Of a stretch of 64,000 bases of DNA, positions 1 to 64,000 are shown piece by piece. The stretch spans positions 434,001 to 498,000 of the forward strand of contig NZ_FQWU01000002.1 of NCBI RefSeq assembly GCF_900129765.1, written 5' to 3'. The position numbers and the translations under genes are program-made. Below the pieces are notes generated by a model, which was not told the origin of the DNA, searched no databases, and saw nothing but the letters and a program-made list of their open reading frames with translations. The DNA is from Massilia sp. CF038. Lineage in GTDB: Bacteria > Pseudomonadota > Gammaproteobacteria > Burkholderiales > Burkholderiaceae_D. Numbering within the stretch: position 1 is the first letter of the stretch; each line of letters begins with the position of its first letter.

Positions 1-1
1 A

Positions 2-481
2 TCAGATGTATTTGACTTCGAGGATTTCGTATTCGCGTGGGCCGGACGGCGCCTGCACTTCCACCACGTCGCCGGCGTACTTGCCGATCAGCGCGCGCGA
101 AATTGGCGAGGTCACGGAAATCTTGTTCAGCTTGAGATCCGCTTCGTCAAGGCCGACGATCTGGTAGGTCACTTTCTGGCCGTTTTCCAGGTCTTCCAGG
201 TCGACCGTCGAGGCAAACACCACGCGCCCCTCGGCGTCCAGGGTGGCCGGGTCGATGATCTGGGCGGAACCAAGCTTGCCTTCGAGTTCGGCGATACGGC
301 CTTCAACGAAGGCCTGGCGCTCCTTGGCAGCGTCGTATTCCGCGTTTTCGGACAGGTCGCCATGCGAGCGCGCTTCTGCGATCGCGTCGATCACGATGCG
401 GCGTTCCTTGGTCTTGAGCTGGTGCAGCTCTTCCTTGAGCAGTTCGGCGCCGTATTTGGTAAGTGGAACAGTAGTGTTCAT
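2..481 (-). CDS. greA: Transcription elongation factor GreA
   Basis: The 159-residue product matches the usual GreA length (about 158). The N-terminal half is a charged coiled coil with the family signature [19 protein letters not shown] at roughly residues 36-54, and the C-terminal half is the FKBP-like globular domain ending in EILEVKYI. GreA enters the secondary channel of RNA polymerase and stimulates cleavage of backtracked transcripts. The stop codon is at positions 2-4, so the gene is complete although it touches the window edge. It lies 90 bp downstream of carB on the same strand, separated by a strong hairpin, so it probably also has its own promoter. Confidence 0.97.
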
Positions 482-507
482 ATCGTATTAACGTTTCTAC
501 GCAAAAG

Positions 508-553
508 TGAAAACCACAGAGGCGCGCAGCAATACTGCGCGAGCTCTGTGGTT
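508..553 (-). terminator. Hairpin terminator after carB
   Basis: An inverted repeat with 10-bp outer arms (AACCACAGAG at 512-521, CTCTGTGGTT at 544-553) and an inner GC-rich stem (GCGCAG/CTGCGC) lies 19 bp past the carB stop. Read on the minus strand it is followed by TTTTCACTTTTG. The form fits a Rho-independent terminator between carB and greA; it could be partly read through to let carAB transcripts reach greA. Confidence 0.7.
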
Positions 554-571
554 AAGGGTACTGCCAACGGC

Positions 572-3802
<3,231 letters not shown>

Positions 3803-4966
3803 TTAATTTTTCTCCGCGGCTTGCATCAGGCTGATGAAGCGGTCAAACAGGTAACTGACGTCGTTTGGTCCTGGCGACGCTTCCGGGTGACCCTGGAAGC
3901 AGAACGCAGGCTTGTCGGTGCGGGCAAAGCCCTGCAGCGAACCGTCGAACAAGGACACATGGGTCACGCGGCAATTGGCCGGCAGGGTTTGCGCGTCGAC
4001 CGCGAAACCGTGATTCTGCGAGGTGATCATCACCTTTTTGGAATCGAGATCCTGCACCGGGTGGTTGGCGCCGTGGTGGCCGAATTTCATTTTCAGGGTC
4101 TTGGCACCGGAGGCCAGCGCCATGATCTGGTGGCCCAGACAAATGCCGAAGGTCGGAATGCCGCGCTCGATCAGTTCTTTGCTGGCCGCAATGGCGTAGT
4201 CGCACGGCTCCGGGTCGCCCGGGCCGTTGGCCAGGAAGATACCGTCCGGGTTCAGCGCCAGTGCGTCGGCCGCGGTGGCTTGCGCCGGCAGGACCGTCAC
4301 TTTGCAGCCGCGCTCGGTCAGCATGCGCAGGATGTTGCGCTTGACGCCGTAGTCGAAGGCCACCACGTGGTACTTGGCATCCTTCAATTTGCCGTAGCCC
4401 TCGCCCAGCGTCCATTCGGTTTCGGTGAACTCGTAGGCAGTGGTGGTCGAAACCACCTTGGCCAGGTCCATGCCCGTCAGGCCGGGGAAGGAACGGGCCA
4501 GGTCCAGCGCTTGCGCTGGCGATGGCTCGTTGCCCTGAGTTCCCGTCAGGATGGCGCCGCTCTGCGCACCTTTTTCGCGCAGCAGGCGCGTCAGCTTGCG
4601 GGTATCGATGCCGGCGATGGCGACGATGCCTTCAGCTTTCAGGTAATCAGAGAGGGATTGGGTGGAACGGAAATTCGATGCCATGAGAGGCAGGTCACGG
4701 ATAATCAGGCCGGCGGCGCTGACTTTACCACTTTCGACGTCTTCGGGATTGACGCCGGTATTACCAATATGGGGGTAAGTCAGTGTGACGATCTGACGCG
4801 TGTAACTGGGGTCGGTCAGGATTTCCTGGTAACCGGTCATGGAAGTATTGAAAACCACTTCCCCGGTTGTATGGCCGGCGGCGCCAATGGAAATACCTTT
4901 AAATATCGTTCCGTCTGCAAGCGCTAGAATGGCTGGAACGGCTGGGCCAGAAAAAAATGGCGGCAA
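3803..4966 (-). CDS. carA: Carbamoyl phosphate synthase small (glutaminase) subunit
   Basis: CarA hydrolyses glutamine and passes ammonia to CarB. An N-terminal CPSase small-chain domain is followed by a class I glutamine amidotransferase domain with the nucleophile motif FGICLGHQ, the preceding LANGPGDPE, and a C-terminal [11 protein letters not shown] holding the catalytic His and Glu. No ATG fits the 5' end. I chose the TTG at 4966 because a perfect AGGAG lies six bases upstream; the in-frame TTG at 4972 directly abuts that AGGAG and cannot use it. A UUG start is also known for Escherichia coli carA. The protein is 387 residues. It forms an operon with carB. Confidence 0.95.
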
Positions 4967-5117
4967 GGGCAACTCCTGATAAAGTTACCGTAGCTGCGCC
5001 ACGTCAGTTCCGACTGCCATGCGTCCCGAGCAGCTTCACTCAAGGGGGATGGCGTCATGTTGAATGAGTGTTGAGTGGGTAGTCGCTACGGTATGTGGTG
5101 AATGGCTAAACCTCCGA

Positions 5118-5146
5118 ATTATAGCGCAAAGCCGCCCTCTCGGCAA
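5118..5146 (-). promoter_or_regulatory. Sigma-70 promoter of carAB
   Basis: On the minus strand a TTGCCG -35 (5141-5146) and a perfect TATAAT -10 (5118-5123) are separated by 17 bp. The expected start near 5111 gives a carA leader of about 145 nt. That leader contains a 9-bp inverted repeat, TACCGTAGC (4986-4994) and GCTACGGTA (5085-5093), that could fold most of it. Confidence 0.65.
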
Positions 5147-5211
5147 TCACCGGCGAAGGCATTGCAGCACATTTTTGATTTGATACGGAAATCGCAATCT
5201 GGAGAGTGAAC

Positions 5212-5625
5212 ATGAGCTTGTTTGGTCTCGAAACCCCGATGGAACGGCCCAGTCCGGGCAAACGCGCTGCTGTCTTTGTGCCCAAGTCCGGGGGCGATCA
5301 GGCCGGGGGCGGCTTGTTTCAAAATGGCTCAGGCATGGTCGGCTACCGCAATCCGGATGGCACGATGACGATCTACTTCGAGAATAATCGCTTCAACGAT
5401 TCTGCCTTGCATAGCTGGCAGAACAAGGTCTTCAAGGCGTACGACAGGCTGGTGAATGGCTCACCGACTGTTAACAAGACCAGCTGCGATGCCACGTCCG
5501 TGGTGCAGATCGGCTTTGTACAGGGGCCGGAGATTCTGGTGATCGAGATGCCGCAACTGACGGACTGGCTCACGCGCAGCAATGCGCTTGATTCCGCGCC
5601 CGAAGGGCCCAACATTCACGCCTAA
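5212..5625 (+). CDS. Conserved hypothetical protein
   Basis: A 137-residue soluble protein of unknown function. The ATG at 5212 is preferred over the in-frame GTG at 5206 because GGAGA (5201-5205) sits six bases before it. The sequence begins MSLFGLETPMERPSP, has a Gly-rich stretch, then an acidic and aromatic body (MTIYFENNRF, TDWLTRSNAL). There is no signal peptide, membrane segment or recognisable catalytic motif. It is a lone gene transcribed away from carAB and convergent with the pectate lyase gene, with a palindromic repeat just past its stop. Codon use resembles its neighbours. Confidence 0.6.
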   Translation: MSLFGLETPMERPSPGKRAAVFVPKSGGDQAGGGLFQNGSGMVGYRNPDGTMTIYFENNRFNDSALHSWQNKVFKAYDRLVNGSPTVNKTSCDATSVVQIGFVQGPEILVIEMPQLTDWLTRSNALDSAPEGPNIHA

Positions 5626-5626
5626 C

Positions 5627-5706
5627 CCACATCGTCCTCGCGAAGGCGGGGACCTATAGCAAATGTGAAGTGCCATGGGTCCCCGCCTCCGCGAGGACGA
5701 TGTGGG
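5627..5706. repeat. Palindromic intergenic repeat, copy 1
   Basis: Inverted repeat with outer arms ACATCGTCCTCGCGAAGGCG and its near-exact complement, and a variable centre. It lies between the convergent ends of the hypothetical gene and the pectate lyase gene, where it could act as a bidirectional hairpin. It belongs to the same family as the copies near 10.0, 18.2, 18.3, 24.3, 27.9, 32.0, 36.4 and 44.5 kb. Confidence 0.85.
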
Positions 5707-5714
5707 GTAAAGGT

Positions 5715-6767
5715 TTATTCAGCCAGGTTGGTCCGCGCACCGGCCGTGGCGAATGCCTTGGCTTTCACATTCGATGCCACTGCCGGCGTGTAGCTGTAAC
5801 CAACCGAACCATACGCCTTGGTCGTCGCCCAATTGGTCGCGTTCACATAAGGATCATCCGCGGTGGTCCAGGTGATGCCGTTACCAACATAGTTGTTGTG
5901 CAGTTCCCAGTAGCCAATGCTGTCGCTGTCACGCGAGGTGACCGGGTTCTTCACATTCTCAAAATAATTCGACTCGATCAAGGCCATCGCACCCATCCGG
6001 ATATTGATGCCCGAGGTTTCCACATTGCCGAAGTAGTTATTGAAGATGTGCGCTTTGCCCCGGCGCAGCAGCGGCAGGCGCGACTTGACGTTTTCGAACC
6101 GGTTGTTATGGTAGGTGGTGAGCGAACCGGCATTGAGGGTATCGCTGTCGCTGTAGCCATTCAAAGCGACCTTCTGATAGTTGTACACGTGGTTGTACGA
6201 AATCGTGATGTGGTTTGCGCCCTTCTTCATATCAATGCCGCCATCAAACGAGGCATCGCCCGCACCGGAGCACGACGTCAGCGATGCGAAGATGGTGTTG
6301 TGGTCGATCCAGACGCGGCTAGGCTTGCCGGTCGAGTTGCCTTCGATGGAAATGGAGTCCGCCGCTTCGCCACCCTGCAGCAAGCCGATCATCATGTTTT
6401 GCACGATCACGTTATTGGCATTGCCGACGATGTGAATCCCGAAGTTGGCACTTGAATCGGGCGCGCCCTTGATCGTGATGTCGCTCTTGTTCTTGATTTC
6501 CAGCGTTTGCGCAGGCTTTTTCCATTGTGCGCACACGTCGGTGATAGTCGCGAAATTGAATTTGCCCGTGTAGTACAGCACCAGGCCGCCGCTGCCAGAG
6601 TAGGCGTTGATCTTGGCCTGCATGTCGGCCAGGGTGGCCACCGAGACCGGGGTTTTGCTGCCGCCGCCCGTGGTGGCCGCGCCGTAGCCGACAGGACCTG
6701 CCACGGCTTGGCCCGCTGCCACAACCCCAACCGCCATCATTGCCAACTTCAAAGAAGTGAATTTCAT
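5715..6767 (-). CDS. Secreted pectate lyase, polysaccharide lyase family 1
   Basis: 350 residues with a clear Sec signal peptide (MKFTSLKLAMMAVGVVAAGQ, cleavage after AVA near residue 23). The body is a right-handed parallel beta-helix pattern rich in Asn ladders. Family 1 hallmarks are SRVWIDHNTI, the calcium-side aspartates in DASFDGGIDMKK, and the catalytic RLPLLRRGKAHIFNNYF region with an RxPxxR-like arrangement. It should cleave polygalacturonate by calcium-dependent beta-elimination outside the cell or in the periplasm. The gene stands alone, with about 400 bp upstream holding two operator-like palindromes. Its presence suggests a plant- or soil-associated organism. Confidence 0.92.
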   Translation of the reverse strand: MKFTSLKLAMMAVGVVAAGQAVAGPVGYGAATTGGGSKTPVSVATLADMQAKINAYSGSGGLVLYYTGKFNFATITDVCAQWKKPAQTLEIKNKSDITIKGAPDSSANFGIHIVGNANNVIVQNMMIGLLQGGEAADSISIEGNSTGKPSRVWIDHNTIFASLTSCSGAGDASFDGGIDMKKGANHITISYNHVYNYQKVALNGYSDSDTLNAGSLTTYHNNRFENVKSRLPLLRRGKAHIFNNYFGNVETSGINIRMGAMALIESNYFENVKNPVTSRDSDSIGYWELHNNYVGNGITWTTADDPYVNATNWATTKAYGSVGYSYTPAVASNVKAKAFATAGARTNLAE

Positions 6768-7005
6768 TGCTGTCTCCGTTAATGTTTTTGTTCCGCCAGA
6801 GTTGGCGGTGGTTGACCGGACATCCGCTGATCTGAAATTAAACTGACAACGTTGCAGGTCTGAAGTGAGAATGCGTGCTAATTGAAGTTTGCGTCAACGG
6901 AGACTTCGCGGCCCAAGCGCTTCAAAAACGTTCAAATATGAACATTTCGAAGCAAGTTCGCCCTTCAGGCGGGCTATGACGCGCATTGAGGAGGAACAGT
7001 CAGTG

Positions 7006-7076
7006 AAAATTTGGACCGACCAATTTGAGAAAAAATTTACATATAGCTCATAAAAACAACATTTGGTCTGACCACA
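7006..7076. promoter_or_regulatory. Pair of operator-like palindromes upstream of the pectate lyase gene
   Basis: Within the 400-bp gap 6768-7167, two palindromes stand about 52 bp apart centre to centre: TTGGACCGACCAA near 7011-7023 and TTGGTCTGACCA near 7063-7074. Both have the TGGTNNNACCA form known for GntR/FCD regulators (PdhR, LldR, ExuR-like). Which gene they control is inference; the nearest downstream gene is the pectate lyase. The rest of the gap shows no gene. Confidence 0.4.
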
Positions 7077-7104
7077 TTCGAATTTTGGTAAGACCGTAAA
7101 CAAC

Positions 7105-7141
7105 AACGTCACCCTGGCGCCCATGTCGCGAGGGTGACGTT
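7105..7141 (-). terminator. Hairpin downstream of the GlcG-like gene
   Basis: The 11-bp arms AACGTCACCCT (7105-7115) and AGGGTGACGTT (7131-7141) form a strong hairpin 27 bp past the stop. On the minus strand it is followed by GTTGTTTACGG, a weak T-run, so terminator function is likely but not certain. Confidence 0.55.
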
Positions 7142-7167
7142 GGATGGAAGCCGGCGTACCGGCTGAA

Positions 7168-7572
7168 TCAGACGAGGGCGGCGATCCCTGCCTTGGCAAT
7201 CTGGGCATCCTGGTCCGACTTGACGCCGGAGACACCGACCGCGCCAATCACCTGACCATCCACAATGATGGGCACGCCGCCCTCCAGCATGCCGTCCAGG
7301 AACGGCGCACTGAGGAAGGAAGTACGGCCGTTATTGATGATGTCTTCGTAGATCTTGCTCTCGCGGCGACCCAAGGCCGCCGTCTTGGCCTTGGCAGGCG
7401 CAATATGGGAGGAAATTGGTGCCACGCCGTCCAGACGCTGCAACCACAGCAGATGACCGCCATCGTCAACGATGGCAATGGCCACCGCCCAGTTATTGGC
7501 CAGCGCTTCGGCTTCAGCGGCCGCGGCGATTTTCTTTACATCAGCCAGTTGCAGTACAGATTTGGTCAGCAT
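7168..7572 (-). CDS. GlcG/HbpS-like (DUF336) protein
   Basis: A 134-residue protein covering a single GlcG/HbpS domain. Characteristic segments are AVAIAIVDDGGHLLWLQRLDG, APAKAKTAA, and the C-terminal GGVPIIVDGQVIGAVGVSG. Members include GlcG of the glycolate locus and the haem-binding, redox-sensing HbpS of Streptomyces; most have no defined enzyme activity. It has no signal peptide, unlike some family members. It appears to be a single-gene unit ending in a hairpin. The family assignment is firm but the role is not; a ligand-binding or stress role would be inference. Confidence 0.85.
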   Translation of the reverse strand: MLTKSVLQLADVKKIAAAAEAEALANNWAVAIAIVDDGGHLLWLQRLDGVAPISSHIAPAKAKTAALGRRESKIYEDIINNGRTSFLSAPFLDGMLEGGVPIIVDGQVIGAVGVSGVKSDQDAQIAKAGIAALV

Positions 7573-7651
7573 GGTGTTTCCTTGTCTTTATCAATTGCTC
7601 GGCATTGTAGAGCAGCCAATTGCGACGCCGATATGGCGCGCCGTATAAGCA

Positions 7652-8581
7652 CTATTGCTGTTGCGCAGCCTTGAGCTTGGCTTTGATCTGCGGCATTACC
7701 GCTGCCGCCGCTTGCTCGCCAGCCAGAATCGCCAAATTGCGTGCTGCAAAGTCGTTGCCAGCCATTTTGCCGAGGGCCGGCTGGATGACGATGTCCGCAT
7801 CCTTGAGCTCGTAGACGTTCAGACGCTGCCCCATGATGGCAAAGGTTTGCAACAGCACTTCGACCGAGCTGACCGCCGCCTGCGCATCGGCCTGCGTCGA
7901 AATATTGACCGCGATGATGAAGTCGGCGCCCATTTCGCGTGCGAAGCGCACTGGCACCGGGGCCACCAGGCCGCCGTCGACATAGGAATGTTTGCCGATT
8001 TTTACAGGCTGGAACACACTGGGCACGGAGGACGAGGCGCGCACGGCCTGACCGGTATTACCGCGCTGGAACAGGATCGGCTTGCCGCTATTCAGGTCCG
8101 TCGCAACGGCGCCGAATTTGCGCTTGAGTTTTTCCATTGGCGCATTGCGCACCGCCTTGTTGACGTAGTCTTCCAGCGCCTCGCCCTTCAGCACGCCCGA
8201 CGACTTGCTAAACAGCAGTGGCAAAGCCCAATCGGAAATGCTGGCTTCATCCATCTCCATGGCCGAACGCTGCAGCGCAAAACCGTCGTTGCCGGCTGCG
8301 TACAGGGCGCCGACCACACTGCCGGCGCTGGTGCCGACCACGATTTCCGGGTAGATGCCCTGCGCTTCCAAGGCCTTGATCACACCAATGTGGGCAAAGC
8401 CGCGCGCGGCGCCACCGCCCAGTGCCAGGCCAATGCGTACTTTTTTGGGCGCCACGGGCGCCACCACCACCGGCGCGACCACGGCAGGCTCGACTGGCGC
8501 CACAGGTGCCGGCGGCGGCGTGGTACCGCAGGCAGTCAGGAAAGAAAGCAGGGAAATCAGGGCAAAACGTTTCAAATACAT
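7652..8581 (-). CDS. Patatin-like phospholipase, predicted lipoprotein (RssA-like)
   Basis: 309 residues starting at ATG 8581. This start gives a lipoprotein signal MYLKRFALISLLSFLTACG with lipobox LTAC; an upstream in-frame start would bury it. A Pro/Val-rich linker leads to the patatin domain: glycine loop LALGGGAARGFAHIGV, nucleophile motif GTSAG and the dyad Asp in YVDGG. These are the features of an active Ser-Asp acyl hydrolase. It is probably anchored in the outer membrane facing the periplasm and may act on phospholipids or acyl-proteins. It lies downstream of phoR on the same strand, 85 bp apart, but there is no sign that it belongs to the phosphate system. Confidence 0.88.
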   Translation of the reverse strand: MYLKRFALISLLSFLTACGTTPPPAPVAPVEPAVVAPVVVAPVAPKKVRIGLALGGGAARGFAHIGVIKALEAQGIYPEIVVGTSAGSVVGALYAAGNDGFALQRSAMEMDEASISDWALPLLFSKSSGVLKGEALEDYVNKAVRNAPMEKLKRKFGAVATDLNSGKPILFQRGNTGQAVRASSSVPSVFQPVKIGKHSYVDGGLVAPVPVRFAREMGADFIIAVNISTQADAQAAVSSVEVLLQTFAIMGQRLNVYELKDADIVIQPALGKMAGNDFAARNLAILAGEQAAAAVMPQIKAKLKAAQQQ

Positions 8582-8666
8582 ATAATCAGTACCGGTAGCT
8601 GGGGGAAGGCAAGCGAACGCGATTGTACCTGCATTCATGCAGAGCGCCTACCGCGCCCCTCCCCGC

Positions 8667-9959
8667 TCAGGCCGCAATCAGGGCGGGCGGCAGGGTCACG
8701 ATGAAGTTGCTGCCTTTGCCTGCTTCGGACTTGATGCACAGGTTGCCGCCGTGGCGCAGCAGCACGTGCTTGACGATGGCCAGGCCCAGCCCCGTGCCCT
8801 GGGTTTCGCGCGAACGGCTCTTGTCAACCCGGTAAAAGCGCTCGGTCAGACGCGCTATGTGGATCTGGTCGATTCCAATGCCGGTGTCGGATGCGACAAA
8901 CTGCGGGCCTTCGGGCGTGTTTTGCCAGATCAGATGGATGGTGCCGCCAGACGGCGTGTAACGCACGGCATTCGAGGCAAGATTGCCAAAGGCGCTGCGC
9001 AGTTCTTCCGCGCTGCCCGTTACATCCGGGCCTTCGACGGTGGTGGTCACCAGATGCTGGCCGTTGGACAGCGCCCTCGCCTCCTGGGCAATGTCTTCCA
9101 CCATGGTCTTGATGTCGACCCGCTCAGGCCGTAGCGGGTAATCAACCGATTCCAGGCGTGACAGGGTCAGCATGTCCTCGATCAGCACCTGCATGCGCCT
9201 GCCCTGCTCCGTCATCAGCTTTAAATGGGAAGCGCGGGTGCCGGCGTCCAGATCGGGCTCGCTGGAAGCAATTTCGAGGAAGCCGACAATGACCGTGAGT
9301 GGCGTACGCAGTTCGTGGGAAGCGTTGGCGATGAAGTCGCGCCGCATTTCCTCGATCCGCTGGGTTTCGGTCGCATCGTGCGTGACCAGGATCTGGCGCC
9401 GGTTTTCGAACGGGATGATCTGGCAGATCAGCTTGCGGTCGCGCAGCGACAGCGTCAGCGGCTGCTCGTAGCGGCCCAGGATGATGTAATCGATAAAGTC
9501 GGGGTGGCGGATCAGGTTGGTCACCCGCATGCCCTTGTCCTTTTCCAGCGTCAGGCCCAGGTGGCGCTCGGCAGCCGGGTTGCACCATTCCAGGAACAGG
9601 ACGTCGTCCATGATCGCCACGCCATCGGGCAGCAGGTGCATGGCCTGACGGAAGCGGGCCAGCCATTCGGTCAGCTCGGACTGGTTGCGTTCATCGTCGC
9701 GGCGCAGGCGGTACAGGCGCGAGAAGATGTTGGTCCAGGAGCCCCAGCCGTCTGGCAAACGGGTGCTTTGCGGGTCGTCCAGCCAGCTGCCCAGCTTGTG
9801 CAGGTAGTCGAGCTGGACGATCAGCAGCGACAGCACCGCCAGCAAGGCCACGCCCAGACCATAGACCGGGCCGAACAGCCAGCCGACCACGGCGCTGCCC
9901 AGCAGAATGAAAAAGACGCGCAACAGCGCGGGGATCCAGAACAGCAGTTTGGGGTTCAT
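8667..9959 (-). CDS. phoR: Phosphate regulon sensor histidine kinase PhoR
   Basis: 430 residues from the ATG at 9959. Two N-terminal hydrophobic helices (LLFWIPALLRVFFILLGS, then GPVYGLGVALLAVLSLLIV) match the short membrane anchor of PhoR. A PAS domain follows (about 95-190), then HisKA with ASHELRTP (phospho-acceptor His near 213) and HATPase with N-box NLASNAVRYT and GTGLGLAIVKH. PhoR phosphorylates PhoB when phosphate is scarce and is held off by PstSCAB-PhoU. An in-frame start at 10001 exists, but its upstream AGGG comes from the palindromic repeat, so I treat it as secondary. It is last in the pst-pho run. Confidence 0.93.
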   Translation of the reverse strand: MNPKLLFWIPALLRVFFILLGSAVVGWLFGPVYGLGVALLAVLSLLIVQLDYLHKLGSWLDDPQSTRLPDGWGSWTNIFSRLYRLRRDDERNQSELTEWLARFRQAMHLLPDGVAIMDDVLFLEWCNPAAERHLGLTLEKDKGMRVTNLIRHPDFIDYIILGRYEQPLTLSLRDRKLICQIIPFENRRQILVTHDATETQRIEEMRRDFIANASHELRTPLTVIVGFLEIASSEPDLDAGTRASHLKLMTEQGRRMQVLIEDMLTLSRLESVDYPLRPERVDIKTMVEDIAQEARALSNGQHLVTTTVEGPDVTGSAEELRSAFGNLASNAVRYTPSGGTIHLIWQNTPEGPQFVASDTGIGIDQIHIARLTERFYRVDKSRSRETQGTGLGLAIVKHVLLRHGGNLCIKSEAGKGSNFIVTLPPALIAA

Positions 9960-10001
9960 CGGTTGATCATTGAGGCAGCTGACTGCATTGTTAACCTTCA
10001 T

Positions 10002-10088
10002 ACATCGCCCTCGCGAAGGCGGGGGGCCATTCCACGCATCCGAATGCGGCGCTGTGGTATGGGTCCCCGCCTTCGCGAGGACGATGTT
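10002..10088. repeat. Palindromic intergenic repeat, copy 2 (between phoB and phoR)
   Basis: Arms TACATCGCCCTCGCGAAGGC and CCCCGCCTTCGCGAGGACGA flank a variable centre. It sits inside the apparent phoB-phoR operon, where a stable mRNA hairpin would be expected to lower or uncouple phoR expression relative to phoB. That effect is inference. Confidence 0.85.
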
Positions 10089-10103
10089 GTAGTGGTGGCG
10101 GTG

Positions 10104-10793
10104 TTACTTCACCGACAGCATATACCCAACGCTGCGTACCGTGCGGATCAATCCTTCGGCTTCTTTCAGCGCCTTACGGAGACGCAGCACGTGCACGTCC
10201 ACCGTGCGTTCCTCGATCACGGCATGGTCGCCCCACACCTTGTCGAGCAGCTGGCTGCGCGAAAACACGCGTTCCGGGTGGGCGAGGAAGAACTTCAGCA
10301 GCTTGAACTCGGCATGGCCAATCTCGATCTTGCTACCGCTGAGCGACACGGTGCAGCTGACCGGGTCAAGCGTGACCTCGCCTGCGCTCATCGCGGTTTC
10401 GGCATGCTCGGGGCTCTTGCGGCGCAGCAGAGCGCGGCTGCGCGCCAGCAATTCCCGGGGCGAGAACGGCTTGGTCACATAATCGTCAGCACCAGTGTTC
10501 AGCCCCGCAATCTTGTCTTCTTCCATGCTCTTGGCCGTCAACATGATGACGGGAATATCCTGGAAATTACGGTCGGCACGAATCCGCGACAGCAGACGCA
10601 GACCAGTCTGATCAGGCAGCATCCAGTCCAGCAAGATCAAATGCGGACTGCGCTGCAAAATGAAGTCCCAGGCATCGGCCACATTTTGCACCGACTTCAC
10701 ATTCCAGCCCGTTTCCCGCAGCGAGAACGTGACCAGCTCAATGATGGCTGGCTCATCTTCCACAATCAGGACGGTGGTTTTATCGACTGCCAT
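10104..10793 (-). CDS. phoB: Phosphate regulon response regulator PhoB
   Basis: 229 residues from the ATG at 10793 (MAVDKTTVLIVEDEP). The receiver domain has the acidic pair ED near 12-13, the phospho-acceptor Asp56 in LILLDWMLP, and the conserved Lys in DDYVTKPFSP. The C-terminal OmpR-type winged helix contains EFKLLKFFLAHPERVFSR and RTVDVHVLRLRKAL. Phosphorylated PhoB binds Pho boxes; two are visible upstream of pstS and ppk. It starts 5 bp after the phoU stop, so it is cotranscribed with the pst genes. Confidence 0.97.
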   Translation of the reverse strand: MAVDKTTVLIVEDEPAIIELVTFSLRETGWNVKSVQNVADAWDFILQRSPHLILLDWMLPDQTGLRLLSRIRADRNFQDIPVIMLTAKSMEEDKIAGLNTGADDYVTKPFSPRELLARSRALLRRKSPEHAETAMSAGEVTLDPVSCTVSLSGSKIEIGHAEFKLLKFFLAHPERVFSRSQLLDKVWGDHAVIEERTVDVHVLRLRKALKEAEGLIRTVRSVGYMLSVK

Positions 10794-10798
10794 CCTGC

Positions 10799-11506
10799 TT
10801 ACGCTCCCGGCAAGGTCACCGCCGGCAATGCAGGCTTGGTGTGACGGATGTCCTTGCCTTCGACCACGTAGATCACGTATTCGGCGATGTTTTTCGCATG
10901 GTCGCCAATGCGCTCGATGGCCTTGGCCACCCACAGCGTGTCCAGCGCGGAAGAAATGGTACGCGGGTCTTCCATCATGAAGGTGATCAGGTTGCGCATG
11001 ATGGACTTGAATTCGTGGTCGACCACGGCATCCTGGGCAATCAGTTGCAAGGCTTGCTTGCCGTCCAGACGGGCAAACGCGTCCAGCGCATCGTGCAGCA
11101 TGTCCGAGGTGGAAGTGGCAATGGTGCGCACCATTTCATAGTGGTTCAAGCCAGGCACGCCGCGGCTGTGCAGGCTTTTGGACGTGCGGGCGATCTTGCT
11201 GGCCTCGTCGCCAATGCGTTCCAGGTCGGTAATGACCTTGATGGTGGCCATGACCGTGCGCAAATCGTTGGCGGTGGGCTGGCGGCGCACGATCAGGTGG
11301 CTGCAGGCGTCGTCGAGCGCCACTTCCAGCTGGTTGACTTCGTCGTCCTCGGCAATCACGCGGTCGGCGCGTTCCGGGTTACCGATGCGGAAGCAAGTCA
11401 TCGCGTCAAGGAACTGGGTTTCGACCAGGCCACCCATCAGCAATACCTTGGAGCGGATGGTTTCAAGTTCGTGGTCGTACTGCTTGGATGAGTGTTCACC
11501 TATCAT
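10799..11506 (-). CDS. phoU: Phosphate transport regulator PhoU
   Basis: 235 residues of all-helical PhoU protein made of two three-helix repeats. Diagnostic stretches are RIGDEASKIARTSKSL in the first half and AIERIGDHAKNIAEYVIYVVEG in the second, each with the ERIGD metal-binding motif. PhoU links the PstSCAB transporter to PhoR and restrains both phosphate uptake and the Pho response. The length is typical (E. coli 241). The gene lies between pstB and phoB, 28 bp downstream of pstB. Confidence 0.97.
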   Translation of the reverse strand: MIGEHSSKQYDHELETIRSKVLLMGGLVETQFLDAMTCFRIGNPERADRVIAEDDEVNQLEVALDDACSHLIVRRQPTANDLRTVMATIKVITDLERIGDEASKIARTSKSLHSRGVPGLNHYEMVRTIATSTSDMLHDALDAFARLDGKQALQLIAQDAVVDHEFKSIMRNLITFMMEDPRTISSALDTLWVAKAIERIGDHAKNIAEYVIYVVEGKDIRHTKPALPAVTLPGA

Positions 11507-11534
11507 TACTGCTCTCCGTATCTAATTTTTCTGA

Positions 11535-12329
11535 TCAGCCGAAACGGCCGGTGATGTAGTCTTGCGTTTCCTTGCGGGCTGGATTCATGAAGATTTGGTC
11601 AGTTTCGCCAAATTCCACCAATTCGCCGAGGTACATGTACGCAGTGTAATCCGAGCAGCGCGCGGCCTGTTGCATATTGTGGGTCACGATGGTGATCGTG
11701 TAATCCTGCTTGAGTTCGCTAATCAGCTCTTCCACCTTGGCGGTCGAGATCGGATCCAGTGCCGAGGTTGGTTCGTCCAGCAGCAGCACGTCCGGTTTGA
11801 CGGCAACGCCACGCGCGATGCACAGGCGCTGTTGCTGGCCGCCGGACAGCGACAGGCCGCTCTTGGTCAGTTTGTCCTTCACTTCGCCCCACAAGGCCGC
11901 CTTTTTCAGGGCCCATTCCACGCGCTCGTCCATTTCACCCTTGGACAAGTCTTCGTACAGGCGCACGCCAAAGGCGATGTTGTCGTAGACCGACATCGGG
12001 AACGGGGTCGGCTTCTGGAACACCATGCCCACCTTGGCGCGCAGCATGTTCACGTCCTGGCCAGGTTCGAGGATATTGCGGCCGCGGTACATGATCGAAC
12101 CTTCAGCGCGCTGGCCAGGGTACAGATCGTACATGCGGTTGAGGGTGCGCAGCAGCGTCGACTTACCGCAGCCCGACGGGCCGATAAAGGCCGTTACCTG
12201 CTTTTCGTGGATGTCGAGGCTGACGTTCTTCAGGCTTTGCGTTTTACCGTAAAAGAAATCCAGGTTCGAAATCTCGATCGTCTTGTTCTTCGGCGTCACA
12301 ACTTGGTTTGGTGCAGGCAATGGGCTCAT
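11535..12329 (-). CDS. pstB: Phosphate ABC transporter ATPase PstB
   Basis: 264 residues from the ATG at 12329 ([10 protein letters not shown]). Walker A is GPSGCGKS near 50-57, the signature is [14 protein letters not shown], and Walker B is [25 protein letters not shown] and [20 protein letters not shown] are typical of PstB and not of other ABC ATPases. It powers high-affinity phosphate import through PstC and PstA. The open frame extends further upstream, but that part overlaps pstA and is Cys-rich non-coding sequence. It starts 19 bp after the pstA stop. Confidence 0.97.
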
Positions 12330-12348
12330 GGCGATTTCTTCAAATGAT

Positions 12349-13209
12349 TTATTTTGGTGTTTTCTGGGTGAACACGGTACGGGACAGCAGGTTGAGCAGC
12401 AGCACACTGAAGGTAACCAGCAGTGCAGCGCCCCAAGCCAGGGATTTCCATTCGTCGCTCGGGTTCATCGCCATCGAGTTGATCATCACCGGCAGATTGG
12501 CCATGGCGCCATTCATGTCGAGGCTGAAGAACTGGTTGTTGAAAGCGGTGTACAGCAGCGGCGCGGTTTCGCCAGCAATACGGGCCACAGCCAGCAGCAC
12601 GCCGGTGACCACACCGGCCTTTACCGCACGCAGGCGCACCATGGTGGCCACCTTCCAGCGTGGCGCGCCCAGCGCGAAAGCCGCTTCCAGCAAACTGCTT
12701 GGGACCAGGCGCAGCATGTTGTCGGTGGTGCGTACCACCACTGGAATGGCGATCAGCGACAAGGCCACCGCACCAGCGTAGCCAGAGAAATGCTTGCTCA
12801 CATTTACATACATCGACCACACGAACATGCCCAGCACGATGGACGGCGCCGACAGCATGATGTCCGTGACGAAACGGGTGACCTGGGCGAACTTATTTTC
12901 TTCGCCGTATTCAGCCAGATAGATACCGGCCAGCACGCCGATCGGGGTGCTAATGAAGGTGGCCAGGCCGACGATCATCAGACTGCCAATAATGCCGTTG
13001 CGCACGCCGCCGTTGGGGGAGCCAGGCGCCGGCATGTCGTTGACGAAGAAGTCCAGCGAAATGCCGCCCAGGCCCTTGAGCACCAGGGTGGCCAGGATCC
13101 AGAACAGGAAAATCAGACCTAGGGCCATGGCCAGTACCGACAGCGAAATGCCGATACGGTGGGCGAACAGACGTTTGCGGTAGACGGGATTGACGACACT
13201 GGTACTCAT
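12349..13209 (-). CDS. pstA: Phosphate ABC transporter permease PstA
   Basis: 286 residues with about six membrane helices. The first is [21 protein letters not shown], and the cytoplasmic coupling loop [21 protein letters not shown] sits before the last two helices. With PstC it forms the inner-membrane channel for phosphate. Start and stop overlap pstC by four bases (ATGA), a sign of translational coupling. Confidence 0.96.
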
Positions 13210-14219
13210 TTGACGCCTTCCTTGCGGGACATGCCAGCCAACATCAGTTTGGCGGCCGAGAGAACGATAAAGGTGATGATGAACAGAATCAGCGCCAACG
13301 TGAACAAGGAGGACACGTGCAGCGGCGACTGGGCCTCGGCAAATTCATTGGCCAGGGTGGACGAGATACTGCTGCCGGCCGAAAACAGTGACCAGGACAG
13401 CTTGTTGGCGTTACCAATCACGAAGGTCACGGCCATGGTTTCGCCCAGGGCGCGGCCCAGGCCCAACATGACGCCGCCGACCACGCCAATCTTGGTGTAA
13501 GGCAGTACGACCTTGCGCACCACTTCCCAACGCGTGCAGCCCAGACCGTAGGCCGACTCTTTCAAGACGGCCGGCACGGTTTCAAACACGTCGCGCATGA
13601 CCGAGGCAATAAAGGGGATGATCATCACGGCCAGGATCAGGCCGGCGGTCAGCACGCCGATCCCCATCATCGGACCCTTGAACAGTTGCCCGATGACGGG
13701 CAACTGGCCCAGGGTGCTCTTCAGGAAAGGCTGGGCATATTCCGCAAACAAGGGCGCAAACACAAACATGCCCCACATACCGTAAATGATCGACGGGATG
13801 CCGGCCAGCAGCTCAACTGCGGTGCCCATCGGCCGACGCAGCCATACTGGGCAAATTTCGGTCAGGAACAAGGCGATACCAAAGCTGATGGGAAACGCGA
13901 TCAGCAAGGCAATGAAGGACGTGACCAGGGTGCCGACAATGGCGATCGCGGCGCCAAATTCATCGTTGGCGGGGTCCCACTCGACCCGCCAGATGTAGGA
14001 CACGCCGAATTGCTTGAAGGTCGGCACGGACTCGATCGCCAGCATCACGATAATGCCCAGCAGAACCAGCAGCACTGACCCCGCAAACATCATCGTCAGC
14101 TTGTGAAAAATAAAATCCTGAATACGCTGTTTGCGCATCGTTGAATGCATCGCAGCCAGCTCGGCTTGACGCTCGGCTGGCTTGGGAAGATCCAACATTA
14201 CAGTGGGGTTTGCACTCAT
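13206..14219 (-). CDS. pstC: Phosphate ABC transporter permease PstC
   Basis: 337 residues from the ATG at 14219 ([14 protein letters not shown]). A long cytoplasmic N-terminus precedes six membrane helices. [19 protein letters not shown] and the coupling loop [18 protein letters not shown] are PstC features. It partners PstA. It is separated from pstS by 100 bp that holds two overlapping inverted repeats, which probably lets PstS be made in excess over the membrane parts. Confidence 0.96.
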
Positions 14220-14233
14220 ATTGTTCGGGTAGT

Positions 14234-14312
14234 CAGGGTGGAAAAGCGGAGCGCCCACCAGCTAGGCCGGCGCTTTGCTTTTCCACCCTGCGCCGCGGGG
14301 CGCAGGGTGGAA
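14234..14312 (-). promoter_or_regulatory. Two mutually exclusive stem-loops between pstS and pstC
   Basis: Segment 14281-14290 can pair with 14299-14312, giving a perfect 14-bp hairpin with a GCGG loop. It can instead pair as part of 14269-14290 with 14234-14255, giving 20 of 22 matches. Since both stems need the same segment, only one can form. The layout resembles an attenuator or differential mRNA-stability element that sets pstS above pstCAB. There is no T-run after either stem. Confidence 0.6.
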
Positions 14313-14319
14313 GCAGGTA

Positions 14320-15363
14320 TTACCAGACAGCCTTGCCGGCTGCGTCTTTCAGGTTTGCTTTCCAGGCATCGGCCACCAGCTTGGTGACGGTGTCAGGCAA
14401 AGGAACGTAGTCCAGTTCGACAGCGGCTGCGTCACCGTTCTTGAACGAGTAGTCGAAGAACTTGAGTACTTCCTTGGCCTTGGCAGCGTCTGCCTGCGAC
14501 TTGTGCATCAGGATGTACGACACGCCGGTGATTGGCCAGCTGGCTTTGCCTGGCTGGTCGGTCAGCACGATGCCGAAACCTGGGGTCTTGGCCCAGTCAG
14601 CCGATGCTGCAGCTGCCTTGAACGCGTCGTCGTCCGGCTGCAGGAACACGCCTTCCTTGTTCTTGAGCTGGGTGTGCGCGATCTTGTTCTTCTTGGCAAA
14701 CGCCCATTCAACGTAGCCGATCGAACCCTTGATCCGCTGAACGTTGGCAGCAACGCCTTCGTTGCCCTTGCCGCCCACGCCCACAGCCCATTTCACGGCT
14801 GCGTCAGCGCCGACCTTGGTCTTGAATTCCGGGCTGGTTTTCGACAGGTAGTCGGTGAACAGGAAGGTGGTGCCCGAGCCGTCAGCGCGGTGCACAACGG
14901 TGATTTCGTCGGCTGGCAGCTTCATGCCTGGGTTCAGCGCAGCGATTGCTGGTGCGTTCCACTGGGTGATCTTGCCCATGTAGATATCGGCGATGACCGG
15001 ACCGGTCAGCTTCATGGCGCCTGGGGCGATGCCATCCAGGTTGATGACGGTAACCACGCCGCCCATGATGGCCGGGAATTGCATCAGACCGGCTTCGTCC
15101 AGTTCTTCCACTTTCAGTGGCTTGTCGGACGCGCCGAAGTCGACCGTCTTGGCCTTGATCTGCTTGATGCCGGCGCCGGAGCCGACCGATTGATAGTTCA
15201 GACCGTTGCCGGTTGCTTTCTTGTAGTTCTCGGCCCATTTCGCGTAGATTGGGTACGGGAACGTTGCGCCCGCGCCGGTCATGTCGGCGGCGATTGCGGT
15301 GGACATGGCGCCAAAGACCGATGCACCAACGACGAGGGAAGCTAACAGCTGTTTCATTCGCAT
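14320..15363 (-). CDS. pstS: Phosphate-binding protein PstS
   Basis: 347 residues. An N-terminal signal peptide (MRMKQLLASLVVGASVFGAM, cleavage after AIA) is followed by the mature start ADMTGAGATFPYPIYAKWAE, typical of PstS. Phosphate-contact segments GSGAGIKQ and RADGSGTTFLFTDYLSK are intact. It is periplasmic and delivers phosphate to PstCA. The ATG at 15363 has AGGA six bases upstream. It is the first gene of the pst-pho operon, with a Pho box about 70 bp before the start. Confidence 0.97.
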   Translation of the reverse strand: MRMKQLLASLVVGASVFGAMSTAIAADMTGAGATFPYPIYAKWAENYKKATGNGLNYQSVGSGAGIKQIKAKTVDFGASDKPLKVEELDEAGLMQFPAIMGGVVTVINLDGIAPGAMKLTGPVIADIYMGKITQWNAPAIAALNPGMKLPADEITVVHRADGSGTTFLFTDYLSKTSPEFKTKVGADAAVKWAVGVGGKGNEGVAANVQRIKGSIGYVEWAFAKKNKIAHTQLKNKEGVFLQPDDDAFKAAAASADWAKTPGFGIVLTDQPGKASWPITGVSYILMHKSQADAAKAKEVLKFFDYSFKNGDAAAVELDYVPLPDTVTKLVADAWKANLKDAAGKAVW

Positions 15364-15434
15364 ATCAAATCCTAAGTTGGGTTAATGAAAGAAGCGTGTA
15401 CTTCAGTCAATGCTGCGCAGTCTAGCGGCGCAAT

Positions 15435-15452
15435 ATGACACGTTTATGACAT
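15435..15452 (-). promoter_or_regulatory. Pho box upstream of pstS
   Basis: Read on the minus strand the site is ATGTCATAAACGTGTCAT: two 7-base TGTCAT-type half-sites with 4 bp between them, the exact 7-4-7 layout of a PhoB site (consensus CTGTCAT repeated). It lies 72 bp before the pstS start. Confidence 0.8.
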
Positions 15453-15534
15453 GAACGAAATTTGATGAAATATGCAGTTTCCCGAGGCATGATACCCTTG
15501 AAAAGATGCTCGACACGCTAGTTTCCTTAGCGCA

Positions 15535-15552
15535 CTGTCACTAACTTGTCAT
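15535..15552 (+). promoter_or_regulatory. Pho box upstream of ppk
   Basis: CTGTCACTAACTTGTCAT again shows two 7-base half-sites with a 4-bp spacer. It lies 54 bp before the ppk start and on the opposite strand from the pstS site, so PhoB probably induces both divergent arms. Confidence 0.8.
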
Positions 15553-15606
15553 ATTTCCAAACTACACTAAAGGTCATTTATTACACGCCCTTCAAGACGG
15601 AAACCG

Positions 15607-17676
15607 ATGAAAACTGGCACTGCTGCAACCTTGTCCAACGTCTTCCTCGACCGCGAACTGTCCCAGCTGACCTTTAACCGGCGCGTTCTGGCGCAGGCGG
15701 AAGACAGCGCCCTGCCCCTGCTCGAACGCTTGCGTTATTTATGCATTGTGAGTAACAACCTCGATGAATTTTTCGAGGTGCGCGTGGCCAGTCTGCTGGC
15801 ACAAGGCAATCTGGCAGAAGATCCTGGCCTGGCCGCTTCCCTGGCCCGCATCAGCGCTGAATGCCACAACCTGGTCAAGCGCCAGTACGAGATCCTCAAC
15901 ACCGAAGTCTTGCCGCAGCTTCAAAAAGCCGGCGTGCATTTGGTGCGCCATTCAGACCGCAACGAAGCGCAGCGGGCCTGGGTGAAGGAATATTTTGAAC
16001 GCGAAGTGCGGCCCCTGCTCACTCCCATCGGGCTGGACCCGGCCCACCCGTTTCCGCAAGTGGTTAACAAGTCGCTCAACTTTATTATTTCGCTGTCGGG
16101 CAAGGATGCATTCGGCCGCGGGACTGCCATTGCCATCGTCAAGGCGCCACGGGTACTGCCGCGCGTGATCCGCCTGCCGGACAATCTGTCCAAGAACGGG
16201 CCCTCGTTCTGCCTGCTGTCATCCATTATTCACTCACATATCGAAGACTTGTTTACCGGGCGCGATGTGCTGGCCTATTCCCAGTTCCGGGTCACGCGCG
16301 ACAGCGACCTGTGGGTGGACGAGGAAGAAGTCAAAAACCTGCGCCAGGCCCTCAAGGGCGAATTGCAAGGCCGCCAGTTCGGCACCTCGGTGCGGCTGGA
16401 AGTGGCAAAAAATTGCCCACCAGAACTTTCGGAGTTTTTGCTGGACCAGTTCAGCCTTGATCCAAGCCGCCTGTACGCAGTGGACGGCCCGGTCAACCTG
16501 GTGCGCCTGACCGAGCTGATTGATCTGGCCAAGCAGCCCGCCCTGCGCTTCCCACCGTTTGTGCCGGGCTTGCCGCCAAAAACGGCCAATACCGGTATTT
16601 TTGAGCAGCTGCAAAAACACGATCTGCTCTTGCACCACCCTTTCCAGTCCTTCCAGACCGTGGTGGACTTTGTCACCGTGGCCGCGCAAGACCCGCAAGT
16701 GGTGGCCATCAAGCAAACCATCTACCGCACCGGCATGCACTCGGAGTTGATGGAAGCGCTGATGAATGCGGCCCGCGCAGGCAAGGAAGTGACGGTGATT
16801 CTGGAACTGATGGCGCGCTTTGACGAAGAAGCCAACATCAACTGGGCCGACAAGCTGGAACAAGCCGGCGCGCAGGTGGTCTATGGTGTGGTGGGCTTGA
16901 AGACCCATGCCAAAGTGGCTCTGGTGATCCGGCGCGAGGAAACCGGCTTGCAGTTCTACGCCCACCTGGGTACCGGCAATTACCACCTGACCACCACGCG
17001 CCTGTACACCGATTTTGGCCTGCTGACGGCCAATCAGGACATGGGACACGACGTGAATGAAGTCTTCATTCATCTGACCAGCCTGACCAAGCCCAACAAG
17101 CTGCACCACCTTTGGCTGGCGCCCTTTGCCCTCCACAACGAAATTCTCAAGGCTGTGCGCAACGAAGCGAAGATTGCGAAGTCCGGGCGGCCGGGGCGTA
17201 TTATCGTCAAGGTCAATGCCCTGGTCGATGAAACCCTGATCCGCGCGCTGTACGCGGCCTCGCACGACGGCGTGAAGATCGATCTGATCGTGCGCGGCGC
17301 CTGCACCCTGAAACCGGGTGTGCCGGGACTGTCTGAAAACATCAAGGTGCGTTCGATCATCGGGCGCTTCCTGGAACACAGCCGCATCTATTACTTCCGC
17401 AACGACTTGCAGCACGATGTGTATCTCGCCAGCGCCGACTGGATGAGCCGCAATTTGTACCGGCGCATTGAAGTCGCCTTCCCCGTGCTGGACAAGAACT
17501 TGAAGAAGCGCGTGATTGCCGAGGGACTGAACCCCTACCTGAAAGATAACTCGAACGCGTGGGAACTGGACGCGGACGGCCACTACCACCGGCGCAAAGC
17601 GCGCGGCAAACAGGCCAGGTTCTCGGCCCAGCAGTATCTGATGACGCTGCTCGGCTCCCCGTCCACCGACACCTGA
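15607..17676 (+). CDS. ppk: Polyphosphate kinase 1
   Basis: 689 residues, the usual PPK1 length. The N domain begins FLDRELSQLTFNRRVLAQAE; the catalytic C domains have the phosphohistidine region FYAHLGTGNYHLTTTRLYTD and KTHAKVALVIRREE. PPK1 reversibly transfers the terminal phosphate of ATP to polyphosphate at the inner membrane face. A Pho box precedes it, so polyphosphate synthesis should be switched on with phosphate uptake. The degrading enzyme Ppx is encoded about 41 kb away in this window. sixA follows 20 bp downstream. Confidence 0.97.
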   Translation: MKTGTAATLSNVFLDRELSQLTFNRRVLAQAEDSALPLLERLRYLCIVSNNLDEFFEVRVASLLAQGNLAEDPGLAASLARISAECHNLVKRQYEILNTEVLPQLQKAGVHLVRHSDRNEAQRAWVKEYFEREVRPLLTPIGLDPAHPFPQVVNKSLNFIISLSGKDAFGRGTAIAIVKAPRVLPRVIRLPDNLSKNGPSFCLLSSIIHSHIEDLFTGRDVLAYSQFRVTRDSDLWVDEEEVKNLRQALKGELQGRQFGTSVRLEVAKNCPPELSEFLLDQFSLDPSRLYAVDGPVNLVRLTELIDLAKQPALRFPPFVPGLPPKTANTGIFEQLQKHDLLLHHPFQSFQTVVDFVTVAAQDPQVVAIKQTIYRTGMHSELMEALMNAARAGKEVTVILELMARFDEEANINWADKLEQAGAQVVYGVVGLKTHAKVALVIRREETGLQFYAHLGTGNYHLTTTRLYTDFGLLTANQDMGHDVNEVFIHLTSLTKPNKLHHLWLAPFALHNEILKAVRNEAKIAKSGRPGRIIVKVNALVDETLIRALYAASHDGVKIDLIVRGACTLKPGVPGLSENIKVRSIIGRFLEHSRIYYFRNDLQHDVYLASADWMSRNLYRRIEVAFPVLDKNLKKRVIAEGLNPYLKDNSNAWELDADGHYHRRKARGKQARFSAQQYLMTLLGSPSTDT

Positions 17677-17696
17677 AGCTGAACTGAGGAGGAAGC

Positions 17697-18167
17697 ATGG
17701 ATCTGATCTTATGGCGGCATGCAGAAGCCTTCGATGCCGAAGCCGGCGAAAGCGACATGGAACGCGCCCTCACTCCCAAGGGCCAAAAGCAGGCCAGACG
17801 CATGGCCGAGTGGCTGACCGCGCAATTGCCGGAAGGCTGCAAGGTGCTGGTCAGCCCGGCCAAGCGCGCGCTGCAGACGGTCGAACCGTTGAAGCGCAAG
17901 TTTAAAATTGTGGCGGCATTGGAGCCGGGCGCCGACGCCGAAGATGTGCTGCAGGCAGCGAACTGGCCAAACGCGAAGGAACCCGTGCTGGTGGTCGGGC
18001 ACCAGCCTACATTGGGCCAGGTAGCGGCCCTGCTCATGTCAGGGGAGCCACAGGATTGGGAGATCAAAAAGGGCAATGCCTGGTGGCTGGTGCAGCGCGA
18101 TCCGCTTGACCCGTACAGTCTGTATCTGAAAGCGGTGATGGCGCCGGATCTGGTGGTCAAGGCCTGA
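17697..18167 (+). CDS. sixA: Phosphohistidine phosphatase SixA
   Basis: 156 residues of the histidine phosphatase (phosphoglycerate mutase-like) superfamily. The RHG-type motif is LWRHAEAF at the N-terminus (catalytic His near residue 8) and the second His lies in VVGHQPTLGQ. LVSPAKRALQTVEPLK is typical of SixA, which removes phosphate from His residues of phosphotransfer proteins. A strong AGGAGG ribosome site lies just upstream, and the short gap after ppk suggests one operon, so it may act on His-phosphate chemistry linked to phosphate control (inference). Confidence 0.9.
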   Translation: MDLILWRHAEAFDAEAGESDMERALTPKGQKQARRMAEWLTAQLPEGCKVLVSPAKRALQTVEPLKRKFKIVAALEPGADAEDVLQAANWPNAKEPVLVVGHQPTLGQVAALLMSGEPQDWEIKKGNAWWLVQRDPLDPYSLYLKAVMAPDLVVKA

Positions 18168-18210
18168 GGCTGGGGCCTGTGCAGCTCAGTAAGCCGCCAT
18201 ATCGACCACC

Positions 18211-18296
18211 ACATCGCACTCGCGGAGGCGGGTGCCTATGCCACCGCACCGAATTCGGTAGCACGGTATAGGCCCCCGCCTACGCGAGGGCGATGT
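18211..18296. repeat. Palindromic intergenic repeat, copy 3
   Basis: Family member with arms ACATCGCACTCGCGGAGGCG and CGCCTACGCGAGGGCGATGT; the left arm carries several substitutions compared with other copies. It is the first of two copies side by side after sixA. Confidence 0.85.
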
Positions 18297-18324
18297 GCTG
18301 GTAGACATCGTGCGGGTCGCCACC

Positions 18325-18410
18325 ACATCGCACTCGCGGAGGCGGGTGCCCATGCCATCTTACCGAATTCGTTAGCACGGCATGGGCCCCCGCCTACGCG
18401 AGGGCGATGT
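18325..18410. repeat. Palindromic intergenic repeat, copy 4
   Basis: Nearly identical to the copy 29 bp before it, including the variant left arm (CACTCGCGGAGGCGGGTGCC), so the pair arose by local duplication. Its right end merges into the short tandem repeat that follows. Confidence 0.85.
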
Positions 18411-18502
18411 GGTGGTAGTCACACTTTTGTTCCACGAATATCCAGCGATGTGGTGGTAAGTCGCACTTTTGTTCTACGAATATCCAGCGATGTGGTGGTA
18501 AG
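18404..18502. repeat. Tandem repeat of about 42 bp, two and a half units
   Basis: Units start at 18404, 18445 and 18487. Each begins GCGATGTGGTGGTA, the right end of the palindromic repeat, and runs through ACTTTTGTTC.ACGAATATCCA; the third unit stops after 16 bases. The stretch 18168-18533 contains only this and the two palindromic copies; I see no gene in it. Confidence 0.8.
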
Positions 18503-18533
18503 CCAGGCTGTCACTACCCGTGGAGTGGCCCCG

Positions 18534-19904
18534 CTACACGTGCAGCAGCAAATGCTCACGCTCCCACGGACTGATGACCGTCATGAATTCAAGATGCTCC
18601 AGATCCTTGATGGCGGCGTACACGTCAACAAAGCGCTCACCCAGCACCGCACGCAGCGGATCGGCTGCCCGCAGCAGCTTGAGCGCTTCGGGCAAGCCTT
18701 GCGGCAGTTCGAAATCGAGCGCCTGGGCGCTGCCGGTCATGGGCGGCGCCGGTTCGCGCTGTTCGGTCATGCCCAGGTAGCCGCAGGCCAGCGTCAGCGC
18801 AAACGCCAGGTAAGGATTGGCGTCAGCACCAATCACCCGGTTTTCAACGTGGCGCTCCTGTGGCGTTGCTTCCGGCACCCGGAAGCCCGTGGTGCGGTTG
18901 TCCCAGCCCCACTGCACGTTGATGGGCGCGGTGGCATTGCGCACAATGCGGCGGTAGGAATTGACGTAAGGCGCAGCCAGCGCCATGGCCGAGGGCATGT
19001 AATGCTGCAAGCCACCAATGAAGTGGTAGAAGGCGCGCGAGGGCGACCCGTCGGGATTGCTGAACAGATTGGCGCCGCTGTCGGCGTCCAGCACGCTTTG
19101 ATGCAGGTGCATGGCCGAACCCGGCTCGTGCGCGAGCGGCTTGGCCATGAAGGTGGCGTACATATCGTGCTTGAGCGCCGCTTCACGCAGCATGCGCTTG
19201 AAATAGAACAGGTGGTCAGCCATGGCCAGCGGCGTGCCGGTAAGAAAATCCATGCCGATCTGGCCAGCGCCAATTTCGTGAATCAGGGTATCGACGTCAA
19301 GCGCCATCAGCTCGCAATAATCGTAGATGTCTTCGAACAGGGGATCGAATTCGTTGACGGCGTCGATGCTGTAGACCTGGCGGCTGGTTTCCGCGCGGCC
19401 GCTGCGCCCCACTGGCGAGCGCAAGGGCAAGTCGGGGTCGGTATTGCGGGCGGTGAGGTAAAACTCCACTTCGGGCCGGATGGTGGGCGCCCAGCCCCGC
19501 TCCGCGTACAGGCGCAGCACGCGCCGCAGCACGCTGCGCGGGGCAAAATCAACCAGGGTGCCATCGGCAAAGTAGCAGTCGTGCACCACCTGGGCAGTCG
19601 GGTCCAGCGCCCAGGGCACCATGGTGATGGTAGCCGGGTCGGCCTTGAGGATCATGTCGCGGTCAGTGGCGGCAATGGCGCGCAGATAAGCGGCGTCGTC
19701 CTGCGGGTAGTTGCCGGTGACGGTCATGCCGAGCACGGCTTCGGGAATGCGCATGCCCCGCTCTTCGGCAAACTTGGCACGCGGCAGAATTTTGCCGCGT
19801 GCCACGCCGGTCAGGTCAGGCACCAGACATTCGATTTCGGTGACACGGCGCTCGTCGAGCCAGCGCTCCATGTCGGTATAACTGAAATTGAGGCGATTCG
19901 CCAT
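18534..19904 (-). CDS. Glutamine synthetase family ligase (PuuA-like)
   Basis: 456 residues from the ATG at 19904, which has AGGAG six bases upstream. The beta-grasp N-terminal part and the catalytic domain of glutamine synthetase are present: EVEFYL, the ATP/glutamate region GSAMHLHQS and NRTTGFRVPEA. Length and divergence place it with the gamma-glutamyl-polyamine or ethanolamine ligases (PuuA/GlnA3 type) and not with GlnA; the adenylylation Tyr region of GlnA is absent. The substrate cannot be read from sequence, and no other puu gene lies nearby. It forms ATP-dependent gamma-glutamyl amides in the cytoplasm. Confidence 0.85.
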   Translation of the reverse strand: MANRLNFSYTDMERWLDERRVTEIECLVPDLTGVARGKILPRAKFAEERGMRIPEAVLGMTVTGNYPQDDAAYLRAIAATDRDMILKADPATITMVPWALDPTAQVVHDCYFADGTLVDFAPRSVLRRVLRLYAERGWAPTIRPEVEFYLTARNTDPDLPLRSPVGRSGRAETSRQVYSIDAVNEFDPLFEDIYDYCELMALDVDTLIHEIGAGQIGMDFLTGTPLAMADHLFYFKRMLREAALKHDMYATFMAKPLAHEPGSAMHLHQSVLDADSGANLFSNPDGSPSRAFYHFIGGLQHYMPSAMALAAPYVNSYRRIVRNATAPINVQWGWDNRTTGFRVPEATPQERHVENRVIGADANPYLAFALTLACGYLGMTEQREPAPPMTGSAQALDFELPQGLPEALKLLRAADPLRAVLGERFVDVYAAIKDLEHLEFMTVISPWEREHLLLHV

Positions 19905-19983
19905 CGGCAGCTCCTGCCTATGCACACGTCTTTACGTTAGCAGATTTTGCGTCCGGCCGTGGTTCGCGACGTTCAAAGCGGCG

Positions 19984-20316
19984 TCAGTGCAAGAGCTTGG
20001 ACAGGACTGCCATGGCCGACAAGTCCAGGTTGACGAACTGGAAGCCGACCTTGAAGCCTTCATTGCTCAAGATGCAGTACTGCACCTTGGAGCGTGCCGT
20101 GATCGGCTGCAATTTGCCATCGTGAAAAACTTCAAAGTGCACGGTTGCGAGCGCGCCCGGCTTGAGCGGATTGTCCGTCACCAAGCACACGCCATCGCTG
20201 CCCACGTCGAGCGTGCGCGCCTTTTGCGTTTCCAGTCCCTCCACGTTGAGCAGTGCTTTTACCTTCAATATCTTACGGCTTGCATTTCTTTGATCGCTAC
20301 GCACTCGTTCATCCAA
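19984..20316 (-). CDS. PilZ domain protein
   Basis: About 110 residues comprising one PilZ domain, a cyclic-di-GMP receptor fold. An Arg-rich N-terminus (RSDQRNASRK) supplies the RxxxR element and DVGSDGVCLV matches the D-x-S-x-x-G element, with G for the usual Ser spacing. The start is uncertain: the longest frame begins with TTG at 20316 and lacks a ribosome site; the GTG at 20304 is an alternative. It lies 15 bp upstream of radA on the same strand. With three GGDEF genes in the window it may be one of their effectors (inference). Confidence 0.8.
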   Translation of the reverse strand: MDERVRSDQRNASRKILKVKALLNVEGLETQKARTLDVGSDGVCLVTDNPLKPGALATVHFEVFHDGKLQPITARSKVQYCILSNEGFKVGFQFVNLDLSAMAVLSKLLH

Positions 20317-20331
20317 AAAAGTTAGTTGTTA

Positions 20332-21708
20332 TTAGTCCAGCTCGCGCAACTTGTTGAAGGCTTCGTCGATCCGTTCCACGGCAACGATGGTCATGCCTTC
20401 GATTTTTTGCTTCGGCACATTCGATTTCGGAATCAAGGCAATCGAAAAGCCCAGCTTGGCCGCTTCGCGCAGCCGTTCCTGACCGCGTGGCGCCGGGCGA
20501 ATTTCACCGGCCAGGCCCACTTCGCCAAACACCACCAGGCCGCGTGGCAAGGGTTTGTTGCGCATTGACGAATTGATCGCCAGCAGCACCGCCAAGTCCG
20601 CGGCTGGCTCGGTAATCTTGACCCCGCCAACAGCATTGATAAACACATCTTGATCGAAAGCCGCAATGCCGGCGTGACGGTGCAGCACCGCCAGCAGCAT
20701 GGCCAGGCGGTTCTGCTCCAGGCCCACCGACAGGCGGCGCGCATTGGGCAGGTGGCTGGTGTCGACCAGGGCCTGGATTTCCACCAGCAGCGGGCGGGTG
20801 CCTTCCTGGGTCACCATCACGCACGAGCCGGGCACCTGGTTGTCGTGCTGGGACAGGAACAGGGCCGAGGGATTGGACACGCCCTTCAAGCCTTTTTCGG
20901 TCATGGCAAACACGCCCAGCTCGTTGACGGCGCCAAAGCGGTTTTTAATGGCGCGCACCAGGCGGAAGCTGCTCTGGGTATCGCCTTCGAAATACAGCAC
21001 GGTATCGACAATGTGTTCCAGCACGCGGGGACCAGCCAGCGCGCCTTCCTTGGTCACATGGCCCACCAGAATGATGGTGATGCCAGTCTGCTTGGCCACG
21101 CGGGTGAGCTGCGCGGCGCATTCGCGCACCTGGGCCACGGAACCGGGCGCGGACGTGAGCGCGTCCGAATACACGGTCTGGATCGAATCGATGACTGCCA
21201 CTTCCGGCTGCAGATCGGCCAGGGTGGCAAGAATTTTTTCCAGCTGGATTTCAGCCTGCAACTTGAGTTCGCGCGCATCCACGGCCAGGCGTTTGGCCCG
21301 CAGGGCGATCTGGGCGCCGGATTCCTCGCCGCTGACATACAGGGTCTTTTTCAAATGCGAAATGTTGGCCAGCGCCTGCAGCAGCAGGGTCGACTTGCCG
21401 ATGCCCGGGTCGCCGCCAATGAGCACTACCCCGCCTGGCACCAGGCCGCCACCCAGCACGCGGTCGAATTCTTCGATGCCAGTGCCGAAACGGGGAATGT
21501 CGATCGCTTCAATGTCGGCCAGCGACAGCACTGGCGCCGTTTGCGCCAGGCTTTTATGCTGCGGCTGGGACAAGCGGTTCACGCCAGGCGCCTCGATCAC
21601 GGTTTCGACCAGGGTGTTCCAGGCGCGGCAGGACGGGCACTGGCCCGTCCATTTACTGCTGATGCCGCCGCAATCGCTGCAGACGTAACTGGTTTTTGGC
21701 TTAGCCAT
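20332..21708 (-). CDS. radA: DNA repair protein RadA
   Basis: 458 residues, full length. It has an N-terminal C4 zinc finger (CSDCGGISSKWTGQCPSC), a RecA-like ATPase with Walker A GGDPGIGKSTLL, the RadA-specific KNRFG motif (AIKNRFGAVNELGVF), and a Lon-protease-like C-terminal domain. RadA is a branch-migration helicase that processes recombination intermediates. Its start overlaps the end of alr by eight bases, so the two are coupled. Confidence 0.97.
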   Translation of the reverse strand: MAKPKTSYVCSDCGGISSKWTGQCPSCRAWNTLVETVIEAPGVNRLSQPQHKSLAQTAPVLSLADIEAIDIPRFGTGIEEFDRVLGGGLVPGGVVLIGGDPGIGKSTLLLQALANISHLKKTLYVSGEESGAQIALRAKRLAVDARELKLQAEIQLEKILATLADLQPEVAVIDSIQTVYSDALTSAPGSVAQVRECAAQLTRVAKQTGITIILVGHVTKEGALAGPRVLEHIVDTVLYFEGDTQSSFRLVRAIKNRFGAVNELGVFAMTEKGLKGVSNPSALFLSQHDNQVPGSCVMVTQEGTRPLLVEIQALVDTSHLPNARRLSVGLEQNRLAMLLAVLHRHAGIAAFDQDVFINAVGGVKITEPAADLAVLLAINSSMRNKPLPRGLVVFGEVGLAGEIRPAPRGQERLREAAKLGFSIALIPKSNVPKQKIEGMTIVAVERIDEAFNKLRELD

Positions 21709-22807
21709 GATGCTCCAATGGACCTTCGAGCACGCGCACGCGGGGCGCGAGCGCGCACATTAATTCGTAACCGATGGTGCCGGCGGCGCTGGCCACTTCA
21801 TCGATTGGCAAGCCGGCGCCCCACAATACTACAGGGGTCCCGACGCACGCGTCGGGGATGGCCGACAGGTCAACGGTGAGCATGTCCATCGAGACGCGCC
21901 CGACCAGCGTGCTGCGCTGGCCCGCCACCAGGACCGGCGTGTCGGGGCCGGCGTGGCGCGGATAACCGTCGGCGTAACCGCAGGCAACGATGCCGATGCG
22001 CATGGCACGATCAGCCACAAAGCGGCTGCCGTAACCGACACTGTCGCCCGCTTCAATCTGCTGGATGCCAATGATTTCGCTGGCCAGCGTCATGGTCGGC
22101 AATAAACCGAACTCGGCCGCCGTCTTGCCGCCCGGGGTACCGCCGTACAGCATGATGCCTGGGCGAATCCAATCGGTCGTCAGACGGCCAGCCAGCGCAT
22201 CGTGGTGCAGCACACCGCCCGAATTGGACAGGCTGCGCAGGCCGGCAAGGCCCGCCGCGCCGCTGGCAAAGCGCGCCAGTTGCTCGCCGATGGTCAGGCG
22301 CGGGTGCTCAAGCTCGTCCGCATTGGCGAAGTGGGTCATCAGGGTAATATCGCGCACGGCGGCAATGGCGCGCAGGCGCGCGTAGGCGGTGGCAAAGGCT
22401 TCAGGCGTAAAACCAAGCCGGTTCATGCCGGTGTTCATTTTCAAATGGATATCGATCGGGCCCGCCAGGGCTGCCTGCTCCAGCAGCACAATTTGCTCCA
22501 TTGTATGGACAGTGCTGTCAATCCGGTGCGCTGCCAGCATGGCCGCATCGGCCGCGTCGAACAAGCCTTCCAGCAGCAAAATGGGCTTGGTCCAACCCAG
22601 CTCGCGCAGGCGCAATGCATTGTCGGGCTCGATCAGGGCCAGGCCGTCGGCATCGGCAAAGGCGCGCATGCCCCGTTCCAGGCCATGGCCATAGGCATTG
22701 GCCTTGACCACAGCCCAAGCGCGCGCACCGGGCACGCAGGCACGGGCCCGCGCCAGGTTGTGCGCCATCGAATCGAGATGAATGGTTGCGGTCAGCGGCC
22801 TTGGCAT
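21701..22807 (-). CDS. alr: Alanine racemase
   Basis: 368 residues. The PLP lysine lies in AVVKANAYGHG near residue 34; the C-terminal domain has the catalytic Tyr region GDSVGYGSRF and VSMDMLTVDLS. It interconverts L- and D-alanine for peptidoglycan. The start ATG at 22807 gives MPRPLTATIHLDSMAHNL, the common form. It is divergent from lplT and overlaps radA. Confidence 0.96.
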   Translation of the reverse strand: MPRPLTATIHLDSMAHNLARARACVPGARAWAVVKANAYGHGLERGMRAFADADGLALIEPDNALRLRELGWTKPILLLEGLFDAADAAMLAAHRIDSTVHTMEQIVLLEQAALAGPIDIHLKMNTGMNRLGFTPEAFATAYARLRAIAAVRDITLMTHFANADELEHPRLTIGEQLARFASGAAGLAGLRSLSNSGGVLHHDALAGRLTTDWIRPGIMLYGGTPGGKTAAEFGLLPTMTLASEIIGIQQIEAGDSVGYGSRFVADRAMRIGIVACGYADGYPRHAGPDTPVLVAGQRSTLVGRVSMDMLTVDLSAIPDACVGTPVVLWGAGLPIDEVASAAGTIGYELMCALAPRVRVLEGPLEHHG

Positions 22808-22935
22808 AGAGAAATTGTCAGCAAATCAAAGAGGCGTATTTTACCGGACCGCGCCCGTTTCGCAGAGTGCATTTCTTGGGGTTCAAGGCCATTCATGGTA
22901 TAAAGCAACCCACACCAGCTTTTAGAACGTTACGA

Positions 22936-24198
22936 ATGAATCGTGGTTTTTACACCATTATGGCGGCGCAGTTTTTATCGTCGCTGGCGGATAACGCCCT
23001 GCTCTTTGTCGCGATTGACCTGCTGATCACGATGAAGGCACCTCAGGAACTGACGCCGCTGCTCAAGCTCTCTTTCGTTCTGTTCTACGTGCTGCTGGCC
23101 GCTTTTGTCGGCGCCTTCGCTGATGCGCTGCCCAAGGGGCGCGTGATGTTCATTGCCAACCTGATCAAAATCTGCGGTTGCGCCCTGCTGTTCTTCCAGA
23201 TCCATCCGCTGCTGGCCTACGCCGTGGTCGGCTTTGGCGCGGCCGTGTATTCGCCGGCCAAATACGGGATCCTGACCGAGCTGCTGCCGCCTGAAAAACT
23301 GGTGGAAGCGAATGGCTGGATCGAAGGCTTGACCGTCATGTCCATCATTTTGGGGACGGTCTTGGGCGGCGCCCTGGTCAGCGCGGCCGGCTCCACGCTG
23401 CTGCTGGGCTTTGACGTGCCTTTCATCGATACCCCGATCAACAGCACCACGGAAGCGGCGCTGACGGTGGTGATCGGCATGTACATACTGGCGGCCATCT
23501 TCAACCGCTACATTCCCGACACTGGCGCCAAATATGCGCATCAGGAACGCAATCCGATCAAGCTGATTGCCGATTTTGCCAATTGTTCGGCCACGCTGTG
23601 GAAAGACAAACTGGGCCAGATTTCGCTGGCCGTGACCACCTTGTTCTGGGGTGCGGGCGCGACCTTGCAATTCATCGTGCTGAAGTGGGCTGAAAAATCG
23701 CTGCACATGACGCTGGACAAGGCGACGGGCCTGATTGGCGTGGTGGCGCTGGGTGTGGCCGTGGGCGCGGCGGCGTCGGCCAAGATCATTCCCTTGAAAA
23801 AATCGCTGACCGTGATTCCACTCGGGATTGCCATGGGCCTGGTTGTGATGATCATGACTATGGTGCATTCGGTGGTGCTGGCTTATCCGCTCTTGATCCT
23901 GATTGGGATGCTGTCGGGCTTCTTTGTGGTGCCGATGAATGCGCTGCTGCAGCACCGTGGCCACGTCCTGATGAGCGCGGGGCACTCGATCGCGGTGCAG
24001 AATTTTAATGAAAATCTGTCGATTCTGACCATGCTGGCGCTGTACGCGATCATGATCCGCATGAATCTGGATTTGAACGTGATTATCATTTTGTTTGGCG
24101 GGTCGGTGGCCGGCATTATGTACATGATCATGCGCAAGCACGCGGCGAATCAGAAAGAACACGATTCGCTGGCTTTGATTGGCGAGCACAAGCACTGA
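22936..24198 (+). CDS. lplT: Lysophospholipid transporter LplT
   Basis: 420 residues from the ATG at 22936 (MNRGFYTIMAAQFLSSLADN). It is a 12-helix major facilitator protein; FLSSLADNALLFVAIDLL in helix 1 and GAAVYSPAKYGILTELLPPE are LplT hallmarks. It flips lyso-phosphatidylethanolamine inward for reacylation. No acyltransferase (aas) is fused or adjacent here. An upstream in-frame extension has no ribosome site and is not used. Confidence 0.92.
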   Translation: MNRGFYTIMAAQFLSSLADNALLFVAIDLLITMKAPQELTPLLKLSFVLFYVLLAAFVGAFADALPKGRVMFIANLIKICGCALLFFQIHPLLAYAVVGFGAAVYSPAKYGILTELLPPEKLVEANGWIEGLTVMSIILGTVLGGALVSAAGSTLLLGFDVPFIDTPINSTTEAALTVVIGMYILAAIFNRYIPDTGAKYAHQERNPIKLIADFANCSATLWKDKLGQISLAVTTLFWGAGATLQFIVLKWAEKSLHMTLDKATGLIGVVALGVAVGAAASAKIIPLKKSLTVIPLGIAMGLVVMIMTMVHSVVLAYPLLILIGMLSGFFVVPMNALLQHRGHVLMSAGHSIAVQNFNENLSILTMLALYAIMIRMNLDLNVIIILFGGSVAGIMYMIMRKHAANQKEHDSLALIGEHKH

Positions 24199-24250
24199 TT
24201 TATTTGCTTGCTAAGTGCTGCTGATCTTCATACACAAGCCTGAGTTACCC

Positions 24251-24340
24251 CCACATCGCCCTCGCGAAGGCGGGGGCCTATACCACGCTACCGAATTCGG
24301 CGACGTGGTATAGGCCCCCGCCTTCGCGAGGGCGATGTGG
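24251..24340. repeat. Palindromic intergenic repeat, copy 5
   Basis: A textbook member: CCACATCGCCCTCGCGAAGG and its complement at the other end, arms of about 30 bp including GGGGGCCTATACCACG. It lies between the convergent ends of lplT and the DUF1853 gene and may serve as a bidirectional transcription barrier. Confidence 0.9.
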
Positions 24341-24391
24341 CTATAACTCTTTGCGATGCACTCACTGCTCTAGGCGATGCGCTGGCTGCTC

Positions 24392-25348
24392 TTACGGTGC
24401 CGCCACCATGCGCTGGCGGAACGCGGCGCGGGCGCGCCAGTCGTCGGGGACGATGAAGCCACGGGCCGTTTCCACCAGCATCTCCCCTTCCCGCTTGACC
24501 GCCGCCACCAGCACTGGCATGGGCAGCGTGACGAACTGCTGCGCCAGCTGCGCTTGCAACTCGGCCGCGTCGACGCTGGCACCGTGCCCCACGTAAGGCG
24601 CCAGCCATTGCAAGCGTGGCAACACGACAAATTGCCCGCCCTGGAAGACTGGCTCGCCCAGCTCGGCCAGGGCGCACCAGAAGCCGCGGCAATGGCTGGC
24701 TGAAATGGCGCCCGACGCTGCGCCGGCACCCGCCGGATAAAACAACCAGCCTTTCACCAGCGCGCGCGCCCGCACCACAGGGCGCGGCAGCACGGCGGCG
24801 GCAGCCGGATGCTGGCCCAGGGCCAGCTGGCGCTCGAAGATCTTGCGCATCTTGGCGCCCAGGCTGTCCGCCAGGTTGGGGCCAACAAAGCCGTCCAGGC
24901 GTTCGCCAGCGGCCCCTTCCAGCAGATAAAACTTGGTGGCAAATTCGATGTGTTCGACACCATCCTGGCCGGCGTCGAGCAGGAAGTCGAATTCACCCAC
25001 GGTATCGTTGCGCGCAGCGCGCACCTGCAAGCCGTGGGCCACCAGCATGCCGTGCTGGCGGTAGTAAAAGGCCATCAGTTTTTCGGCGTACAGGCCAAGA
25101 CGGGTGTAGACGCGCGTGCCCAGTTCGGCCTCCAGCGGGGCCGGATCGGCGTCAAGCGCGCGCAGCCAGGCGATGGTGGCTGCGGGCAGTGGACCGAGGC
25201 TGGCAATGCGGCCCTGCCAGTGCGGGTCGGCCGGATCGAGCAGATCGGGGGCGTCCAGCAGCCAGGCCAGCGCGCGCACGTGCGGCTGGCGCAGGTGGCC
25301 GAAGCGCTGCTCGAAACCAGCTTGAAAGGTGTCAGCCAGGACGGCCAT
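24392..25348 (-). CDS. DUF1853 family protein
   Basis: 318 residues from the ATG at 25348; the longer frame upstream is the antisense of the glycosylase gene. Family features are RLGLYAEKLMAFYYRQ, the core GEFDFLLDAGQDGVEHIEFATKFYL, and FVGPNLADSLGAKM. The core has the spacing of a PD-(D/E)XK nuclease active site (Asp, then Glu-x-x-x-Lys), which is inference from pattern only. It overlaps the upstream glycosylase gene by 17 bp and is last in an operon with tsaB and rimI. A DNA-processing role coupled to the glycosylase is possible but unproven. Confidence 0.8.
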   Translation of the reverse strand: MAVLADTFQAGFEQRFGHLRQPHVRALAWLLDAPDLLDPADPHWQGRIASLGPLPAATIAWLRALDADPAPLEAELGTRVYTRLGLYAEKLMAFYYRQHGMLVAHGLQVRAARNDTVGEFDFLLDAGQDGVEHIEFATKFYLLEGAAGERLDGFVGPNLADSLGAKMRKIFERQLALGQHPAAAAVLPRPVVRARALVKGWLFYPAGAGAASGAISASHCRGFWCALAELGEPVFQGGQFVVLPRLQWLAPYVGHGASVDAAELQAQLAQQFVTLPMPVLVAAVKREGEMLVETARGFIVPDDWRARAAFRQRMVAAP

Positions 25349-26234
25349 CGTGGGCTCGCGCCAGGCACAGGTCGGCCCAGGCGAGCGCCTTGTCGGCGCC
25401 GCGCCGCAGCAGTTCGCCCGGGTGCAACGTGGCCACCAGCGGCACGCCGTTGAAGGCATGTACGCTGCCGCGGGCGCCCGCGAGTGGCTCCTGCAAGGGC
25501 TTGTCCTGCAACGCGTTGGCGGCAATCTGGCCCAGGGTCAGGACCATGCCGGCGCCGCTGAGCGCCAGTTCGCGCGCCAGGAAAGGGCGGCATGCCATGG
25601 CTTCATCCATCGTGGGGGCACGGTCGCCGCCCGTGGCGGTCGAGGGCCTGCACTTGATCAGATTGGTGACGTAGACATTCTCGCTGCGGGTTAGCTCGAC
25701 CGCGGCCAGCATGTTATCGAGCAGTTTGCCGGCGTCGCTGGTCAGCGGGCGGCGCTCTTTTTCGTCGGCGGCCGTGCTGGCGCCAGCGGCCACCAGCCAC
25801 AGGGCTTGCTGGGCACCGCTGCCCTGCACTGCCTTTTTGCCGCTCTTGCACAGGTCGCAGCGGGTGCAGTTGCTGATGGCAGTTTTCAGCTCGGCCCAAT
25901 CCATGCGCGCGATGTCTTCGTCAGTGACAGGCGGCGCTGGCGGAATGTCGCCCCAGGCCGATTCCGCCGCTTCGCGGGGGCCGAACTGGGATGAAACCGG
26001 CGGCGTTTCCAGCGCGCGGCGGCGGGCCAGCGTGGTTTCGTCGGGCTCGGCGGCGGCGCGCGGAATGACAGGTTCAGCGCGCGCAAGGGGCGCCGGTTCA
26101 ATTTGCGCGACGGCTTCCGCTACAGCTTGGTCCAACGCGGGCGGCGCCTCGGCGACAGCGCCACGCACACGCCACAGCGGCGTGATGCCCATTTCTTGCA
26201 GGAAGGCGGCGCTGCGCGGGTCGATGGCGCTCAT
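25332..26234 (-). CDS. Family 4-like uracil-DNA glycosylase with altered motif 1
   Basis: 300 residues. After a Pro/Ala-rich tail of about 110 residues comes the iron-sulfur UDG fold: Cys123 and Cys126 (CTRCDLC), Cys195 in NLIKCRPS, Cys215 in AMACRPFL, and the C-terminal motif TLHPGELLRR. The usual uracil-pocket motif GEAPGxxED is replaced by AGASTAADE (150-158) and the following PFVG by PLTS, although AGKLLDNML after it is normal. Established family members need that motif, so activity on uracil is doubtful. The start overlaps rimI by four bases. Confidence 0.8.
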   Translation of the reverse strand: MSAIDPRSAAFLQEMGITPLWRVRGAVAEAPPALDQAVAEAVAQIEPAPLARAEPVIPRAAAEPDETTLARRRALETPPVSSQFGPREAAESAWGDIPPAPPVTDEDIARMDWAELKTAISNCTRCDLCKSGKKAVQGSGAQQALWLVAAGASTAADEKERRPLTSDAGKLLDNMLAAVELTRSENVYVTNLIKCRPSTATGGDRAPTMDEAMACRPFLARELALSGAGMVLTLGQIAANALQDKPLQEPLAGARGSVHAFNGVPLVATLHPGELLRRGADKALAWADLCLARAHDGRPG

Positions 26235-26701
26235 AGGGGCAGTCTCATGACGATGGCGTCTTCACGCTGGCCGTTGTGGGCCGGATAATAGGCTTTGCGG
26301 CGGCCGATTTCCTGGTAGCCGTAGCGCGCGTACACCTTCAGGGCGCGCAAGTTGGAGGGCCGCACTTCGAGCAAAATCGAGTCAAGCGCGAAGCCGCGCG
26401 CGCACTCGCTTACCTTGTCCAGCAGGTAGTGGCCCACGCCCTGCCGCTGGTAATCGGCAGCGACGGCGACGTTGAGCAAATGGCCTTCGTCGACCACTTT
26501 CATGAGCAAAAAATACCCGGCCAGGGCGCCGTCGGGCGCACGCAGCACCCAGCCGCTGTAGCCGCTGGCAAGCGAATCGACGAAATTGCCGCGGGTCCAG
26601 GGATGGGGATAGACCGCCGTTTCAAGCGCGAACACGGCGTCGATATCGTCCGTGACCATGGGCGCATAGCTGAACTGGTCAACATCCTGAGCCAGCATCA
26701 T
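26231..26701 (-). CDS. rimI: Ribosomal protein alanine N-acetyltransferase RimI
   Basis: 156 residues from the ATG at 26701. GNAT fold: acetyl-CoA loop VAADYQRQGVGHYLL, then LLEVRPSNLRALKVYARYGY and the C-terminal GRRKAYYPAHNGQREDAIVM that defines RimI. It acetylates the N-terminus of ribosomal protein S18. It overlaps the tsaB stop by four bases (ATGA), a common tsaB-rimI pairing. The upstream extension of the frame is antisense-like tsaB sequence. Confidence 0.95.
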   Translation of the reverse strand: MMLAQDVDQFSYAPMVTDDIDAVFALETAVYPHPWTRGNFVDSLASGYSGWVLRAPDGALAGYFLLMKVVDEGHLLNVAVAADYQRQGVGHYLLDKVSECARGFALDSILLEVRPSNLRALKVYARYGYQEIGRRKAYYPAHNGQREDAIVMRLPL

Positions 26702-27399
26702 GCGGCAGCCTTGGCAGCGTTGATGACCTGGCGCTCGGCGCTGGTGTAGGCAATCTTGTTGCGCAAGTACAGGGGCTGGGCAGCCGCGGGTGCCACCGCA
26801 GCGCCGGCAGCCAGAGCGGCGACGGCCAGCTGCGCGATCTGGGCTGCGTGCGGCATGATCTCGGTCAGCGCGCCGGCGCGCCAGGCACGATCGGCAAAGG
26901 CCTCTGGGTAGGCGGACAAGCCGTTGCCGCAGGCCGTCAAGGGGCCGTCCGTTGGCAGCGCAGCCAGGTCGGCCGGGGCGCACAGGGCCGGGCCAGCGGT
27001 CAGCACGCCGTCGTGGTATTGGGCCCAGTAGACTTCGCCCATGCGCGCGTCCAGCACGGCCAGGATGTCGCGCGCACCGCTTTGTTCGCGGCATGCGAGG
27101 GCCATGGCGTCAAGCGTCATGAGCGGCAGCACCGGCAAGCCGGCGCCGTAGGCCAGACCCTGGGCGATGCCGCAGGCAGTGCGCACGCCGGTGAAGGAAC
27201 CGGGGCCGGCGCCAAAGGCGATCGCGTCGCAGTCTGCCAGGGTGATGCCTGCTTCGGCCAGCAATTCCTGCACCAGTGGCAAAATGGCCTGGGAATGGGT
27301 GCGCACGCCGGACGAGGCGCGCGCGAACAGTGTGTCTTCCTTGAGCAAGGCGCAGGAGGCCAGTTCGGACGAGGTTTCAAGGGCAAGAATGATGGGCAT
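26698..27399 (-). CDS. tsaB: tRNA threonylcarbamoyladenosine biosynthesis protein TsaB
   Basis: 233 residues. It starts ILALETSSELASCALL, then SGVRTHSQAILPLVQELL and the conserved FGAGPGSFTGVRTACGIAQGL, all typical of TsaB. The protein scaffolds TsaD and TsaE in making t6A37 on ANN-decoding tRNAs. It is first gene of the operon tsaB-rimI-UDG-DUF1853, in which every junction overlaps. It is divergent from the thioredoxin-like gene across 36 bp. Confidence 0.95.
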   Translation of the reverse strand: MPIILALETSSELASCALLKEDTLFARASSGVRTHSQAILPLVQELLAEAGITLADCDAIAFGAGPGSFTGVRTACGIAQGLAYGAGLPVLPLMTLDAMALACREQSGARDILAVLDARMGEVYWAQYHDGVLTAGPALCAPADLAALPTDGPLTACGNGLSAYPEAFADRAWRAGALTEIMPHAAQIAQLAVAALAAGAAVAPAAAQPLYLRNKIAYTSAERQVINAAKAAA

Positions 27400-27435
27400 G
27401 TGCGTATTTTAACCCGAGCAAGGTAAAATGCGGCC

Positions 27436-27864
27436 ATGCATAGCCATACTCTTGACCTTGACAACCGCGGCTCGCTGGCGCAAACCCTGGCCGGCGACGA
27501 CTGGATCGTGGCCTGCCTGTGTGCGGCCTGGTGCGGTACGTGCGCCGGTTACCGCGCTGCTTTCGAGACCATGGCGGCGCGCCATCCGGATATGCATTTT
27601 GTGTGGATTGATATTGAGGATCAGGCCGAGGTGGTGGGCGAGCTGGATGTGGATAATTTTCCCACCCTGTTGATTCAGCGGCGCGATGTGGTGGCGTTTT
27701 TCGGGACCATGCTGCCGGATCCGGCGCTGGCCGAGCGGCTGATTGCGGCGCAGGTGGCCACGGACGAGGCGGAGCTGGTCCGGCTGGCTGGCAGCAGCGC
27801 GGAACGGCGGCAGTGGCAGGTGGAGTGTAATTTGCGTACGCTGCTGGCGAACGCGCAACGCTGA
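27436..27864 (+). CDS. Thioredoxin-like protein
   Basis: 142 residues. A thioredoxin fold with active site WCGTC in LCAAWCGTCAGYRAAF, the cis-Pro in VDNFPTLLIQ, and an extra helical C-terminus of about 40 residues. No signal peptide, so it is cytoplasmic. No ribosome site is seen before the ATG; instead TAAAAT (27424-27429) ends six bases before it, so the mRNA may start at or next to the ATG. It may reduce disulfides, but no partner is evident from neighbours. Confidence 0.85.
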   Translation: MHSHTLDLDNRGSLAQTLAGDDWIVACLCAAWCGTCAGYRAAFETMAARHPDMHFVWIDIEDQAEVVGELDVDNFPTLLIQRRDVVAFFGTMLPDPALAERLIAAQVATDEAELVRLAGSSAERRQWQVECNLRTLLANAQR

Positions 27865-27865
27865 C

Positions 27866-28180
27866 GTCGTCCTCGCGAAGGCGGGGACCCATATCACGCT
27901 GAACAGCTTCGGTAACGTGGTATGGGCCCCCGCCTTCGCGAGGGCGATGTGGGGTGTCACGGGCTGAACAGCTTCGGTAACGTGGTATGGGCCCCGAGTC
28001 GTCGGACCGCCGCCTTCGCGAGGGCGATGTGGGGTGTCACGGGCTGAACTACTTCGGGGCCGTGCTATGGGCCCCCGCCTACGCGAGGGCGATGTGGGGT
28101 GTCACGGGCTGAACTACTTCGGGGCCGTGCTATGGGCCCCGAGTCGTCGGACCGCCGCCTTCGCGAGGGCGATGTGGGGG
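27866..28180. repeat. Tandem expansion of the palindromic repeat (copy 6 and derivatives)
   Basis: A complete palindromic copy (27866-27952) is followed by three partial units of the right half. Units contain GGGCTGAAC...CTTCGG, then ATGGGCCCC, then CCTTCGCGAGGGCGATGTGG. Units 2 and 4 carry the same 15-base insert GAGTCGTCGGACCGC, units 1 and 3 do not, so the pattern is A-B-A'-B': a dimer was duplicated and then drifted. It fills the 321-bp gap between the thioredoxin-like and GGDEF/EAL genes; no gene seen. Confidence 0.85.
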
Positions 28181-28185
28181 TTTGC

Positions 28186-31100
28186 TTAGTTTTTGGGCCA
28201 GTTGTCTTGCACGGCCTGGGCGGAGACGGGGCGGCTGTACAGGTAACCCTGGGCGTGGTTGCAGCCGTGGCGCAGCAGGAAGGCGGCCTGGTCTTGCGTC
28301 TCCACCCCTTCGGCAATCACCGACAAATTCAAACTTTTCCCCAGCTGGATGATCGCAATGGCGATCGCTTCGTCGTTGACGTCAGTCGAGATGTCCTTGA
28401 TGAAGCTGCGGTCAATCTTCAGCGTTTGCACCGGCAGCTGCTTCAAATAGGCCAGCGAGGAATAACCGGTGCCGAAATCGTCAATCGCCAGCCCGACCCC
28501 GATGGCGTGCAGGTCGTTGATGAAGCCAAGCGCGTCGTCCGTGTTCATGATGACCGATTCGGTCACTTCCAGCTGCAGCCGGGCTGGCGCCAGCCCGGTT
28601 TCATGCAGCACGTCGGCCACCATGCCAGCAATGCTGCCGCGCTCGAACTGCTTGAGCGAGAGGTTGACCGCCATTTTTGGCACCCGCAGGCCGGCCTGTT
28701 CCCAGCGCACCATCTGGCGGCATGCTTCGTACAGCACCCATTTGCCCAGCTGGTGGATAAAGCCGGAGTCTTCGGCCAGGGGAATGAAGCGCACCGGCGG
28801 CACCAGGCCCAGTTCCGGATTGTCCCAGCGCACCAGGGCCTCGACCCCGGTCAGACGGCCTGAATCGATTTCCACCTGCGGCTGGTAGTTGAGGAAGATT
28901 TCGTTTTTTTCGATCGAGCGGCGCAGCATCGCTTCCAGGCGCAGGCGCTCGACGCCCTCCCCCGTCATCGATGGCGCGTACAGCTGGTAGCCGTTGCGCC
29001 CACGCGCCTTGGCCTGGTACATGGCGACGTCGGCGTTGCGGATCAGCATATTCAGGTCGCTGGCGTCGTCCGGGTACAGGCTGATGCCCACGCTGCCGGT
29101 GACGAACAGCTCGTAGTCGGCCACCAGGAACGGTTGCTCGAACATGGACACCAGTTTTTCGGCCACGTGGGCCGCGCCTGATTCGCCGTCGACATCTTCC
29201 AGCAGGACGATGAATTCGTCGCCGCCCAGGCGGGCCAGGGTATCGCCGTCGCGCAGCTTGGCGGCCAGGGCGCCGGCCACCTGCTTGAGCAATTCGTCGC
29301 CGATGTGGTGGCCCAGGGTGTCGTTGACGTTCTTGAAGCGGTCCAGGTCAATGAACAGCACGGCCAGCTTCTGGTGCTCGCGCGCGGCGCGCTGCAAGGC
29401 GTGGTGCAGGCGGTCGTGGAACAGCAGGCGGTTGGGCAGCGCCGTGAGCGGGTCGTGGTGGGCCATGTGGTCGAGCTGGGCTTGCGATTCACGCGCCTTG
29501 GTGATGTCGCTGAACACGCCCACATAATGGGTAGTGGCGCCCTGGTCGTCGCGTACGGCCGAGACAGTGAGCCACTCCAGATACAGCTCGCCATTTTTGC
29601 GCCGGTTCCAGATTTCGCCGCGCCAGAAGCCGCTCTCGGCCAGGGTATGCCACAGGGCCGCATCAAACGCGCTGTCAGGACGGGCCGCGCGCGCCAGGGT
29701 GGCGTCCTGGCCCAGGGCGTCAGCTTCAGTGAAGCCGGTGATCTGGGTGAAGGCCGGGTTGATGGCGACGATCTGGCGCGCCGGGCCAATCACCATCACG
29801 CCATCGGCGATGTGTTCAAGCACGGTGGCCGACAGGCGCAGGGTTTCTTCGGCGCGGCGCCGTTCGGTGACGTCGGCGTAGACCCAGATGCTGCCCTGGT
29901 TCGGGTGCAAGGGGTCGAGCGCGCGCCCGCTCACCAGGCACCAGAACAGGCTGCCGTCGGCGCGCTGGTACTGGCGCTCTTCGCTGAAATCCTTGTCCAG
30001 GGCCAGGGCCGGGTACTGGATCTGGCCGGCCGCTTCGAACTCGGCCTGGCTGGGAAACAGCACGGCCGTGGATGCGCCAGCCAGGCCGCCCGCGGGATAG
30101 CCAAACAATTCTTCGCAGCGGCGGTTGACCGAGACCACACGCCGGGCACGCACAAACATGACGCCAAACATGACGTTGTCAAGAATGGCGCTTTGCTCGG
30201 CCAGCAAGCCCTGGATCCGCATTTCATTGTGTTTGCGCTCGCTGATGTCGGAAATGATGCCGTCGATCCAGGCGGCGCCCGTGGCTTCGTCGCGCTGGGG
30301 CTGGCCGTTTTCGGCCACCCAGCGTTCGGTGCCGAGGGCGTCGATGATGCGGTATTCAATGTCGTAGGGTTTGCCGCCCTGCATCGCCGCCTGGACGGTG
30401 CGCGCCTGCATGCGCCGGTCCTGCGGGTAGATGATGTCGGACCAGCGCGCCGCCGGGCTGCCCGTGAGCAGCGCGGCCGGGTAGCCGGAAATGTCTTCGA
30501 TGGCGTCGCTGACAAAGTCAATCGGGCCGTTGGGGCGGACCCGGAACACGGCGCCCGGGACCTGGGTGACGATGGTGCGAAAACGCTCTTCGCGCCGGCC
30601 TATGTCTTCAAACAAGTGTTTGATGGCCACGCGCATCTGTTCCATCTGGCTGGCCAGACGGCCCAGCTCGTCGTTGCCGGCCAGATCGAGCCGGGTTTCG
30701 AAGTCGCCGCGCGAGAGGCGGTCGGAAAACTTCATCAGCTTGCGCAGGGGCACCAGCAGGCGGCGATTCAGGAACAGCACGATCAGCAAGAGCGAGACCG
30801 TGAGCTGGAAGGCCAGCACGAAAGCATAGTTCGATTGCTTGTTGCGCAATTCGGCCTGGCTGCGGGCATCGTCCATTTCCACCAGGATGCGGCCAATGCG
30901 CTCGCCGCGCACCAGAATGTCGCGCTCGGCCCGGTAGACATTGCCAATCGGGCGGTTGGGCGAATGCACGTTCATGAACTGGGTGTCGGCCTGGCCGATC
31001 ACCTGAATTTGCAGCACCGAGGGGTCACGCATGACCGATTCGACCAGCGAGTGGGCTGATTCGGCGTTCATGTTCCAGAGGGATTCCTGCATGCCCAGGG

Positions 31101-31305
31101 CCAGGATGTCGGCGTTGCGCTGCAGGGACTCGTGCAGGGCGCTGCGGGCGGCGCCCTGTTCCTGCACCCCGATCAGGACGTAGCCGCCAATCAGGGCCGG
31201 GATTAACAGACCGCCCACCACCACGGCCAGCAGGGCGCCATAGATCGACACGCCATACAGCGAGGCGAGCCAGGCGCGGCAGCGTTGGTAGGCGGTGTTA
31301 AGCAT
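28186..31305 (-). CDS. Membrane GGDEF-EAL protein with HAMP and three PAS domains
   Basis: 1039 residues: membrane helix (about 18-45), periplasmic sensor of about 120 residues, second helix (FVLAFQLTVSLLLIVLFL), HAMP, three PAS/PAC units (about 245-590), GGDEF and EAL. The cyclase site is canonical (RLGGDEFIVLLED) with an upstream RxxD inhibitory site (RDGD). The EAL domain has EALVRW and DDFGTGYSSLAYLKQLP, so both enzyme activities look intact. It can make and break cyclic di-GMP in response to a periplasmic and perhaps a PAS-bound signal. A separate transcription unit, preceded downstream by the repeat array. Confidence 0.95.
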   Translation of the reverse strand: MLNTAYQRCRAWLASLYGVSIYGALLAVVVGGLLIPALIGGYVLIGVQEQGAARSALHESLQRNADILALGMQESLWNMNAESAHSLVESVMRDPSVLQIQVIGQADTQFMNVHSPNRPIGNVYRAERDILVRGERIGRILVEMDDARSQAELRNKQSNYAFVLAFQLTVSLLLIVLFLNRRLLVPLRKLMKFSDRLSRGDFETRLDLAGNDELGRLASQMEQMRVAIKHLFEDIGRREERFRTIVTQVPGAVFRVRPNGPIDFVSDAIEDISGYPAALLTGSPAARWSDIIYPQDRRMQARTVQAAMQGGKPYDIEYRIIDALGTERWVAENGQPQRDEATGAAWIDGIISDISERKHNEMRIQGLLAEQSAILDNVMFGVMFVRARRVVSVNRRCEELFGYPAGGLAGASTAVLFPSQAEFEAAGQIQYPALALDKDFSEERQYQRADGSLFWCLVSGRALDPLHPNQGSIWVYADVTERRRAEETLRLSATVLEHIADGVMVIGPARQIVAINPAFTQITGFTEADALGQDATLARAARPDSAFDAALWHTLAESGFWRGEIWNRRKNGELYLEWLTVSAVRDDQGATTHYVGVFSDITKARESQAQLDHMAHHDPLTALPNRLLFHDRLHHALQRAAREHQKLAVLFIDLDRFKNVNDTLGHHIGDELLKQVAGALAAKLRDGDTLARLGGDEFIVLLEDVDGESGAAHVAEKLVSMFEQPFLVADYELFVTGSVGISLYPDDASDLNMLIRNADVAMYQAKARGRNGYQLYAPSMTGEGVERLRLEAMLRRSIEKNEIFLNYQPQVEIDSGRLTGVEALVRWDNPELGLVPPVRFIPLAEDSGFIHQLGKWVLYEACRQMVRWEQAGLRVPKMAVNLSLKQFERGSIAGMVADVLHETGLAPARLQLEVTESVIMNTDDALGFINDLHAIGVGLAIDDFGTGYSSLAYLKQLPVQTLKIDRSFIKDISTDVNDEAIAIAIIQLGKSLNLSVIAEGVETQDQAAFLLRHGCNHAQGYLYSRPVSAQAVQDNWPKN

Positions 31306-31460
31306 GCAGCAAGATGGGCATGGGGGCGCGCGTGAGCGTGGTTAGCCGTTACTGAGTGGAATTATGCACGGAAAGCCGGGCCGAGGCCACGCGCCGATGC
31401 GCGCCCTGCACAAAGCGCAGCAACTTGTTATCATCGCTGCACTTTTACAAGGGGAATTTC

Positions 31461-31967
31461 ATGACGTTTTCGATGTATGCGGCCTCGGTGCCGGTGTTCA
31501 AGCAGATTCTGACCAGCCTGTCGGCCATTCTGGACAAGGCCGAGGCGCACGCGCTGGAGAAGAAGATCGAGCCGGCGGCCTTGCTGCAGGCGCGTTTGTA
31601 TCCGGACATGTTCCCCTTGCTGCGCCAGGTGCAGGTGGCGTGTGATTTTGCCAAGGGGGCGTCGGCCCGGTTGGCAGGGGCGGAGGTGCCGCGCTATGAG
31701 GATACCGAGCAGAGCTTTGCGGAACTCAAGCAGCGCATTGCCACCACGCTGGCTTTCATTGACAGCTTGCCGCAGGATGGGATTGAGGCGTCGGCCGGGC
31801 GCGATATCAGCACCAGCAGCGGCGCCAATGCCAAGCAGTTCAAGGGCCAGGTGTATCTGGTGCATTATGCGCTGCCGCATTTTTACTTCCATGCCACGAC
31901 CGCGTATGCGATTTTGCGGCATAACGGGGTGGAAGTGGGCAAGAAGGATTTTATTGGCAGTTTTTGA
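31461..31967 (+). CDS. DUF1993 family protein
   Basis: 168 residues from the ATG at 31461 with AAGGGG upstream. DUF1993 features: QARLYPDMFPLLRQVQVACDFAKGASARLAG, and the C-terminal LPHFYFHATTAYAILRHNGVEVGKKDFIG. The fold is a DinB-like four-helix bundle by family knowledge; function is unknown. It has no signal peptide. It appears to be a single-gene unit followed by a palindromic repeat. Confidence 0.88.
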   Translation: MTFSMYAASVPVFKQILTSLSAILDKAEAHALEKKIEPAALLQARLYPDMFPLLRQVQVACDFAKGASARLAGAEVPRYEDTEQSFAELKQRIATTLAFIDSLPQDGIEASAGRDISTSSGANAKQFKGQVYLVHYALPHFYFHATTAYAILRHNGVEVGKKDFIGSF

Positions 31968-31983
31968 GGTAAGTGAATGAACC

Positions 31984-32070
31984 TACATCGCCCTCGCGCA
32001 GGCGGGGGCCTATTCCACTCCACCGAATTCGGTAGCGTGGAATAGGCCCCCGCCTTCGCGAGGGCGATGT
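31984..32070. repeat. Palindromic intergenic repeat, copy 7
   Basis: Arms TACATCGCCCTCGCGCAGGC and GCCTTCGCGAGGGCGATGTT with centre CCACCGAATTCGGTAGCGTGG, itself palindromic. Placed between the convergent ends of the DUF1993 and DUF1289 genes, three bases from the latter's stop codon. Confidence 0.9.
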
Positions 32071-32073
32071 TGT

Positions 32074-32286
32074 TCAGGTGTTGCGGCGGGGGTAGCCTTG
32101 GGCCAGGATGCGCTGCCAGACCAGTTCTTTGGCTTCAGCGCTCATCGAGACCCAGTGCGCCACTTCCACCACGGTGCGCCCGCAGCCGCGGCAGACGTCG
32201 TCAAAGGTGGTCGAACACACGGCCACGCAGGGCGTGTCGGGTCGGATCGGCAAGCTCACGGCTGCCTCATTGGGCGGGGCCGACAT
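32074..32286 (-). CDS. DUF1289 family small Cys-rich protein
   Basis: 70 residues. The family pattern is complete: CVAVCSTTFDDVCRGCGRTVVEVAHW, with four Cys that probably bind a metal or iron-sulfur cluster, followed by the helical WVSMSAEAKELVWQRI. Function is unknown. I chose the ATG at 32286 because it gives the standard small protein; the longer frame is antisense to the DUF1415 reading frame. It overlaps the DUF1415 gene by 20 bp and is cotranscribed with it. Confidence 0.85.
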   Translation of the reverse strand: MSAPPNEAAVSLPIRPDTPCVAVCSTTFDDVCRGCGRTVVEVAHWVSMSAEAKELVWQRILAQGYPRRNT

Positions 32287-32836
32287 CGAGTTTGTCCCAG
32301 CCTTCGTGGCCCAGTTGTTCCATGGTCGCGATATTCTTGTCGAAAATCTCGGCCGCTTCCGGGAAGGCCGCCACGGCCCGTTCAATGCTGTCTTCGCGCA
32401 GCAGGTGCAAAATCGGGTACGGGGCGCGGTTGGTGTAGTTGCTGATGTCGTTCTGGTCGGTCTCGGCAAACTGGTAATCAGGATGGAAACTGGCCACTTG
32501 CAACTCGCCATCCAATTGCATGTCTTCCACGGCGGCGTCCGCCACATCCAGGAATTCGTTGTAATCCAAGAAATCATTGAGCACAAAGGGGTGGATCAGG
32601 AGCGTGGTGTCGATCGCTTCCGGATCGCTGTCGGAGAGCAATTGCAGCTCGTCCATCAAGGTTTCCAGTAATTGTTCCGGGCTGGTGGCGGGCGAGACCA
32701 CGTAACGTATTTGCTTTTTGACATGGACCGCCTTGGCAAAGGGGCACAGGTTCAGGCCGATGACGGCGCGTTCGAGCCAGCGTTCGGTGGCGGCGATGAT
32801 CTGGTCATCATCGGCGTTCAGATTGGGGGTGGACAT
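32267..32836 (-). CDS. DUF1415 family protein
   Basis: 189 residues from the ATG at 32836 (MSTPNLNADDDQIIAATERW). Family signature: WLERAVIGLNLCPFAKAVHV, then LLIHPFVLNDFLDYNEFLD and the HPDYQFAETDQNDISNYTNR block. Function is unknown; the conserved Cys, His and Asp suggest a metal or redox role, which is only a guess. An in-frame GTG at 32884 would add 16 residues but lacks family similarity. Operon with the DUF1289 gene. Confidence 0.88.
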   Translation of the reverse strand: MSTPNLNADDDQIIAATERWLERAVIGLNLCPFAKAVHVKKQIRYVVSPATSPEQLLETLMDELQLLSDSDPEAIDTTLLIHPFVLNDFLDYNEFLDVADAAVEDMQLDGELQVASFHPDYQFAETDQNDISNYTNRAPYPILHLLREDSIERAVAAFPEAAEIFDKNIATMEQLGHEGWDKLDVGPAQ

Positions 32837-33091
32837 TGCAGCTTTCAGAAAGTCGGTCTTCGAATTGTACGCATTCTTTGCCACAGCTCATAGTTTGACG
32901 CGCGCCCGGGTGCTAGCTTGGCGGGACAGGTTGGTGTGCGATTGGTATTGCCGGCGAGCATTGCCAGAGCCACCACAGGCTGGGGCGGGCGCCGCATGTT
33001 GCGCGCTTTGTCGGCAAATTGGTCTGCATTTGGCTGCCAATCTTGTCTAAAAGAGTTGCCAAACAATTTCCCGCACACGGCTCGCAATTGC

Positions 33092-33121
33092 TTGACGCGA
33101 GCGTAAAAGGCTACGTACACT
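33092..33121 (+). promoter_or_regulatory. Sigma-70-like promoter of the mltD-like gene
   Basis: TTGACG (33092-33097), 18-bp spacer, TACACT (33116-33121). The expected start near 33128 leaves a 30-nt leader before the ATG at 33158. The rest of the 32837-33157 gap shows no gene. Confidence 0.5.
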
Positions 33122-33157
33122 CCGCTCTACTGTCTCGCGACACACTATGGAAACGCC

Positions 33158-34471
33158 ATGACCGAACCGACCCGCACCAAGGTAGCCCTCGCCGCATTCG
33201 CCCTGTTTCTTGCCCCGGCCCTGTGCCTGGCAGAGGCTGGCAGTGCCGATGCTGCCCCGGCCCAGATCGCCAAGCCAGCCGCGCCCCTGATGGCCGAGAG
33301 CAAAGTTATTGAAACAAAGGCATTTGAATACAAGGAAACCGATGTCTGGGGCCGCATCCGCACTGGCTACGCCATTCCCGACATCAACAATGCCCTGGTG
33401 GCCAAGCACGTCACCTGGTACAGCAGCCGTCCCGATTACATTGCGCGCGTGGCGACCCGGGCCAACCGCTATATGTTCCACGTCGTCACGGAACTGGAAA
33501 AGCGCGGCATGCCGACCGAACTGGCCTTGCTGCCCGTGATCGAGTCCGCCTTCAATCCGCAAGCCTATTCCAGCGCCAACGCGTCCGGCATGTGGCAATT
33601 CGTGCCAGGCACGGGGCGCGACTACAACCTGAAACAGAATATGTTCAAGGATGAGCGGCGCGGCGTGCTGGCCTCGACTGACGCCGCCCTCAGCTACCTG
33701 CAGCGCCTGTACACCATGTTTGGCGACTGGCCGCTGGCCCTGGCTGCCTACAACTGGGGTGAAGGCAATGTGCAAAAAGCCATCAAGAAGAACCAGGCTC
33801 TGGGTCTGCCGACCGACTATGAAAGCCTGGCTGACCTGATGCCGGCCGAAACGCGCAATTACGTGCCCAAGCTGCAGGCCGTGAAGAACATCATTGCCAA
33901 TCCGGCCCAGTACAACGTGGCCCTGCCCGTGATCGACAATACCCCCTACTTCACGGCCGTGGACAAGACCAGCGATATCGACCTGGTGATTGCCGCCCAG
34001 CTGGCCGAACTGTCGGTGGAAGAATTCAAGGCGCTCAATCCGCAGTTCAACCGCCCCGTCATCACGGGTGGCGAGCAGACCAAGATCTTGCTGCCGTCGG
34101 AAAACGCGGAAAAATTCCATTTGAATCTGGCGCAATGGGGCCGTGCCCTGTCGACCTGGACCACGCACAAGATCACCGGCGCGCGCGAAAGCATTGCTTC
34201 GCTGGCGTCGCGCTTCGGGACCACGCCGGAAGTGATTCGCCAGGCCAACAATATTCCCGTCAAGACCCGCTTGAAGGCTGGCTCCACCATTCTGGTGCCA
34301 AAAACCTCCGCGTCGGTGCATAGCGACATTGCCGAGCAAGTGGTCGACAATGCGGTGATGGCCTTTGAAGCCGAACGCAGCGGGCGCAAGCCGGCGCGCA
34401 AGCAGAAGGCGACGAATGCCGAGCGTATCAAGGCCAAAGTGGCTGGCATCAAGGCGCGCGTGGCACGCTGA
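33158..34471 (+). CDS. mltD: MltD-type membrane-bound lytic transglycosylase with LysM
   Basis: 437 residues. Signal peptide (KVALAAFALFLAPALCLAEA), then a family 1D SLT domain with catalytic Glu129 in LLPVIESAFNPQAYSSANAS, GMWQFVPGTGRDY and AAYNWGEGNVQKAI. One LysM domain near 335-385 (SIASLASRFGTTPEVIRQANNI) and a Lys/Arg-rich tail follow. There is no lipobox Cys, so unlike E. coli MltD it may be a periplasmic soluble form. It cleaves peptidoglycan to 1,6-anhydro products during wall remodelling. Confidence 0.93.
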   Translation: MTEPTRTKVALAAFALFLAPALCLAEAGSADAAPAQIAKPAAPLMAESKVIETKAFEYKETDVWGRIRTGYAIPDINNALVAKHVTWYSSRPDYIARVATRANRYMFHVVTELEKRGMPTELALLPVIESAFNPQAYSSANASGMWQFVPGTGRDYNLKQNMFKDERRGVLASTDAALSYLQRLYTMFGDWPLALAAYNWGEGNVQKAIKKNQALGLPTDYESLADLMPAETRNYVPKLQAVKNIIANPAQYNVALPVIDNTPYFTAVDKTSDIDLVIAAQLAELSVEEFKALNPQFNRPVITGGEQTKILLPSENAEKFHLNLAQWGRALSTWTTHKITGARESIASLASRFGTTPEVIRQANNIPVKTRLKAGSTILVPKTSASVHSDIAEQVVDNAVMAFEAERSGRKPARKQKATNAERIKAKVAGIKARVAR

Positions 34472-34505
34472 GAACGCCTGAGCGCGGGGTCGGGACCGGC
34501 GCAGG

Positions 34506-34526
34506 CCGGGGTCTGACCCCGGTTTC
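34506..34526 (+). terminator. Short hairpin after the mltD-like gene
   Basis: CCGGGGTC and GACCCCGG (34506-34522) can pair and TTTCT follows. The loop is tight and the T-run short, so the call is tentative. Confidence 0.45.
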
Positions 34527-34564
34527 TCTACGGATTTATCTATACAAGCACAGTGAAACTACTG

Positions 34565-34570
34565 TATAGT
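34565..34570 (+). promoter_or_regulatory. Candidate -10 element giving a long rhlE leader
   Basis: A good TATAGT hexamer lies 285 bp before rhlE; the -35 region is weak. If used, the rhlE leader is about 280 nt. The 34472-34854 gap otherwise holds a small GACTTC/GAAGTC hairpin near 34665-34685 and no convincing gene. Long leaders are typical of cold-induced DEAD-box genes. Confidence 0.35.
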
Positions 34571-34854
34571 ACTGTTTGTGCGCTGCAATACGTTTCTCGC
34601 AATTAGACTGTGCGATGGCTGTTGCCTGTACCTGAAGTAAAACTAGCAGCTTCGCAAGCCTGGGCGACTTCCCTGAGAAGTCCCCTCAATAAAGCCCTCC
34701 CGCCTTGTGTGTCGCACCTGACACCGTCCCGGCGCAAAGCTTTTGTGCCGAAATTTCTTTCTACCTGAGTCATTTCGTTGTGTTGGTTGGCGTTGCTATT
34801 TTGCGCTCGGAGCATGTGCCCGAGTGCTGATCTATACCGAAAGAAAAGAACATA

Positions 34855-36258
34855 ATGAGTTTTGAAGCATTAGGCCTCCACGCGTCTATCGTAAAAGCTG
34901 TGACCGATGCCGGTTACACCAAGCCGACCCCAGTGCAGGAGCAAGCTGTTCCTGCTGCGATCGAAGGACGCGATTTGCTCGTCTCGTCGCAAACCGGTTC
35001 CGGCAAAACAGCGGCATTCATGCTGCCTGCCCTGCACAAATTCGCTGTCGCTGAACAATCGCCTGCCGCCAAGACCGCGGCCCAGGAAGCGCAATCGGCG
35101 CGTGCGCGCGGCGAGCGTCCCCGTTTCAAGCCTGCCCAGCCAAAAATGCTGGTGTTGACCCCGACCCGCGAACTGGCCCTGCAAGTGACCAGCGCGACCG
35201 AAAAATACGGCACCCAGATTCGCCGCATCAAGGCGGTGTCGATTTTGGGCGGCATGCCGTATCCAAAACAGATGCAACTGCTGTCGCGCAATCCGGAAAT
35301 TCTGGTGGCCACGCCTGGCCGTCTGATTGACCACATGGAATCGGGCAAGATCGATTTCTCGCAGCTGGAAATGCTGGTGCTGGACGAAGCGGACCGCATG
35401 CTGGACATGGGCTTCATTGACGACATCGAGAAAATCATTGCAGCGACCCCGGCCAACCGCCAGACGATGCTGTTCTCGGCCACGCTGGACGGCATGGTCG
35501 GCAACATGGCGCGCCGCATCACGACCAACCCGATGACCATTCAGATCACCGGTTCGGCCAGCAAGCACGAAAACATTTCGCAGCGCGTGCACTTTGTCGA
35601 CGATCTGTCGCACAAGAATCGCCTGCTGGACCATCTGCTGCGCGATGAGACGCTCGATCAGGCCGTGGTGTTTACCGCCACCAAGCGCGATGCCGATACC
35701 ATTGCCGACCGTTTGAACATTGCTGGTTTCTCGGCTGCGGCACTGCATGGCGACATGCATCAAGGTGCGCGTAACCGTACTCTGGACGGCTTGCGCCGCG
35801 GCCAGGTCAAGGTTCTGGTGGCGACTGATGTGGCTGCGCGCGGGATCGATGTGCCGAACATTACCCACGTGTTCAACTACGATCTGCCGAAGTTCCCGGA
35901 AGACTATGTGCACCGTATCGGCCGTACCGGCCGTGCTGGCCGCAATGGTCTGGCGATTTCGCTGGTCAATCACGCCGAAGGCATGAACGTCAAGCGCATC
36001 GAGCGTTTCACCAAGCAGCTGATTCCGGTCAATGTCATTGAGGGCTTTGAGCCGAAGAAGACGGCGTCGGCACCACGTTCGGCCGCCCGTCCAGGCAGCT
36101 GGAAGCCGGGTGACAACCGTTCGGCTGCCAAGCCGGGCCAGCGTACTTTCAGCAAGCCAGGTGCGCCGCGCAAAGATGGCGCCGGTGCTGGTGGCGGCTA
36201 CAAGGGTTCGAACCCGCGTCCGGCCGATGGTGCACGTCGCTCGTATGGCGATCGCTGA
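34855..36258 (+). CDS. rhlE: DEAD-box RNA helicase RhlE
   Basis: 467 residues. Q motif (YTKPTPVQEQAVP), Walker A SQTGSGKT near 45-52, DEAD near residue 177 (VLDEADRML), SAT, and HRIGRTGRAGR. An insertion between motifs I and Ia (AQEAQSARARGERPRF) and a basic, Gly/Pro-rich C-terminal tail match RhlE of Proteobacteria. It unwinds RNA duplexes in ribosome maturation and RNA decay. It is monocistronic, with a clear terminator 60 bp past the stop. Confidence 0.95.
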   Translation: MSFEALGLHASIVKAVTDAGYTKPTPVQEQAVPAAIEGRDLLVSSQTGSGKTAAFMLPALHKFAVAEQSPAAKTAAQEAQSARARGERPRFKPAQPKMLVLTPTRELALQVTSATEKYGTQIRRIKAVSILGGMPYPKQMQLLSRNPEILVATPGRLIDHMESGKIDFSQLEMLVLDEADRMLDMGFIDDIEKIIAATPANRQTMLFSATLDGMVGNMARRITTNPMTIQITGSASKHENISQRVHFVDDLSHKNRLLDHLLRDETLDQAVVFTATKRDADTIADRLNIAGFSAAALHGDMHQGARNRTLDGLRRGQVKVLVATDVAARGIDVPNITHVFNYDLPKFPEDYVHRIGRTGRAGRNGLAISLVNHAEGMNVKRIERFTKQLIPVNVIEGFEPKKTASAPRSAARPGSWKPGDNRSAAKPGQRTFSKPGAPRKDGAGAGGGYKGSNPRPADGARRSYGDR

Positions 36259-36318
36259 TCTGGGTTGATCATTGCGGTGGGGGCTTTCGGGTTTCTTCCG
36301 TGATGGGGATGGTTTGAG

Positions 36319-36349
36319 AAACGGCTACTTCGGTGGCCGTTTTTTTTTT
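36319..36349 (+). terminator. Rho-independent terminator of rhlE
   Basis: Stem ACGGCTAC / GTGGCCGT around a TTCG tetraloop (36321-36340), followed by nine further T (36341-36349). One of the clearest intrinsic terminators in the window. Confidence 0.92.
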
Positions 36350-36426
36350 GCGCTGTGCGGGTGCGGACGCGGGGACGATTTCGTTTTGCTGCGGAGGTGT
36401 GCGGATGGCGCGGCTCTGGCGGCGTG

Positions 36427-36460
36427 GGATGGGCCCCCGCCTTCGCGAGGGCGATGTGGG
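36427..36460. repeat. Half of the palindromic repeat, copy 8
   Basis: Only the right arm (GATGGGCCCCCGCCTTCGCG and GAGGGCGATGTGGG) is present, without a left partner. It lies between the rhlE terminator and the 3' end of the repeat-rich gene and appears to be a decayed copy. Confidence 0.8.
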
Positions 36461-36480
36461 GTGCTGGTGAGGGCGCGTCG

Positions 36481-37506
36481 TTAGTCGTAGCTGCAGGTGT
36501 CTGCAAGGTCGTCGGAACGGCGACCTTGCCCTTCCCTGCGTCGGTCGGGGTCGTGCGGACCAGGCACGTACTGCGGCGCCGGGCCGTCGTCGTGGGCGAG
36601 ACGCGCCAGTGCTTGGGCAAGCTGGTGCGCCACTGTGGGCTGGCGGAGCGCGGCTGGTGGCACGGTTGGTGGCACGGTCTGGTGCGCAGTTGGGTGCACA
36701 GTTGGGTGCACAGTTGGGGGCGCGGTTGGGGGCGCGGCTGCAGGCAATGCTGAACGCCATTGTGAATGCATTGGTGGATGCGCGGGTCCTGTTGCTTGCG
36801 ATGGTGGCATGCAAGGCGATACTGGTGGCGGCGGGTAGCAAGCGGGAGGTGCCGGGTACGGTACCGCGGGACGTGGTCCGGCAGAGCGGACAGGCGCGAC
36901 TAGGCCCAACGCTTGCAGCTTCTTGTAGCCACGCTGGTGCGGGAAGAATCGCGGTCGGCCATTGGCTTCTTCGCAGGCGATGTCGATACGCGCGCAGCTG
37001 GCCCGTTTCCAGTGCCGGGCGCCTGGGAAAAGGATGACGAGGTCGCGCCAGGCATTGCGCCCGTTGCCCGTCACCGCCAAAGTCATGCCGCGCGGCGAAA
37101 CACGTTTGTTCTGGTAGCGGATTTCGTGTCCGATGACCTGGGCAGTGTGGGTGTGGCCGCCGTGTTCCATGCGCAGCTGGGTGCCATGGGGCAGAAAAAC
37201 CGTTTTCCAAAGATAGCCGGGCGTGGTTTCGAGCGCGGCAGGTAAATCTGCAAGGCGTGCTGTGACAGGATGTTTTAGCGCGCCCCACGCGGCAGCGGCG
37301 CGATCGGTAGCGGCGCGATCGGTAGCGGCGCAATCGGTGGCGGCGCGGTCAGCTGCAGCTCTGTCAGCGGCAATCCACGCCCGTACGGCCAGCGCAGCAG
37401 CTTGTGGCATCGACAATGGGCTGCCGGACGCACGCAGATAGTCTGCAAGTTCCGCCCGCAGTGAGGTGGTGCCTTCCATTGTTCTCAGTGGGGCATCGTG
37501 TCTCAT
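36481..37506 (-). CDS. Hypothetical protein with a RAMA/DUF2924-like core and tandem repeats
   Basis: 341 residues; the ATG at 37506 has AAGGAG five bases upstream. An N-terminal helical part (TSLRAELADYLRASGSPLSM) leads to an Ala/Asp repeat (DRAATD units), then a core with LPHGTQLRMEHGGHTHTAQV, IRYQNKRVSPRG and VTGNGRNAWRDL. That core resembles small domains found with DNA modification proteins (RAMA, DUF2924), but the match is by eye. The C-terminus is low complexity (PPT.HPT repeats). It has no membrane segment. The nucleotide repeats at 36650-36745 and 37295-37350 imply length variation between strains. Confidence 0.55.
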   Translation of the reverse strand: MRHDAPLRTMEGTTSLRAELADYLRASGSPLSMPQAAALAVRAWIAADRAAADRAATDCAATDRAATDRAAAAWGALKHPVTARLADLPAALETTPGYLWKTVFLPHGTQLRMEHGGHTHTAQVIGHEIRYQNKRVSPRGMTLAVTGNGRNAWRDLVILFPGARHWKRASCARIDIACEEANGRPRFFPHQRGYKKLQALGLVAPVRSAGPRPAVPYPAPPACYPPPPVSPCMPPSQATGPAHPPMHSQWRSALPAAAPPTAPPTVHPTVHPTAHQTVPPTVPPAALRQPTVAHQLAQALARLAHDDGPAPQYVPGPHDPDRRREGQGRRSDDLADTCSYD

Positions 37507-37678
37507 TTTGTCTCCTTTTGTCGATTCCTGTCTGGTTTTGACTCGTCTGGACCCTCAACGTTCAAAAATAGGCAGAACAAAGCAAAACGAGACAAAATAA
37601 GACAGAAAGAGACCCGATACCCCACTGGAGCGGCGGGACATCCCGACCCTCCCCCTCTCGCCGCAACCTGCGCTACAG

Positions 37679-38983
37679 CTACAACGCGCAGGTCCGGAAA
37701 CCGACGAACATATCGTCGCGTTCGGGGCGATAGAAGTTGCGGTAGCGTGCCGAACCAAAACGCGCTGGGGTCGCAAAGGAAGCGCCGCGCAGGACCTGAT
37801 GGGTCATGAACCAGGGTTCCGAATACTCCCGGTAGCGGTCAGGCGCAAAACCCGGATAAGGCTCGAACGGGCTGGCAGTCCACTCCCACAGCTGGCCCCA
37901 TGCAAAGCCGGCTTGCCCAGAAAGTGCAGCAAACTCCCACTCGGCCTCGGTCGGCAAGCGCCGTCCCAGCCAGGCGCAATACGCTTGCGCCTCGTACAGG
38001 CAGATATGCCGCACCGGTTCCGCCGGCGCCAGCGTCATCAATCGCCCAAACCGCGTCGTGATCCATTGCCTGTCACCCTGCCTGTCGCCCTGCCCGGCGC
38101 CCTGCCTGCCGCCTTCCCTGTCACTCTGCCCACCGCCTTGCCCGCCTTGCTGCGCCCCGCCCAACGCGCCCGCCTCACGCTGCCAATACCTTGGCGACGA
38201 GCGCTCCTGCTGCATCAGCCAGGCACTGCCTGCCACGCTCCAGAACTGCCGGTTCTGATAGCCGCCATCGGCCATGAACTCGGCAAACTGCGCATTGGTG
38301 ACCAGCCCCGCATCAATGTCGAACGGCGCCACATAACACTGGTGCGCCTGCTTCTCATTGTCAAACACGAAACCGCCCTCCTGCGCGCCAAGCGCAATCG
38401 TCCCGCCCGGATACGCAATCCTGGCCGAGGGCGAGCGCACCGGCTCATCGCGCGACAGCGACGGCGGCACTGGCACACCCAGCGTCTGCAGCGTGTACAA
38501 CAAGGCCTCGCCATGCATGTCTTCATGCGCCAGCGCCAGGCGGTACGGATACAAGGCTTCATCCGTGCCGGGTTCGCGCGACAGCTTGTCCAGGGTCCGG
38601 TCCAGCACTTCATGACAGTAAGTCTTGAGCGCGCCAGCCGACGGCAAATCCAACGTCCAGCGGCTGCGGTGCGGCACCGTGTTGGAATCGAACCAGTCGT
38701 CGCCGCGCGTCAGCAGCGACGCGCGCTGCGCATCGGCCGGATGGCTCGACAGGGCTTCACGCAACACAAACCACTCGGTGAACCAGGCCAGATGCCCCAG
38801 CTCCCACAAGGGCGGATTAATGGTCGGCAAATGGGGCACGCGCGTGAGCACGTCATAGCCCATGCCAGCAAAGCAGTCGAACAGGCTGAGCGTATAATTT
38901 CTGGCGCTCTGCATGGCGTCGGCAAGCTGTTGCGGACGGGCGTGGCGAAACGATGATGCAAGCGACGATGTGGTGGAATTCAT
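37679..38983 (-). CDS. senA: Selenoneine synthase SenA (EgtB homologue)
   Basis: 434 residues with an N-terminal DinB-like domain and a C-terminal formylglycine-generating-enzyme-like domain, as in EgtB. Likely iron ligands are His64 ([12 protein letters not shown]), His153 and His157 ([11 protein letters not shown]). It differs from the second EgtB-like protein in this window (46% shorter match by eye; LAHEDMHG instead of LQHEQQHQ). Its divergent neighbours are a SenB-like glycosyltransferase and selD, the arrangement described for selenoneine biosynthesis in Variovorax. By that knowledge it joins hercynine to a selenosugar. A Gly/Gln-rich insert (about 271-306) interrupts the second domain. 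Confidence 0.88.
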
Positions 38984-39017
38984 GGTGCAGATTGTAGCGA
39001 ATTTTCAAGGGGACACC

Positions 39018-40094
39018 GTGCAAGAGAAGCAAGAAGAGAAGCAAGTACTGATCGCCAGCCCCGCTGGCGCGAAGGAAAACAACGGCAACTGGCAAACTGC
39101 CAGCCGCTGGGCATCCTTTTTGCGCGAACGCTACCAAGTCAGCATCGTTGCCAGCGCCGACTACGGTGCGGGCACGCTCCATGGCGCCGCGGCCGACGCC
39201 GATTTGTTCATTGCCCTGCATGCGCGCCGTTCCGCCGCCGCGCTGGCCGCCTTTGCTCAGACCTGGCCTGCCCGCCCACGCGTCCTGGTTCTGACCGGCA
39301 CCGATCTGTACCGCGACATCCATCACGATCCGACTGCGCGCGCCGCACTGGAACACGCCACCGACCTGGTGTTGCTGCAAAGCGCCGGCGTGGCCGTGCT
39401 GCCTGCCGGGCTGCGCGCGCGCCTCCACGTCATCCACCAGTCGGCGCCCTGCACCCAGGCCGGACCCGCCCTCACGGGCGTCGATGCCGGTGCCGGTGCC
39501 GGTGCCGGTGAAGGCCCGCAAGACAAGGCATTTTCCATTTGCATGGTCGGCCACCTGCGCCCCGAGAAGGATCCCCTTACCTTCATGCGCGCCAGTACGC
39601 TGGTGCATGACAGCAGGATTCATCTGCAGCACATCGGGCGCGCCCTGGACCCGGACCTGGGTGCAGCCGCCGCCGCTGCCAGCGCCAGCCACGCGCGCTA
39701 TGAATGGCTGGGCGATCAGCCGCACGCCACCACCCGCGCCCTGCTCGCGCGCAGTCACGCCATGGTTCTCTGCTCCCTGATGGAAGGCGGTGCCAATGTG
39801 ATCATCGAAGCGCTCACCTCCGACGTGCCCGTGCTCGCCAGCGACATCAATGGCAACCGCGGCATGCTGGGTGAGGACTACGCCGGTTATTTCCCCCCAG
39901 GCGATGTCCAGGCGCTGGCCGCGCTGATCGAACGCAGCGTGGCCGACCCGGCCTTCCACGCCCAGCTGCTGCACCAGTGCCGCGCGCGTGCCCCGCTGTT
40001 TGCCCCGGCTGCCGAGCGGGCCGCCGTGCTAAGCCTGGCTGAACGCCTGCTCGCCGCCCCGCCTGCCGCCGCGCATGCCCCGCCCGAGCCCTGA
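39018..40094 (+). CDS. senB: Selenosugar synthase SenB (glycosyltransferase fold)
   Basis: 358 residues from a GTG at 39018, chosen because AAGGGG lies five bases upstream; an in-frame ATG at 38982 has none and would overlap the senA start codon. GT-B-like: KENNGNWQTASRWASFL near the N-terminus, VLVLTGTDLYRDI, then ICMVGHLRPEKDPLTFMRA and the donor-site SLMEGGANVIIEAL. In characterised systems SenB makes 1-seleno-N-acetylglucosamine from selenophosphate and UDP-GlcNAc. It is divergent from senA across 34 bp and upstream of selD by 52 bp, probably in one operon with it. Confidence 0.88.
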   Translation: MQEKQEEKQVLIASPAGAKENNGNWQTASRWASFLRERYQVSIVASADYGAGTLHGAAADADLFIALHARRSAAALAAFAQTWPARPRVLVLTGTDLYRDIHHDPTARAALEHATDLVLLQSAGVAVLPAGLRARLHVIHQSAPCTQAGPALTGVDAGAGAGAGEGPQDKAFSICMVGHLRPEKDPLTFMRASTLVHDSRIHLQHIGRALDPDLGAAAAAASASHARYEWLGDQPHATTRALLARSHAMVLCSLMEGGANVIIEALTSDVPVLASDINGNRGMLGEDYAGYFPPGDVQALAALIERSVADPAFHAQLLHQCRARAPLFAPAAERAAVLSLAERLLAAPPAAAHAPPEP

Positions 40095-40146
40095 GCGGCA
40101 ACTTGGCGCATAATCCTGCCTGAGCCCACTTCACCACGGAACCACC

Positions 40147-41196
40147 ATGTCCACTTCCCCCATCAAACTGACTTCCTTTTCCCACGGCGGCGGCTGCGGC
40201 TGCAAAATCGCCCCTGGCGTGTTGTCGGAAATTCTGAAAAATTCCAGCGGCTTCCCCGTGCCCAAGGAATTGATGGTGGGCATAGAAACGGCCGACGATG
40301 CGGCCGTCTACAAGCTCAACGACGAGCAAGCCCTGATCGCCACCACCGATTTCTTCATGCCCATCGTCGACGATCCCTTCGATTTCGGCCGCATTGCCGC
40401 CACCAACGCCATCTCCGACGTCTACGCCATGGGCGGCACGCCCATCATGGCCCTGGCCCTGGTTGGCATGCCAATCAACAAGCTGCCGCTGGAAACCATC
40501 GGCCAGATCATCCGCGGCGGCGAATCCATCTGCGCCGAAGCTGGCATCCCGATTGCCGGCGGCCACACCATCGATTCGGTCGAACCCATTTACGGCCTGG
40601 TGGTCCTGGGCCTGGTCCACCCTTCACGCGTGAAACGCAATGCCGACGCCAGGGCAGGCGACGTCCTGATTCTGGGCAAACCGCTGGGCGTGGGTGTGCT
40701 GTCTGCCGCTCTGAAGAAAGAGCAGCTCGACGCCGCCGGTTATGCCGCCATGATTGCCAACACCACCAAATTGAACAAGCCAGGCAAGGCCTTGTCCGAG
40801 ATGGCAGGCGTGCATGCACTCACCGACGTCACCGGCTTTGGCCTGCTGGGCCACCTGCTGGAACTGGCGCGCGGCGCCCAGCTGCAGGCAACGCTGAAGA
40901 TGGCCAGCATTCCGCTGCTTCCTGGCGTGGAACAACTGGCTGCCGACGGCTTCTTCACGGGCGCCTCGGGCCGCAACTGGGATGCCTATGGCAAGGACGT
41001 GCAGCTCGACCCGGCCATCAGCGCCGCCCAGCACGCCTTGCTGACCGATCCGCAAACCTCGGGCGGCCTGCTGGTCTCGTGCGCGCCCGACAGCGCAGCG
41101 GCCGTGCTGGCCCTGTTTGCGGCCGAGGGCTTTGGCCACGCCGCGGTGATTGGCCAGATGCAGGCCGGCCCCGCCACGGTCCAGGTTTTGCCCTGA
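40147..41196 (+). CDS. selD: Selenophosphate synthetase SelD (SenC)
   Basis: 349 residues. The catalytic motif HGGGCGCK gives Cys17, Cys19 and Lys20; ATP-binding elements include TTDFFMPIVDDPFDFGRIAA and ALTDVTGFGLLGHLLELA. It uses ATP and selenide to make selenophosphate. The catalytic position is Cys, not selenocysteine. Position directly after senB indicates that it supplies selenophosphate to SenB. No selA, selB, selenocysteine tRNA or tRNA 2-selenouridine synthase lies in the window, so wider selenium use cannot be judged. Confidence 0.96.
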   Translation: MSTSPIKLTSFSHGGGCGCKIAPGVLSEILKNSSGFPVPKELMVGIETADDAAVYKLNDEQALIATTDFFMPIVDDPFDFGRIAATNAISDVYAMGGTPIMALALVGMPINKLPLETIGQIIRGGESICAEAGIPIAGGHTIDSVEPIYGLVVLGLVHPSRVKRNADARAGDVLILGKPLGVGVLSAALKKEQLDAAGYAAMIANTTKLNKPGKALSEMAGVHALTDVTGFGLLGHLLELARGAQLQATLKMASIPLLPGVEQLAADGFFTGASGRNWDAYGKDVQLDPAISAAQHALLTDPQTSGGLLVSCAPDSAAAVLALFAAEGFGHAAVIGQMQAGPATVQVLP

Positions 41197-41261
41197 GGAA
41201 GCGCGCGCCAGCGGGCGCGGCGCCGGCGTAGGATGCCTGTTCACCAACTCAGGAGAACGCC

Positions 41262-41621
41262 ATGCCCTACGTCGACGGCTTCATCATCCCCCTGCCCAAG
41301 GACAAGATCGAGCATTACCGCAGCATTGCCACCCGCTGCGGTGAACTGTGGCGCGAACATGGCGCCCTGGAATTTCGCGAGTGCGTGGCCGACGATGTCC
41401 AAATGGGCGAGCTGACTTCTTTCCCGCGCGCCATCCAGCAGCAAGACCACGAAACCGTGATCTTTTCCTGGATCGTGTACGCCTCGCGCGAAGCACGCGA
41501 TGAAATCAATGCCAAGGTCATGGAGGACCCGCGCATGAAAGCCATGATGAACCCGGAAAACATGCCGTTTGACGGCAAGCGCATGATTTTTGGTGGTTTC
41601 AACGTGCTGGTCGACATGTAA
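41262..41621 (+). CDS. DUF1428 family protein (YbaA-like)
   Basis: 119 residues. DUF1428 is complete: MPYVDGFIIPLPKDKIEHYR at the start, ECVADDVQMGELTSFPRA, VIFSWIVYASREARDEINAK and MPFDGKRMIFGGFNVLVD at the end. The fold is a dimeric ferredoxin-like barrel by family knowledge; the function is unknown. It has its own ribosome site (AGGAGAACGCC) 65 bp after selD and may be read from the sen operon. A specific link to selenium is unproven, because the family is widespread without sen genes. Confidence 0.88.
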   Translation: MPYVDGFIIPLPKDKIEHYRSIATRCGELWREHGALEFRECVADDVQMGELTSFPRAIQQQDHETVIFSWIVYASREARDEINAKVMEDPRMKAMMNPENMPFDGKRMIFGGFNVLVDM

Positions 41622-41631
41622 AGCGGCGCGC

Positions 41632-41661
41632 TTGACAAGCCAGGCGGACCTGCTTTACAGT
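41632..41661 (+). promoter_or_regulatory. Promoter of the leuA leader region
   Basis: A perfect TTGACA (41632-41637) and TACAGT (41656-41661), 18 bp apart (TTACAG gives 17). The expected start about seven bases on falls at 41668, the A of the first leader ATG. Confidence 0.65.
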
Positions 41662-41667
41662 AGGTCC

Positions 41668-41718
41668 ATGTTCACCTCCCTGCCCCTGCCAACTTTCCTA
41701 TCGCTAGCGCTACGTTAA
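41668..41718 (+). CDS. Leucine-rich leader peptide 1 upstream of leuA
   Basis: A 16-residue open frame, MFTSLPLPTFLSLALR, with five leucines of which three use the rare codon CTA (CTA-TCG-CTA-GCG-CTA). There is no good ribosome site; the predicted transcription start is the ATG itself, which suggests a leaderless message. Clustered control codons are the hallmark of ribosome-mediated attenuation in response to leucyl-tRNA. It is too short to be a functional enzyme. Confidence 0.6.
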   Translation: MFTSLPLPTFLSLALR

Positions 41719-41778
41719 TCGTCGCGCAGTTTCTTTCGTGCCGCTTGCCGGCTTCGTAAAGTCCCAGGAAAGTTCCAG

Positions 41779-41853
41779 ATGCATCGCACCAGCACCACCA
41801 GCACCACCACCCTGTTTCTACTGCTAAAGCTACCGATCGGTTGCCTGGCCTAG
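41779..41853 (+). CDS. Leucine-rich leader peptide 2 (leuL-like) upstream of leuA
   Basis: A 24-residue open frame with AGGAAAG six bases before the ATG. It begins [11 protein letters not shown] and then reads LFLLLKLP; codons 12-18 are CTG TTT CTA CTG CTA AAG CTA, so three rare CTA codons are again clustered. It ends 89 bp before leuA. Downstream inverted repeats (GGCC pairs near 41848-41874, TGCC/GGCA near 41900-41912) have no T-run, so control may be by translation coupling or Rho in place of an intrinsic terminator. Confidence 0.7.
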
Positions 41854-41942
41854 CGTTCCGTGGCCGCCATGCAGCCTGTCGCCACCGCCCCGGCCCGATG
41901 CCATCCCCGGCAAAGCCCCCCCAGCAGACAACAGGAGTTCCC

Positions 41943-43592
41943 ATGCAGCCCAGCCACCCCAAATACCGCCCTTTTCCTGCCATTGACTTGCCCCAGCGCA
42001 GCTGGCCCACGCGCACCATTGACGCTGCTCCCATCTGGATGAGCACGGACCTGCGCGACGGCAACCAGGCCTTGATTGAGCCCATGAGCCCGGAAAAGAA
42101 ATTGCGCTTCTTCGAGCAGCTGGTGCAAATTGGCTTCAAGGAAATCGAGGTGGGCTTTCCATCGGCCTCGCAGACCGACATTGATTTTGTGCGCCAGCTG
42201 ATCGAGCAAGACCGCATCCCCGCCGACGTCACCATCATCGTCCTCACCCAGGCCAGGGAAGAATTGATCCGGCGCACCGTAGAAGCGGCCGCCGGCGCCA
42301 AAAACGCCATCATCCACCTGTACAACTCGGTGGCCCCCGTGTTCCGCCGCGTCGTGTTCAACATGGATGAAGCCCAGATCATTGACATTGCCGTCACTGG
42401 CACGCGCCTGGTCAAGCACCTGGTGGCCGACCACCCGCAGACCAATTGGGGCTTTGAATACAGCCCGGAATCGTTTTCCACCACCGAGCTGCCGTTCGCC
42501 CTGGCCATTTCGGACGCCGTCAGCGCCGCCTGGGGCCCCACCCCGGCGCGCAAGATGATCCTCAATTTGCCCTCGACGGTCGAATCAAGCACGCCCAATG
42601 TCTACGCCGACCAGATCGAGTGGATGAGCCGCCATCTGGCCCGGCGCGACGCCATCGTGCTCTCGGTCCATCCGCACAATGACCGTGGCTGCGCCGTGGC
42701 CGCCGCCGAACTGGCGGTGCTGGCTGGCGCCGAGCGGATTGAAGGCTGCCTGTTCGGCAATGGCGAGCGCACCGGCAATGTCGACCTGGTCACCCTGGCC
42801 CTGAATCTGTACACCCAGGGCATCGATCCGCAGCTCGATTTTTCCGACATCGATGCCGTGCGCCAGCTGGCCGAAGAATGCAATCAGTTGCCGGTGCATC
42901 CGCGCCACCCGTATGCGGGCGACCTGGTATTCACCGCCTTCTCCGGCTCGCACCAGGACGCCATCAAAAAAGGCTTTGCCAAACAGCAGCCTGGCGCGCT
43001 GTGGGAAGTGCCCTACCTGCCCATTGACCCGGCCGACCTGGGCCGCAGCTACGATGCCGTCATCCGCGTCAACAGCCAGTCCGGCAAGGGCGGCATGGCC
43101 TATCTGCTGGAACAGGAATATGGCCTGGCCTTGCCGCGCCGCCTGCAAATCGAATTTGCCCGCGCGGTGCAGGCCGAAACCGATGCCAGCGGGCGCGAAA
43201 TCGACGCTGCCGGCATCTATGCCATCTTCGCCCGCACTTATCTGGAGCGTACGACGCCCTGGGCTTACATCAGTCACCAGCTGAGCGAAGACAGCAGCCG
43301 CGCCGTGCCAGTCCAGATCAGCGTCTCGCTCGACCAGCACGGCGCTGCCCAGCAACGTACCGGCAGCGGCAATGGTCCGATTGACGCCTTCGTGGACGCC
43401 CTCGGCCTGGAGATCAAATTAATGGATTACCACGAACACGCGATCGGTGCGGGCGCCGATGCGCGCGCTGCCTGCTATGTGGAAGTGCGGGTGGCGGGCG
43501 GGCCCACCGTGTTTGGCTGCGGCATCGACCCGAACATCGTGACCGCCTCGTTCAAGGCCGTGCTGTCGGCCCTGAACCGCGCGCTGGGGTGA
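41943..43592 (+). CDS. leuA: 2-isopropylmalate synthase
   Basis: 549 residues from the ATG at 41943 (AGGAG five bases upstream). HMG-CoA-lyase-like barrel: [17 protein letters not shown] near the N-terminus, [14 protein letters not shown] metal His, [17 protein letters not shown], then the C-terminal LeuA regulatory domain that binds leucine. Length and sequence match the longer LeuA2 type (about 550-570 residues). It condenses acetyl-CoA with 2-ketoisovalerate, the first step to leucine. Two leader peptides precede it. It ends directly against the convergent hypothetical gene (TGA then TCA, no spacer). Confidence 0.96.
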
Positions 43593-44063
43593 TCAGTGCA
43601 GGCCCGGCCGCGCCGGGCCCTGCATGGCTTGCTCCACGTCGTTCACCAGATCGGCCAAATTGCGCGGACAAGGCAAGTCGACATACGCCGAGGCCAGCTC
43701 CAGCGGATCAATCATGTTGGCACCATGCAGGCGGAACTTGCCCACCACGCAGCGCCCGAACAGCGCCGAACCGGGCGTCTCATTGACAAACCAGTGGCCG
43801 CTGTAGCGCTGGGCAAAATACTCGCCGATAAAATACATCATGCGCGCCAGCAACCAGCTGCGGTCCTCGGCATCGGCAATGGCCATATCGCGCAAGGCCC
43901 GCTCGACGTAAGGCAGATATTGCACGGCCTGGGTCAGCACCTCGCGCGGCGGCTCGATCCCCAGCACATCAATGAAGTCGACCAGCACCGGGGCCAGTTC
44001 GGCATGGAACAGATCGAAGCGGGTCTGACGTTCGACCGGAGTCGCGGCTTGCTGAAGTGGCAT
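43593..44063 (-). CDS. Conserved hypothetical protein
   Basis: 156 residues from the ATG at 44063; the frame continues upstream to 44168 but that part looks non-coding. The protein is mainly helical: RFDLFHAELAPVLVDFIDVL, YLPYVERALRDMAIADAEDR, then a more conserved-looking MMYFIGEYFAQRYSGHWFVN and LFGRCVVGKFRLHGANMIDP. No known motif, signal peptide or membrane helix. It is monocistronic, tail to tail with leuA. Neither start has a strong ribosome site, so the N-terminus is uncertain. Confidence 0.6.
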   Translation of the reverse strand: MPLQQAATPVERQTRFDLFHAELAPVLVDFIDVLGIEPPREVLTQAVQYLPYVERALRDMAIADAEDRSWLLARMMYFIGEYFAQRYSGHWFVNETPGSALFGRCVVGKFRLHGANMIDPLELASAYVDLPCPRNLADLVNDVEQAMQGPARPGLH

Positions 44064-44187
44064 GATGGGAACGGGATCGAAAAAGAGCTGAGCCAAGCTT
44101 AACTGAAGCGGCCGCGCAGAGCGATCTTTCTCGCGCCCGGTGACGCTAACACCCAACACAGAAGCCAAAACGACAACGGCGCAGACG

Positions 44188-44212
44188 AAAAAAAAGCTCG
44201 CCTAGGCGAGCT
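44188..44212 (-). terminator. Intrinsic terminator of the candidate small RNA
   Basis: Perfect stem AGCTCGCC / GGCGAGCT with a two-base centre (44195-44212), followed on the minus strand by eight T (44195-44188). Confidence 0.88.
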
Positions 44213-44431
44213 CTATTCCAATGTAAAACCAATGCTTTAATCGCTGCCAGGACCCATGCTATCTGCGTGGTATCCGGCGTCTCAGGCGCCCATGCTATCT
44301 GCGTGGTGCCCTGACGTGTAACTCGACCAACGTATCCGGAAAAACAAACCCCGTTCGTCTGCGTCATCTGCAACAACAACCTTACACGGGTTGCCGCGCG
44401 GCGCAGCGGGCGGGATGTGGCGTTCACCACA
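44188..44431 (-). ncRNA. Candidate small RNA or attenuated leader, about 240 nt
   Basis: A strong minus-strand promoter and a strong intrinsic terminator bracket this stretch. No reading frame fits well: the longest (94 residues) runs through the terminator. It contains a direct repeat, CCATGCTATCTGCGTGG at 44254-44270 and 44291-44307 on the plus strand. It may be an independent small RNA or a prematurely ended leader of the gene starting at 44063. It does not match 6S RNA, tmRNA, RNase P or SRP RNA as I know them. Confidence 0.55.
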
Positions 44432-44437
44432 AGACGA

Positions 44438-44465
44438 ACTATACCACGAATTTTGTGCGACGCAA
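44438..44465 (-). promoter_or_regulatory. Promoter of the candidate small RNA
   Basis: On the minus strand TTGCGT (44460-44465), 16-bp spacer, TATAGT (44438-44443). The start is expected near 44431. Confidence 0.6.
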
Positions 44466-44474
44466 CAATTATTT

Positions 44475-44560
44475 ACATCGTCCTCGCGAAGGCGGGGACC
44501 CATAGCGCGTTACCGAAGTCGTTCAGCATGCTATAGGTCCCCGCCTTCGCGAGGACGAGG
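44475..44560. repeat. Palindromic intergenic repeat, copy 9
   Basis: ACATCGTCCTCGCGAAGGCG at the left and CCCCGCCTTCGCGAGGACGA at the right. It lies between the yihY 3' end and the small-RNA promoter, ten bases from the yihY stop. Confidence 0.9.
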
Positions 44561-44569
44561 TTGCTTTAC

Positions 44570-45502
44570 TCAAGGTTTCGCTGGCATCGTCCTCAACCCC
44601 TGCGCCCCACCCTGTTCCCGCCGCCCCACCCGCTCATACTCCGCAATCACCTGCGCCCCAAACAGCAGCAAAATCGCCCCAATCTCCAGGCTGAACATCA
44701 CCACAATGGCCGTGGTCATCGAGCCATACACCACATTCACCTGCGACAGCGTAGAAAAATACCAGACCAGCACATGACGCGCCACCTCCCACAGCAGCGC
44801 CGCCGTCACCCCGCCAATCAAGGCATGCGAGAACGACAAGCGCCCCACCGGCATCACCAGATAAATCGAGCTGAGCACCAGAATTTCCCCGGTCAGCCCC
44901 AGCAGGTACAGCAACACCCCCGACACCCCGCCCAGCGACCACTCATAGCCAAGAAACAGCACACTCTCCTCGCCCATCACCTGCAGCGTGCCGGCCACCA
45001 GCGTCACAATCAAAATCCCCAGCCCCAGCCCCACGATATAACAGTAAGGCAGAATGGCCGAAATAAAGAACTTGCGCCGCCGAATCGCCACCCGGTGATA
45101 AAAAATCACCGACATCGCATTTTCCAGCGCCGTGAAGGCCAGCGAACTAAAAAACAGCATCACCACAAACAGCACCCAGGTCACCAGGCTGCGGTCATTG
45201 AGAAAATGCGCCAGCTCGGCCACCACCGCGCGCGACTGCGACGGCACCAGCCACTCCAGATAGCGCGCCAGCGTGGCCAGCAGCACGGCCTGGTCAATGA
45301 AATGCGACAGCGCCACCACCACCAGCATCAGGAAGGGCACGATCGACAGCAGCGCGTAATACGCCACCGCGCCGGCCAGCAGCAAACCCTGGTTGGCGCG
45401 AAAGCCCTTGAGCGTCTGCCACACAAAGCCCAGCGGATTATGCAGAATGTGGGCATTGGCGCGCCGGTTCAGAATGCGCACCCGTCCCAGGCGAAAGCTC
45501 AT
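44570..45502 (-). CDS. YihY/BrkB family inner-membrane protein
   Basis: 310 residues with six predicted membrane helices, for example GLLLAGAVAYYALLSIVPFLMLVVVALSHF and TWVLFVVMLFFSSLAFTALENAM. The BrkB family signature SHALIGGVTAALLWEVARHVLVWYF and YGSMTTAIVVMFSLEIGAILLLFGAQ are present. The family was once called ribonuclease BN, wrongly; its transport or structural role is unsettled. Its start overlaps the egtB stop by four bases, so it is cotranscribed with egtD and egtB. Confidence 0.9.
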   Translation of the reverse strand: MSFRLGRVRILNRRANAHILHNPLGFVWQTLKGFRANQGLLLAGAVAYYALLSIVPFLMLVVVALSHFIDQAVLLATLARYLEWLVPSQSRAVVAELAHFLNDRSLVTWVLFVVMLFFSSLAFTALENAMSVIFYHRVAIRRRKFFISAILPYCYIVGLGLGILIVTLVAGTLQVMGEESVLFLGYEWSLGGVSGVLLYLLGLTGEILVLSSIYLVMPVGRLSFSHALIGGVTAALLWEVARHVLVWYFSTLSQVNVVYGSMTTAIVVMFSLEIGAILLLFGAQVIAEYERVGRREQGGAQGLRTMPAKP

Positions 45503-46707
45503 CGGGCCAGCCTCAGTCCCGTGAACTGCCAGCGCGCGCCGGCCGGGAAGAAATTACGGTAACTGGCGCGCGCGTGGCCAGGCGGCGTCACGCATGACGC
45601 GCCGCGCAGCACATATTGGTTGAGCATGAATTTTCCATTGTATTCACCGAGCGCACCGGGTGCGCTGGCATAACCCGGATACGGGCTGTAACTGCTGCTG
45701 GTCCACTGCCAGCAAGCGCCAAACAATTGATCGAGCCCGGGCCCGGCCACCGCGGGATGCAGCGCCCCGTGCGCGATCGACGCACCCTGCGCCGCCAGTT
45801 CCCACTCCGCTTCGGTGGGCAGGCGCGCGCCCATCCAGTGCGCGCAGGCGGCCGCTTCGTACAGCGACAAGTGGGTGACCGGCCGCGCCAGATCGAGCTG
45901 CTGCTCGCCGTGCAGTGTGAATTCGTACCACTGTCCATCGGCGTCGCGCCGCCAGTACAGGGGATGGGCCAGGCGCTGCGTGCCCACCACATCCCAGCCT
46001 TCGGCCAGCCACAAGGCCGGGTCGCGGTAGCCGCCTGCCTCGATGAAGGCCAGGTATTCGCCATTGGTGACCAGGCGCGCGGCCAGTTCGAACGGCGCCA
46101 CATACACCGGGTGACGGGGCAGTTCATTGTCGAAGCAAAAACCGTCGCCCGCGTGACCCATCTGGCGCAAGCCGCCGTCAAAGGCGTGCCAGGTGAGCGC
46201 TGGCGCGGCGCTGGCCGGCGCCAAGGGCGTAGGCCAGTAGGCGGGCAGCAGCGCGCTTTGCGCCAGCAGATGCTTGACGTCGGTGAGCAGCAATTCCTGG
46301 TGCTGCTGCTCGTGCTGCAAACCCAGGCCAATCAGCGCGTCCAGATCGCCCCGCACTTCCAGCAGGCGCAGCACGCGCGTGTCGACATTGGCGCGGTACG
46401 CACGCACCTCGGCCATGCTGGGGCGCGTGAGCAAGCCGCGCTGGGCGCGCGGATGGCGCTCCCCAATACCGTTGTAATACGAATTGAACAGCACCCGAAA
46501 GGCCGGATTGAACGGGGCGAAATCCGCTTCGTGCGGCTCGAGCACAAAGGTTTCGAAGAACCAGGTGGTGTGCGCCAGATGCCATTTCACGGGACTGGCG
46601 TCCGGCATCGACTGGGCCCCGCAATCTTCGTCCGACAGCGGCTCGGCCAGCTGCAGGGAGCGGCGCCGCACGGCGCCGTACTGCTCAGCGAGCGAGGGGG
46701 CGCGCAT
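45499..46707 (-). CDS. egtB: Ergothioneine biosynthesis protein EgtB
   Basis: 402 residues: DinB-like domain with likely iron ligands His46 (WHLAHTTWFFETF), His132 and His136 (LQHEQQHQELLLTD), then the FGE-sulfatase domain ([36 protein letters not shown]). EgtB couples hercynine to a thiol (gamma-Glu-Cys or Cys) as a sulfoxide. It overlaps egtD by 23 bp. No EgtA, EgtC or EgtE gene is in the window, so the thiol donor and the lyase step must be supplied elsewhere. It is a paralogue of the senA product. Confidence 0.93.
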   Translation of the reverse strand: MRAPSLAEQYGAVRRRSLQLAEPLSDEDCGAQSMPDASPVKWHLAHTTWFFETFVLEPHEADFAPFNPAFRVLFNSYYNGIGERHPRAQRGLLTRPSMAEVRAYRANVDTRVLRLLEVRGDLDALIGLGLQHEQQHQELLLTDVKHLLAQSALLPAYWPTPLAPASAAPALTWHAFDGGLRQMGHAGDGFCFDNELPRHPVYVAPFELAARLVTNGEYLAFIEAGGYRDPALWLAEGWDVVGTQRLAHPLYWRRDADGQWYEFTLHGEQQLDLARPVTHLSLYEAAACAHWMGARLPTEAEWELAAQGASIAHGALHPAVAGPGLDQLFGACWQWTSSSYSPYPGYASAPGALGEYNGKFMLNQYVLRGASCVTPPGHARASYRNFFPAGARWQFTGLRLAR

Positions 46708-47650
46708 AAATCAGGGCAAACCATTGATCGGGATCGGTCCAGGCGTGCACCGTGCCAAAGCCCGCCTGCTCGAGCAGACCCAGTGCCTGCGGCAGCCGGT
46801 ACTTGTAGCTGTTTTCGGTGTGGATCGCTTCGCGCTTGGCAAACTGGCGCGCGCCACCGGGCCAGCGCACGGTCAGCGCTTCGCGCGCTTCCAGGTGCAT
46901 TTCCACGCGCTGCTCCTGCGCATTGTAGTAACCCAGATGGCGCCACTGGGGCACGGCAAAGTCGCTGCCCAGCAGGCGGTTCACATGGCGCAGCAAATTC
47001 AGGTTGAAGGCGGCGGTCACGCCCAGCGCGTCATCGTAGGCCGCGTCCAGCAAGGCAGTGTCCTTGACCAGGTCAATCCCGATCAGCAGCCCGCCTGCCT
47101 CGTCGCTGGCGGCGCGCACGCGCTGCAGGAAGGCCAGCGCTTCGTCCGGCGTGAAGTTGCCGATCGACGAACCGGGATAAAAGAACACGCGCCGCTCGGG
47201 CCGCACCACAGCGGGCAGCACCAGCTGCTGCGAAAAATCCAGACCCAGGCCGGTCATTTCAATGTGTGGAAAGCGCTGCTGCAGGCGCCCTATTGCTTCA
47301 TGCAAAAAGTCGTACGAAATGTCCACCGCCACGTACTGGGCCGGATGCAGCAGCGGGAACAGGGCCGCCGCCTTGGCGCAGTTGCCCGCGCCCAGATCAA
47401 TCAGGGTCGCGCCCGGGCCAATGGCGCGCGCTATCTCGGCCCCGTAGCGCGCCACGATGGCCGCTTCGGTGCGGGTCGGATAGTACTCGGGCAGCTCGCA
47501 AATGGCTTCAAACAGCTTCGAGCCGAGCGCGTCATACAGGAACTTGGGCGATACATGGGCGTGGGTGGCCAGCAAACCTTGCTGGAGTTCGGCGCCAACG
47601 GCAGGCGAAGCGAGGGGATGGGGCACATCGGCAGGGCGCGTGATCGGCAT
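46685..47650 (-). CDS. egtD: L-histidine N-alpha-methyltransferase EgtD
   Basis: 321 residues from the ATG at 47650, equal to mycobacterial EgtD; the longer frame starts with TTG and lacks a ribosome site. N-terminal SPKFLYDALGSKLFEAICEL with EYYPTRTEAAI, SAM loop LIDLGAGNCAKAAAL, FFYPGSSIGNF, and C-terminal IHTENSYKY are diagnostic. It trimethylates histidine to hercynine, the shared substrate of EgtB and SenA. Operon egtD-egtB-yihY, divergent from the PhnD-type transporter across 124 bp. Confidence 0.95.
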   Translation of the reverse strand: MPITRPADVPHPLASPAVGAELQQGLLATHAHVSPKFLYDALGSKLFEAICELPEYYPTRTEAAIVARYGAEIARAIGPGATLIDLGAGNCAKAAALFPLLHPAQYVAVDISYDFLHEAIGRLQQRFPHIEMTGLGLDFSQQLVLPAVVRPERRVFFYPGSSIGNFTPDEALAFLQRVRAASDEAGGLLIGIDLVKDTALLDAAYDDALGVTAAFNLNLLRHVNRLLGSDFAVPQWRHLGYYNAQEQRVEMHLEAREALTVRWPGGARQFAKREAIHTENSYKYRLPQALGLLEQAGFGTVHAWTDPDQWFALIYARPLAR

Positions 47651-47720
47651 GGTCTCGTATAGAATCTCGGCAAGGCGCTTCAAAGGTTTTTGTTATCATA
47701 GCTGATTCTGTTTTTTTCAA

Positions 47721-47746
47721 CGGGCACGCTTGCAATGTCGTGCCCG
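47721..47746. promoter_or_regulatory. 8-bp stem-loop in the egtD-transporter intergenic region
   Basis: CGGGCACG (47721-47728) and CGTGCCCG (47739-47746) with a ten-base centre lie just before the ribosome site of the transporter's first gene and after a seven-T stretch. It may be an operator palindrome or a leader hairpin; neither strand has a T-run after the stem, so it is not a standard terminator. Confidence 0.45.
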
Positions 47747-47774
47747 CCCCTCCGCCACTTTCACAAGGGATTCC

Positions 47775-48653
47775 ATGAAATCTTTCTCCATCGCGCGCAC
47801 CGTGCAATCGCTCCTGCTGGCAGCTGGCCTGGTGGCCGCCTCCGGCGCCGCCCTGGCCCAGGCTGTGCCTGGCGTGCTGCGCGTCTCGGCCATCCCGGAC
47901 GAAAACCCGACCGAACTGCAGCGCAAATTCAAGCCGCTCGGTGAATACCTGGCCAAGGCCACCGGCCTGAAAGTCGAATTCACGCCCGTCACCGATTACG
48001 CCGCCTCGGTCGAAGGCCTGGTCACCAACAAGCTTGACATGGTCTGGTTCGGCGGCTTCACCTTCGTGCAAGCGAACGCCCGCAGCAAAGGCCAGGTCGT
48101 GCCGCTGGTGCAGCGCGACATCGATGAAAAATTCCGCTCCGTGTTCATCACCACCGACAAGGGCATCAACAAGCTCGAAGACCTCAAGGGCAAAACCCTG
48201 TCCTTCGGTTCCGAGTCGTCCACCTCGGGCCACCTGATGCCGCGCTCCTACCTGCTCGCTGCCAAGATCAATCCGGACACCGACCTCAAACGCATTGCCT
48301 TCTCGGGCGCGCATGACGCCACGGTCGCTGCGGTTGCAGGCGGCAAGGTCGACGCCGGCGCCCTCAATATCTCGGTGTGGGAAAAACTGGTGGACGCCAA
48401 GAAGGTCGATCCAGCCGTCGTGCGCGTCTTCTACACCACGCCTGGCTACTACGATTACAACTGGACCGTGCGCAGCGACATGGCGCCGGCCCTGAAAAAG
48501 AAAATCACCGACGCCTTCCTCGCGCTTGACGCCAGCAACCCCGAGCACAAGGAGATCCTGGCCCTGCAAAAGGCCGGCAAATTCCTGCCGACCAAGCCAG
48601 AGAACTACAAGTCGATTGAAGCGGCCGCGCACAACGCCGGTCTGCTCAAGTAA
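47775..48653 (+). CDS. PhnD-family periplasmic binding protein, putative selenate/selenite transporter
   Basis: 292 residues from the ATG at 47775 (AAGGGA upstream). Signal peptide SLLLAAGLVAASGAALAQA; mature part GVLRVSAIPDENPTELQRKF, VEFTPVTDYAASVEGLV, MVWFGGFTFVQA and FGSESSTSGHLMPRSYLL. It belongs to the phosphonate/phosphite-binding superfamily, but the pattern fits the branch annotated in protein family databases as a putative selenate ABC transporter because of its neighbourhood to selD. Here selD and sen genes lie 6-10 kb away. Ligand identity is inferred, not shown. First gene of a five-gene operon. Confidence 0.8.
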   Translation: MKSFSIARTVQSLLLAAGLVAASGAALAQAVPGVLRVSAIPDENPTELQRKFKPLGEYLAKATGLKVEFTPVTDYAASVEGLVTNKLDMVWFGGFTFVQANARSKGQVVPLVQRDIDEKFRSVFITTDKGINKLEDLKGKTLSFGSESSTSGHLMPRSYLLAAKINPDTDLKRIAFSGAHDATVAAVAGGKVDAGALNISVWEKLVDAKKVDPAVVRVFYTTPGYYDYNWTVRSDMAPALKKKITDAFLALDASNPEHKEILALQKAGKFLPTKPENYKSIEAAAHNAGLLK

Positions 48654-48657
48654 GACC

Positions 48658-49473
48658 ATGGCCGCCTTGCAGCTCGAGCAGCTCAGCGTGCGCCACCTGG
48701 CCGGCAGCCGCGCCGAGGCCCTGCACGCGCTCGATCTGCAAGTGCAGGCTGGCGAACAGCTGGCCATCATTGGTCCTTCCGGGGCCGGCAAGACCACCTT
48801 GCTCAATACCCTCGCTTGCGCCCACCAGCCTGCCGGCGGACGTTACACCGTGCTCGGTCAGGACCCCTGGGCCTTGCCCGAAGCGGCGCGCCACCGCCTG
48901 CGTGCGCGCCTGTTCCTGGCGCCGCAAACGCCGCCGCTGCCACCGCGCCAGCGCGTGGTCAATGCGGTGCTGGCAGCGCGCCTGCCCCACTGGAGCTTGT
49001 GGCAGGCCCTGCGCTCGCTCGTCACCCCGCTCGACCCGGCGGCCGCCCACGCGGCGCTGACCCGCGTTGGCCTGGGCGACAAACTGTATGCCCGTGTCGA
49101 CCGTCTGTCCGGCGGCGAACGCCAGCGCTGCGCCCTGGCCCGTCTGCTGCTGTCCTCGGCTGAACTGATTCTGGTGGACGAGCCGCTCTCCGCACTCGAC
49201 CCGGCCCTGGCCCATGTCACCCTCACCACCTTGCAGCAGGAAGCAGCCGCGCGCGGCGCCACCCTGGTGTGCAGCTTGCACCAGGTCGACATGGCGCGCG
49301 CCCACTTTGCCCGCATTGTCGGCCTGCGCGACGGGCGCGTGGTGTTTGACGCGCCGCGCGAACAGGTCACCGACGCCATGATCGCCGCCCTGTACGAGAA
49401 CGAAGCGTTCGACGCGCCGCCCGCCATGCCGCACGAAACGCCCGAACGCCTGGCCGTGGGCGCCTGTTTCTGA
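48658..49473 (+). CDS. ABC transporter ATPase (PhnC-like) of the putative selenium transporter
   Basis: 271 residues from the ATG at 48658, four bases after the binding-protein stop. Walker A GPSGAGKTTLL, signature RLSGGERQRCALARLLL, Walker B LILVDEPLSALDP, switch SLHQVD. Sequence between is PhnC-like (GQDPWALPEAARHRLRARLF, PPRQRVVNAVLAARLP). It powers the two permeases that follow. The C-terminal extension (APPAMPHETPERLAVGACF) is not typical and looks unstructured. Confidence 0.88.
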   Translation: MAALQLEQLSVRHLAGSRAEALHALDLQVQAGEQLAIIGPSGAGKTTLLNTLACAHQPAGGRYTVLGQDPWALPEAARHRLRARLFLAPQTPPLPPRQRVVNAVLAARLPHWSLWQALRSLVTPLDPAAAHAALTRVGLGDKLYARVDRLSGGERQRCALARLLLSSAELILVDEPLSALDPALAHVTLTTLQQEAAARGATLVCSLHQVDMARAHFARIVGLRDGRVVFDAPREQVTDAMIAALYENEAFDAPPAMPHETPERLAVGACF

Positions 49474-49475
49474 GC

Positions 49476-50297
49476 ATGGCAAAGGCTTACCCGGATCCCG
49501 CCTGGCGCACCCGTGTCGGCAGCGCCGCGCTGCTGCTGGCCCTGCTTTGGCCAGCCATGGTGTTTTCCGAATTCAAACCCTGGCTGCTGCTGGACGCGCA
49601 AAGCTTGCGCGCCGCCGGCGCCTTCCTGGCCGGCTTTTTGCAGCCCGCCCACGATGCCGACTTTCTCGCCATGGTGCTGCGCGAAAGCTGGCAGACCGTG
49701 GCCATTGCCACCGCCGGCCTGACGCTGGCCCTGGTGGGCGCCATTCCCGCCACCCTGCTCATCACCGAAGGCTTGTCGATCTCGCGCCTGGGCACCGGCC
49801 GCATGCGCCTGCCGGCCGCGCTGCTGCGCCAGCTGGTGCGCTGGGTGCTGGTCCTGCTGCGCAGCGTGCCCGAACTGGTGTGGGCCCTGCTGCTGGTGCG
49901 CGTGGTGGGTCTGGGACCGACCGCCGGCGTGCTGGCCATTGCCCTCACCTATGCGGGCATGCTGGGCAAGGTGTATGCCGAAATCCTCGAGTCGTCCGAA
50001 GCCCATGCCACCGACGCGCTGCTGGCCAATGGCGCGGCGCGCTTGCCCGCTTTTTTGTATGGCGCCCTGCCCGCGTCCGCATCGGAACTGGTGTCCTACA
50101 CCGTGTACCGCTGGGAATGCGCGATCCGCGGCTCGGCCGTGATGGGCTTTGTCGGCGCTGGCGGCCTCGGTCAGCGCATGGATGAATCGATGCGCATGAT
50201 GGAAGGCGGCCAGGTCTCGACCATGCTGCTGGTGTTCGTGCTGCTGGTGGCGCTGGCCGACCTGGTCTCGCGCCTGTTACGGCGCCGCCTGGGATGA
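49476..50297 (+). CDS. PhnE-like ABC transporter permease 1
   Basis: 273 residues with about six helices, beginning VGSAALLLALLWPAMVFSEF. The BPD-permease loop is AHATDALLANGAARLPAFLYGALPASASELVSY, followed by YRWECAIRGSAVMGFVGAGGLGQ, the EAA-type coupling region of PhnE. It starts two bases after the ATPase stop. Two different PhnE-like subunits are used here, so the channel is probably a heterodimer. Confidence 0.9.
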   Translation: MAKAYPDPAWRTRVGSAALLLALLWPAMVFSEFKPWLLLDAQSLRAAGAFLAGFLQPAHDADFLAMVLRESWQTVAIATAGLTLALVGAIPATLLITEGLSISRLGTGRMRLPAALLRQLVRWVLVLLRSVPELVWALLLVRVVGLGPTAGVLAIALTYAGMLGKVYAEILESSEAHATDALLANGAARLPAFLYGALPASASELVSYTVYRWECAIRGSAVMGFVGAGGLGQRMDESMRMMEGGQVSTMLLVFVLLVALADLVSRLLRRRLG

Positions 50298-51085
50298 ATA
50301 ACCCGCTGCCACAGGCGCCCCGGCGCGCCCTCTCCACCTGGCTGCTCATCGCCGCCCTGCTGGCCCTCGTGGTGGCCAGCTTCGCCTCGCTGCCGCTCAA
50401 ATGGGCCGCGTTTTTCACCAGCGAAGCGGCCAGCACCACGGCAGAATTTTTGTCCGGGTTCGCCCCGCCCGAGACCAGCAGCGGCTTTCTGCGCAAGACC
50501 GCGCTGGCCACGCTCGAAACCTTGTCCATGTCGGCCCTGGGCACCTTGCTGGCTGTCGTTGGCGGCATGCTGCTGGCACTGCCCGCAGCGGGCCGCTTTG
50601 GCGCTGCCGTGCGCGCGGCCAGCCGCGCCTTGCTCAACGTGCTGCGTTCGGTGCCGGAACTGGTGTGGGCTTCGATCCTGCTGGTTGCCGCCGGCCTCGG
50701 TCCCTTTGCCGGCACCCTGGCCCTGGCCGCGCACACCAGCGGCGTATTGGGCCGCCTGTTTGCCGACGCCCTGGAAAACGCCGACCCCTCGCAGGCGGCA
50801 GCGCTGCGCGTGAATGGCGCCTCCGCCTTGCAGGCGTTTTTGTACGCCACGCTGCCGCAAACGCTGCCGCAGATGCTGTCCTACACCCTGTACCGCTGGG
50901 AGAACAATATCCGCGCCGCGGCCGTGCTGGGCGTGGTTGGCGCCGGTGGTCTGGGCCAGATGCTCAAGTATCACCTGTCACTGTTCCAGATGCCCAGCGC
51001 CGCCACCGTGGTGCTGGCCATGCTGCTGCTGGTTGCCCTGGTTGATGCTGTCAGTTTCGCGCTGCGGCGCGCCCTCACCCGTTAG
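50294..51085 (+). CDS. PhnE-like ABC transporter permease 2
   Basis: 263 residues, overlapping the first permease by four bases (ATGA). Helices include STWLLIAALLALVVASFASL and the coupling region ASALQAFLYATLPQTLPQML then YRWENNIRAAAVLGVVGAGGLGQ, closely parallel to permease 1, which points to an old duplication. It forms the channel with permease 1 in the inner membrane. Confidence 0.9.
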   Translation: MNNPLPQAPRRALSTWLLIAALLALVVASFASLPLKWAAFFTSEAASTTAEFLSGFAPPETSSGFLRKTALATLETLSMSALGTLLAVVGGMLLALPAAGRFGAAVRAASRALLNVLRSVPELVWASILLVAAGLGPFAGTLALAAHTSGVLGRLFADALENADPSQAAALRVNGASALQAFLYATLPQTLPQMLSYTLYRWENNIRAAAVLGVVGAGGLGQMLKYHLSLFQMPSAATVVLAMLLLVALVDAVSFALRRALTR

Positions 51086-51094
51086 AAAGTCGGC

Positions 51095-51751
51095 ATGCTC
51101 GAGTTACGCGATTTAAAAAAAACCTATGGCGGCCGCGCGGTGCTGCACGGCTTGTCACACCAGTTCCTGCCGGGCGAGTTTGTCGCCATCATGGGCGAGT
51201 CGGGCGTGGGCAAATCCACCCTGCTCAACCTGATTGCCGGTCTGGATGCGCCTGACAGCGGCGCCATCATCGTCGATGGCCAGCCCATGGGCGCACTCGA
51301 CGACGATGCCGCCACGCTGCTGCGCCGCACTCGCATGGGCTTCATCTTTCAAGCCTTCCACGTGTTGCCGCATCTGACCCTGGTGCAGAACGTGGCACTG
51401 CCGCTGCTGCTCAATGGCCAGCCGCAGGCGCGCGCCTCGGCCATGCTGGCCGCCGTGGGTCTGGCCGGGCGCGATGGCGACTTCCCGCGCCAGTTGTCGG
51501 GCGGTGAAATGCAGCGCGTGGCCATTGCCCGCGCCCTGGTGCACCAGCCGGCCCTGGTGCTGGCCGATGAACCAACTGGCAACCTCGATCCCGAGACCGC
51601 CGACAGCGTGCTGGACCTGCTGCGGGCGGAGGTAAAGGCCAGTGGCGCCAGCGCAATCATGGTCACGCACTCGCACGCGGCAGCCGCGCGGGCCGACAAA
51701 ACCCTGGTTTTAACCCGTTCCGGACTGGAATTAGTATCTTTCCCGCACTAA
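51095..51751 (+). CDS. LolD/MacB-type ABC ATPase at the end of the transporter operon
   Basis: 218 residues, nine bases after permease 2. Walker [12 protein letters not shown], signature [17 protein letters not shown], Walker [18 protein letters not shown]-loop [29 protein letters not shown] is typical of the LolD/MacB/FtsE class, which normally serves FtsX-like permeases, not PhnE. No such permease is in the operon. It may serve a permease elsewhere, or have been recruited as a second ATPase. Function unresolved. Confidence 0.82.
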
Positions 51752-51926
51752 TCAATTATTTTTGTTCAATTTTTCGTCAACTTTGCTGCGAATATATTCT
51801 TATCGTAGTATCATCAATCCAACCCGGGTGGCATAAAATTATCTCCAAATGTCACTAATGGGCCGAGAGTTGACCATAAGTCGATCAGTCCCCCCACTAT
51901 GAAAGCAACCTTTGGAGGAGAGTACG

Positions 51927-52214
51927 ATGAACGTACGACAGAAAAAATTGGAAATGATCGAAGCGATGAACCGTGCCCGTGCACTGGAACCATCGAGTTT
52001 CGTTCCGAACAAGCTGCTCGACACCTTGATCGAAAAAATGAATCTGAAAAACGACGCTGAACTGTGCCGCGTGCTGGAAGTGCAGCCGCCAATCATCAGC
52101 AAGATTCGCCACCGCAAGCTGGCTGTCGGCGCAACGATTTTGCTGCGCATGCATGAAAAATCGGACATGAGCATTCGTGATCTGAAGGAACTGTCCAACT
52201 CGTCGATGCACTGA
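51927..52214 (+). CDS. Small helix-turn-helix DNA-binding protein
   Basis: 95 residues from the ATG at 51927, preceded by GGAGGAG six bases upstream. A basic N-terminus is followed by a Cro/XRE-like helical unit: NKLLDTLIEKMNLKNDAELC, RVLEVQPPIISKIRHRKLA (recognition region), and a C-terminal helix MSIRDLKELSNSSMH. There is no second domain. A strong ribosome site suggests high expression. The target is unknown. The 175-bp AT-rich gap before it probably holds its promoter; no other gene seen there. Confidence 0.72.
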   Translation: MNVRQKKLEMIEAMNRARALEPSSFVPNKLLDTLIEKMNLKNDAELCRVLEVQPPIISKIRHRKLAVGATILLRMHEKSDMSIRDLKELSNSSMH

Positions 52215-52230
52215 CGAGACGCAATGCTGC

Positions 52231-52270
52231 CCGGCGCCGGCAGCCGATCATGTGGTCCAGATCGGCGGCG
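52231..52270. terminator. Interrupted hairpin between convergent genes
   Basis: Arms GGCGCC and GCCGATC (52231-52236, 52241-52247) pair with GATCGGC and GGCGCC (52258-52264, 52265-52270). It lies just after the HTH gene and before the oppositely oriented next gene. The following CCGTTCCTTTC is only weakly T-rich. Confidence 0.5.
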
Positions 52271-52340
52271 CCCCGTTCCTTTCATGCAGCATGCCACGAA
52301 GCGGCGCACCCAGAACCCGTGCCACCGCCTCCCTCTTCCC

Positions 52341-52925
52341 TTACTCGTTCTTTGGTCGACCGGTCTTGAGCTGCGGCAAGCTCGCCAGGATCTGTTGTAG
52401 CGTCGCCATGTCCAGCTGACTGATCAAGGCCACGCCAATGCGCAGCAATTCGCTCTTGCGAATTTCAAAGCCTGCCTTCAGGCATGCCTTCTTTACCTGA
52501 CCCAGCACCGCATATTCCTGTTCCGGCATGGTGAAACTGTCGCGTACCAGTTTCGGCTTGCGCACCTTTTCGCGCACGGCTTCCGGCGCTGCGCTCTCGG
52601 CCACGGGCGCGGCTGGCGCCGCCACCACTGGCTCGGCCTTGGGGCTGGCCTTGCTTGCTGGCTTGACTGCCGGCTTGACCGCGGGTTTGACCGCTGGCTT
52701 GGCCGCTGCTTTGACCGCTGGCTTGAGCACGGGCTTGGCTGCCGGCTTGGCTGCCGGGGCGGCTGCCGCCTTGCTTGCCGTTTTCACCGCAGGCTTGGCG
52801 GCAACTTTGCGCGCTGGCGCTGCGGCCTTTTTTGCCGCTGGCTTGGACGCGGCCGGTTTGCTGGCGGCTGTTTTCAGTGCAGGCACTTTGTGGCCATTGG
52901 TTTTAGCCGTCGGATTTTTTGCCAT
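52341..52925 (-). CDS. Histone H1-like tail joined to a ribbon-helix-helix-like domain
   Basis: 194 residues from the ATG at 52925 (CCGGAG six bases upstream). Residues 5-115 are almost only Ala, Lys, Pro and Val in short repeats (AAKPAVKPAVKPA), as in bacterial H1-like nucleoid proteins and AlgP. The last 70 residues look folded: RDSFTMPEQEYAVLGQVKKA then RKSELLRIGVALISQL, the strand-helix-turn-helix pattern of MetJ/Arc proteins. It is probably an abundant DNA-binding protein. The tail is likely to vary in length between strains because of its tandem codons. Confidence 0.7.
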   Translation of the reverse strand: MAKNPTAKTNGHKVPALKTAASKPAASKPAAKKAAAPARKVAAKPAVKTASKAAAAPAAKPAAKPVLKPAVKAAAKPAVKPAVKPAVKPASKASPKAEPVVAAPAAPVAESAAPEAVREKVRKPKLVRDSFTMPEQEYAVLGQVKKACLKAGFEIRKSELLRIGVALISQLDMATLQQILASLPQLKTGRPKNE

Positions 52926-52991
52926 GTCGAACTCCGGAATAAATGAAGAAAACAATATATATCATTTATCCCGTATAGGAAAGTTCTCCCG

Positions 52992-55900
52992 TCAGGGGGC
53001 ATTCACGGTCCCATGGGAAATATGACGCGCGGACGCCGGATCCGCCACGCAAGCCAGCGCCAGGGTGAACTGCAAGGCATTGGCCTGCACCGTAATGTGC
53101 CCGCCCATGCCCTTGACCAGCGCTTGCGCGATGGCCAGACCCAGGCCGCTGCCGCCCTGTGCCCGCGCCTGTGCTTGCGCGGCCTGGCTGTACGGCGCAA
53201 ACAGGGCTTCGGTATGGGCGGCCGAGAAGGGGCCGCTGCTCACGCAAAAGCGCAGCCGTGCCACGCCGCCTTCCTGGGCCTCCATGGCCAGCGCCAGTCC
53301 CACATGGCCGGTGCCGGTCTGCAGCAGCGCATTGTCGAGCAAATTGAACCACACCTGGCCAATGCGCAGCGGGTCGCCCGTCACGCTGCGCGGCAGGGCC
53401 GGATCGAGCTCGAGCCGGCACTGCAGCTGGTGGCCAGCCGCCCTGGCCGCAGCCGCCGCATGCACCTGGGCCGCCAGCTCGGCCGGCGAAAACACCAGCG
53501 ACTCGAACTGCAGCGTGCCGGCCTCGATCTGGCTGTGATCCAGCACATCGTTCATCATCTGCAGCAGCGACTGCGCGCCCTGGCCGATCTTGGCCAGCGC
53601 GTCATGCTGGTCCTGCCCGCTGCGCTCGGCCAGGGCTGCCAGGGCGGCAATGGCGCCGACCGGGGTGCGCATGTCTTCGTTCATGGCGCACAGATACGCG
53701 GCCTTGCGCGCGCTGGCCGCCTCCATTGCCCGGTAGGTAGCGTTTTCGCGCCCCAGCAGTTCCAGTACATTGGCATTACCCAGCGAGATGGCGCCTTGCG
53801 CCGCCAACAGTTCAAGCATCAGCACCCGCGCCGCGGTAAAGACCCCTGGGGCCAGATTATTATCCAGGTACAGCGCGCCAACCAGCACCCCGCGCCGCAG
53901 CAGTGGCACGCACAGCACCGAGCGCAGACGCGCGGCGCGAATCATCGGATCGTCACGAAACTGCGCGCTCTCCTGGGCATCGTCGACCAGCACCGTCTCA
54001 CGCGTGCGCAGCACAAAATGCAGCAGCTGCAGGGGCAAGGGCGCCGCTTCCAGGCTTAGCTGGGCCGCCGCCACCCGCACCGTGCCTGCTTCCAGCTCGG
54101 CCTGGGCCACGCAGCCATAGCCGTCCGCGCGCGGCAAAATCAGGAGCGCGCGCGCGGCCCCGGTCAGCTCGATCGCACTGCGCAGCAGCTGCGCGCCCAG
54201 CGCCCCGCTTTCCAGGGTGCCTGACAGGGCTTGCGAGGCACGCAGCGCGGCCATCAGATCGAGCACGGGCCCGCCCGCCACCGCCTGCGCGCCCGGCGAC
54301 GGCACCCGCACCAGGCCCGGATACTGGCCTTCCAGCTCGCGCATCTTGGCGTAGGCACCCCAGCGCCCGTACGCGGTCAGTGCATCGCGCGCGTACGTGA
54401 CGGCGATCTTGTCGAAGCCGCGCTGGCGATAGAAGGCGGCGGCCAGTTCCGCTGCCAGTGCCTCGTGCTGGACAAAGCCGCTGGCGCGCGCCGACGCCAG
54501 CGCGCCGTCGTAGGCCCGCATCGCTTCCATGTCGCGCCCCTGGATGCGCGCCATTTCGGCGGCCACCAGCAAGTAGCGGTTATCGAAATTGGCCGGACAG
54601 TGGGCTGCCCATGCGCGCAGCCGGTCCTGTTTGTCCTGCAGCGCCGCCATGAAGCGCACCTGGCGCTCGCGCGGCGCATCCGGATACAGCGCCGCCATGG
54701 TCAGCGCATGATAAAAATGGTGGGTTGCTTCATTCACCGAGGCGAGGAAGAAGTACTGGTCTGCGCTGGCCGCGTCGGCCGCCTGCAAGGCTTCGTCAAA
54801 GCGCCCGAAGGTAAACGCGGCAATCTGGCGCATCAGGTGAAAGCGCGGGCGCGCCGCGCCGTAGTTGGCACGGTCCATCAGCGCCAGCGCCTCGGCGGCG
54901 CAAAAGTGCTCGTCGTCGAATTCGCCCGGCACCCCGGTCGCGCCCTGCAGGCACAAGGTCAGCTGCTCGTAGCAGCGCAGCAGCTGCATCAGTACTTCAT
55001 TGTTTTGCTGGCGTGCGAAATCCTGGTACTTGCGCGCGCGCTGCTGCACTTCGCCCAGGGCGGCGCCAGCTTCAAAGCTGTTCCACACTGCCACGTGGGC
55101 GGCGTAGCCAGCATGCGGCAAGTCACCCGCCTCCTGGCAGCTGATGTGGGCTTGTTCAAGCAGCGCCACGGTCGCTTCGATCGGCTGGCGCCAGCAATGC
55201 ACGTAGGCCGCGTGCACGAAAGCGAGCCGCCCGCGCCGGCGTGCCCCGGCGCCATCGCGCTCGGCCAGGCGCAGCGCCAGTTCGGAAAACGCAAACGCAT
55301 CGGGAATGGCACCAAGCGACACCAGCAGGATCGCATAGCGCGAATACGTCATGCAGCTGGTGGCGGTACTGCCAAAGCGCAGTGTGAAGTTCAGCGCCTT
55401 GACCGCCAGCAGCGAGTACAGCTCGGGTCTGGCCGAAAACACCGACGAGCCCATGTCCGACAGCAGTTCGCTGACAATCGCTAGTTCCGGATCGGCGCTT
55501 GGCGCCTCGTGCTCCAGGTCGGCGATGGCGCGTCCCGCCATGTGCTTTTGGACGGCGCTTTGCTCGGCCGCCAGTGACTCGGCAATGGCGCTGCTGCCGT
55601 CCGGGAAATGGATGCCAAACAGCGCCAGCGCTTCGACTGCCACGGCCGCGGCCAGGTCAAACCGGCCCCACACCTGGTACAGGGCCACGCGCATCAAGGC
55701 CACCCGCGCCAGGGCCAGGCGCGAACTGGCATGCACGCTCAATTCGCCAAACAGCCGATCAGCGCGCTCCAGGTTGCCGCACAAGTATTCGCATTCGGCC
55801 AGTTCGCTGAACAAGGCGAAGGTGGCGGCGCCATCGTCCTGCCAGCTTGTGGCCGGCGTCAGGTTCACTGCCTGCTCGTAGTAATGGCGCGCCGCGTCAA

Positions 55901-58115
55901 AGGCAATCGCGCGCCGCGAACGGGCGCCGGCCAGGGCATTGAGCGCCACCAGCCGTGCCAGTTCGGCGCCGTCGGTAATGACCTCGCGCGCGCGGTTCAA
56001 GTGGCCCACCACGGCATACACGTCTTCGCCCAGATCGGCGCTGTCGCGCGTGCCCAGCAACAGACGCCCGATGTGCAGATGGCGCTCTGGCAGGCTGGCG
56101 CGCGCCATCAGCGAATACGCCGCCTCCTGTACCCGGTCGTGCACAAAGCAGTAGGCACCGGCGCCACGCGCCACCAGGCCCAGACGCGCGGCTGGCCACA
56201 AGCCTTCATCGGTCTCGAGCGCCGTCATGCCGGCAGCCTGGGCGATCATCTCGAGCGGCGCATCCTGGCCCAGGCAAGCCAGCAGCTTGACCAGCTCCAG
56301 CGTCCCGTAAGGCAGCTGCTGCAGGCGCGCGATCATCAGGTCGACCACGTTGTCGGAAAACTCGCGCGCGCGAATGGCCTGCGCATCCCACTCCCACTGG
56401 CCGCTGGCATGCTCGAAATGCAGCAAGCCGCTTTCCACCAGGCGCGCCAGAAATTGCAGCGTGAAGAAGGGATTGCCGCCTGTTTTGGCAAACACCAGCG
56501 AGGCCAGCGGCGTGCAATCACTGCCAAGGGCCGCAGCCACCAGTTCGCCGGAATCGGTCTTGGACAGCGGCGGCAGCTCGATCCGGCGCACGCTCGCGCC
56601 CTGGCGCCGCAGGCGCTCGTGCAGCAGCGCCAGCGGATGGGCGGCGCCCACATCGCTTTCACGGAAGGCGCCCACCACCAGCATGTGGCGCACATCCGGA
56701 TGGCTCACCAGATGGGTCAGCAGCTTCAGGCTGGCCGGGTCGATCCATTGCAAGTCGTCCAGGCACAGCAGCAGCATCGAATCGGCACCGGTAAACGCGC
56801 CCAGAAACTGGCGGAACACCGCCTGCAGGCGCCCTTCCGCTTCCACCGCGGCCACCGGCGGGGGCGCCGGCTGCGGCCCCAGCACGAATTTGAGTTCCGG
56901 GATCATTTCCAGCATCAGGCCGGCATTGCCGCCCAGCGCCTGCTGCAGCACACGGCGCCAGTTCACCAGCGCCGCTTCGCTCTGCCCCAGCAGCTGGCGC
57001 ACCAGCTTCTGGAACGCCTGCGCCAGCGTGGCGTACGGCACCCCGCGCTGGTGCTGCTCGAAGCGGGCCGCCACCACGATCGCGCCGGCGACTGCTTCGC
57101 TTTGCTGCAAAGCGGCCAGCAAGGCCGATTTGCCAGTGCCGGCGTTGCCCGACACCATGACCAGTTCCGGCGTGCCACCGGCGCCCACGTGCAGCGCCGC
57201 CTCTTCCAGCACGCCCAGCTGGGCTGCGCGCCCGATCAGGCGCGCCGGTGTTTGCAAGCGCGCCGCGCCATCGTTGCAGCCCAGCGGGAAGGCATCGGCG
57301 CGCCCGTGGGCCTGGACCATGTCGGCGCAATGGAGCAGGTCGGCGTGCAGGCCCAGCGCGCTTTGATAGCGCTCGCTCGGACACTTGGCCAGCAGCTTCT
57401 GTACGATCGCGGCGCAGGCCGGATCGACCCCGGGCAGCACTTGGTCGGGCGGCGTGGGCAGACGCGCCACATGGCAGGCCAGACTGTGGCCCGGCCCCGC
57501 TTCAAAGGGCAGCACGCCACACAGCAAGCGATACAAAATCACCCCCAGCGCATACAGGTCGCTGCGGTAATCGACCGGCCGGTCCATGCGGCCGCCCTGC
57601 TCGGGCGACATGTAATCGGGATGGGGCGCGGCCAGCGCCGCCAGGGCCGCCGCTGGCATGGCCAGCGGCCCGGCCAGGCCAAAGCCGCACAGGCGCACGC
57701 TGCCAGCCGCGTCAATCAGCACATGCTCGGGCCGCAAGTCGTGGTGCACCAGCTGGCGCCGGTGCATCTGGACCAGCGCTGCGGCCATTGCGCTGGCCAG
57801 CCGCACAAACGGCGCCGTGGGCAGCGCCTGCGCCGGCAGCGGGGTCAGCGGCGTGACGCCATCGTCGGCCAGCACCAGCGCCAGCGTGGCGCTCGAGCGC
57901 ACCAGCTCCAGGGGCAAGGCCGCCCAGGCGGCATCGAGCTCGCCACGCAGGGCATATTCATTTTCGATGCGCAGGCAGGCTTCGGCGCTACCGTCGCGCG
58001 CGACCAGCACCAGCACAGGGGCGCCGTCGGCGTCGCGCAGCGCGCGCAGCAGAACGAATTGTGGGTCGTCGCGCAATAGCTGCGCGACCGTGTAACCGGG
58101 CAGGGCCTGAATCAA
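52992..58115 (-). CDS. Giant Ser/Thr kinase-AAA-GAF-histidine kinase hybrid, both kinase domains degenerate
   Basis: 1707 residues in the known layout of protein kinase (1-270), AAA ATPase (about 290-620), TPR-like helical repeats (620-1250), GAF (1280-1430) and histidine kinase (1465-1700). The N-terminal kinase has HHDLRPEHV for HxDxxxxN (Asn replaced by His131) and CGFG for DFG (Asp replaced by Gly144), and no lysine at the ATP strand. The histidine kinase has MNEDMRTP in place of SHE.RTP and VSSGP in place of the D-box; only NLLDNA and GGSGLGLA remain. The AAA Walker A (GNAGTGKSALL) and B (LLLCLDDLQWID) look intact. The start at 58115 matches the domain start. Confidence 0.9.
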   Translation of the reverse strand: MIQALPGYTVAQLLRDDPQFVLLRALRDADGAPVLVLVARDGSAEACLRIENEYALRGELDAAWAALPLELVRSSATLALVLADDGVTPLTPLPAQALPTAPFVRLASAMAAALVQMHRRQLVHHDLRPEHVLIDAAGSVRLCGFGLAGPLAMPAAALAALAAPHPDYMSPEQGGRMDRPVDYRSDLYALGVILYRLLCGVLPFEAGPGHSLACHVARLPTPPDQVLPGVDPACAAIVQKLLAKCPSERYQSALGLHADLLHCADMVQAHGRADAFPLGCNDGAARLQTPARLIGRAAQLGVLEEAALHVGAGGTPELVMVSGNAGTGKSALLAALQQSEAVAGAIVVAARFEQHQRGVPYATLAQAFQKLVRQLLGQSEAALVNWRRVLQQALGGNAGLMLEMIPELKFVLGPQPAPPPVAAVEAEGRLQAVFRQFLGAFTGADSMLLLCLDDLQWIDPASLKLLTHLVSHPDVRHMLVVGAFRESDVGAAHPLALLHERLRRQGASVRRIELPPLSKTDSGELVAAALGSDCTPLASLVFAKTGGNPFFTLQFLARLVESGLLHFEHASGQWEWDAQAIRAREFSDNVVDLMIARLQQLPYGTLELVKLLACLGQDAPLEMIAQAAGMTALETDEGLWPAARLGLVARGAGAYCFVHDRVQEAAYSLMARASLPERHLHIGRLLLGTRDSADLGEDVYAVVGHLNRAREVITDGAELARLVALNALAGARSRRAIAFDAARHYYEQAVNLTPATSWQDDGAATFALFSELAECEYLCGNLERADRLFGELSVHASSRLALARVALMRVALYQVWGRFDLAAAVAVEALALFGIHFPDGSSAIAESLAAEQSAVQKHMAGRAIADLEHEAPSADPELAIVSELLSDMGSSVFSARPELYSLLAVKALNFTLRFGSTATSCMTYSRYAILLVSLGAIPDAFAFSELALRLAERDGAGARRRGRLAFVHAAYVHCWRQPIEATVALLEQAHISCQEAGDLPHAGYAAHVAVWNSFEAGAALGEVQQRARKYQDFARQQNNEVLMQLLRCYEQLTLCLQGATGVPGEFDDEHFCAAEALALMDRANYGAARPRFHLMRQIAAFTFGRFDEALQAADAASADQYFFLASVNEATHHFYHALTMAALYPDAPRERQVRFMAALQDKQDRLRAWAAHCPANFDNRYLLVAAEMARIQGRDMEAMRAYDGALASARASGFVQHEALAAELAAAFYRQRGFDKIAVTYARDALTAYGRWGAYAKMRELEGQYPGLVRVPSPGAQAVAGGPVLDLMAALRASQALSGTLESGALGAQLLRSAIELTGAARALLILPRADGYGCVAQAELEAGTVRVAAAQLSLEAAPLPLQLLHFVLRTRETVLVDDAQESAQFRDDPMIRAARLRSVLCVPLLRRGVLVGALYLDNNLAPGVFTAARVLMLELLAAQGAISLGNANVLELLGRENATYRAMEAASARKAAYLCAMNEDMRTPVGAIAALAALAERSGQDQHDALAKIGQGAQSLLQMMNDVLDHSQIEAGTLQFESLVFSPAELAAQVHAAAAARAAGHQLQCRLELDPALPRSVTGDPLRIGQVWFNLLDNALLQTGTGHVGLALAMEAQEGGVARLRFCVSSGPFSAAHTEALFAPYSQAAQAQARAQGGSGLGLAIAQALVKGMGGHITVQANALQFTLALACVADPASARHISHGTVNAP

Positions 58116-58244
58116 GGTCTCCCCTTGTGATTTTTTGAACGCGATGCACTGGTATCAGGCATCTCAAGTATGCCACTGGCAACCGCGCGAGTGTGAAAAT
58201 CAGGCCTGCAAATTGGTAACTAGTTGTTAGCGGAAATATTACCC

Positions 58245-59702
58245 TTAGGCAAAAGTGCGCACGCTGAAATCGACGTCGACCTCATCCCAGCACTCCTGCT
58301 CTTTCTCGAGCCAGAACGCCAGCGTGGGATGCACGGCCAGCGTTTCACGCCGGATTTCGAGCTCGATCCGGTTCTTCATGCGCAGCTTCAGTTCGCCAGG
58401 CACCGCTTGCATGCGCGCATGCATCAGCAGCACCGCCATGCGCAGCGCCAGCACCGCCTTGCCAAAATCGGCGTCCGGCAAGGCCTCGGCCACTTTGCGC
58501 AAATTGCCTTTCTGGGCCAGCAGCAGGCGCGCCATCAGCTTTTGCTCGCGCGCCGTGAAGCCTGGCAGGTCGGCATGTTCGACCATGTAAGCAGCATGCT
58601 TGTGGTAACCCGTCTGCGACACCACCATGCCGATTTCGTGCAGTTGCGCGCACCATGGCAACAAACGGGTGAAGGTGTCGCCAGCTGGCTTGAGCTGCAC
58701 GTACAGCGCGGCCGCCTGCTGCGCCACCGCGGCCGCGCGCGCGCCATCGACATGGAATTTGCGCGCCATCTCGGCCACCGCCAGTTCGCGCCGGTCGCGC
58801 TGCATCGAGCGCAGGTACAGGTCCCACATCACGCCCATGCGCAAACCTGCTTCGACCGCGACAATATGCTCGATGCCCAGTTCGCGCACCAGCGCAATCA
58901 GGATCGCCAGGCCGCCAATGATGGTGCCGGCCCGGTCCGGCCGCAAACCGGGCATGTCGATCTTGCTGACCTGGCCGAAAGCAATGAACCGCTGGCGCAG
59001 CGCGTCGAGCCCGGCACCGCTCAGGCGCCCGTCCCCCAGGCCATTTTTGGCAATGATTTCGCCAATCGCCCTGACCGTGCCCGACGAGCCATAGGCCACG
59101 CTCCAGTTACCGGCCTGGTAAGGCGGCGCCGCATCCTCGAAATGGCTGCGCGCCGACAGAATGGCTGCCTCGTACGAGGCGGCATCAATGCGCCCGCCAA
59201 TAAAGAAGGACAGGCTTTGCTTGACGGTGCCGATGGAAAACGATTCCACCCGCTCGATATCGGGCCCGCGTCCCAGAATCAGCTCGGTCGAGCCGCCGCC
59301 AATGTCGATCACCAGGCGCCGCTCCAGCGGCGCTGCCAGGCCATTCGACACACCCATGTAGATCAAGCGCCCTTCTTCTTCGCCTGAAATAATTTCGATC
59401 GGGTAGCCGATGGCCGCTTCCGCCGCCGGCAGGAAAGCGGCGCTATTGCCCGCCACGCGCAGGGTCGAGGTGGCCACTACCCGCGCCGCATCGAGCTTGT
59501 AGCCGCGCAGCACCTGGGCAAAGCGGGCCAGGCAAGCCAGTGCCCCGGCCATGGCGGCCTCGGTCAGATTGCCTTGCGCATCAAGGCCGGCTGCAAGCCG
59601 GATCGGCTCGCGCATACTTTTGAGCACGCGGATGGTATCGCCGTCGTGCTTGCCTACATGCAGGCGAAAACTGTTGGAACCCAGGTCAACTGCGGCAAAC
59701 AT
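58245..59702 (-). CDS. ppx: Exopolyphosphatase (Ppx/GppA family)
   Basis: 485 residues from the ATG at 59702 (AGAGG six bases upstream); an ATG at 59729 adds nine residues. Actin-like ATPase fold: FAAVDLGSNSFRLHVGK, EIISGEEEGRLIYMGV, VIDIGGGSTELILGRG, and a C-terminal HD-like helical part with LHEIGMVVSQTGYHKHAAYMVEH. Ppx removes phosphate from polyphosphate ends; the family also includes pppGpp phosphohydrolase. It counterbalances the ppk product. Single gene; the nearby Pho-type signals are only at ppk and pstS. Confidence 0.94.
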   Translation of the reverse strand: MFAAVDLGSNSFRLHVGKHDGDTIRVLKSMREPIRLAAGLDAQGNLTEAAMAGALACLARFAQVLRGYKLDAARVVATSTLRVAGNSAAFLPAAEAAIGYPIEIISGEEEGRLIYMGVSNGLAAPLERRLVIDIGGGSTELILGRGPDIERVESFSIGTVKQSLSFFIGGRIDAASYEAAILSARSHFEDAAPPYQAGNWSVAYGSSGTVRAIGEIIAKNGLGDGRLSGAGLDALRQRFIAFGQVSKIDMPGLRPDRAGTIIGGLAILIALVRELGIEHIVAVEAGLRMGVMWDLYLRSMQRDRRELAVAEMARKFHVDGARAAAVAQQAAALYVQLKPAGDTFTRLLPWCAQLHEIGMVVSQTGYHKHAAYMVEHADLPGFTAREQKLMARLLLAQKGNLRKVAEALPDADFGKAVLALRMAVLLMHARMQAVPGELKLRMKNRIELEIRRETLAVHPTLAFWLEKEQECWDEVDVDFSVRTFA

Positions 59703-59789
59703 CGAAGCCTCTTTGGTTGGCGTGTGCATCAAAACGGCTCCCTGGCAGTGAAAAAAATTCTGCCAGAATAACTGCGCCAGATGACACTG

Positions 59790-60956
59790 TCATGACAGGG
59801 GCACCGCGGCCGCGCTGGCCTGCACCACCTGGTTGCGTCCGCCCTGCTTGGCCGCCTGCAAGGCGGCGTCGGCGCGCTGGAACAGGCTGACCGAACTGTC
59901 TTCGGCGCGAATCGTCGTGACCCCGAAACTGGCAGTCAGGCTGACCATGGCGCGCTCGGTCTTGATGGCGGCAGCGGCAATGGCGGCGCGCATGCGCTCG
60001 GCCACCAGCATGGCCTCGGCCTCGCCCGTGCGTGGCAACAGCAGGGCGAACTCCACCCCCACCATGCGCCCCAGCTGGTCCGAGTCGCGCAACTGCTTCT
60101 GGCACACCTCAACCACCTGGCGCAGCACGGCGTCGCCGGCCGGATGGCCATAACTGTCGTTGACGCGCTTGAACTGATCGAGGTCGATCAGGACCAGCGC
60201 GGTGGGCTGGCCGGGCCGGCGCGCCAGCGCCAGCCAGGGTGCCAGCTTGTCGAAAAAACCGCGCCGGTTGGGCACGTCGGTCAGGGGATCGACCAGGGCC
60301 AGGCGCGCCAGTTCCGCCTGCACCTGCTCGCGTGAGAGCAGCAAATAGCCAAAGCCGCCCAGCAGCATCAACAAGTAGAATGCGCCCGACGAGAACGCCT
60401 GCAGCATGCCGTTCGAGAGCCAGCCCCACCCTTCCGGCATGAGCAGCACCAGCGCGCCGCGTGCCGCCACCAGCAGCGCCAGCAAAGCGCTGGCCAGCAC
60501 CAGGAAGCGGCGCAGCATGCTGCCGCCGCGCCAGCCGGTGGCCAGCGCCGCCGTGCAGGCCAGGTAGCAGGCGCCCAGGATCAAGGCCCCGGCCACCACC
60601 CGCAAGCCCATTTCATCAATTGCATAGCAAGCCAGATAGGTGCCGATGGCCAGTGTCAGCAGCGCGTACGTGGGACGGCGCCAGCGTACATAGCCGGCCG
60701 CTTCCCACAAGGCGCCCGCTTCCAGCGCCACCCCGGCAAACAAGGCTGCGTAGCCAGCCGGAATCGACACCGGGTCCGGCAGCACGCCATTGCCGCGAAA
60801 ATACAGCAGCAGCCAGCCGGCTGCCTGGCACTGGCGCGCAATGGTAAAGGTCGACAGCGCAGCTGACTTGCGCTGCTCGTAGTCAAAAAAGAACAGGGCT
60901 GCGCACAGGGCCAGATTGCCCAGCGCCAGGGCCAGCACCATGGTGGTGATATCCAT
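59790..60956 (-). CDS. Membrane GGDEF-domain protein with degenerate active site
   Basis: 388 residues: six or seven membrane helices (1-215) and one GGDEF domain. The fold markers are normal (DPLTDVPNRRGFFD, LVLIDLDQFKRVNDSYGHPAGD), but the active-site motif reads VGVEF (about 298-302) where GGDEF or GGEEF is required; the catalytic acidic residue is Val. The inhibitory RxxD site (RDSD, five residues before) is intact. It is therefore likely a cyclic-di-GMP receptor, not a cyclase (inference). It starts 12 bp after the stop of the small hypothetical gene, so the two are probably cotranscribed. Confidence 0.9.
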   Translation of the reverse strand: MDITTMVLALALGNLALCAALFFFDYEQRKSAALSTFTIARQCQAAGWLLLYFRGNGVLPDPVSIPAGYAALFAGVALEAGALWEAAGYVRWRRPTYALLTLAIGTYLACYAIDEMGLRVVAGALILGACYLACTAALATGWRGGSMLRRFLVLASALLALLVAARGALVLLMPEGWGWLSNGMLQAFSSGAFYLLMLLGGFGYLLLSREQVQAELARLALVDPLTDVPNRRGFFDKLAPWLALARRPGQPTALVLIDLDQFKRVNDSYGHPAGDAVLRQVVEVCQKQLRDSDQLGRMVGVEFALLLPRTGEAEAMLVAERMRAAIAAAAIKTERAMVSLTASFGVTTIRAEDSSVSLFQRADAALQAAKQGGRNQVVQASAAAVPLS

Positions 60957-60968
60957 GCGCGCGCCGGA

Positions 60969-61247
60969 TCAGATTTCGTGTTCGACGTTGGCGCTGCCGT
61001 CGCCGACCTTGCTGGCCCAGGCCTGGCGGAAGAAGTCGCGCTCGACATCATTGGGCGCGTCGTTCCAGAATACGATCAGGGTGCCCTTGTGGTCGTGCAA
61101 CTGGGTGAATTTTTCGATGAAGCCCGTTCCCATGCCAGCCGCATCGGCCAGCGCAACCACATAACCATACACGCGCGTGAGCCGCTCAATGCGGTCCGGT
61201 TCGGTCAGGCTGTTGGTGGCAGTAAGGGTGGGGTGATCTAGAAACAT
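60969..61247 (-). CDS. Small conserved hypothetical protein
   Basis: 92 residues, no signal peptide or membrane segment. Segments such as RIERLTRVYGYVVALADAAG, FIEKFTQLHDHKGTLIVFWN and VERDFFRQAWASKVGD suggest a compact alpha/beta protein. I do not recognise a family. It is the first gene of a probable two-gene unit with the degenerate GGDEF protein, so a role beside it is possible but not evident from sequence. The ATG at 61247 has GGAG upstream. Confidence 0.7.
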   Translation of the reverse strand: MFLDHPTLTATNSLTEPDRIERLTRVYGYVVALADAAGMGTGFIEKFTQLHDHKGTLIVFWNDAPNDVERDFFRQAWASKVGDGSANVEHEI

Positions 61248-61343
61248 GGCTCCTCCGTGGCGGTCGGGATCAGCTTATCAGAAACGGTCGCTCTGCAACA
61301 AGCGCATGCGGACAGGCATGCTGCCGGTTTATACTGGGCACCG

Positions 61344-62099
61344 ATGACCGCGCCATCCCTTCCGCCCCCGCCACCGCCGCTGGTGACCACCCGCGGCCAG
61401 CTGCGCACGCTCGAATTCATCGCTGGCGACGTGCAAAGCGCGATGCTGCTGTCCGCCCCCACCCGCCTGGTGCTGGCCTATTGCCGCGCCATCATGTGCT
61501 TTGCCCTGTTCGTGCCGCATCCGCGCCACATCATCATGGTCGGCCTGGGCGGCGGCTCGCTGCTCAAATTCTGCTACCGCCATTTTCCGGCCACCCGCAT
61601 CACGGTGCTCGAATCGCGCGCCGACGTGATTGCCCTGCGCAGCCAGTTCGCCATTCCGCCCGACGACGCGCGCCTGCAGATCGTGCATGCCGACGCCGCT
61701 GTCTGGCTGGCCGGCCAGCACGCCGTGGCCGACGTGCTGATGGTCGACGGCTTCGACCGCAGCGGCTTGCCGCCCACCCTGGGTAGCGCCCGCTTCTACG
61801 GCCATTGCCGGCGCGCCCTGTGCGATGGCGGCGTGCTGGTGGCCAATATCTTCAGCTACGATCCGGCCTATCCGCGCATGCTGGCCCGCCTCGATCTGAT
61901 GTTTGACCGGCACTTGTGCTGGTTCGACGGGGTGGCCGGCAACAACCGCATTCTGTTCGCCCTCAAGGCCGGTCCCCGGGCCGCCCCGTCACGCGCACTG
62001 CGCCTGCAACAGCGGCTGGCCAAACGGCAGGGCCTGGGCAGCAAATGGCTCAATCGTCTGTTCGTGCGCAGCCTGATTATCTGGCTGTCAACAAAGTGA
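61344..62099 (+). CDS. Spermidine synthase-like methyltransferase-fold protein
   Basis: 251 residues from the ATG at 61344. Rossmann motif I is IIMVGLGGGSLLKFCYRHF, motif II ITVLESRADVIALR, then IVHADAAVWLAG and DVLMVDGFDRSGLPPTL, the layout of SpeE-like aminopropyltransferases. It lacks the clear polyamine-site residues I would expect, so the substrate is open. The C-terminus is basic (LRLQQRLAKRQGLGSKW). A TATACT hexamer ends eight bases before the ATG, so the message may be leaderless. Confidence 0.78.
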   Translation: MTAPSLPPPPPPLVTTRGQLRTLEFIAGDVQSAMLLSAPTRLVLAYCRAIMCFALFVPHPRHIIMVGLGGGSLLKFCYRHFPATRITVLESRADVIALRSQFAIPPDDARLQIVHADAAVWLAGQHAVADVLMVDGFDRSGLPPTLGSARFYGHCRRALCDGGVLVANIFSYDPAYPRMLARLDLMFDRHLCWFDGVAGNNRILFALKAGPRAAPSRALRLQQRLAKRQGLGSKWLNRLFVRSLIIWLSTK

Positions 62100-62239
62100 A
62101 ATCGTTCCGAAAGACAACACAAAAGCACAGAATAATGTTGCTTGTTCGCAATGTATTTGCTGATTCGCTTGGAACTATGACACACTGACGACGCCCCCAA
62201 TGATGGCGCCCAGCGCCCGCCCCATCTCAGGAATTTGCC

Positions 62240-64000
62240 ATGCCCGCTCGTCCCTTGCCGCTGCCCTTGACCATCGCGGCGGGCCTCACCCTCGCGGGCG
62301 GGCTAGCCATCTCGCTCTTGTTGTTCGTGGCGGTGAGCCGGCTTGAGATTGCTAATCTGACACTCGCTTTCCAGCAGCGCGCCAGTCTGCGCGCCACGGC
62401 CATCGGCCACGGCCTCGATGACGCGGTCGAAGTGCTGGCGGTGACCAATCAACTGTTTGCCACGGTGCAGCCAGTCACGCGTCAGCAGTTCCATGACTTT
62501 ACCGCCCCGCTGCTGGCGCGCCATCGTTTCATCCAGGCCTTCAATTACCACCGTATTTTGGGCGCCGATGAACGCGCCGCCGCCGAAGCCGAACTGTCCC
62601 GCGTGGTGCCGGGCACCAGAATCACCGAAATGGCACCTGGCGGACGGCGCGTGGCGCCGCCACGCGAGCGCTACAGCATCGTTGACTATCTGGAACCCAT
62701 GCAGGGCAACGCCGCCGCCTTCGGCTTGAATGTGGGCGGCAACCAGACCATCTCGCAGGCCATTGATCGGGCCGTGCAAAGCGGCCAGCCCGCCTCCACC
62801 GGCCTGCTGACCCTGGCCCAGGACCCCAAGCACAACGGCGGCTTCGAACTGATCATGCCGGTGTACCGCTTTGGCGCCCCGCTGGGCAGCGCCAGCGAAC
62901 GCGCCAGCGCGCTGGTGGGCGACACTGCCACCATCATGCGCGCCGGGGTACTGGTCGAGCAGATACTTCAGAACGGCAATCTGAAAAACGATCACGTGGT
63001 GCGCCTGTGGGTATTCGAAGGCGCCCAGGCCGAGCCGTCCAAGCTGGTCTATTCCAGCGCCAACGCCGACCCGGGCGCCGCCCTGACCGACGACAGTACG
63101 GGCGTCGAGCGCTGGCTGGGCCCGGCCGGTGGCGAACGCTACGCCGCCACGCTGGACGTGGCTGGCCGGCCCTGGCTGGTGGTGGCGCGCGCAGCGCCCC
63201 AGCCTTTCCTGCCCGCCCACCTCAGCTCCCTGTCGGCGCTGCTGGGCGGCATCTTGTTTACCGTCCTGATCACCGCCTTTGTACAAACCCTGGTGCAGCG
63301 CTCGCGGCGCGTGCAAAAACTGGTCAACGAGCGCACGGCCGACCTCAAGCTGTCCAATGAAATGCTGCAGGAAGACGTGCTGGCGCGCCGGCGCACCGAA
63401 CGCGCCCTGCAGGAAAGCGAACAGCGCTTCCGCCAGCTGGTGTCGATGTCGTCCGACTGGTACTGGGAGCAGGATGCCGATCTGCGCTTTGTCAACATCA
63501 CCGGCGGCATTGCCGAAAAAGGCGGCATTGCATCGGAGCGCCTGATCGGGCGCACGCGCTGGGAAACCGTGGAAGGCATGGCCGACAGCGACTGGGGCCA
63601 GGCCCACATGGCCGTGCTGCAGGCACGCGAACCGTTTGCCAACTTTGAATACGCCACCCGCGTGGAAAACGGCGAAATGCGCTGGTTCTGCATCAATGGC
63701 GAACCGCTGTTCGACCAGGACGGCGTGTTCTGCGGCTACCGCGGCACCGGCACCGACATTACCTCGCGCAAGGTCACCGAGCAGCGCATCCATCACATTG
63801 CCCAGCACGATGTGCTGACCGGCCTGCCCAACCGCAGCCTGCTGCAGGACCGCCTGGGCCAGGCCGTGGCCTATGCCGCGCGCAGTGGCCATTCCGTGTG
63901 GGTCATGCTGCTCGACCTGGACCGCTTTAAATACGTCAATGACAGCATGGGCCACAAAGCAGGCGACGTGCTGCTCATGACCATTGCTGCGCGTCTGCGC
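62240..64000 (+). CDS. CHASE-PAS-GGDEF sensor, truncated by the window end
   Basis: The ATG at 62240 has AGGA seven bases upstream; the frame stays open for at least 587 codons to the window edge. Membrane helix 1 (LTIAAGLTLAGGLAISLLLF), a periplasmic CHASE domain (about 70-260, FNYHRILGADERAAAEAELS), membrane helix 2 (LLGGILFTVLITAFVQTLV), a PAS/PAC unit with QLVSMSSDWYWEQDADLRF, and the start of a GGDEF domain (HDVLTGLPNRSLLQDRLGQA, LLDLDRFKYVNDSMGH). The GGDEF motif and any EAL domain lie beyond the window. Confidence 0.9.
   Translation, partial: MPARPLPLPLTIAAGLTLAGGLAISLLLFVAVSRLEIANLTLAFQQRASLRATAIGHGLDDAVEVLAVTNQLFATVQPVTRQQFHDFTAPLLARHRFIQAFNYHRILGADERAAAEAELSRVVPGTRITEMAPGGRRVAPPRERYSIVDYLEPMQGNAAAFGLNVGGNQTISQAIDRAVQSGQPASTGLLTLAQDPKHNGGFELIMPVYRFGAPLGSASERASALVGDTATIMRAGVLVEQILQNGNLKNDHVVRLWVFEGAQAEPSKLVYSSANADPGAALTDDSTGVERWLGPAGGERYAATLDVAGRPWLVVARAAPQPFLPAHLSSLSALLGGILFTVLITAFVQTLVQRSRRVQKLVNERTADLKLSNEMLQEDVLARRRTERALQESEQRFRQLVSMSSDWYWEQDADLRFVNITGGIAEKGGIASERLIGRTRWETVEGMADSDWGQAHMAVLQAREPFANFEYATRVENGEMRWFCINGEPLFDQDGVFCGYRGTGTDITSRKVTEQRIHHIAQHDVLTGLPNRSLLQDRLGQAVAYAARSGHSVWVMLLDLDRFKYVNDSMGHKAGDVLLMTIAARLR

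Follow-up and report, generated by a model that had tools for sequence, protein, structure and literature searches.

A conserved block of selenoneine and ergothioneine genes in Massilia sp. CF038 and its divergent candidate selenium transporter

The window analysed here is a stretch of 64 kb from Massilia sp. CF038. Profile searches and open reading frames (ORFs) place intact senA, senB, selD, egtB and egtD genes and an ABC transporter at positions 37679 to 51751, and the family scores agree with the first-pass annotation on the identity and place of each of them. The selenoneine synthase gene senA (37679..38983, minus strand, 434 aa) is followed on the plus strand by senB, for selenosugar synthase (38982..40094; TIGR04348, 381.7 bits, cut-off 300; its true start falls somewhere from 38913 to about 39045), and by selD, for a selenophosphate synthase in the role of SenC (40147..41196; TIGR00476, 441 bits, cut-off 125). 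Next comes leuA, for 2-isopropylmalate synthase (41916..43592, plus strand), which keeps this position in many relatives; it is a conserved neighbour and is not thought to be a member of the selenium module. On the minus strand lie egtB, for ergothioneine sulfoxide synthase (45499..46707; 553 bits, cut-off 360), and egtD, for the histidine N-alpha-methyltransferase that would form hercynine (46685..47683; 379 bits, cut-off 291). A BrkB/YihY-type membrane protein gene (44570..45502, minus strand) overlaps egtB by 4 bp and is a conserved neighbour in some relatives.

The transporter diverges from egtD on the plus strand. It comprises a periplasmic substrate-binding protein, the candidate selenite binder (47775..48653, ORF from 47730), a PhnC-like ATPase (48649..49473; TIGR02315, 190.6 bits, below the cut-off of 266) and two PhnE-like permeases (49476..50297 and 50294..51085; TIGR01097, 187.6 and 247.5 bits, the former below and the latter above the cut-off of 217). 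The final gene of the run encodes a LolD/YbbA-like ATPase (51095..51751, plus strand), and such a gene comes after the second permease in 22 of 30 egtD-type loci. We reject it as a transporter part, since it adjoins egtD in two genomes where the transporter is absent (G018 and G100) and has no close copy in 18 selD-type loci. The gap between egtD and the transporter holds an extended -10-like element found by pattern match, TTTTGTTATCATAGCTGA (47688..47705, plus strand), which has a single match in the window versus 0.01 expected. Its core, TATSATAK, occurs in 24/32 egtD/transporter gaps (among them L141, whose row is a faulty extraction) versus 0/16 senA/senB gaps, and no motif common to the two kinds of gap was found by eye and with one pattern. 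One 191-aa ORF in the block has no family match, the Pst and PhoU genes of the ordinary phosphate system are present in the same window, and a single-protein query found no relatives in viral contigs.

The assignment of SenA as a true SenA rather than an EgtB is borne out by several lines of evidence. The protein scores 521.8 bits against NF041186 (cut-off 420) versus 281.6 bits against the EgtB model (cut-off 360), and in a tree of 34 SenA and 36 EgtB rows it clusters with SenA of Variovorax paradoxus, apart from the ergothioneine-type EgtB clade, with support of 100/100. All 24 positions that are diagnostic between SenA and EgtB match SenA, and the closest solved structures are SenA 8ryz/8k5i. 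The three-histidine site, H64/H153/H157, which from EgtB and SenA structures we take to be the iron ligands, is intact. An insertion of about 33 aa of low complexity near residues 270-303 is private to this SenA. The triad is kept in 49/49 family genomes, the window's included, in which SenA and SenB each pass their cut-off; these counts leave out G004, where SenB is accompanied by a SenA-like protein that at 408.5 bits misses the cut-off of 420, and G098, in which a genome profile search found no SenA over the cut-off. By analogy with characterized SenA, the window protein would make selenoneine from hercynine and a selenosugar. A separate observation concerns SenA copies over the cut-off in genomes without SenB: the iron ligands are lost in 12/12 of these, and dN/dS indicates purifying selection in them despite this loss (the count of pairs leaves out those of G075, G081 and G037).

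The remaining enzymes are similarly clear. The closest solved structures to SenB are SenB 8k5u (228 bits) and 8fbx, and the closest chains to EgtB are 8qf6, 6qki and 6o6l (EgtB Cabther). EgtD is the only EgtD match in the genome. SelD carries, in its Cys form, the motif GGGCGCK, presumably the catalytic motif of this enzyme, and is the sole SelD over the cut-off in the genome. MnmH is encoded elsewhere in the genome, away from the block, and a profile search of the genome found no match to SelA. The first-pass annotation had proposed that the block supplies every step from selenium import to selenoneine and is nearly self-contained. As worded, this does not hold: the single SelD must serve MnmH too, and family profiles and ORFs of the block revealed no recognisable gene for the reductive step that turns selenite or selenate into selenide, said to be the substrate of SelD (PMC9814287).

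Physical linkage of the sen genes to egtBD and the transporter, also proposed earlier, is real and conserved. The order rhlE-senA/senB-selD-leuA-egtB-egtD/transporter recurs in relatives from many of the family's genera. Of the 59 family genomes that carry the transporter, 31 have it no more than 500 bp from egtD and 18 more have it equally close to selD; in eight it is near neither gene. Outside the family the same gene types are joined in other ways. The tightest case is G316, from another family, in which genes for SenA, SelD, the substrate-binding protein, PhnC, PhnE1, PhnE2 and EgtD follow one another on one strand with gaps of at most 60 bp and senB is convergent; its SenA scores 379 bits, below the cut-off of 420, with the triad present. 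Elsewhere (G134, G321, G169, G385 and G185/G253/G288) the transporter is next to EgtD, MnmH-SelD, SelD or a SelD fusion-SenB pair, and in G185 the fusion adjoins both SenB and the transporter. With the mnmH-selD-transporter strings of G005 and G048, linkage to selD, senB, mnmH or egtD is seen in six sampled families (f1, f2, f5, f11, f18 and f30). A selenium or hercynine gene context was found at 8/22 transporter loci outside the family, whereas none of the genes covered around the other 14 is labelled as a selenium gene. Because the block recurs in many genera and is re-arranged in other families, the linkage is not due to chance. Within its own family the selenium-histidine block looks ancestral.

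In the phylum set SelD is present in 21/23 genomes with the transporter versus 74/279 overall (p 1e-11; by genus 14/15, p 7e-6); the two transporter genomes without SelD are G377, 78 percent complete, and G258, listed as complete. The transporter is present in 6/9 SenB genomes of this set (p 1e-5; by genus 4/7, p 0.002), in each case within about 8 kb (5/8 without the window's own). Within the family, the binding protein and SenB show no significant association (p = 0.14): SenB is missing from 29/59 transporter genomes, and 21 SenB genomes are without the transporter. A transporter dedicated to selenoneine, as first suggested, is therefore rejected. A partnership with C-P lyase is rejected as well, since PhnJ shows no association (9/59 transporter genomes versus 6/57 others, p 0.58); it has no match in the window genome or in five genus mates examined.

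The binding protein scores 396 bits against TIGR04553 (cut-off 250), an NCBIfam model of kind hypoth_equivalog for a "putative selenate" ABC transporter binding protein, versus 174.5 bits against the PhnD model TIGR03431, below its cut-off of 261. PtxB, the phosphite-binding protein, shares the fold and the STS-H motif, but it scores 160 bits, under the TIGR04553 cut-off, falls in a separate clade (100/100), and has S and Q where the window protein has N213 and D242. The nearest solved proteins, on the other hand, are picocyanobacterial PhnD1 of the PhnDCE system (7s6g, 5lq5), with phosphate and phosphite as their ligands. PhnD1 itself passes the TIGR04553 cut-off (337 and 300 bits), shares a clade with the window protein in a tree of 46 rows and has the same residue at 10/10 pocket positions (I55, D57, Y90, S164, T165, S166, H195, N213, D242 and Y243, numbered in the ORF from 47730); pocket comparison and tree leave out the rows of loci L074, L084, L097, L141 and L137. 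The proposal of a selenium-associated branch thus stands as regards PtxB and PhnD, but the branch includes a relative that binds phosphite, so that the outcome named beforehand as refuting the proposal, a grouping with phosphonate or phosphite binders, is seen in part. The predicted structure of the binding protein has a modest mean pLDDT of 77.9, and a fold search with it agrees with the sequence matches and has no bearing on the substrate. To judge from its residues, the pocket appears shaped for an oxyanion with three oxygens and one proton facing an aspartate, so HSeO3- would fit better than tetrahedral selenate; phosphite would be accommodated as well. The substrate is thus probably selenite rather than the selenate of the family label, to which the linkage with egtD, senB and selD can now be added.

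The block resembles the senABC selenoneine cluster of Variovorax paradoxus, reportedly described by Kayrouz in 2022 (cf. PMC9814287), in having SenA, SenB and SelD/SenC; in the window these are followed, in a conserved arrangement, by egtBD and the TIGR04553 transporter. In the literature we found biochemical tests for no TIGR04553 members other than picocyanobacterial PhnD1. According to the portions of the reports cited, PhnD1 binds phosphite at micromolar KD (PMC10284923, PMC5700983), is published as a phosphite/phosphate binder with tesA as gene context (PMC10284923), and belongs to a transporter ubiquitous in Prochlorococcus (PMC5700983). Picocyanobacteria are described in part of another report as having ybbB/MnmH and a SelD with an NADH-dehydrogenase-like extension (PMC1273633); the SelD fusion of G185 is of similar design. 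According to passages in two reviews, prokaryotes have no known transporter that is specific for selenium and takes it up with high affinity (PMC13188914, PMC9312934). The latter describes YedE, a predicted selenium-related transporter likewise proposed from gene neighbourhood, which is set apart by its description, the passage concerned not naming it as an ABC binding-protein system (PMC9312934).

The linkage to egtD and selD, the G316 string and the presence of SelD in 21/23 transporter genomes together make selenium transport the best reading of the transporter's role. The kinship with PhnD1, in score, pocket and solved ligands, would be expected if the transporter were instead an importer of phosphite, phosphate or small phosphonates that came to lie beside a genuine selenoneine locus by chance, the NCBI selenate label being wrong. 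We consider this unlikely given the links to selenium or hercynine genes in six families, the tie to SelD and the lack of one to PhnJ; moreover, two Synechococcus strains that bear PhnD1 fail on phosphite as sole phosphorus source, as stated in part of one report (PMC10284923). Hitch-hiking of the whole block by shared descent, with no functional coupling, could account for the part that the unrelated rhlE, leuA and yihY take in the synteny, but it is very improbable, as other families join the same gene types in orders that differ, and the arrangements seen in G316 and G185 in particular weaken it.

A somewhat stronger competitor, though still a doubtful one, is a general selenium importer that serves tRNA selenouridine, and selenocysteine where present, and is next to egtD through inherited synteny with no special meaning for selenoneine. 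The 29/59 transporter genomes without SenB, the mnmH-selD-transporter strings and the rhlE-leuA frame conserved around the transporter all speak for it, while the G316 string, with the transporter tightly between selD and egtD, and the proximity of the transporter in 6/9 phylum-set SenB genomes speak against it. We favour a block that makes both ergothioneine and selenoneine, with a divergent transporter that would import selenium, most likely as hydrogen selenite, and we assign this reading a probability of about 0.72; substrate, import direction and flux are inferred. EgtD, going by its family, would methylate histidine to hercynine, one part of which EgtB would direct towards ergothioneine. 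Selenium brought in as hydrogen selenite would be reduced to selenide by general cell chemistry. SelD would then supply selenophosphate to both SenB and the distant MnmH, SenB would convert it to the selenosugar, and SenA would join this to the other part of the hercynine, a chemistry known for Variovorax.

PhnD1 itself may import selenite. We speculate further, at even odds, that the high-affinity importer of selenium still missing from bacteria is this TIGR04553/PhnD1 family as a whole, in Massilia relatives and Prochlorococcus alike, with hydrogen selenite as its natural ligand; the phosphite binding of PhnD1, puzzling in cells unable to use phosphite, would then be fortuitous mimicry. The re-formed links to selD, senB and egtD provide a named, testable candidate for a selenium importer with a defined pocket (N213/D242). 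If this is true, a Prochlorococcus-wide transporter, PhnD1, would gain a new reading, and makers of selenoneine and ergothioneine could draw on one supply of hercynine.

The ORFs at the proposed gene positions in the window were scanned against NCBIfam and Pfam profiles, and the gene identities claimed for 37679..51751 in the first-pass annotation were borne out: SenA, SenB, SelD, EgtB, EgtD and the binding protein all passed curated cut-offs, and rival models stayed under theirs (SenA on the EgtB model, EgtB on the SenA model, the binding protein on the PhnD model). The binding protein (47775..48653, + strand) belongs to the TIGR04553 'putative selenate' family, and its best named matches are in Massilia and allied genera. 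The transporter is completed by a PhnC-related ATPase below the PhnC cut-off and two permeases, the first PhnE-related and below the PhnE cut-off, the second exceeding it. Gene spacing suggests that senB-selD may form one rightward unit with senA divergent from it, the overlapping genes egtD-egtB-yihY one leftward unit, and the binding protein, ATPase, two permeases and a LolD-like ATPase one rightward unit. An extended -10-like element, TTTTGTTATCATAGCTGA, lies at 47688-47705, and its core TATSATAK was found in 24 of 32 egtD/transporter gaps versus 0 of 16 senA/senB gaps. A 191-aa ORF (43593-44168) had no match in Pfam, NCBIfam or the 60 loci of relatives searched. Elsewhere in the window, genes for PhoU, PstB, PstC, PstS, polyphosphate kinase and a Ppx/GppA phosphatase form a phosphate context (10799-17676 and 58245-59732), and a 1707-aa protein (52992-58115) combines Ser/Thr kinase, AAA, GAF and histidine kinase domains in one chain.

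Judged by its sequence, the window SenA is a genuine SenA, and this assignment held when tested against ergothioneine-type EgtB. Among solved structures it matches the selenoneine synthases 8ryz and 8k5i best. A tree built from 34 SenA and 36 EgtB sequences separates the two groups with support of 100/100 and puts Variovorax paradoxus SenA on the SenA side. At 24 diagnostic columns, each dominated by one residue in SenA and by a different one in EgtB (94 percent or more of the rows on either side), the window protein has the SenA residue 24 times. It also has the histidine triad H64/H153/H157, which we take to be the iron-binding site. A Gln/Gly/Arg-rich, low-complexity insertion of about 33 residues, encoded by a short-period tandem array (38067-38146), is absent from all 33 other SenA rows.

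The triad is kept in each of the 49 family genomes in which SenA and SenB both exceed their cut-offs (G023 and the window included), and in V. paradoxus SenA. At least the third histidine (replaced by R, C or Q) is lost in 12 of 12 over-cut-off SenA copies without an accompanying SenB; these come from 10 genomes lacking SenB and, as a second, unlinked copy each, from G058 and G115 (loci L121:6068-7267, L148:5505-6710, L149:12842-14026, L150:5822-7015, L151:7729-8994, L152:7549-8862, L153:7164-8360, L154:3452-4636 and L243-L246). Eight of the 12 copies are represented in the tree, where they fall into at least three distinct positions. Their reading frames are open, and their median dN/dS of 0.255 (30 of 66 pairs, dS < 1.5) is similar to the 0.226 found among 15 intact copies (74 of 105 pairs). 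The within-genus pairs (n=10, 0.078-0.264) are the better evidence, because cross-genus pairs include time before the triad was lost. These copies show purifying selection and may be repurposed pseudoenzymes. All 12 pass the NCBI SenA cut-off (448-501 bits), so annotation with that model will name them selenoneine synthase. Genome G098 has SenB and SelD at its locus (L082) and no SenA over cut-off.

Among the 116 family genomes, 59 have the binding protein over cut-off, 59 SenA, 51 SenB, 93 EgtD, 101 SelD, 100 MnmH, 37 SelA and 15 PhnJ. The binding protein lies within 500 bp of egtD in 31 of its 59 genomes, within 500 bp of selD in another 18, within 5 kb of selD in 2 and near neither in 8. 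SenB is present in 26 of the 31 egtD-adjacent genomes (within 20 kb in 19, at 20-57 kb in 3, on another contig in 4), and is under 200 bp from selD in 46 of 51. Gene order maps of 60 loci show a recurring frame, rhlE-senA-senB-selD-leuA-egtB-egtD-transporter, from which single modules are lost here and there. By presence, the binding protein is associated in the family with SelD (p 0.002), the two binding-protein genomes that lack SelD being incomplete assemblies (80 and 68 percent), and shows no significant association with SenB (30 genomes with both, 29 and 21 with one, 36 with neither; p 0.14).

In a wider set of 279 genomes from the phylum, 23 have the binding protein (curated cut-off), 74 SelD (E 1e-60) and 9 SenB (E 1e-50). 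SelD is present in 21 of the 23 (Fisher p 1.2e-11) and missing from G377, which is 78 percent complete, and from G258, a genome listed as complete. The binding protein is present in 6 of the 9 SenB genomes (p 1.2e-5); by genus, a collapse that removes relatedness only crudely, the figures are 14 of 15 (p 7e-6) and 4 of 7 (p 0.002). Among 22 loci other than the window's own, the stretch fetched includes genes labelled as selenium- or hercynine-related in 8 and none in 14. Of these 8, G316 has a tight string senA-selD-transporter-egtD with senB convergent, its SenA scoring 379 bits, below the cut-off of 420, with the triad present and a signature domain at 72.6 against 71. In G134, where SenA also keeps the triad, egtD is divergent from the transporter with senA/senB 5 kb away; in G321 and G169 mnmH-selD is divergent from it, and in G385 selD is divergent from two tandem selenium-family binding proteins (L143:8034-9845). 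G185, G253 and G288 combine SenB and the transporter with a SelD fusion (TIGR03169 plus SelD, as scanned in G185). At such loci, L123 (4696-8999), L124 and L125, the fusion of pyridine nucleotide oxidoreductase with SelD, SenB and the binding protein are neighbours, and the stretch fetched contains no match for SenA, EgtB or EgtD; this gene set perhaps makes a different selenosugar-derived product. Since gene orders differ between families, we argue that the linkage reflects selection, not mere inheritance.

The solved proteins closest to the window binding protein are the picocyanobacterial phosphite binders PhnD1 of Synechococcus and Prochlorococcus, which pass the TIGR04553 cut-off of 250 (337 and 300 bits); the phosphite-binding PtxB scores 160. 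In a 46-row tree, PhnD1 falls inside the binding-protein family, with the branch holding the SelD-fusion neighbours (99/98), and PtxB is separate from the family (100/100). The ten pocket and cap residues defined from phosphite-binding Prochlorococcus PhnD (available text of PMC5700983) recur unchanged in the window protein and in 55 of 55 rows from its bacterial family. PtxB differs at N213 and D242, and the 19 rows from outside that bacterial family vary at N213 (D in 2), D242 (N in 4) and Y243 (T in 1). The pocket by itself therefore cannot separate selenite from phosphite. In the available part of PMC10284923, PhnD1 binds phosphate more weakly than phosphite and fails to bind hypophosphite, which the authors take to mean that three oxygens in a trigonal arrangement are required; the stem 'selen' is absent from the paper's main text, so it seems not to list selenite among the ligands. 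The available text of PMC5700983 gives phosphite a pKa of 6.7. Because PhnD1 prefers phosphite over phosphate and seems to need a trigonal three-oxygen ligand, selenate is disfavoured. Near pH 8, HSeO3- is still largely singly charged and phosphite mostly doubly charged. A pocket aspartate that accepts the ligand's proton would suit HSeO3-. Our strongest claim is that the transporter handles selenium, to which we give a probability of about 0.7. Gene context, the ligand preferences of PhnD1, the proton-accepting aspartate and the charge near pH 8 favour selenite as the form likely carried.

As far as their available text goes, PMC13188914 and PMC9312934 know of no high-affinity selenium transporter, the latter naming YedE as a possible one; PMC5029168 mentions an ABC ATPase near an orphan SelD, and PMC1273633 picocyanobacterial SelD with an N-terminal extension, together with ybbB. 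Among the open-licence matches listed, no title or abstract ties TIGR04553 or PhnD to selenium, and the phrase 'putative selenate ABC transporter' occurs in one paper, PMC13077682. The enzymes of the block are ordinary, since sen clusters are already known; as far as our searches show, the conserved union of sen genes with egtBD and the transporter is new, as is the tie between the NCBI selenate family and PhnD1. In a profile search, the window's genome (5.66 Mb, 14 contigs) has one EgtD, one SelD over cut-off and one MnmH, on another contig, with no match for SelA or PhnJ. The single SelD must therefore supply both selenoneine and tRNA selenouridine, and the single EgtD both selenoneine and ergothioneine.
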